From a virus: a stretch of 20,895 nucleotides of DNA. Position 1 is the stretch's first letter; each line of letters begins with the position of its first letter. This document shows, in pieces, positions 1 to 20,895 of this stretch. The DNA is taken from the IMG/VR virus record IMGVR_UViG_3300008266_008495, positions 1 through 20,895 of that record; one strand, written 5' to 3'. Both the position numbers and the translations under genes were made by a program. The notes beneath the pieces were generated by a model that was given only the letters and a program-made list of their open reading frames with translations, ran no database searches and was not told the origin of the DNA.

Positions 1-1
1 A

Positions 2-433
2 CAGGAGCTAGCAGATGATCATATCCGTAAAATGCAAATTGAAAGCGCTCAAATGTGTTGTACAGCACATTGGGAAACAGGTGGAGAAGCTCCATACAAA
101 CGAGCACATAAAAACCATCCATCAACTAAATGGACTAGAGAATCTATACAACATTATAGATGGTTTGTAGCATATGGTTTAGAAATTTGTAATGAGTTTG
201 TTAAACGTTATGGTAAATCTCATAAAACACAAGAAGTATTAGAGTGGTGCAAAAATAATGAACCTAACATCCCAGATAGTGGATTTAAAGTTCCTCCACA
301 GTGTATGCCTGAAGAATATAAGATGGATGATACATTGGAAGCTTATAAAAAATTTTATATATTAGATAAAGTAGGTATAAAAGGATTAGATTGGAAAAAA
401 TTAAATAATAAACCCGAATGGATAAAAAAATAG
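2..433 (+). CDS. Phage protein resembling pyrimidine dimer DNA glycosylase-like family (5' truncated)
   Basis: The reading frame is open to the window edge, so the true start lies upstream; the first Met in view is at 32. The visible part has the pattern I associate with a widespread phage family often annotated as pyrimidine dimer DNA glycosylase-like: ESAQMCCTAHW, then NHPSTKWTRES, then a helix with ICNEFVKRYGKSHKT, then QCMPEEYK, ending in a Trp-rich tail. The function of that family is not well proven, so DNA repair is only a suggestion. The last 16 nt overlap the start of the FAD protein gene (ATG at 418), which implies co-translation. The family call is from memory of the pattern and the catalytic function is uncertain. 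Confidence 0.6.
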   Translation, partial: QELADDHIRKMQIESAQMCCTAHWETGGEAPYKRAHKNHPSTKWTRESIQHYRWFVAYGLEICNEFVKRYGKSHKTQEVLEWCKNNEPNIPDSGFKVPPQCMPEEYKMDDTLEAYKKFYILDKVGIKGLDWKKLNNKPEWIKK

Positions 434-936
434 TAATCATAGGTGCTGGTGTAGCAGGTATTAATGCTGCTACTAAATTAGTGGATAATGGTTATCCTGG
501 AGAATTAATCACTATTATAGATAAAGGTAATGACCCTCATAACCGCTTACCTGAGGAAGTAATGACAGGTATGCTCGGCGCTGGTGGCTGGAGTGATGGT
601 AAATTAACTTACCACACAGCAATTGGAGGTGTATTATCAAAATACTGTGGTGAGGATAAAGCAATGGAATTAATGGATCAAGTTATATCTAACTTTAGAC
701 GTTTCCATCCTAAACCAGAAGACATATTTTGTTCTGATCCACAAGAAGAACCTGATTTTATTAAACCATATTTTGGATTACGTTTATTCCCAGTATGGCA
801 TATTGGTTCAAATTACCTACATGAAATTGCTAAAGCATGGTATCAATATTTAGTTGATAAAGGTGTGAACTTTATGTGGGAAACAGAGGTAACAAATATA
901 GATTTTGAGACTGGAGAAGCAATATTAAAAGATTAA
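418..936 (+). CDS. FAD-dependent oxidoreductase, N-terminal half (split gene, COG2509-like)
   Basis: This 172-aa ORF is the N-terminal part of an FAD-dependent dehydrogenase of the COG2509 type. It opens with a beta-alpha-beta dinucleotide fold (KIVIIGAGVAGINAA, GxGxxG at residues 9-14) and carries the GAGGWSDGKL signature at 54-63, typical of this family. It stops at TAA 934-936 after a segment (ETEVTNIDFETGEA) where relatives continue into the second Rossmann-like region. That continuation is found as a separate ORF at 2450-3247. Together the halves give about 437 aa, a plausible full length. The stop is clean and part of a TAATATTTATA motif. Whether the two halves form a working enzyme in trans is inference; substrate unknown. 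The ATG overlaps the preceding gene by 16 nt. Confidence 0.8.
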   Translation: MDKKIVIIGAGVAGINAATKLVDNGYPGELITIIDKGNDPHNRLPEEVMTGMLGAGGWSDGKLTYHTAIGGVLSKYCGEDKAMELMDQVISNFRRFHPKPEDIFCSDPQEEPDFIKPYFGLRLFPVWHIGSNYLHEIAKAWYQYLVDKGVNFMWETEVTNIDFETGEAILKD

Positions 937-944
937 TATTTATA
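937..944 (+). promoter_or_regulatory. TATTTATA intergenic motif, copy 1
   Basis: TATTTATA directly follows the TAA stop of the oxidoreductase N-half and lies 14 nt before the ATG at 959. It is one of seven intergenic copies in the window with consensus TAATATTTATAA. It is the reverse complement of the T4 late promoter core; a promoter role is inferred. Confidence 0.5.
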
Positions 945-958
945 TCAAAACATAGATT

Positions 959-1339
959 ATGATAAAATTAATAGATCTATTAAATGAATCCCAATACTCT
1001 CAATTAGAATTAACATCAATGGGTAAGTTACTTCTTAATTATCTTAATTCTGATGTTGAATCTGATAAACCTGAAAATTATCATTTATCTTCAAGAGATG
1101 AACAAATACTAATGGATATGGGGATGTATATTGATGGGTTATATGGAGATAATAAATTTTCTAACCTAGATATATTTGCTTTAGATATAGCATCTGGAGA
1201 ATATCAAGATCCACAGTTTGGGAAAAATGAAATTATCAAAAAAATTAATAGAGCTATTCAAAAAGGATGGGTAAAAATAGTACCATATAAGGGTAATCCT
1301 TTTAAAAATAGTGATTATAATGACAATGATGAATATTAA
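959..1339 (+). CDS. Small phage protein with putative capsid-targeting N-terminus
   Basis: This 126-aa protein has no family I recognise. It starts MIKLIDLLNE, a short hydrophobic helix ending in L-N-E. This fits the (L/I)-x-E consensus cut by T4-type prohead proteases and resembles the capsid-targeting peptide of T4 internal proteins. The rest is mixed alpha/beta with an acidic, Asn-rich tail (NSDYNDNDEY). It has its own TATTTATA motif 14 nt upstream. It lies inside the segment that separates the two halves of the FAD oxidoreductase. Inference: a virion internal protein cleaved after residue 10. Confidence is high that it is a gene and low on function. Confidence 0.7.
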   Translation: MIKLIDLLNESQYSQLELTSMGKLLLNYLNSDVESDKPENYHLSSRDEQILMDMGMYIDGLYGDNKFSNLDIFALDIASGEYQDPQFGKNEIIKKINRAIQKGWVKIVPYKGNPFKNSDYNDNDEY

Positions 1340-1358
1340 TTTAAAAAAAAATAATGTT

Positions 1359-1604
1359 ATGAAAAGATTACACATAAAACTAATCAAATGGATATCCAAT
1401 AAACTTGGATATAAAATTGCAATACTCAAAGCAGCGAACGGAACAACTATAATTGAAGGTGATAAAGAATTATTACGCTATGTAGATATAACTGGTTACT
1501 TCTTTAAGAAAGAACCACTTAAAAGAACATTTCCTAAATTTGTAGAGCCTGAACCAATCAAACCATTAACCCCAGAACAGTTAAAAGAATTAGGTATTTC
1601 TTAG
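1359..1604 (+). CDS. Hypothetical small protein, 81 aa
   Basis: The frame is open from an upstream ATG at 1311, but that start lies inside the preceding gene and adds a low-complexity leader. ATG 1359 (MKRLHIKLIKWISNK) follows an A-rich stretch (TTAAAAAAAAATAATG) and is the preferred start. The product is basic at the N-terminus with an amphipathic helix, has a central strand region (TTIIEGDKELLRYVDITGYFF) and ends in a Pro/Glu-rich tail (EPEPIKPLTPEQLKEL). No family is recognised. It is located within the material separating the oxidoreductase halves. Confidence 0.6.
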   Translation: MKRLHIKLIKWISNKLGYKIAILKAANGTTIIEGDKELLRYVDITGYFFKKEPLKRTFPKFVEPEPIKPLTPEQLKELGIS

Positions 1605-1624
1605 ATTTTTTCTTAGATCTATAA

Positions 1625-1632
1625 TATTTATA
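1625..1632 (+). promoter_or_regulatory. TATTTATA intergenic motif, copy 2
   Basis: ATAATATTTATAATCG precedes a 47-codon ORF whose ATG (1637) begins only 4 nt after the motif. With T4-like promoter geometry, a start site downstream of this element would fall in or beyond the start codon, so a forward promoter for this ORF is doubtful unless the mRNA is leaderless. Confidence 0.45.
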
Positions 1633-1636
1633 ATCG

Positions 1637-1780
1637 ATGGGACGTATCAAAAAATACCAAACAGAAGATGAACGTATTCTCAAACAACGAGAATATAGTA
1701 AGAAATATTACTGGTCTAATAAAGAAAAAATCGATGAAAAACTTAAACAAAAATATCACGAAAAGAAAACAAAACAATAA
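1637..1780 (+). CDS. Small basic helical protein, 47 aa
   Basis: This short ORF runs ATG 1637 to TAA 1778-1780. The product begins MGRIKKYQTEDERILKQ and continues with a KYYWSNKEKIDEK segment. It is strongly charged, probably one long helix. It resembles small phage and virus proteins with a GRxKKYxTxEE...YYxxNKEK pattern, some stand-alone and some fused to homing endonucleases; this resemblance is from memory. Its 3' half overlaps the N-terminus of the GIY-YIG ORF in another frame. It could be an independent gene or the former N-terminus of the endonuclease displaced by a frameshift near 1765-1785, an A-rich run. Its length and good pattern favour a real gene. Confidence 0.55.
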   Translation: MGRIKKYQTEDERILKQREYSKKYYWSNKEKIDEKLKQKYHEKKTKQ

Positions 1781-2453
1781 TTTTATAGTTTATATTCATA
1801 TACGACATGATATAAATGAACCGTTTTATGTTGGGAAAGGAATACCCAAACGAGATAGATCAAAATATGGTAGAAATCAATATTGGCATAATATAGTAAA
1901 TAAAAATAATGGTGTATTTGAATCTAAAATATTATTTGAAGGATTAAGTGAAGAAGAAGCATTATTAAAAGAAAGAGAAATAGAATTGGATTTAAAAAAT
2001 AAAGGTTATATATTAGCTAATATAGCTGAATGTGGTGTTAAAGCTGGTACTACTGGAATGAAACACTCTGAAGAATCTAAAAGAAAAATATCTGAAGGAT
2101 TAAAAGGTCATGTATCACCTAATAAAGGTAAAAAGCAATCTAAAGAGACATGTGACAAGAAGAGTAAGTCTATGTTAGGTAAAAAAGTTAGATTAGGTGT
2201 AAAAGATTCTGATGAAACTAGAAAAAAGAAAAGTGAAGCTTTTAAAGGAAGAATATATAGTGAAGAAAGTAAACAAAAGAAAAATGAAAAATTAAAAGAT
2301 AAAAACCTTTATGTCTTTTATAATTTATTAAATGATGAAAAGTTTAAAGGAACTAGGAGAGAATTTCAAGATAAATTTAATTTGAACAGTGGAAGGTTAA
2401 GCCATTTAATAAATAATAAAATTTCTAAATATAAAAATTGGATAAAAATATGA
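1734..2453 (+). CDS. GIY-YIG homing endonuclease with NUMOD3 repeats
   Basis: This is a free-standing homing endonuclease of the phage GIY-YIG type. Numbered from ATG 1734 (239 aa), the nuclease domain spans about residues 17-100: FIVYIHIR, then FYVGKG, a catalytic-type Arg region (RDRSKYGRNQYW), and a Glu in LKEREIEL. Four NUMOD3-like DNA-binding repeats follow at about 108-190 (GMKHSEESKRKISEGLKG is the first). The C-terminus (about 193-239) has a helix-turn-helix look (TRREFQDKFNLNSGRLSHL). The frame is open back to ATG 1668, but those 22 extra residues are an out-of-frame reading of the 47-aa gene. The stop TGA overlaps the ATG of the oxidoreductase C-half (ATGA at 2450-2453), coupling their translation. 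It appears intact. It is the likely agent, or a passenger, of the split. Confidence 0.88.
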   Translation: MKNLNKNITKRKQNNNFIVYIHIRHDINEPFYVGKGIPKRDRSKYGRNQYWHNIVNKNNGVFESKILFEGLSEEEALLKEREIELDLKNKGYILANIAECGVKAGTTGMKHSEESKRKISEGLKGHVSPNKGKKQSKETCDKKSKSMLGKKVRLGVKDSDETRKKKSEAFKGRIYSEESKQKKNEKLKDKNLYVFYNLLNDEKFKGTRREFQDKFNLNSGRLSHLINNKISKYKNWIKI

Positions 2454-3247
2454 GAAAAATTAAATTTGATACATGCATAGTAGGTACAGGTAAAGCAGGA
2501 ATAGACTTCTCAGCTAAATTAGCTCAAAAGTACAATTTACCTACCGAAGTCAAGTCGACCCAGATTGGAGTGAGATTTGAAAGCCCACAAAAATACTTCC
2601 AAAAATTAATTGATATTAGCTATGATTTTAAACTATATCAAAAATATGATAACGTGTCGTTAAGATCATTTTGTACTAATAATAACGCGGCTTACGTTGC
2701 AGTAGAAGAAACATATGGTGATATTACTTATAATGGTCATGCTAAGAAAGGTAAGGAATTTGAAAATCAAATGACCAATTTTGGTATATTAATGGAAATT
2801 AAGGGTATTGAAGATCCATTTGAATGGAGTAGAGATGTAGTACAAAAATGCCAAGCGGGATTAACTAACACAGATAATCCAATTGATTTCAAAACAACAG
2901 GAATATATTACTCTCCATCTAGAACCCCAGGATTAACATCTGAAGGAACTATAGTATCATCAATATCAGTTCCAAATTTAGATACGTTTAAAGAAGCATT
3001 TGGTGAGTATGCTAGTTATATACTTGATTTCATTGACCAAATGAATAAAGTGTTTAAGTTTGGTGATGATTATGGAATTTATATTCCTGAGGTAAAATAT
3101 TTAAGTCCTGAACCATTAGTAAATTATAATGATTTATCATTAACTACATATTCTAATGTACACTTTGTAGGAGATGCTTTAAGTGCTCGTGGTATTACTG
3201 TTAGTGGAGCACAAGGTATATATGTTGCTGAGTCATTACTTTCCTAA
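2450..3247 (+). CDS. FAD-dependent oxidoreductase, C-terminal half (split gene, COG2509-like)
   Basis: This ORF of 265 aa continues the oxidoreductase begun at 418-936. It opens with a strand-GxGxxG-like turn (DTCIVGTGKAGIDFSAKL), where COG2509 relatives have a GRSG-type segment. It then has the family features IGVRFESP (39-46), SLRSFCTNN (70-78), NGHAKKGK (95-102) and TNFGILM (109-115). It ends with the FAD-closing signature VGDALSARGITVSGAQG. ATG 2450 overlaps the endonuclease TGA by two bases. A TTG at 2438 would add four residues and is less likely. The N-terminal flavin-binding fold is missing from this ORF, so activity would need association with the N-half. No degradation is seen: the frame is open for the whole length. 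Confidence 0.82.
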   Translation: MRKIKFDTCIVGTGKAGIDFSAKLAQKYNLPTEVKSTQIGVRFESPQKYFQKLIDISYDFKLYQKYDNVSLRSFCTNNNAAYVAVEETYGDITYNGHAKKGKEFENQMTNFGILMEIKGIEDPFEWSRDVVQKCQAGLTNTDNPIDFKTTGIYYSPSRTPGLTSEGTIVSSISVPNLDTFKEAFGEYASYILDFIDQMNKVFKFGDDYGIYIPEVKYLSPEPLVNYNDLSLTTYSNVHFVGDALSARGITVSGAQGIYVAESLLS

Positions 3248-3255
3248 TATTTATA
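3248..3255 (+). promoter_or_regulatory. TATTTATA intergenic motif, copy 3
   Basis: CCTAATATTTATAAGT: the leading TAA is the stop of the oxidoreductase C-half, and the ATG of the next gene follows just 3 nt after the motif. The spacing is too short for a T4-style -10 element feeding this gene with a 5' leader. Confidence 0.45.
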
Positions 3256-3258
3256 AGT

Positions 3259-3780
3259 ATGGCTTCACTCCGTATTCTTATTAAAGAATTAATTGAAGAT
3301 TTTATACTCCAAGAAATTGGGGAAGCCAATATTGAGCCTTTTCAATACTCAAAATTATCAGACGTTAAGTATTCTTTTGATTTTGATTATAAAGAAGGAC
3401 ATTTTAATGTTGAAGTTGATTTTGAAAAATTAGATGATATCTATAAGTCATATTATTTTTCTAAAGTACCTAATTTTAAAAATAAAATATTTTATAATAT
3501 AGCTTTTAGTGTTAATGGAGATCAATATAAAGCTTCATCAACAGACCTAAAAACATTATTAAGAATAATGACCACTTTATCTATTATTATTAAAGATTTT
3601 ATCTCAAATATAGATCCTGATGGATTATATATTGAAGCGACAGATAAAGGAGATGACTTAATAAGAGGTAAATATCAAAAATCAGCTACATACCAAGCAT
3701 ATTTAGATAAACAATTAGAAAAATTAACAAATTATAAAGTATATACTAATAGGAATGGGTTAAACATCGCGAAAGTATAA
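3259..3780 (+). CDS. Phage protein with putative capsid-targeting N-terminus, 173 aa
   Basis: No family is recognised. The N-terminus MASLRILIKELIEDFILQE forms an amphipathic helix ending in L-Q-E (residues 17-19), a match to the prohead protease consensus (L/I)-x-E. The rest looks like an alpha/beta domain with alternating hydrophobic strands (YSFDFDYKEGHFNVEVDFEK) and a basic C-terminus. The helix begins at the first Met, which supports ATG 3259. The gene follows the oxidoreductase C-half by 11 nt, with the TATTTATA motif in the gap. Inference: an internal head protein processed after Glu19. Confidence 0.7.
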   Translation: MASLRILIKELIEDFILQEIGEANIEPFQYSKLSDVKYSFDFDYKEGHFNVEVDFEKLDDIYKSYYFSKVPNFKNKIFYNIAFSVNGDQYKASSTDLKTLLRIMTTLSIIIKDFISNIDPDGLYIEATDKGDDLIRGKYQKSATYQAYLDKQLEKLTNYKVYTNRNGLNIAKV

Positions 3781-3790
3781 ATTTTTATAA

Positions 3791-3798
3791 TATTTATA
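3791..3798 (+). promoter_or_regulatory. TATTTATA intergenic motif, copy 4
   Basis: TTTATAATATTTATAACTAAA lies in the 37-nt gap before the winged-helix gene; 19 nt separate the motif from ATG 3818. This spacing would suit a promoter with a short leader. Confidence 0.55.
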
Positions 3799-3817
3799 AC
3801 TAAATATCAACTTATAC

Positions 3818-4405
3818 ATGGGAAATTTAGTTCAATTTATTAGATCAATGGTTCAAGAGGAACTATCTGAAATGGCAGCTCCTTCATTTTCAATCAAAGT
3901 GCTTGATCAAGATAAAGCAGAAAGACTTAAAAAATTACACTCAGGCCATTGGGTAGGCAAGTTAATGGACTTAATTATTAAGTCTGGTGAAAATGGTATT
4001 ACTCGTGGTGAAGCAGCTAATGCTTTAGACATCAATCCTATGAAACTTAATGATGAGATTAAAGCTCTTCAAGACAGTGGTATTGTATCTAGAGGTAGAT
4101 TAACACCAGATAAACCAGAAAAAACACCAGGCCAACGTGGTAGAAAATCTAGTGATAAAAGTAGAGCAGGTGTTGTTAGAACTTTATTTCAGAACTTTAA
4201 AGACAATCCTGATTTCACTCCAAGTGAAGATGATGTAACCTATGATATACCTAAAGGTTTAGGAACTGAAAAATTAGGCGATGCTGATGTTGCTAAGATT
4301 AAGAGTTCTGCTTTAGGATTAACTAAACGTGGAAGACCAAAAGTTACACAAGCTGAATCATTACATGAAATGTATTTACGTTTACAAGGTAAACTAAATG
4401 GCTAA
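3818..4405 (+). CDS. Winged-helix / AT-hook protein with putative capsid-targeting N-terminus
   Basis: This 195-aa protein has three parts. Residues 1-18 (MGNLVQFIRSMVQEELSE) are a short amphipathic helix ending in L-S-E, as expected for a cleavable capsid-targeting peptide. Residues about 45-95 read as a winged helix-turn-helix: GITRGEAANALDINPMKLNDE followed by a wing (LQDSGIVSRGRL). The second half has a near-canonical AT-hook (KRGRPK, 170-175) and a weaker one (QRGRKS, 106-111). It is therefore probably a DNA-binding protein carried in the head or acting on phage DNA; this is inference. The last 8 nt overlap the next gene. The same architecture recurs at 10265-11023. Confidence 0.72.
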   Translation: MGNLVQFIRSMVQEELSEMAAPSFSIKVLDQDKAERLKKLHSGHWVGKLMDLIIKSGENGITRGEAANALDINPMKLNDEIKALQDSGIVSRGRLTPDKPEKTPGQRGRKSSDKSRAGVVRTLFQNFKDNPDFTPSEDDVTYDIPKGLGTEKLGDADVAKIKSSALGLTKRGRPKVTQAESLHEMYLRLQGKLNG

Positions 4406-4874
4406 GATTGTAATTTTAAGCTGTACAAAGTCTAAAACAGACCATAGGGCTCCAGCACAGGAGCTCTACTCAGCTTCTCCTATGTTTAGAAAAACATTAG
4501 AATACGGTAAATCACTTGAACCGGACAAAATGTTTATTTTATCTGCTAAACACCATTTAGTTCCTTTAAATAAAGAATTAGATCCTTATGATAAGACTCT
4601 TAAGGAAATACCTAAAGATGAGAAGGAAAAATGGGGAGAAGAAACAATGAAACAGATGAAATCTGCTGGTCTTGATCTTAATAAAGATAAATTTATATTT
4701 TTAACAGGTGGTGAATATTTAAAACCTTTTAGAAATTATATAGCTAATTTGGAAACTCCAATGGAGGGTCGTAGATTAGGTGAGCGACTTAAATGGTTAA
4801 ATAGCCAAATAAGTAAGCTTAATGAAATGTTTAAACGTGTTAAAAAAATTATCCATGAGTGCTTATCTAAATAA
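4398..4874 (+). CDS. DUF6884-like protein
   Basis: This 158-aa protein begins with a hydrophobic strand and a Cys-Lys motif (IVILSCTKSK, 4-13). It continues with APAQELYSASPMF (19-31), ILSAKHHLVPLN (47-58) and DPYDKTL (62-68). This set is what I associate with the DUF6884 family: SCxxxK, PAxxLY, LSAKHGL and PYD motifs. Biochemical function is not established to my knowledge, and I assign none. The usual LSAKHGL is LSAKHHL here. ATG 4398 overlaps the winged-helix gene by 8 nt and the 3' end overlaps the next ORF by 20 nt, so it is embedded in an operon. Confidence 0.72.
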   Translation: MAKIVILSCTKSKTDHRAPAQELYSASPMFRKTLEYGKSLEPDKMFILSAKHHLVPLNKELDPYDKTLKEIPKDEKEKWGEETMKQMKSAGLDLNKDKFIFLTGGEYLKPFRNYIANLETPMEGRRLGERLKWLNSQISKLNEMFKRVKKIIHECLSK

Positions 4875-5085
4875 TTTAATAGACCTATATCTAAATGATA
4901 TAGCTGATTTTGATGATAATAACTTACTAATAGCAGAATCAGTTTTAAAACCAGTTAAACAGCTTCTTACGGAAGGTAAACAAGACGAAGATAAAATATT
5001 ATTAGAAGCATTCCGTAAAAGTACCCCAGAACAAAAAATTATTTTAGAAGACTTTTTACTTTATGTAAGAGAAGGAGAGTTCTAA
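4855..5085 (+). CDS. Hypothetical small acidic protein, 76 aa
   Basis: The frame is open from ATG 4822, but ATG 4855 (MSAYLNNLIDLYLNDIADFD) gives only a 20-nt overlap with the preceding gene and is preferred. The product is acidic and helical, with LLIAESVLKPVKQLLTEGK in the middle and LLEAFRKSTPEQKIILEDFL towards the end. No family is recognised. It is followed one base later by the next ATG, with a good Shine-Dalgarno (AAGGAG, 5072-5077) inside its last codons. Confidence 0.6.
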   Translation: MSAYLNNLIDLYLNDIADFDDNNLLIAESVLKPVKQLLTEGKQDEDKILLEAFRKSTPEQKIILEDFLLYVREGEF

Positions 5086-5086
5086 A

Positions 5087-5419
5087 ATGTCTACTATTAG
5101 AACACCTTTTCAATGGGGAAATGCTAATTTTGCCTATAATACAAACCCATTTCCTAATCAAAGTAAAAATCCATTTACTTGGGATGATGTAGCGTTAATT
5201 ATAACAGTTCTTGAAGGATTAGGTGGAGGTGGTTCTCCTGAGGATCAATTTAAGGATAAGAAAAAACGTAAACAATTCATAACTTTAATAATGAAATGCG
5301 AGGCTATGGATAAAGAATACAAGGAAACCAAAGAAGTCGTGGATCGTCAAATACGTATAACAGACATAGCCTTAGTGGCTAAAGAAGTATTAGGTATTAA
5401 TATTAAAATAGATTTATAA
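5087..5419 (+). CDS. Hypothetical phage protein, 110 aa
   Basis: The start ATG 5087 is set by an AAGGAG Shine-Dalgarno nine bases upstream. The N-terminal 35 residues are Asn/Pro/aromatic-rich and probably extended (FQWGNANFAYNTNPF). Then comes a hydrophobic helix (WDDVALIITVLEGLGGGG) with a Gly run, and a charged helical C-terminus (KKRKQFITLIMKCEAM onward). No family is recognised. Its TAA overlaps the next ATG (TAATG at 5417-5421), indicating coupled translation and perhaps a shared assembly with the 188-aa product. A structural role would fit the neighbourhood but is inference. Confidence 0.68.
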   Translation: MSTIRTPFQWGNANFAYNTNPFPNQSKNPFTWDDVALIITVLEGLGGGGSPEDQFKDKKKRKQFITLIMKCEAMDKEYKETKEVVDRQIRITDIALVAKEVLGINIKIDL

Positions 5420-5985
5420 TGTATACATTATTTACTGATAAAACTGAGCTTTTTGAATGTAATATTAAATTAGAAGGAGCATCACTTAAAAACAGTCAAG
5501 CTCGTCTAATTATCGAATCAGAAGACATCAATCTTTTATTTAAAGGACAAATTACTACAGATGGTAAATGTATTATACCAATTAAAAAATTAAAAGGTCT
5601 ATTAGAAGGCAGCACAAAAGGTGAAATAAAACTTGAAGTTATAGCAGATGATACGTATTTTACACCTTGGAAATCAGAATTTATAGTTGAAGCATCTAAA
5701 AAATTAACTGTTGAAGTTAAATCTCAAGATGCAGATCTTATAACTGAAAGTGCTCCTAAAGTTCAAGTTAGTGGAATTAAAGAAACAATTGATCCTATAA
5801 CAGAACATATAGTTAAATTAGTTAAATTATTGATTAAAGAAGATGTTAACTTAAATAATTTAAGCATTAAAAAAGACAAAGTAAATAATATTATAGCAAC
5901 TTATATTAAAGATAATCCTATTCAAGAAACACAATTATCCGAAGTTATAGATGGAATAATCAGCAAGTTGCCTAAAACAAAATAA
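5419..5985 (+). CDS. Hypothetical phage protein, 188 aa, beta domain plus helical tail
   Basis: The first ~95 residues look like a beta-sandwich: alternating strands such as FECNIKLEGASL, ARLIIESEDINLLFKGQI and GEIKLEVIADDTYFTPWKSEF. A linker (AGEs such as VKSQDADLITESAPK) leads to a helical C-terminus that includes HIVKLVKLLIKEDVNLNNL. No family is confidently recognised. It is coupled to the preceding gene by a TAATG overlap and sits 6 nt before the first fibre-like gene, so a virion or assembly role is plausible but unproven. Confidence 0.68.
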   Translation: MYTLFTDKTELFECNIKLEGASLKNSQARLIIESEDINLLFKGQITTDGKCIIPIKKLKGLLEGSTKGEIKLEVIADDTYFTPWKSEFIVEASKKLTVEVKSQDADLITESAPKVQVSGIKETIDPITEHIVKLVKLLIKEDVNLNNLSIKKDKVNNIIATYIKDNPIQETQLSEVIDGIISKLPKTK

Positions 5986-5991
5986 TAAGTT

Positions 5992-6582
5992 ATGGCAGGA
6001 CCGTTTGATTTAACAGGTCAAAATATAGAGAATACCTATCAAAGGATTCTACAAACGCCTGATGGAACTAATTTTTACGACGGTACCGGCTCAGCAGTAA
6101 CTTTCACAGCTACAGCAGTAGCGGGAGGACAAAACTCTCAAATTCAATTTAATAGTGGAAGTACATTAAGTGGCTCATCTAACTTTTCTTTTGATTATAC
6201 TAACAATAGGTTAATTTTAACTGGGAGTCTTTATGTTACTAATAGCATATATTTAGGTAATTCATCCGCTCCTTCTCTTAATACTACTATATATACTGCC
6301 TCTATAACACCAGGTAGTTATATTTTATATTCATTTCCTACTTCTTCATATGATGGTTTTTGGTTTGAATACACAGTTAGATCAGGTTCAAATGCAAGAG
6401 CAGGACAAATGATGGGCATTTGGAGTGGAAGTGACGTACATTACACAGAAACAACAACAACAGATTTTGGTACTACAACTGATATATCTTTTATGTCTAC
6501 AGTTTTAGCAGGTAATATGATAATATCAAGTTCAATAACAACAGGTGGATGGACAATAAAAGGTATTATAAGATCTATATAA
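5992..6582 (+). CDS. Virion structural / fibre-like protein, 196 aa
   Basis: This Ser/Thr/Gly/Asn-rich protein is typical of phage fibres and baseplate decorations. Residues 47-83 (QNSQIQFNSGS... to LTGSLYVT) match residues 47-83 of the 935-aa protein encoded next, at the same distance from the N-terminus, so the two share a module. The C-terminal 110 residues are beta-rich (GSYILYSFPTSSYDGFWFEY; RAGQMMGIWSGSDV) and end in GGWTIKGIIRSI. No catalytic motif is seen. Inference: a small virion surface or fibre protein that may be partner or evolutionary offshoot of the larger fibre. Confidence 0.7.
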   Translation: MAGPFDLTGQNIENTYQRILQTPDGTNFYDGTGSAVTFTATAVAGGQNSQIQFNSGSTLSGSSNFSFDYTNNRLILTGSLYVTNSIYLGNSSAPSLNTTIYTASITPGSYILYSFPTSSYDGFWFEYTVRSGSNARAGQMMGIWSGSDVHYTETTTTDFGTTTDISFMSTVLAGNMIISSSITTGGWTIKGIIRSI

Positions 6583-6589
6583 TTTAACA

Positions 6590-6597
6590 TATTTATA
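6590..6597 (+). promoter_or_regulatory. TATTTATA intergenic motif, copy 5
   Basis: AACATATTTATAATTAACC lies in the 44-nt gap between the two fibre-like genes; 29 nt separate it from ATG 6627. An AAAGG Shine-Dalgarno-like stretch (6614-6618) lies between motif and start, so a promoter plus leader layout is consistent here. Confidence 0.55.
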
Positions 6598-6626
6598 ATT
6601 AACCTGGACAGTGAAAGGTAAACAAT

Positions 6627-9434
6627 ATGGCTAATGAATTTGTAATAAAAAATGGGTATATTTCTAAAGGAAATTCCCAATTAAGTGGCTCTTTAGATGT
6701 TAGTGGAAGCATTTCAGCTTCATTAGGAGCAAACACAGTAGGATTTTATACAACTCCAGGTGGTTTAAACACTCAAATCCAATTTAATAGCGCAAGTGTA
6801 TTTAGTGGTAGTTCAAATTTAACATTTGATTATAGTAATAATACATTAAAGTTAACTGGTAGTTTAGTCACAACTGGTTCAAATACATTTATTGGTACTC
6901 AAATAATAAGTGGCTCAATTAACTTTGGAGACGGCAGTAAAATTCAATCAATATCAGCTAGTTCAGGTGATGGTGGAGGATACACAACATTAACATTAAA
7001 ACCAGATACAAGCATATTATCTGACCAATATATAGTATTAGATCCAACATCACCTAACCATATCCATATTCGTGCTGGCGGTGTGATAGATTCATCAAGT
7101 GCTTATTTATATTTAGGTGGTGAAAAAGCAAATGTAGTTGTACAAAATTTAGATGGTTCTTTTAATGAAAAATATTGGGTTCAAATAAATGCCCAAACAG
7201 GTTCAACCCAATATACTTGGACCTTTGATGACGATGGGACTCTATTAGTCCCAGGTGATATAACAGGAGCCGGAAACTTAGCAACGACTGGTTCAAATAC
7301 ATTTATTGGTACTCAAATTATAACAGGAAGTTTACTAACAACCGGCTCAAACATATTCATTGGTACACAAACTGTAACCGGTAGTTTATTTACAACTGGT
7401 TCTAATACTTTAGTAGGTAACACAATATTATCTGGTACCCTACAGATACAAGGTGAATACCCACCAGAAGCAGGTTCTGCATCAGTTTCTATTGTTGGTA
7501 ATGTAGATTTAAATGGCTTTTTAAGATTTGACCCAGTAACATCAAACATTGACACAACAATATCTGCCTCATACATCTATGTATCGGGTTCAACAAATGA
7601 CTTATATTTTTCACAAAATGGTGTAGGATATACTAACACAACACGTTTACGCTGGATAGAAGGTAATTTATATACTGGTTTATTACATGGTGGTTTAATT
7701 ACAACACAGTCATCTACAATATACCAAGTAGGTAGTGGTAGTGGTATTATTGTAGACCTTAATGCATCAATTGGTGATGATCCATATCCTACAATACAAT
7801 TTTTAGAATGGAATAATTTAACCAATACTATTGATGCTTTAAGTGGATCATTTGATCAACAGTTTGTAGCAATATCCTCCTCAGCAGGTACAGCAGTAAT
7901 TAAAGCACAAGGAACACCATATGTTGATGGTGATTATAATGATTTTATTCCAATTGGTATTGTACTTCATCAAAACAGATCTACAATAAATGGTGTTCAA
8001 ACTTTCCCTGGTGTAGCATATGGATGGAAGCAAAGATCTTTTGATTTTATTAAAGCATTTGGAGCATTAAAAATTTCAGGATATGCTTTAACACCAAGTG
8101 GATCTTCAACAGGAAGTTTAGTATTAAGTGGTGGCACATCTTGGGTAGATGGTAGAAATTATGTAGTTGATCCTAACCAACCAAGCTATATTGTAGAAGC
8201 AACAGGTATAACTACTTCTAAAATATTTAGATACTACCAATCAGGATCTAATTGGCAATCAAATTGGGGTTACAATACAAATGGAGGAGCTGGTTATGCT
8301 ACAATAGATCCATCCCAATATTCAAACGCGGGTACATTAACACCTGTAGGTTCTAATAAATGGACTATACAAAGAGTATATTATTTTCCTAATAGTGCAA
8401 CAAAGGCATTATTTGTTTATTATGGAAATGCTGAATACGCCAATGAAGCAGATGCATTAGCAGCAGTAACTACTGAACCATTTACCGAAGCTCCTAATAC
8501 AGCCGCCAGCTCCATTTATGTTGGTTATATGATATTAAGAAATGATGCTAATTTTACAGTACCCGCGTCATATGAATTTTATCAAGCAGGGTTATTTAGA
8601 GGGTCCGGTACTGGTGGTGCTGGTGGAGGTGGAGCATCTACATTAGCAGGATTAACAGACGTATCCATCTCAACCCCAGCAAATGGTGATTTGTTAATAT
8701 ATAATGGAGGAACAAATCTTTGGAATAACACAAAAACATTATCAGGAAGTTATACATTATCTGGTTCATTAACAACAGATGATGGAGTATCAGTTATTAA
8801 TTTAACAGCATCTTTTGTAAGTGCCTCTTCTATCACAGGTTCATTATTCGGTACAGCTAGTTACGCTTACACCGCTTCTTATTTAGATGGAGATAGTATT
8901 GTTATTAATAATAATGCTAATAATTCTATACTCACAGCCACAGGTAATGCTGATACATTAGATGCTGAATCCAATTTACAATTTGACGGATCAATTTTAA
9001 CATTAACCGGAAATCAAATTACAGTTGGAAATCAATCTATAACAGGTTCACTACTAGTATCAGGATCTTCAACATTTACAAACATAGGCCCAGCTGTATT
9101 TAGTGGTAGTGTTAATGTAACTAATGGTATAACAGGAAGTCTTTTTGGTACAGCTAGTTATGCTTATACTGCCTCCTATGTTAATGGGATGATTACAAAA
9201 AATAACGCTGTAGCTGGTGGAACTTTTGCTGGTAATCCTAAAAAAGCAACAGTTACATTTGCCACACCATTCCCAAATGCTAGTTATAGTGTGACTGTAA
9301 CTGGTGAAGAAGCAAGATCATGGATTATTGAATCTAAAGTATCGGGTAGTTTTATTATAAATTCTAATAGTAATACTGCTTTAGCAAATAGTGTTTATTG
9401 GCAAGCTATTAGTTATGGAGAATTTAATCAATAA
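6627..9434 (+). CDS. Large repetitive tail-fibre / adhesin-like protein, 935 aa
   Basis: This is the longest gene in the window, with fibre-like composition throughout. Residues 47-83 are shared with the preceding 196-aa protein. Short repeats of the form TTGSNTFIGTQIITGSL occur once near residues 82-98 and three more times in tandem near 221-270. A Gly-rich hinge (GGAGGGGAS, about 664-672) precedes LAGLTDVSISTPANGDLL, a common phage structural motif. TGSLFGTASYAYTASY appears twice (8835-8882 and 9132-9179). The C-terminal ~80 residues (ATVTFATPFPNASYSVTV; then SWIIESK, SNTALANSVYWQA) look like a compact beta domain seen at fibre tips. Likely role: host recognition or virion surface. A weak hairpin follows the stop. 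Confidence 0.8.
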   Translation: MANEFVIKNGYISKGNSQLSGSLDVSGSISASLGANTVGFYTTPGGLNTQIQFNSASVFSGSSNLTFDYSNNTLKLTGSLVTTGSNTFIGTQIISGSINFGDGSKIQSISASSGDGGGYTTLTLKPDTSILSDQYIVLDPTSPNHIHIRAGGVIDSSSAYLYLGGEKANVVVQNLDGSFNEKYWVQINAQTGSTQYTWTFDDDGTLLVPGDITGAGNLATTGSNTFIGTQIITGSLLTTGSNIFIGTQTVTGSLFTTGSNTLVGNTILSGTLQIQGEYPPEAGSASVSIVGNVDLNGFLRFDPVTSNIDTTISASYIYVSGSTNDLYFSQNGVGYTNTTRLRWIEGNLYTGLLHGGLITTQSSTIYQVGSGSGIIVDLNASIGDDPYPTIQFLEWNNLTNTIDALSGSFDQQFVAISSSAGTAVIKAQGTPYVDGDYNDFIPIGIVLHQNRSTINGVQTFPGVAYGWKQRSFDFIKAFGALKISGYALTPSGSSTGSLVLSGGTSWVDGRNYVVDPNQPSYIVEATGITTSKIFRYYQSGSNWQSNWGYNTNGGAGYATIDPSQYSNAGTLTPVGSNKWTIQRVYYFPNSATKALFVYYGNAEYANEADALAAVTTEPFTEAPNTAASSIYVGYMILRNDANFTVPASYEFYQAGLFRGSGTGGAGGGGASTLAGLTDVSISTPANGDLLIYNGGTNLWNNTKTLSGSYTLSGSLTTDDGVSVINLTASFVSASSITGSLFGTASYAYTASYLDGDSIVINNNANNSILTATGNADTLDAESNLQFDGSILTLTGNQITVGNQSITGSLLVSGSSTFTNIGPAVFSGSVNVTNGITGSLFGTASYAYTASYVNGMITKNNAVAGGTFAGNPKKATVTFATPFPNASYSVTVTGEEARSWIIESKVSGSFIINSNSNTALANSVYWQAISYGEFNQ
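6873..7439 (+). repeat. TTGSNTFIGTQ coding repeats in fibre gene
   Basis: A 32-nt stretch starting ACTGGTTCAAATACATTTAT at 6873-6904 is repeated identically at 7287-7318, inside a 17-residue protein repeat. Two more diverged units follow immediately (TTGSNIFIGTQTVTGSLF and TTGSNTLVGNTILSGTLQ). The exact DNA identity of the two distant copies suggests recent duplication or gene conversion within the fibre gene. Confidence 0.75.
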
Positions 9435-9449
9435 AAAAGCTTGGCTTTT
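9435..9449 (+). terminator. Weak hairpin after the fibre gene, possible terminator
   Basis: Immediately after the TAA of the 935-aa gene, AAAAGC-TTG-GCTTTT can form a 6-bp stem with a 3-nt loop, followed by ATGACTTTTT. It has only two G-C pairs, so termination would be weak or factor-assisted. It is one of the few non-coding gaps in the window, which supports a transcription-unit boundary here. Confidence 0.35.
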
Positions 9450-9482
9450 ATGACTTTTTAAGTTATATTAAAAATAAAAGTT

Positions 9483-9710
9483 ATGGAATTAAATAAAATT
9501 AAAAGGTATAAGTCACCTGATGGTACCGTCCGTTATGTTAGTGACAATAAATTACATAATCCTGAAGGTCCTGCTCTAATTCATCCTGATGGAAAAGAAG
9601 AGTATTATTTATTTGGTATTTTTTATACTAAAGATGACTTTAAAAAAGTTAAAAAAGATGGTACTGGTTTACCTTGGTATAAAACAGGAGCAGCTAAAAT
9701 GAGACATTGA
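9483..9710 (+). CDS. Small HNxxGPA-motif phage protein, 75 aa
   Basis: This short protein has the pattern G-x-x-R-Y-V-S-D-N-K-L-HNPEGPALIHPDG-x-x-E-YYLFG. It matches small phage proteins with HNxxGPA or YLNG-type repeats, which are common in T4-like genomes and have no firm function. It ends in a basic tail (WYKTGAAKMRH). The next gene starts one base after its stop, so the two are co-transcribed. Confidence 0.7.
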   Translation: MELNKIKRYKSPDGTVRYVSDNKLHNPEGPALIHPDGKEEYYLFGIFYTKDDFKKVKKDGTGLPWYKTGAAKMRH

Positions 9711-9711
9711 T

Positions 9712-10242
9712 ATGAAGATTGGATTTTGTGGAACAGTAAGTGTAGGCAAAACTACACTAGTAAACGCTTTAAAAGAATTACCTGAATTTAAAGACTATAA
9801 GTTTGCTACTGAGCGAAGTAAGTATTTAAGAGATTTAGGAATACCTTTAAACACAGATAGTACATTAAAAGGTCAAACTATATTCTTAGCTGAACGATGC
9901 TCAGAATTACTTCATGAAAATGTTATAACTGATAGAACAGTTATAGATGTAATGGCGTTTACTTTTTGTGCTGAGTCTATAGATATTTTTGATAAAGATG
10001 GGTTTGAAGAATATGCTTCTAAGTTTATTGAGGAATATGATTGGATATTTTATGTTAGTCCTGCTGGTGTTGCTATTGAAGATAATAATGTTCGCACTAC
10101 TAATGTAGATTATAGAAATCAAATAGATGATATGATTAAATACATCTGCTCTTCTAATTTAGATAAAATAGGGAATTTCGGAATAATATCAGGATCTACT
10201 GAGGATAGGTTAAAACAAATAAAATCTTATCTAGGTCTGTAA
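9712..10242 (+). CDS. P-loop ATPase/kinase, NadR/AAA_28-like
   Basis: This 176-aa protein starts with a canonical Walker A (GTVSVGKTT, residues 7-15) after a hydrophobic strand. A conserved FATERSKYLRDLGIP segment follows, then a TIFLAERCSELL helix, a Walker-B-like VITDRTVIDVMAF (D74, R75) and a hydrophobic strand (WIFYVSP). The order and spacing match NadR-type nucleotide kinases and the AAA_28 family. A role in nucleotide or NAD metabolism during infection is possible. The substrate cannot be read from the sequence, and no NMN-adenylyltransferase domain is fused. The stop TAA is the first part of the next TAATATTTATAA motif. Confidence 0.75.
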   Translation: MKIGFCGTVSVGKTTLVNALKELPEFKDYKFATERSKYLRDLGIPLNTDSTLKGQTIFLAERCSELLHENVITDRTVIDVMAFTFCAESIDIFDKDGFEEYASKFIEEYDWIFYVSPAGVAIEDNNVRTTNVDYRNQIDDMIKYICSSNLDKIGNFGIISGSTEDRLKQIKSYLGL

Positions 10243-10250
10243 TATTTATA
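10243..10250 (+). promoter_or_regulatory. TATTTATA intergenic motif, copy 6
   Basis: CTGTAATATTTATAACAAAA: the motif overlaps context with the preceding stop codon (TAA 10240-10242) and lies 14 nt before ATG 10265. Copy 7 has the same downstream ACAAAAAC context. Confidence 0.55.
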
Positions 10251-10264
10251 ACAAAAACTATTCA

Positions 10265-11023
10265 ATGAAACGTAAAGACCTATATAGTTATATCCGTGAG
10301 GAAATTATAGAAACACTATCTGAAATAGATGTTGATAAAGCAGCTGGAGCTGTAGTTGTTAAAAAAGGAACACCAGCATCTGCCCCACCAGAAATCAAAA
10401 AATATACAACTCAAGGTATTGATGTTAATGTGGTAGCTGAAGAAGATATTGACGAAGCTCGTAAAGCAGGTGGTTACAAAATAGGTGACACAGGTAAATT
10501 TGCTGAAGCTAAAGAATTATATGGCGCGGGTCTTTATGCTGATGTATTAAAAGCAATTGAAGAAGCAGGTGAGGATGGTCTTACTCAAAAAGATTTAGGA
10601 GCTAAATTAGGTAAAGGTGATGGTTCATCTCTTAATTTTATTTTAAATAAATTTAAAGCTATTGGAGTATTAGGTGGAGGTAAATTAGCAGCGGCTGAAA
10701 AACCATCTAAAGTAGCTCCTGAGGTTGAACCTGAAGCAGATGATGAAGACACAACTCCTGAAGAAAAACCACAAGTCACTACTGATAAAGAAATTAAAAA
10801 AATAGCAGGTGATATTGATACTGGAAAAAGCAGTGAGCTTAATAAAGCAATTAATGTTATTAAAAATGTAACTGACAAACTCCAAAATATGAAGTCTGGA
10901 TCAAAAGAATATAATGACAAAATGATCGCATTAAGACAATATATTGGTAAAAATAAAAATCTTCTTAGAGGACAAGATATTAGTTTATTGACTAAGAAAC
11001 TTATAGGAGGTGGAGAAATATAA
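10265..11023 (+). CDS. Winged-helix protein next to terL; putative capsid-targeted protein or small terminase
   Basis: This 252-aa protein begins with MKRKDLYSYIREEIIETLSE, an amphipathic helix ending in L-S-E (18-20), as in the capsid-targeting peptides of this window. Residues about 88-140 form a winged-helix candidate (DGLTQKDLGAKLGKGDGSSL then FKAIGVLGGGKL). An acidic Pro/Glu linker (150-175) leads to a helical C-terminus (176-250). Position immediately before terL, with a 1-nt overlap, is where T4 has the small terminase gp16, so TerS is an alternative. Against that, the leader peptide and resemblance to the protein at 3818 suggest a packaged DNA-binding protein. It carries the Shine-Dalgarno for terL in its last codons. 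Confidence 0.72.
   Translation: MKRKDLYSYIREEIIETLSEIDVDKAAGAVVVKKGTPASAPPEIKKYTTQGIDVNVVAEEDIDEARKAGGYKIGDTGKFAEAKELYGAGLYADVLKAIEEAGEDGLTQKDLGAKLGKGDGSSLNFILNKFKAIGVLGGGKLAAAEKPSKVAPEVEPEADDEDTTPEEKPQVTTDKEIKKIAGDIDTGKSSELNKAINVIKNVTDKLQNMKSGSKEYNDKMIALRQYIGKNKNLLRGQDISLLTKKLIGGGEI
11005..11012 (+). promoter_or_regulatory. Strong Shine-Dalgarno site for terL
   Basis: AGGAGGTG is a full-length anti-16S match 10 nt before ATG 11023. It lies within the last codons (GGG) of the upstream gene, fixes the terL start and couples its translation to the upstream gene. It contrasts with the A-rich, SD-poor leaders of several other genes here. Confidence 0.75.
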
Positions 11024-12594
11024 TGTCGCAAGACTTAAAACAAATAATAAGAGAAGAATACGTAAAGTGCGCTCATGACCCGGCGCACTTTATGCGTAAG
11101 TATTGTCATATTCAACATCCACAACGTGGGCGAGTAATTTTTAATCTTTATCCATTTCAAAGTAAAGTATTAACATTATGGAGAGATAATCCATACTCTG
11201 TTGTTTTAAAATCTAGACAGTTAGGTATTTCAACATTAGCGGCTGGTTATTCTTTATGGTTAATGTTATTCCATAAAGATAAAAACGTATTATGTTTAGC
11301 TACTAAACAAGAAACAGCTAAAAACATGGTAACTAAAGTACGTTTTATGTACGATAATTTACCATCTTGGCTTAAATTACCAGCAGATGAAAATAATAAA
11401 TTAAGTTTAAAACTAAATAATGGTTCTCAAATCAAAGCAGTATCCGCAGCTGGTGATGCAGGTCGATCTGAAGCTGTATCTTTACTTATAGTTGATGAAG
11501 CAGCATTTATTGAGAATATAGGTGAAATTTGGGCTTCTGCTCAACAAACCTTAGCAACAGGTGGTGGTGCTATTGTATTATCTACTCCATATGGTACTGG
11601 TAATTGGTTTCATCAAACCTGGGTAAAAGCAGAATCACAAGAAAATGACTTTTTACCTATTAAATTACCTTGGTATGTTCATCCTGAACGAGATGAGACT
11701 TGGAGAAAACGCCAAGATGAATTACTAGGTGACCCTAGACTAGCAGCTCAAGAATGTGACTGTGATTTCACAACATCAGGAGATGTAGTTTACTACCCAG
11801 AACATTTGGAGTATATGATGACTACTCACGTTTGCGAACCTATGGAACGTAGAGGAATAGATAAAAATTTATGGATTTGGGAATCACCAGATTATACTAG
11901 GAATTATATGGTGATAGCAGATGTAGCTAGAGGTGATAGTAAAGACTTTTCTGCATTTCATATATTTGATGTTGAAACTAATGCACAAGTAGCTGAATAT
12001 AAAGGACAATTACCACCTAAAGAATTTGGTTATATGTTAGTAGGTATAGCCTCTGAATATAATGAAGCATTATTAGTAGTAGAAAATAATAATATTGGAT
12101 GGGCAACATTAGATGCTATTCAAGAAAGAAATTATAGGAATCTCTATTATTCACCAAAGAGTGATACCCCACTTTCTGATTCGTATTTTAGTCAATATGA
12201 AGATCACTCTAAAATGATACCTGGTATTACTATGAATTTAAGGAATCGTCCTTTAATTATTAATAAGGGTAGAGAGTATTTTGGTGATCATAGTGTTATA
12301 ATTAGATCAAAAAGATTAATTGAAGAAATGAAAGTTTTTATTTGGAGAAATGGTAGAGCTGAAGCACAAGCTGGATATAACGATGATTTAGTTATGTCTT
12401 ATAGTACCGCTATGTATCTTAGAGACACTGCTTTAAAAAATAAAACACAAGGAATTGAATTAACTAAAGCAACAATAAATAATATATCAAAACCAGCTCA
12501 ATATCAAGGAGCATATTTCGCTACAGGTAAAGATAACCCATATCATATGCCTACAAACAATGGTGGAACTGAAGATATTAGTTGGTTACTTTAA
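11023..12594 (+). CDS. terL: Terminase large subunit (T4 gp17-like)
   Basis: This is the DNA-packaging motor ATPase and headful nuclease. The N-terminus (REEYVKCAHDPAHFMRKY; HPQRGRVIFNLYPFQ) is typical of gp17 proteins. The ATPase shows a Walker A position at 64-71 (SRQLGIST), Walker B plus catalytic Glu at 154-159 (LLIVDE) and the coupling motif LSTPYG at 186-191. The RNase H-like nuclease has D300 (IADVARGDS), E354 (VVENN) and D454/D455 (YNDDLV). The length, 523 aa, is slightly below T4 gp17 (610). The usual Walker A Lys (GKT/S) is Ile69 here, leaving Lys63 or Arg65 as the nearest basic residues. Start ATG 11023 is fixed by AGGAGGTG. The portal gene follows after 11 nt, with no tail genes between. 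Confidence 0.95.
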   Translation: MSQDLKQIIREEYVKCAHDPAHFMRKYCHIQHPQRGRVIFNLYPFQSKVLTLWRDNPYSVVLKSRQLGISTLAAGYSLWLMLFHKDKNVLCLATKQETAKNMVTKVRFMYDNLPSWLKLPADENNKLSLKLNNGSQIKAVSAAGDAGRSEAVSLLIVDEAAFIENIGEIWASAQQTLATGGGAIVLSTPYGTGNWFHQTWVKAESQENDFLPIKLPWYVHPERDETWRKRQDELLGDPRLAAQECDCDFTTSGDVVYYPEHLEYMMTTHVCEPMERRGIDKNLWIWESPDYTRNYMVIADVARGDSKDFSAFHIFDVETNAQVAEYKGQLPPKEFGYMLVGIASEYNEALLVVENNNIGWATLDAIQERNYRNLYYSPKSDTPLSDSYFSQYEDHSKMIPGITMNLRNRPLIINKGREYFGDHSVIIRSKRLIEEMKVFIWRNGRAEAQAGYNDDLVMSYSTAMYLRDTALKNKTQGIELTKATINNISKPAQYQGAYFATGKDNPYHMPTNNGGTEDISWLL

Positions 12595-12605
12595 ATAAAT
12601 AAAAC

Positions 12606-14477
12606 ATGGCTGATACTAGTGTATTTACACGATTACGAAGACTATTTTCAACGGATGTAATTATTCGTAATGAAGGTGGAAACCAACTTAAAGTAATGGA
12701 TGTTGATTCCATTCAAAGAAGTGGCAAATATGAAACAAACTCTTTAGTTGATAGATTTAGTAGAGTTTATTCAACAAACGCAACCTCACTTTATGGTCAA
12801 CAATTAAATGTTAACTATCAATATCTAAGATCTCAACTCTACTCAGATTATGATGTGATGGATAATGATGCTATTATAGCGTCTGCTTTAGATATTGTAG
12901 CTGATGAATGTTCATTAAAAAATGAAATGGGAGAAGTACTCCAAATTCGTAGTTCAGATGAAGATATTCAAAAAATACTATATAATTTATTCTATGATGT
13001 TTTAAATGTTGAATTTAATCTTTGGTCTTGGACTCGCCAAATGTGTAAATATGGTGATTTCTTTTTAAAATTAGAAATCGCTGAAAAATTTGGTGTGTAT
13101 AATGTAATTCCTTATACTGCTTATCATATTGAAAGACAAGAAGGATATGATTCAAATGCTCCAACAGCAGTAAGATTTAGATTCAACCCAGATGGATTTG
13201 TAGGAGGTACAGGTCAGTATACTGTTCCTAATATGGGTGGAGGTAATAACATTAATGCTTCTGGTATCTTTTTTGACAATTATGAAATGGCTCATTTTAG
13301 ATTGTTAACAGATGTTAACTATCTTCCATATGGTCGTTCATATATAGAACCTGCTCGTAAATTATTTAAACAATATACATTAATGGAAGATGCTATGTTA
13401 ATTCATAGGATCTCTCGCGCTCCTGAAAAACGAATATTTTATGTTAACGTAGGAGCTATTCCTCCTAACGAGGTAGAAAACTTCATGCAAAAGACTATTA
13501 GAACCATGAAGAAAGTACCTTATATGGATCCACAAACTGGTGAATATAATTTAAAATACAACATGCAAAACTTGTTGGAAGACTTTTATATTCCTGTTCG
13601 AGGTAATGATCAAACAACTAAAATAGAAACTACTAAAGGTTTAGAGTATAATAGTATAGAAGATGTAGTATATTTAAGAGAAAAGTTATTTGCCGCTCTT
13701 AAAGTACCTAAAGCATTTATGGGCTATGAAAAAGATTTATCAGGCAAAGCAACATTAGCAGCAGAAGATATTCGTTTTGCTCGTACAATTGATAGAATCC
13801 AACGTATTCTTTTATCAGAACTATATAAAATAGCATTAGTACATTTATACACTCAAGGATATAGAGGTGAAACTTTAACTAATTTTGAAATCTCATTAAC
13901 AACACCTTCAATCATTTATGATCAAGAGCGTATAATGTTAATGAAAGAAAAGGTAGAATTAGCTAAAAACATTATGGATGCTCAATTATTACCCACAGAT
14001 TGGATTTACCATCATATATTCCACTTTAGTGAAGACCAATATGATGAATACAGAGATTTAATACTTCAAGATGCTAAACGTAGATTCAGATTAGCTCAGG
14101 TGACTAATGAAGGTAATGATCCATTAGAAACAGGTAAATCTTATGGTACACCACATGACTTAGCAGCTTTATATGGTAAAGGTCGTGTTGTATCTGATCC
14201 TGCTAATGTTCCTGATGGTTATGGAGATGATATAACTTTAGGAAGACCTAAAGAAAAAGTAAGTACTATTAATACTCAATATAATCCTTTAGGTAGAGAT
14301 CGTTTAGGTAGAACAGCCATGAAAAATGATGATGAAATGGCAGGTCAATCCAAACAATTGACAGAAAATACTTATCTAAAAAATAAACAATTTTTAAATG
14401 AAATAGAGAAAAAATTAGTTTTCCAATCAGATAAGGCAAAAGAATCATTATTAGACGAAAAACAACTGCGAGGTTAA
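12606..14477 (+). CDS. Portal vertex protein (T4 gp20-like)
   Basis: The portal forms the dodecameric head-tail connector through which terminase pumps DNA; it also nucleates the prohead. The 623-aa product matches gp20 in its core: DNDAIIASALDIVADE (87-102), then YGDFFLKLE (149-157), LPYGRSYIEPARKLFKQ (240-256) and the characteristic IHRISRAPEKRIFYVNVG (266-283). After these come VPKAFMGYEKDLSGKATLA (367-385) and a long helix with ARTIDRIQRILL. It is longer than T4 gp20 (524 aa), mostly through a C-terminal extension of charged, probably flexible sequence. ATG 12606 follows an A-rich leader (AAATAAATAAAAC). It is immediately downstream of terL. Confidence 0.93.
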   Translation: MADTSVFTRLRRLFSTDVIIRNEGGNQLKVMDVDSIQRSGKYETNSLVDRFSRVYSTNATSLYGQQLNVNYQYLRSQLYSDYDVMDNDAIIASALDIVADECSLKNEMGEVLQIRSSDEDIQKILYNLFYDVLNVEFNLWSWTRQMCKYGDFFLKLEIAEKFGVYNVIPYTAYHIERQEGYDSNAPTAVRFRFNPDGFVGGTGQYTVPNMGGGNNINASGIFFDNYEMAHFRLLTDVNYLPYGRSYIEPARKLFKQYTLMEDAMLIHRISRAPEKRIFYVNVGAIPPNEVENFMQKTIRTMKKVPYMDPQTGEYNLKYNMQNLLEDFYIPVRGNDQTTKIETTKGLEYNSIEDVVYLREKLFAALKVPKAFMGYEKDLSGKATLAAEDIRFARTIDRIQRILLSELYKIALVHLYTQGYRGETLTNFEISLTTPSIIYDQERIMLMKEKVELAKNIMDAQLLPTDWIYHHIFHFSEDQYDEYRDLILQDAKRRFRLAQVTNEGNDPLETGKSYGTPHDLAALYGKGRVVSDPANVPDGYGDDITLGRPKEKVSTINTQYNPLGRDRLGRTAMKNDDEMAGQSKQLTENTYLKNKQFLNEIEKKLVFQSDKAKESLLDEKQLRG

Positions 14478-14489
14478 ACAATCCTGATA

Positions 14490-14497
14490 TATTTATA
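14490..14497 (+). promoter_or_regulatory. TATTTATA intergenic motif, copy 7
   Basis: CTGATATATTTATAACAAAAA lies in the 38-nt gap after the portal gene, 18 nt before ATG 14516. The downstream ACAAAAAC context is shared with copy 6. It may start a transcript covering the prohead genes downstream, where no further copy is seen. Confidence 0.55.
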
Positions 14498-14515
14498 ACA
14501 AAAACATAACTTTAA

Positions 14516-15373
14516 ATGCTTATAAAACATTCAAAATTTAAGAATACAGGTATTCTCTTTGAATTATTAGTAAGGCAGATAACATCCGACACTTTATCGG
14601 GTAAATCCTCAGAAGCCACGGGTATTCTTAAAAAGTTTTTCAGTAAAACTGAATTAGGACGCGAATATAAATTATATGAAAGTTTATTAAAGCGTACTAA
14701 TTTAACTGAAGGGAAAGCTGAAATTATAATCAATACTATCTTAGAAAGCTCCAAGCAATTAAACCGCTCAGCTCTTAAAAGACAAAAGTATAATTTAATT
14801 AATGAAATTAAAAAATATTATAATTTAGAGGACTTTTTTAAAAGTAAATTACCTAACTATAAGGCTCAAGCCTCAATCTATACTTTAATTGAAGCCTATA
14901 ATAGTGAGAAAAAAGTGTTTCATGAGCAAACAATTTCAAATAAATTAGTTTTACTTGAACATTTAACTTCATTAACATCAAAACCAAAAGAATCTAATGA
15001 TGAAGTAATAAATGAATTTTCTACTTATGACAAAGATACTCGTATCTTAACATATAAAATTTTATTAGACAAATTCAACAGTAAATACTCAGACTTTAGT
15101 AATACTAAAAAAACAATTCTTAAAGAGTTTATTAATAGTGTAGATAACACAAGTAAACTTAAAGAATTTTATAATACTAAAATTGGTGATTTCAAAAATG
15201 AACTTGTTAAATTAAATAAAAAAACTAAAAATGAAGTTACCAAAATTAAAATCAATGAGGTAACTAATTTATTACTTGAGTTAGGAAAAAATGATAAAGT
15301 AACTAATGATAATATAGTTAATTTATTACAATACTGTGATTTAATTGAAGAACTTAAATCAGTAAATGGATAA
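14516..15373 (+). CDS. Conserved T4-like phage protein between portal and protease, 285 aa
   Basis: The product opens HSKFKNTGILFELLVRQI followed by TSDTL and a KKFFSKTELGREYKLYE segment. I recall this N-terminal pattern (KFKNTGxLFELLVRQI) from hypothetical proteins near the capsid genes of marine T4-like phages. The whole protein is helical and Lys/Asn/Glu-rich with many coiled-coil-like stretches. In T4 this position holds the small core proteins gp67 and gp68, so a prohead core or head-completion role is plausible, but I see no direct homology to them. The 3' end overlaps the next gene by 8 nt. Confidence 0.72.
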   Translation: MLIKHSKFKNTGILFELLVRQITSDTLSGKSSEATGILKKFFSKTELGREYKLYESLLKRTNLTEGKAEIIINTILESSKQLNRSALKRQKYNLINEIKKYYNLEDFFKSKLPNYKAQASIYTLIEAYNSEKKVFHEQTISNKLVLLEHLTSLTSKPKESNDEVINEFSTYDKDTRILTYKILLDKFNSKYSDFSNTKKTILKEFINSVDNTSKLKEFYNTKIGDFKNELVKLNKKTKNEVTKIKINEVTNLLLELGKNDKVTNDNIVNLLQYCDLIEELKSVNG

Positions 15374-15890
15374 ACCTAATTTAAATAAACTTAAAGAAGT
15401 AGTACTCAAAAAGTTAAAAGAAATGAGTGCTACTGGCGCTGGAGCAGGTGCTGGTACTTTCACTCCTGGCTCTGGAGCTCAATATGCTACTCCTTATGCT
15501 TTTAATCCTAATAAAAAAGCTAAAGGAGCCCAAAATATTTATTATTATAAGTTAGGTTGGAAACCAGTAAATGCTAAAAAGCTTCATAAAGCTTCTAAAA
15601 CTATAGATCATAAAGATTTATGGAAAAAGAAATTAGAAGAAGAAGCAACTGACACTTACATTAATAATCTTAACTTAACTGATCCTGCTTTATCACAATT
15701 TATAGAAAAAAGAGTAAGTGATTTTGATAAAATAGAAGATAAATTAAACACTTTACTCCCTCTATTAAAACAAGCTAAAGCACAAACAATGGAGTACTAT
15801 AAAAATTCTCCAGACTTTAAAATACAGTATGGTACCGATTTAGCAGTTGATTATTTAGACGACATCATTAAACTCTTCAATAAAAAATGA
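15366..15890 (+). CDS. Putative prohead/internal protein with capsid-targeting N-terminus, 174 aa
   Basis: The protein begins with a basic amphipathic helix (MDKPNLNKLKEVVLKKLKE) ending in L-K-E at 17-19, a good site for the prohead protease. Directly after it comes a flexible Gly/Ala run (TGAGAGAGTFTPGSGAQYAT, 23-42), then an aromatic segment (AQNIYYYKLGWKPVN) and a helical C-terminal half. The design, leader then cleavage site then flexible linker, suits an internal head or prohead core protein. It overlaps the previous gene by 8 nt and the next by 4 nt (ATGA), inside the portal-protease interval. Confidence 0.72.
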   Translation: MDKPNLNKLKEVVLKKLKEMSATGAGAGAGTFTPGSGAQYATPYAFNPNKKAKGAQNIYYYKLGWKPVNAKKLHKASKTIDHKDLWKKKLEEEATDTYINNLNLTDPALSQFIEKRVSDFDKIEDKLNTLLPLLKQAKAQTMEYYKNSPDFKIQYGTDLAVDYLDDIIKLFNKK

Positions 15891-17422
15891 GAACACTACA
15901 AGAACAATATAACGCCATTAAAAATGGTAACGGAAATAAAGCTCAATTCTTAAAACAAGCTAGACATTTGTTTCCTCAATATGTGAATCAATACTCTGAT
16001 TTTGACACAGCCTCGGGTGTATTAAAATCTAAACAAATCATTAGTGAAGCAGCAGGTGGTGTTGTTTCTAAAGGATTTGATATTTGGGATTGGAAGAAAA
16101 TTTTAGCAGAAGAGACTAAAGCAACTGAAAAAGAAACATCTAAAGAAGTATTAGATGCTCAAAAACACGCTTATAATAACTCAGACATGAAAAACGCTGA
16201 TAACGTTAATTTTAACGAGATCATGAAAGGATTTTATGCTGAATTAAAAGACGAGAAGAATAAAGAAAAAAGTGGTGATGAACTTAAAGCTATAGTTGTT
16301 AAAAACTTAGCTAAAGATCCTTTATATTATACTAAAAATGGTGAATTTGGAACTAAAGGAGTTGGATATACAACTGAAGCTCCTGGTTTAGGCGAACCTA
16401 AAGAACCAAAAGGTAAACATAAATCATCAGGTTATGGTGATTTAAAAGAAAATAAAGAAAAAAGAGAATTATCATTACAATTAATTGATAAAGAAGATAA
16501 AAAGGGATTAGCTCTTTATAAGAATACTAAAGATCAAAACGATTTATATTATTATGATGGAAAAGTATTATATAGTATTAGAGATGATGGATCAAAAGGA
16601 CCTTCTGTTAGAATGAGTTTATTTAATATAACTGGATTAAGAGAAGGAAAAATTAAAGAAAACACTGATATTTTAGATTATTATTTAAGTGTTATTGATT
16701 CTAATAATATGAGTAAGGACGAAGCGTTTGCTTATCTAGAAAATGAAGATCTCCCAGGAACTCAAATTGACACAATTATGAACTATGCTTTTCCTATAAA
16801 GGCGGATAAAGATATTCCATCTCAAGGAATGACTGAAGCAGAACAAAAACTTCGTTCTTTAGTTCGTAATATTATTAAAGAAGAACTTAATAAATATGGA
16901 GAAGAGAAGGAAGATTGGAACGATCAAACTGGAGATTATGATGAAGCTAATTTAAGTGAAAATAATGAATCCCCGGTTAAAAAAGGTGATATTCTCTATC
17001 ATAAAAATAGTGATTCTACACTTGAAGTAACAAATATTGAACCCAAAAGTATTTCTATGAAAGTAATCAAAGTTTCAGATAAAACCCCAACTTACATTAA
17101 AGTAGGACAAAAATCTAAAACTAGTTATAGTGCTATAGGTAAAACTTATATTAAAAAAGAAATAAATTTAAACGAAGGATCAATCCCTGCTAAAGCAGAA
17201 AAAATAACAGATAAAGTAATTAAATGGTATGAAAATCATCCTAATCCTAAAATGAAAGAGTTACTTAATTCTGTTGAGAAAAATATAGAAAATATGCTTT
17301 CTAAAACTGTAGGTAAAAATGCTATTAGTGTTGAAGAATTTGAAAAAATAGTTAAATCCAAATACGGAAAACCATTTGAAGATCCAAACTATAGCGTATT
17401 TAAAAAAGCGACAAATAAATAA
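15887..17422 (+). CDS. Large hydrophilic prohead/virion candidate, 511 aa
   Basis: No characterised family is recognised. The N-terminus (TLQEQYNAIKNGNGNKAQFL then KQARHLFPQYVNQY) appears to be a compact helical domain and is followed by possible protease sites I-S-E (52-54, next residues AAGG) and L-A-E (73-75). A long Lys/Glu-rich region follows. At residues 315-336 there is an internal copy of the leader-like helix (MTEAEQKLRSLVRNIIKEEL), then an acidic linker and a C-terminal domain with a small beta region (GDILYHKNSDSTLEVTNIEP) and helices. It looks like two or more modules joined by cleavable linkers. Its position between portal and protease supports a role in head assembly. ATGA overlap with the gene before; one base separates its stop from the next start. 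Confidence 0.72.
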   Translation: MRTLQEQYNAIKNGNGNKAQFLKQARHLFPQYVNQYSDFDTASGVLKSKQIISEAAGGVVSKGFDIWDWKKILAEETKATEKETSKEVLDAQKHAYNNSDMKNADNVNFNEIMKGFYAELKDEKNKEKSGDELKAIVVKNLAKDPLYYTKNGEFGTKGVGYTTEAPGLGEPKEPKGKHKSSGYGDLKENKEKRELSLQLIDKEDKKGLALYKNTKDQNDLYYYDGKVLYSIRDDGSKGPSVRMSLFNITGLREGKIKENTDILDYYLSVIDSNNMSKDEAFAYLENEDLPGTQIDTIMNYAFPIKADKDIPSQGMTEAEQKLRSLVRNIIKEELNKYGEEKEDWNDQTGDYDEANLSENNESPVKKGDILYHKNSDSTLEVTNIEPKSISMKVIKVSDKTPTYIKVGQKSKTSYSAIGKTYIKKEINLNEGSIPAKAEKITDKVIKWYENHPNPKMKELLNSVEKNIENMLSKTVGKNAISVEEFEKIVKSKYGKPFEDPNYSVFKKATNK

Positions 17423-17423
17423 T

Positions 17424-18035
17424 ATGAAATCCTTATTAATAGAGACTCGCCCATTTAGTATATCACCAGTTGCTCTTACTGAAGGTAAGAGTGTGAATGG
17501 TAATCCTTTAGTTGAAGGTATTCTAGCTACTTGTGAAGTAAAAAACGGAAATGGTAGATACTATGCTAAAGATTTATGGGAAAGAGAAATTAATAAGTAT
17601 ATGACTTTAGTTAAAGAAAGAAGAGCATGTGGTGAATTAGATCATCCTGACTCTCAAGTAATTAACTTAAAAAATGTATCACATAATATATCAAGCATTT
17701 GGTGGGACGGAGATAACATTATGGGTAAAATAGAAATTTTACCAACTCCATCAGGTAATATTTTAACAGCTTTAATAGGATCAGGTATTAAAGTAGGGGT
17801 TTCATCTCGCGGAATGGGAAGCCTAAAACAAGTAGGTGAAGTATTAGAAGTACAAGATGATTTTGAACTATTATGTTGGGATTTTGTAAGTACACCTTCA
17901 AATCCAGGCTCATTTATGACTCCATTAAATGAAGGTCAATCATCTCCTATTAATCCTTATGGTAGAGTAAATTCTATAGTGACAGAAATTTTATGTGCTA
18001 ACCATATTAAGCGTATTTCCAAATTAAAAACTTAA
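17424..18035 (+). CDS. Prohead core protease (T4 gp21-like, peptidase S77)
   Basis: This is the serine protease that matures the prohead by cutting scaffold, capsid and internal proteins after (L/I)-x-E. ATG 17424 gives 203 aa (T4 gp21 is 212); an upstream in-frame ATG at 17376 lies inside the preceding gene and is rejected. Catalytic candidates are His74 in GELDHPD, Ser127/128 in VGVSSRGMGS and Asp153 in CWDFVSTPSNPG. Its own sequence has consensus sites near both ends: L-T-E at 18-20 (before GKSVNG) and L-N-E at 168-170 (before GQSS). Self-trimming to about residues 21-170 is thus expected. It is followed after 6 nt by the scaffold gene. Confidence 0.93.
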   Translation: MKSLLIETRPFSISPVALTEGKSVNGNPLVEGILATCEVKNGNGRYYAKDLWEREINKYMTLVKERRACGELDHPDSQVINLKNVSHNISSIWWDGDNIMGKIEILPTPSGNILTALIGSGIKVGVSSRGMGSLKQVGEVLEVQDDFELLCWDFVSTPSNPGSFMTPLNEGQSSPINPYGRVNSIVTEILCANHIKRISKLKT

Positions 18036-18041
18036 GGAAAA

Positions 18042-19163
18042 ATGGCAACAAACAGAGATTTGCTTAAAGAAGCAATCGCAGATGCTAAAGCTGTTAAAGA
18101 AACTGCTATCGCAAATGCAAAAGCTGCTTTAGAAGAAGCATTTACTCCCTACCTCAAGGAAAAATTATCTGCTAAATTACAAGAAATGGAAGATAATGAA
18201 ACTGAGTTAGAAGAAAGTGAAGTTTCTGAAGTAGAAAAAGAAAAGAAAATGGAAGAAGCAAAGAAAGAAGAAGACATGACCGAAGAAGTTTCTTTAGATG
18301 AACTATTAGCTGAATTAGAAGAATCTGATGACATGGACGAAACGTACATGGAAGAAGATGTTTATGAAGCTAAAGGTGAAGAAGAAGAAATGTCAATCGA
18401 AGATATGTCTGAAGATGATCTTAAATCTTTCATTGAAGATGTAATTAAAGACATGGTATCAGCTGGTGAATTAGAAGCTGGCGAAGAAGGTGAAGAAGAA
18501 GTTGATATGGATATGGAAGCAGGCGCTGAAGAAGAGCTTGACGAAGTTTTCAATATTGATGAACTCTTAGCTGAAATGGAAAAAGAAGAATCTCTAGAAG
18601 AGAAAAAAGAAAAAGAAAAAATGGAAGAAATTGAAATTGGCTCTGATGTTTATTTAAATCAAGCTGAAACAATCCTAGCTGTTCTTAGTACTCTTGGTAT
18701 AGTAGGCGCAGCCGCTCTAGCCACAGATGAAATCAGAACTGGTTTAGCTAATGCTCTTAAAAAGGGTAAAAAAGCAGCAGCTGATTTTATTAAAGGTTTA
18801 AAAGGTAAAACTGCTGAAACTCAAGAAATGGAAGAACAATTAAATGAACTTCGTAATGAATTAAATGAAGTAAATTTATTGAACGCTAAACTTCTTTACA
18901 CTAACAAAATCTTCCGCAACAAGTCTTTAACTGAATCACAAAAGGTAAAGGTTTTAACTGCGTTTGATAAAGCAACAACTAAAAAAGAAGTTGAACTTGT
19001 TTATGAAACTTTAGTAGAAGGCTTAAAAACAACTACAAAAGCTCCTATTAAAGAATCATTAGGTTCTGCCTCTAAAGTATTAGGTGGTGCTACATCAAAA
19101 CCAATCATTGAGAACGATGCTTTCGCTCGTATGCGTGAGTTAGCGTTTGGTGGTAACAAATAA
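18042..19163 (+). CDS. Prohead scaffold / core protein (T4 gp22-like)
   Basis: The internal scaffold assembles with the capsid protein and is then digested. Residues 1-40 are a helix (MATNRDLLKEAIADAKAVKE) with an L-K-E site at 8-10. Residues about 45-200 are extremely acidic (long Glu/Asp runs with Met). The C-terminal third (about 262-325) holds the recognisable gp22-type coiled coil: ELRNELNEVNLLNAKLLYTN then SLTESQKVKVLTAFDKA. Unusually, a hydrophobic stretch (TILAVLSTLGIVGAAALA, 210-227) followed by a cationic helix (LANALKKGKKAAADFIKGLK, 235-254) is inserted before the coiled coil. AAGGA four nt before ATG serves as RBS. Directly between protease and major capsid genes, as in T4. Confidence 0.9.
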   Translation: MATNRDLLKEAIADAKAVKETAIANAKAALEEAFTPYLKEKLSAKLQEMEDNETELEESEVSEVEKEKKMEEAKKEEDMTEEVSLDELLAELEESDDMDETYMEEDVYEAKGEEEEMSIEDMSEDDLKSFIEDVIKDMVSAGELEAGEEGEEEVDMDMEAGAEEELDEVFNIDELLAEMEKEESLEEKKEKEKMEEIEIGSDVYLNQAETILAVLSTLGIVGAAALATDEIRTGLANALKKGKKAAADFIKGLKGKTAETQEMEEQLNELRNELNEVNLLNAKLLYTNKIFRNKSLTESQKVKVLTAFDKATTKKEVELVYETLVEGLKTTTKAPIKESLGSASKVLGGATSKPIIENDAFARMRELAFGGNK

Positions 19164-19209
19164 CTTAATTTAAAAACAATTTAAAAACAAATTAAAAACT
19201 GAAAAAAAC
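19164..19209 (+). promoter_or_regulatory. A-rich leader with short direct repeats before the major capsid gene
   Basis: The gap between scaffold and capsid genes contains AATTTAAAAAC twice in tandem and a third variant AAATTAAAAAC, then CTGAAAAAAAC directly before ATG 19210. There is no TATTTATA motif and no Shine-Dalgarno. The unstructured A-rich leader may favour high translation of the capsid gene; this is inferred. Confidence 0.45.
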
Positions 19210-20880
19210 ATGAGTTCAATTCAATCATTACTCGAATCAGCTAATCCCTGGAAATCGCTTCAAGGCGATGCTGCCAAATTAGCTTCCAAGTGGTCCAAGA
19301 CGGGCTTACTTGAAGGCTTTGGTTCAGAGGTTGAGCGCAATAATATGGCTCTTATCCTTGAAAATCAAGCAAAACAATTAGTAGTAGAAGCTAGCCAAAC
19401 TGGTGCTTCTCCAACCGCAGGTACATTTACTGTAGGTCAATCTGAAAACTGGGCTGGTATTGCTCTTCCATTAGTACGTAAAGTATTTGGACAAATCGCC
19501 GCAAAAGAATTTGTTAGTGTACAGCCAATGAATTTACCTTCTGGTCTTGTATTCTTCCTTGACTTCCAATATGGAACTACTAAGAATCCATTCACTTCTG
19601 GTGATTCTATGTATGGTGCTCGTAATCCATTAGGTCAATTCCCATTCCAAACTACTGGCACTACTGGTGGTTTATATGGGGCTGGTCGTTTTGCTTACTC
19701 CACTAACCAATTTACTGCTTCTGCTGTAACAGTTACAGCAGCTTCAGCTTCTTGGGCTGAAGTAGGATTTGATTCTGATTTATCAGCATCAGCAGCTGCT
19801 GGTAGTATTAAGAAATTAACTATAGGTACTGCTTCATTATCAGCTTTTGATCCAGATGCAGTTCGTGGATTTATTATTACTTCAGGTTCAGTGTCTGTAG
19901 CTGATAATCTTTCCGCATTCCATGCTTATAATTATACTGCTGGTCAGATCAATTTCTTTGTTACGGCTTCTACTGCTGAAATCCCAACTTTAACAACAGC
20001 ATTTACTGTCTTCTATAATAAAATTACAGCTGATAATAATCGTGGTGATTTTGAAGATGGACAAACATTTAGTACAAATACTGCGGTTGGTGCTACAGGT
20101 ACTACAATCTCTATTCCTGAAGTTAATATCAAGATGCAATCTCAAGCTATTGTTGCTAAGACTAAAAAGTTAAAAGCAGTGTGGACGCCTGAATTCGCTC
20201 AAGATTTGAACGCTTACCAGAATATTGATGCTGAAGCTGAATTAACTAACATCATGAGCGAATACATTTCTATGGAAATTGACCTCGAAATTCTTGATAT
20301 GTTAATTGAAGATGCTGCTGCTGGTACTGAATACTGGTCTGTAAATAATAACACTTTCTTTGATGCTGCTACTTCAACTTTAGTTGAAAGATCAGTAGCT
20401 GGCGGTGGATATTACAACACTCAAGGCGGTTGGTTCCAAACTCTTGGAACTAAAATGCAGAAGATTTCTAACAAGATTCACCAATTAACCCTCCGTGGTG
20501 GTGCAAACTTCTTAGTATGTTCTCCTACCGTAGCTACTGTACTCGAATCAATCCCAGGTTTTGCCGCTAACACTAATGGTGATGCTGCTAACATGGAATA
20601 TGCTTTCGGTGTTCAGAAAGTTGGTGCTATCAATAACCGCTATACCGTTTATAAGAATCCATATATGACTGAAAACGTTATTTTAATGGGATTCCGTGGT
20701 AAGCAGTTCCTTGAGTCTGGTGCCGTATTCGCTCCATATATTCCGTTGATCATGACTCCTCTTGTGTACGATCCAAATACCTTCACTCCACGTAAAGGTT
20801 TGATGACTCGTTACGCTAAGAAGATGTTACGTCCGGAATTCTATGGTAAGATCTATGTTAGTGGTTTAAATACCCTCTAA
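19210..20880 (+). CDS. Major capsid protein (T4 gp23-like)
   Basis: This protein forms the hexamers of the head shell. The 556-aa product aligns with gp23 features: an N-terminal delta region (NPWKSLQGDAAKL; RNNMALILENQAK), a cleavage site at V-V-E60 before ASQTG (T4 cuts after Glu65), then VGQSENWAGIALPLVRKVFG and FVSVQPMNLPSGLVFFLDFQYG in two parts (76-95, 101-122). After a Ser/Thr/Ala-rich insertion (about 165-295) the core resumes with KLKAVWTPEFAQDLNAYQNI and IMSEYISMEIDLEIL. It ends APYIPLIMTPLVYDP and TRYAKKMLRPEFYG. Codon use here has more C-ending codons (TTC, AAC, ATC) than neighbouring genes, as expected for the most abundant virion protein. Confidence 0.95.
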   Translation: MSSIQSLLESANPWKSLQGDAAKLASKWSKTGLLEGFGSEVERNNMALILENQAKQLVVEASQTGASPTAGTFTVGQSENWAGIALPLVRKVFGQIAAKEFVSVQPMNLPSGLVFFLDFQYGTTKNPFTSGDSMYGARNPLGQFPFQTTGTTGGLYGAGRFAYSTNQFTASAVTVTAASASWAEVGFDSDLSASAAAGSIKKLTIGTASLSAFDPDAVRGFIITSGSVSVADNLSAFHAYNYTAGQINFFVTASTAEIPTLTTAFTVFYNKITADNNRGDFEDGQTFSTNTAVGATGTTISIPEVNIKMQSQAIVAKTKKLKAVWTPEFAQDLNAYQNIDAEAELTNIMSEYISMEIDLEILDMLIEDAAAGTEYWSVNNNTFFDAATSTLVERSVAGGGYYNTQGGWFQTLGTKMQKISNKIHQLTLRGGANFLVCSPTVATVLESIPGFAANTNGDAANMEYAFGVQKVGAINNRYTVYKNPYMTENVILMGFRGKQFLESGAVFAPYIPLIMTPLVYDPNTFTPRKGLMTRYAKKMLRPEFYGKIYVSGLNTL

Positions 20881-20895
20881 TATAACTTAACATAA
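20881..20895 (+). other. Window end after capsid gene
   Basis: Only 15 AT-rich bases follow the capsid stop; no further gene or terminator can be judged. Confidence 0.6.

Follow-up and report, generated by a model that had tools for sequence, protein, structure and literature searches.

Two homologous winged-helix proteins of an uncultured T4-like phage as candidate tagged cargo of the prohead core

The source of the DNA considered here is an uncultured T4-like water phage, and the window is the whole stretch analysed (20,895 nucleotides; IMG/VR record IMGVR_UViG_3300008266_008495). Two of its genes raise the question of where their products act. The ORF at 3818-4405 (+) encodes 195 amino acids and the ORF at 10265-11023 (+) encodes 252, both as given in the first-pass annotation; each product, referred to below by the first position of its gene, combines a leader with a putative DNA-binding domain. 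Are these proteins delivered with the phage genome, parts of the head assembly machinery, a terminase subunit or ordinary regulators?

Predicted fold and homology of the two proteins

Winged helices are predicted in both AF2 models, at residues 22-97 of 3818 (pLDDT ~86) and 71-140 of 10265 (pLDDT ~90), in agreement with the reading made from the letters. The closest VIA-align matches of the models are winged-helix proteins, with the RPC39 domain at Z 9.6 and 8.4 and MarR, LexA and MntR next, each at Z ~6; since a common arrangement alone can score in this range, the values count in favour of the fold only when combined with the models and the weak HTH sequence matches, which in Pfam are all sub-threshold (E 0.04-0.2). 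Foldseek comparison of the two models with the PDB gave no match at E 0.001 or better, and an NCBIfam search returned no curated family for the winged-helix domains. Profile comparison of 3818 with 10265 gave a probability of 99.3% (E 7.7e-21), in an alignment that starts exactly at the xxE↓(M)A junction (arrows mark predicted cuts), and 99.7% with the leaders removed; by this measure the two are genuine homologues across the winged-helix domain. The proposed common layout of leader, (L/I)xE and winged helix stands in both proteins, on firmer ground than first claimed, and what had been called the charged tail of 10265 is instead an acidic linker followed by a predicted helical hairpin (186-229), for which structure comparison found generic helical matches only.

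The KRGRPK AT-hook described earlier in 3818 is present, and a hook-like motif, QRGRK, precedes it; the GR[PK] at residue 108 of that motif is the counterpart of KGRPTSE at 110 in relatives. Two GR[PK] motifs occur in 15/15 aligned members of the 3818 family, and the more C-terminal hook is kept as [RK]RGR[PK] in all 15. The window is indeed AT-rich, with a GC content of 31%. Fold and hooks mark 3818 and 10265 as putative DNA-binding proteins.

Table 1. Features of the two proteins, of other leader-bearing ORFs and of head genes in the window (↓, predicted cut)
Feature	Coordinates	Strand	Basis or remarks
Minimal 10-aa class-4 leader protein, MIKLIDLLNE↓SQYS	959..1339	+	Leader length equals that of the T4 IPII/IPIII CTS
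Further leader-type ORF, MASLRILIKELIEDFILQE↓IGE↓ANIE	3259..3780	+	Leader regex match; under PSSM cut-off
3818 class-1 leader MGNLVQFIRSMVQEELSE	3818..3871	+	Residues 1-18, up to predicted cut LSE18↓MAAP
3818 winged-helix domain (predicted)	3881..4108	+	Residues 22-97; AF2 model, fold matches, homology to 10265 winged helix
3818 first AT-hook-like motif, QRGRK region	4130..4147	+	Residues 105-110
3818 second AT-hook, TKRGRPKV	4319..4342	+	Residues 168-175
3818 C-terminal diverged scaffold-tail tag, LHE↓MYLRLQGKLNG	4361..4402	+	Motif as in scaffold C-terminus
10265 class-1 leader MKRKDLYSYIREEIIETLSE	10265..10324	+	Residues 1-20, LSE20; PSSM 31.5
10265 hypervariable propeptide module	10325..10456	+	Residues 21-64, up to second predicted site IDE64↓ARKAG
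10265 winged-helix domain (predicted)	10475..10684	+	Residues 71-140; AF2 model, fold matches
10265 C-terminal helical hairpin (predicted)	10820..10951	+	Residues 186-229; AF2 pLDDT ~90
Terminase large subunit (TerL), gp17-like	11023..12594	+	Pfam and PHROG matches
Leader protein, LKE↓MSATGAGAG	15366..15890	+	Between portal and protease; PSSM 19.1; conserved in relatives
Prohead core protease, gp21 type (Peptidase_S77)	17424..18035	+	Pfam PF03420, E 6.7e-30; PHROG head maturation protease
gp22-like scaffold	18042..19163	+	Position just ahead of capsid gene and tail only; C-terminal tail PIIE↓NDAFARMRELAFGGNK is the class-2 motif
Major capsid protein, gp23-like	19210..20880	+	PHROG 138; alignments

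Leaders and scaffold-tail tags across the phage clade

Leaders of the 3818/10265 type form a tag family found on many unrelated proteins of the phage clade. A leader regex matched 4.07 times per 1000 windows in residues 1-10 and 0.21 times per 1000 past residue 60, and it matched 57 ORFs as against 4.4 once the N-termini were shuffled; class-4 leaders were found on 27 ORFs (0.49 in shuffles), and the 3818 leader has a PSSM score of 27.4, for which ~0 matches are expected in shuffles, although all such leader and tag statistics overstate independence because the motif classes were defined after the sequences had been seen and were counted over related loci. Chance does not account for the leader/(L/I)xE design, which is real. 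The leader-peptide design proposed in the first-pass annotation is borne out by this enrichment and by the homology between the two proteins, which starts at the (L/I)xE↓(M)A(R) junction; within the 3818 family, (L/I)xE↓MA is kept in 15/15 aligned members. The leader classes differ in length (~10 or 18-20 residues), some having two sites with interchangeable propeptide modules, and the mature parts behind the tags are very diverse, falling into 35 clusters by a rough single-linkage grouping; [KR]GRP is enriched among leader proteins (10/97 versus 17/2049, p 1e-7). Searches of named phages with the class-1 leader and its junction, at E up to 10, gave no match, the class-2 leader occurs among named phages in the immuto phages only, and a literature search for the tag strings found no paper. 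In Flavobacterium phage immuto, a cultured relative, the products of genes 41, 188 and 195 are among the tagged proteins.

The class-2 tag is the motif F.RM(Q/R).LAG of the C-terminal tail of the gp22-like scaffold, a tail conserved among the relatives listed. It serves as an N-terminal leader on ~20 ORFs and lies at the C-terminus of further cargo (0.1-0.2 in shuffled sequences), and tag and cargo are joined through [LI]xE in 20/21 of the N-terminal and 21/25 of the C-terminal instances, the background being 11%. Relatives of 3818 end in LNE↓SFxRMQKIAGIIK, which is this motif, and hence carry both an N-terminal leader and a C-terminal scaffold tail. The MQxLAG motif is absent from the scaffold C-termini of T4 and P-SSM4. 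Several observations count against reading the tagged proteins as head cargo: the scaffold-tail tag of 3818 itself is degenerate in this window, close relatives of 3818 were found in no contig beyond a sibling, the capsid-protein site QLVVE↓ASQTG, in which the cleavage Glu is aligned to E65 of T4, has Val and not Leu/Ile at P3 in most members, and the first leader site is missing in several relatives of 10265. Across the 10265 relatives E64 is almost invariant, and the spacer differs from member to member in both length and sequence; conservation beside a hypervariable spacer suggests that the second site, IDE64↓AR, is probably the important processing site of 10265.

Comparison with T4 and P1

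In T4, the function of the CTS and the L/I-x-E specificity of gp21 have been described (PMC9026906). IPII and IPIII start with MKTYQEFIAE↓A, and ITE↓A is found in IPI; as in these three proteins, a short N-terminal leader ending in (L/I)xE precedes unrelated mature proteins in the clade studied here, and, as in the T4 system, counterparts of gp21, gp22 and gp23 are encoded by the same phage. The leaders agree with the T4 CTS (MKTYQEFIAE) in layout and site, with no clear homology at the level of residues. Unlike the T4 arrangement, the mature parts of 3818 and 10265 are winged-helix or AT-hook proteins unrelated to the IPs, and there are several leader classes, some of them two-site with exchangeable modules. 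T4 Alt is a packaged, host-acting protein cut by gp21 at both ends (PMC9026906); the 3818 family differs from this ADP-ribosyltransferase in that its members are predicted to bind DNA and carry a C-terminal propeptide corresponding to the scaffold tail. In phage P1, a reporter is directed into the capsid by the N-terminal signal of DarB alone (PMC9024508). P1 has a different head type and is not known to possess a separate scaffold, and hence has no scaffold-tail tag. The tag system described here would be a modified form of the CTS system known from T4.

Proposed tagged head cargo and the alternatives

These T4-like removable tags, together with the scaffold tail in one subfamily, suggest that 3818 and 10265 are probably packed and injected with the DNA. 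We consider it likely that both are synthesised as tagged precursors of internal head proteins, which would dock in the prohead core, be cleaved and be ejected with the genome. The amphipathic N-terminal leader would attach each protein to the gp22-like core, with the C-terminal copy of the scaffold tail as an additional dock in the 3818 family, and the gp21-type protease may then cut the (L/I)xE sites, leaving approximately residues 19-184 of 3818 (the winged helix and two AT-hooks) and 65-252 of 10265 (the winged helix, acidic linker and helical hairpin). The mature DNA binders would remain with the packaged genome and leave with it, and could then immediately regulate, silence, compact or shield AT-rich DNA of the host or the phage. 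The suggestion that these are phage-delivered DNA binders has gained strong support from sequence comparison, in the form of CTS-like leaders, conserved predicted gp21-type sites and the scaffold-tail motif on 3818 relatives, and packaging itself is presumed; a search for virion proteomics or cleavage data for relatives found none.

Alternatively, the tagged proteins could be structural factors of prohead core or assembly, like gp67 and gp68, degraded at maturation and never delivered, with DNA binding incidental. The same tags do occur on the scaffold and on the 15366 protein, which occupies the position of gp67/gp68 (T4 order 20-67-68-21-22-23), and propeptide-only ORFs of 62-67 residues lie upstream of terL. 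The great diversity of cargo behind the same tags argues against this reading, as does the conservation of the winged helix and both hooks, which implies that DNA binding is under selection in the part beyond the cleavage junction; we regard this alternative as unlikely.

The position of 10265 invites another reading, raised in the first-pass annotation, that it is the missing small terminase (TerS), its winged helix recognising DNA, its hairpin oligomerising and its gene being linked to terL by translational coupling, like that between gp16 and gp17 of T4. Its stop codon overlaps the terL ATG at 11023, winged helix plus hairpin resembles the general TerS layout, and with gp16 it would share a place directly before terL, helical segments and a role in DNA recognition. 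The TerS slot appears vacant in the clade, since the PF11053 and phrog_445 profiles detected the T4 control but matched nothing in immuto, Mel-JY01 or eight related contigs. Against 10265 as its occupant, the protein matches none of the TerS families PF11053, phrog_735 and phrog_445, hhalign profile comparison with five gp16 sequences gave a probability of ~0.1%, and its short-form relatives, which align to it over leader and propeptide only, showed no profile similarity to gp16 either. A leader ORF lies ≤3 kb upstream of terL in 46/63 loci, adjoining it in the window and in close relatives, but in many relatives other small ORFs intervene, and some have at this locus a leader and propeptide only or may lack the winged helix, a domain that 10265 shares with 3818, its second copy elsewhere. 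Unlike gp16, 10265 carries a leader of removable type, which makes little sense on a terminase, and we judge its identification as TerS unlikely. The TerL N-terminus, LKQIIREEY, looks leader-like without an LxE end and was treated as coincidence.

That 3818 and 10265 are intracellular transcription regulators, with an amphipathic N-terminal helix for dimerisation or partner binding and no link to the capsid, fits a fold typical of regulators and is very unlikely, because it accounts neither for the recurrence of these leaders on unrelated proteins nor for the scaffold-tail motif or the conserved (L/I)xE junctions.

Returning to head cargo as the preferred reading, we propose more tentatively that the C-terminal tail of the scaffold is, in this clade, a portable, protease-removable sorting tag, usable at either protein end, separated by (L/I)xE and accompanied by two or three other leader classes, by which many unrelated proteins enter the prohead, the AT-hook/winged-helix proteins possibly being chromatin-like effectors delivered with the genome. 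A common scaffold tail suggests a simple docking rule for cargo loading. The injected protein set of uncultured T4-like phages is largely unmapped, most such genes being annotated as hypothetical; should the tags truly serve as address labels, dozens of proteins of the clade that lack annotation would be predictable as head cargo, among them winged-helix/AT-hook DNA binders and putative kinases, and if sorting by the scaffold tail holds true, the injected proteome of uncultured phages would become readable from sequence.

Gene context and the two winged-helix proteins

The 20.9-kb window (GC 31%) is a piece of a T4-like phage genome, whose head genes are listed in the table; in TerL comparison, the closest named phage is Flavobacterium phage immuto, at 59%, followed by Microcystis phage Mel-JY01 at 52%, and the nearest longer contig is a 76-kb sibling. 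Outside the head genes, an apparently single FAD-type oxidoreductase is present in two parts (418-936 and 2438-3247) with other ORFs between them, including a GIY-YIG-like ORF at 1668, where relatives have a single 437-457 aa ORF; the gene is possibly split by a mobile endonuclease.

Both ORFs described in the first-pass annotation, 3818 and 10265 (named by their starts), were found with the layout of leader, spacer, winged helix and charged tail, the tail of 10265 being an acidic linker plus a predicted helical hairpin. In AlphaFold2 predictions each protein contains a winged helix, with winged-helix proteins as structural matches. A phmmer search with 3818 matched several proteins upstream of terL (E 5e-10 to 3e-6), and the two family profiles align with 99.3% probability (99.7% with leaders trimmed off), starting exactly at xxE|(M)A(R) (bar, predicted cleavage point) and continuing across the winged helix. 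By these comparisons the two are homologues, and the layout that they share reflects a mature domain inherited from one ancestor, together with a leader type in common. Between 10265 and L004 10001-10789, the acidic linker differs in length by 10 aa, in frame, though the contigs are near-identical.

The AT-hook proposed for 3818 is in fact paired: a wider scan gained 20 loci of its family, and all 15 members aligned have two GR[PK] hooks and the leader junction. Mature 3818 is basic (pI 9.5), and [KR]GRP is enriched in leader proteins (10/97 vs 17/2049; p 1e-7, optimistic as the sequences are related), including the terL-upstream ones of L061, L070, L074 and L083, which have a middle part unlike the winged helix of 3818 and 10265. 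Together with the models, these features are the evidence for the predicted DNA binding.

Features of the window and of related loci (L-numbers); leader classes are listed by the ORFs that carry them
Feature	Locus	Position
Winged-helix protein 3818	window	3818-4405 (+)
Winged-helix protein 10265	window	10265-11023 (+)
terL	window	11023
Portal	window	12606
gp21-type prohead protease	window	17424
gp22-like scaffold	window	18042
gp23-like capsid protein	window	19210
Class-4 leader	window	959-1339
Class-4 leader	L129	9175-9978
Class-4 leader	L137	14757-15581
Class-4 leader	L018	543-989
Class-4 leader	L097	3366-3806
Third leader class	L097 (immuto genes 194, 195)	17631-18931
Third leader class	L095	1803
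Third leader class	L097	3806

Leaders and scaffold tails as tags

Matches to the leader regex in the 1303 unique ORFs of the window and its related loci are ~20x denser at residues 1-10 than deep within proteins, and 57 ORFs have one, vs 4.4 with shuffled N-termini; a position-specific matrix finds 3-7 tagged ORFs per contig in three related contigs (~0.1 expected). The mature parts are many and unrelated to one another: the leader is a tag. In T4 experiments, propeptides of this kind, 10-19 residues long, directed proteins into the prohead core, and gp21 cleaved after L/I-x-E (PMC9026906); conservation among diverse internal proteins is limited to the capsid-targeting sequence, CTS (PMC3012670). 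T4 IPII and IPIII begin MKTYQEFIAE|A; in IPI, ITE|A lies at residue 19. The class-4 leader, MIKLIDLLNE, resembles T4's in having 10 residues and occurs on 27 mutually unrelated ORFs (0.49 in shuffles). Two of these carry zeta-toxin-type kinase domains (Pfam E ~1e-16), another has a weak ADP-ribosyltransferase-like match and a further one looks kinase-like by eye. A third class, MENFDLKKFLVENKLT, is found on four immuto proteins, among them that encoded immediately upstream of terL.

The relatives' gp22-like scaffold ends in a motif (e.g. PIIE|NDAFARMRELAGLKK or ILE|VNDQFARWQMLAGIKK) that recurs as the N-terminal leader of ~20 other ORFs (MNKEFLKMQKLAGLITE|S, MKKQILSEEFKRMQKLAGIITE|S; shuffled expectation 0.1-0.2) and at the C-terminus of 3818 relatives (LNE|SFIRMQKIAGIIK), nearly all aligned members carrying it; window 3818 has a diverged tail, LHE|MYLRLQGKLNG. 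[LI]xE follows 20/21 N-terminal copies and precedes 21/25 C-terminal ones (background 11%). By this distribution, the scaffold's tail appears to serve as a tag too. L146 727-1659, an apparent polyprotein, runs AT-hook winged-helix protein, LxE, tag, LxE, second cargo. Our search of open papers found no description of a scaffold-tail tag or bipartite tagging.

Propeptides, terminase and probable prohead cargo

In the 10265 family the post-leader spacer is hypervariable, yet almost every member keeps Glu64, which immediately precedes (M)AR and the winged helix. In the capsid protein, QLVVE|A lines up with T4 gp23 E65, and [LIV]xE stands at this place in 20/20 rows; thus the specificity of the gp21-type protease appears conserved, though P3 in the capsid protein is usually Val. 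At window 10325-10456, and in the matching region of L006, L008, L010 and L015, there are at least four interchangeable ~40-aa propeptide modules, most with a strand-like end, ...GxDVxVxE. ORFs of 62-67 aa just upstream of terL (L025, L033, L036, L037) are leader plus propeptide alone, stopping where relatives' mature domain would begin. Small membrane or signal-peptide-like ORFs between the leader gene and terL (L011-L024, L058-L086) are possibly spanins.

The suggestion that 10265 is the missing small terminase (TerS) draws on its overlap with terL, its predicted helical hairpin and the failure to recognise TerS in eight related contigs, immuto or Mel-JY01, but we consider it improbable: profiles reveal no similarity to gp16, the corresponding gene often lies apart from terL, and some relatives at this position are leader and propeptide alone or have no winged helix.

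From motifs, homology and gene context observed directly, and folds as predictions, 3818 and 10265 are probably prohead-core cargo. On sequence features, the tagged proteins would work like the T4 CTS system: the precursors would dock in the prohead core and be cleaved by the gp21-type protease, and the mature proteins would leave the head with the genome, presumably as DNA-binding proteins.

Follow-up and report, generated by a model that had tools for sequence, protein, structure and literature searches.

A hydrophobic and cationic insert at an exchangeable site in a gp22-like phage scaffold protein: a candidate cargo peptide

Why should the acidic scaffold protein of a phage head carry a strongly hydrophobic helix followed directly by a lysine-rich one? 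The question is raised by a virus sequence of 20,895 nucleotides (IMG/VR record IMGVR_UViG_3300008266_008495), the whole of which is referred to here as the window. Scaffolds are commonly regarded as disposable. The initial annotation of the window saw in this segment either a membrane-active peptide that might be released on injection, or an anchor holding the core to a membrane. Our analysis supports that interpretation in part, and the finding is wider, there being many exchangeable inserts, of which this segment is one.

The scaffold protein and its insert

The window contains a T4-like head gene cluster, comprising a large terminase, a gp20-like portal, three more ORFs, and the scaffold gene flanked by those of an S77 prohead protease and a gp23-like capsid protein (Table 1). 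T4 gp22 similarly lies between the protease and capsid genes, is acidic and has many L/I/V-x-E motifs. The window scaffold is acidic, mostly helical in a low-confidence model, and contains 22 [LIV]xE motifs in its 373 amino acids. The direct similarity between the two proteins is weak and local, with a pairwise BLASTP E value of 5.7e-4 in a charged helical stretch, and profile scores are also weak. In curated families there is no PHROG match to the scaffold at E 0.1 and there are two sub-threshold, unrelated Pfam matches only, and a search of solved structures gave no match explaining the protein.

Table 1. Positions of the scaffold gene, its parts and neighboring head genes in the window
Feature	Position	Strand	Basis
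Second core protein; variable C-terminal stretch behind LNE (about 17177-17419)	15887..17422	+	relative L210_2825 with hydrophobic cassette
S77 prohead protease (gp21-like), presumed cutter	17424..18035	+	PF03420 E 7.1e-30; phrog_207 E 1e-57
gp22-like scaffold (prohead core) protein of 373 aa, which carries the insert	18042..19163	+	flanked by genes for S77 prohead protease and gp23-like capsid protein
Conserved N-terminal helix, residues 1-50	18042..18191	+	
Conserved helix EDMSEDDLKSFIEDVIKDMVSAGELEA, residues 120-146	18399..18479	+	
Closest [LIV]xE motif on the upstream side, LEE, residues 185-187, predicted protease site	18594..18602	+	motif only
Fragment predicted to be freed, residues 188-269, 82 aa, longest part of the scaffold lacking [LIV]xE	18603..18848	+	predicted
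Hydrophobic helix of insert, residues 209-228	18666..18725	+	hydropathy, AlphaFold2
Lys-rich amphipathic part of insert, residues 229-256, net +5	18726..18809	+	
Downstream [LIV]xE motif, LNE, residues 267-269, predicted protease site	18840..18848	+	motif only
Conserved C-terminal domain, residues 270-368	18849..19145	+	
gp23-like major capsid protein; predicted cut after E60 (QLVVE|AS)	19210..20880	+	

Nucleotides 18666-18804 of the window encode residues 209-254 of the scaffold. Here the Kyte-Doolittle mean reaches a maximum of 2.31 over 17 residues and 1.99 over 19 residues, compared with a highest 17-residue mean of 0.63 in the rest of the protein. The value of 2.31 is rare in shuffled sequences, both of the whole protein (p = 0.0075) and of residues 51-261 (p = 0.0011). 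The maximum helical moment within residues 229-254 is 0.61, against 0.34 +/- 0.11 after shuffling (p = 0.014), and the context is acidic, residues 51-199 having a net charge of -56. AlphaFold2 places helices at residues 207-225, 229-241 and 243-292 with low confidence (mean pLDDT 64, pTM 0.27). Hydropathy, charge and helical moment thus confirm the annotated succession of a hydrophobic segment and a Lys-rich amphipathic helix within an acidic protein, and at the level of sequence a membrane-length hydrophobic helix adjoins a cationic amphipathic one.

No match to the insert turned up in 50,697 phage records, and a Pfam scan of the whole scaffold gave no match that explains it. An iterated profile of the insert recovers L001, L002, L003 and L006 only; a wider kinship with L043, L052, L074 and L080 was seen by eye and is not claimed. 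A Pfam scan of the inserts of ten relatives gave sub-threshold matches only. Two identities were set aside: BrkB for the L041 insert, the best of these matches (E 0.0022, below the BrkB cut-off), and SieB for that of L045 (E 0.11).

Two further features of the window were noticed. A nucleotide-binding oxidoreductase-like gene is seemingly split, with a GIY-YIG-type homing endonuclease-like ORF between its halves (418-936, 1668-2453 and 2438-3247; by eye). Several ORFs (3259-3780, 3818-4405, 10265-11023 and 15366-15890) have at their start a short amphipathic helix whose last residues are L-x-E (e.g. LVQFIRSMVQEELSE) and which resembles a capsid-targeting sequence; the pattern was derived from these same ORFs, so that their match to it is no independent test. 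In other core proteins, helices of this sort lie upstream of variable stretches.

Variation and exchange at the scaffold site

Relatives were collected from a viral-contig search (35) and a profile search (the best 80 of 546), and ten from genome contigs and two phage records were added. Twelve partial scaffold ORFs were set aside, five of which were restored. From 121 loci, 112 distinct variable regions were obtained after merging those that are identical. Three blocks are conserved in the scaffolds, corresponding to the N-terminal 50 residues, the helix at about 120-146 and the C-terminal domain at 270-368. The second and third of these blocks flank a site whose content differs greatly from scaffold to scaffold.

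A hydrophobic segment, defined by a 17-residue mean hydropathy of at least 1.68 (the next value down being 1.21), is present in 25 of the 112 variable regions, always between the same conserved parts; since these regions include the best 80 of 546 relatives, the fraction describes the sample and not nature. The 87 others in that sample, again including the best 80 of 546, have no comparable segment. Nor does T4 gp22 have a hydrophobic insert, its best 17-residue mean being 0.88. The view that the segment is a part of the normal gp22 fold therefore fails, and the annotated contrast between the insert and the rest of the scaffold is upheld. In the regions compared, the hydrophobic insert is no part of the normal scaffold.

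All 25 carriers have a positively charged 30-residue window somewhere in the variable region. In most of them a Gly/Ala-rich hydrophobic helix is followed by a Lys-rich stretch, and this same architecture recurs in differing sequences. What the non-carriers have at the same site is an acidic linker with nothing added, Lys-rich peptides of polar character, or domains some 100 residues long (two copies in L016). In L016, L047 and L049, entire insert modules are found in two similar copies per scaffold.

The distribution of the hydrophobic inserts was compared with a capsid tree of the 94 loci whose capsid protein exceeds 350 aa, which holds 20 of the 25 carriers and counts L053, L094, L066 and L042 as non-carriers despite their weaker hydrophobic or amphipathic inserts. 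The hydrophobic label requires 19 changes for these 20 carriers among 94 loci, compared with a shuffled mean of 18.4 (413 of 500 shuffles as low). The carriers are thus unclustered, indicating that the insert is gained or lost faster than capsid lineages split.

Pairs of near relatives point in the same direction. The scaffolds of L108 and L088 are 96.1% identical in C-domain DNA and 92.2% in N-domain DNA, yet their inserts are unrelated, and the same is true of L066 and L049 (92.9% and 96.7%). The window and L002 are 91% identical in the C-domain, with inserts that are 44% identical over 50 aligned residues. The opposite pattern occurs in L073 and L112, with 76% identity in the inserts and 60% in the C-domains, although the contrast in DNA is small (0.719 vs 0.690). 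The sister loci L055 and L053 have inserts of families A and B, respectively, and the sisters L054 and L094 have A and B again. Across L055/L054 and L053/L094 the DNA identity of the A and B inserts is 0.67 and 0.66, compared with 0.74-0.78 for the scaffolds. The inserts being less alike than the scaffolds, either the exchanges took place long ago or the inserts change rapidly, and a recent exchange between these lineages is unsupported by DNA identity. Taken over the sequences compared, exchange of cassettes at the scaffold site is well supported, and we consider it very probable.

Insert modules in other proteins

The hydrophobic family A is found in scaffolds and also in two other proteins, L125_655 and L210_2825. 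The former, of 338 aa and without scaffold domains, is unmatched in 50,697 phage records. Over 138 bases its family A module shares 82.6% DNA identity with the insert of the L054 scaffold. The protein contains three modules in a row, each of which occurs singly in scaffolds: one matches L058, L110 and L168, another L083, L096, L098 and L154, and family A is present in L128, L132 and L047. Relatives of L125_655 have in common the N-terminus, a KVSELKAKI helix and the C-terminus, and differ in the middle modules. L210_2825, whose gene lies behind a portal and two further ORFs, matches the second core protein of the window and has a family A module at its end, where the frame runs off the contig so that an assembly error is possible. 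A polar module (core WNxxNNP...KVGQST) was found, among the loci compared, in 35 distinct contexts outside scaffolds and in 10 distinct ones within them.

A family of proteins from L215-L223 also has conserved ends and a variable middle built of modules that are found in scaffolds. The Lys/Arg-rich module GAKNGKKKQDMKxRRDES of L125_655 occurs again in L226 (1033-1669), where the neighboring genes do not look T4-like by eye.

These distributions bear on what the insert is. The strongest sceptical reading is that the site accepts any in-frame sequence, with the insert as neutral filler within a disordered linker that is removed by the protease. The variable region is indeed hypervariable, ranging from 81 to 443 residues (partial ORFs included, in the sample that takes in the best 80 of 546). 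Between the window and L002 the insert has dN 0.535 and dS 0.695, compared with 0.045 and 0.402 in the C-domain, and in T4 most core peptides leave the prohead (excerpts of PMC9026906). However, filler would not be expected to recur as families common to several proteins and phages, nor to be duplicated as whole modules, nor to arrive at a hydrophobic helix followed by a Lys-rich stretch in different sequences. In three family A pairs dN/dS is 0.16-0.26, although it is 0.5 to ~1 in other pairs. We regard neutral filler as unlikely.

The anchor proposed by the initial annotation fares less well than its suggestion of a released peptide. The hydrophobic helix would tether the scaffold core to the inner membrane while the prohead is being assembled, and be destroyed later. 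T4 heads begin at the inner membrane through gp20 and YidC (excerpts of PMC9026906), and the length and 19-residue hydropathy of the helix are sufficient to span a membrane. Yet most variable regions in the sample have no such segment, near relatives gain or lose it, many of the alternatives at the site are polar, and family A occurs in proteins that are not scaffolds. An anchor is conceivable for single phages, but a fixed anchor is less likely than cargo and we think it improbable; an insert that is one of many exchangeable ones, with family A outside scaffolds, favors release as cargo.

A role in packing, in which cationic inserts neutralize the acidic core or condense DNA and the hydrophobic helix is an oligomerization element, draws on the fact that cationic inserts are common in the sample, 73 of the 112 variable regions (including the best 80 of 546) having a 30-residue window of net charge of at least +2, but this too seems improbable, as it leaves unexplained the hydrophobic segments, the free exchange among near-identical capsids and the 39 regions of that sample with no cationic window.

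Protease motifs and a possible cargo role

The T4 protease gp21 cuts after L/I-x-E (excerpts of PMC9026906). T4 gp23 loses 65 N-terminal residues (excerpts of PMC9958956), and these end in LTE. At the place matching this cut, nearly all the capsid proteins of the clade examined have Q-[LI]-[VI]-x-E, and V was therefore also accepted at the first position of the motif, giving [LIV]xE.

Motifs were counted around 24 hydrophobic segments, L006 being left out as a near copy of L003. There are 40 [LIV]xE motifs in the 35 residues upstream of these segments, compared with 25.7 +/- 4.0 in shuffled sequences, and none of 3000 shuffles gave as many. A motif lies within 25 residues upstream in 19 of the 24 inserts (shuffled 12.8), and the other five have none in that stretch; in the window LEE is about 22 residues upstream of the hydrophobic stretch. 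Inside the inserts there are 10 motifs vs 24.8 in shuffled sequences, a depletion that arises mostly from the clustering of hydrophobic residues, and the cationic parts alone have 8 vs 13.0 +/- 3.1 (p = 0.07). The arrangement of motifs suggests that the insert is probably freed by the prohead protease. Its likeness to a membrane-active peptide holds for the adjoining hydrophobic and cationic helices at its center, but not for the complete predicted fragment, which has a net charge of -3 due to its acidic ends, the core alone being cationic.

Digestion of scaffolds, retention of fragments and injection of internal proteins are all already known. Excerpts of PMC9958956 describe T4 gp22 as the major core protein, present in about 580 copies and cut to peptides, and a table in the review PMC9026906 gives the number of 2.5-kDa gp22 fragments in a mature T4 head as 115, in agreement with the annotated statement that such fragments stay there. 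The T4 internal proteins IPI, IPII, IPIII and Alt are core cargo cut by the prohead protease, non-essential or partly so, diverse between phages and injected, and IPI inhibits a host restriction enzyme (excerpts of PMC9958956 and PMC9026906). These are products of separate genes with an N-terminal targeting peptide, whereas the candidate cargo of the window lies inside a scaffold and other proteins; there is no N-terminal capsid-targeting sequence directly before the window insert, which is internal to the scaffold. The ejection proteins of SPN3US and phiKZ are likewise head proteins that a gp21-related protease cuts after a short Glu-ending motif (excerpts of PMC9026906), but as far as abstracts and one legend describe them they are full-size proteins and not exchangeable peptides in a scaffold. 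In the parts of the open-access literature searched, including PMC9958956, PMC9026906 and PMC3037559, no exchangeable payload modules inside a scaffold or shared among core proteins are described.

We propose to read the segment as an exchangeable cassette of cargo that is held by the scaffold, freed by the protease, and perhaps retained in part and injected, a reading whose prospects we consider evenly balanced. The cassette would belong to a large collection of short peptide modules, which occupy an exchangeable site in the scaffold and other head-core proteins. The scaffold would bring many copies into the prohead, and the prohead protease would cut the flanking [LIV]-x-E sites, freeing the cassette as the core is digested. 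Some copies would then be kept in the head and reach the cell together with the DNA; retention and injection are speculative, and perhaps somewhat doubtful. The hydrophobic, Lys-tailed type might insert into or across the inner membrane, where it could exclude rival phages, alter the membrane potential or help the DNA to enter. For such modules a target in the membrane is the obvious supposition, and membrane activity is put forward speculatively, with similar reserve. We offer only as a tentative and rather unlikely extension that a protease-delimited pool of payloads might be shared through recombination by the scaffold, the second core protein and a third, polyprotein-like protein, with the scaffold as the high-copy delivery vehicle and the hydrophobic modules as injected membrane effectors against hosts or rival phages.

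If the cargo proposal is correct, each head could bring into the cell many copies of an effector whose coding sequence is part of a structural gene. Injected peptides of this kind would make up an entire class that has escaped notice for want of genes of their own, and the cassettes would then constitute a list of candidate effectors.

The cargo idea can be tested directly, since one cultured phage has its cassette in duplicate. The scaffold of this phage, Flavobacterium phage vB_FspM_immuto, is the same protein (L120 7035-8273), annotated as a DNA polymerase phi-like protein. Within it a cationic module is present in tandem as two near-identical copies, one lying behind VNE and the other behind LEE.
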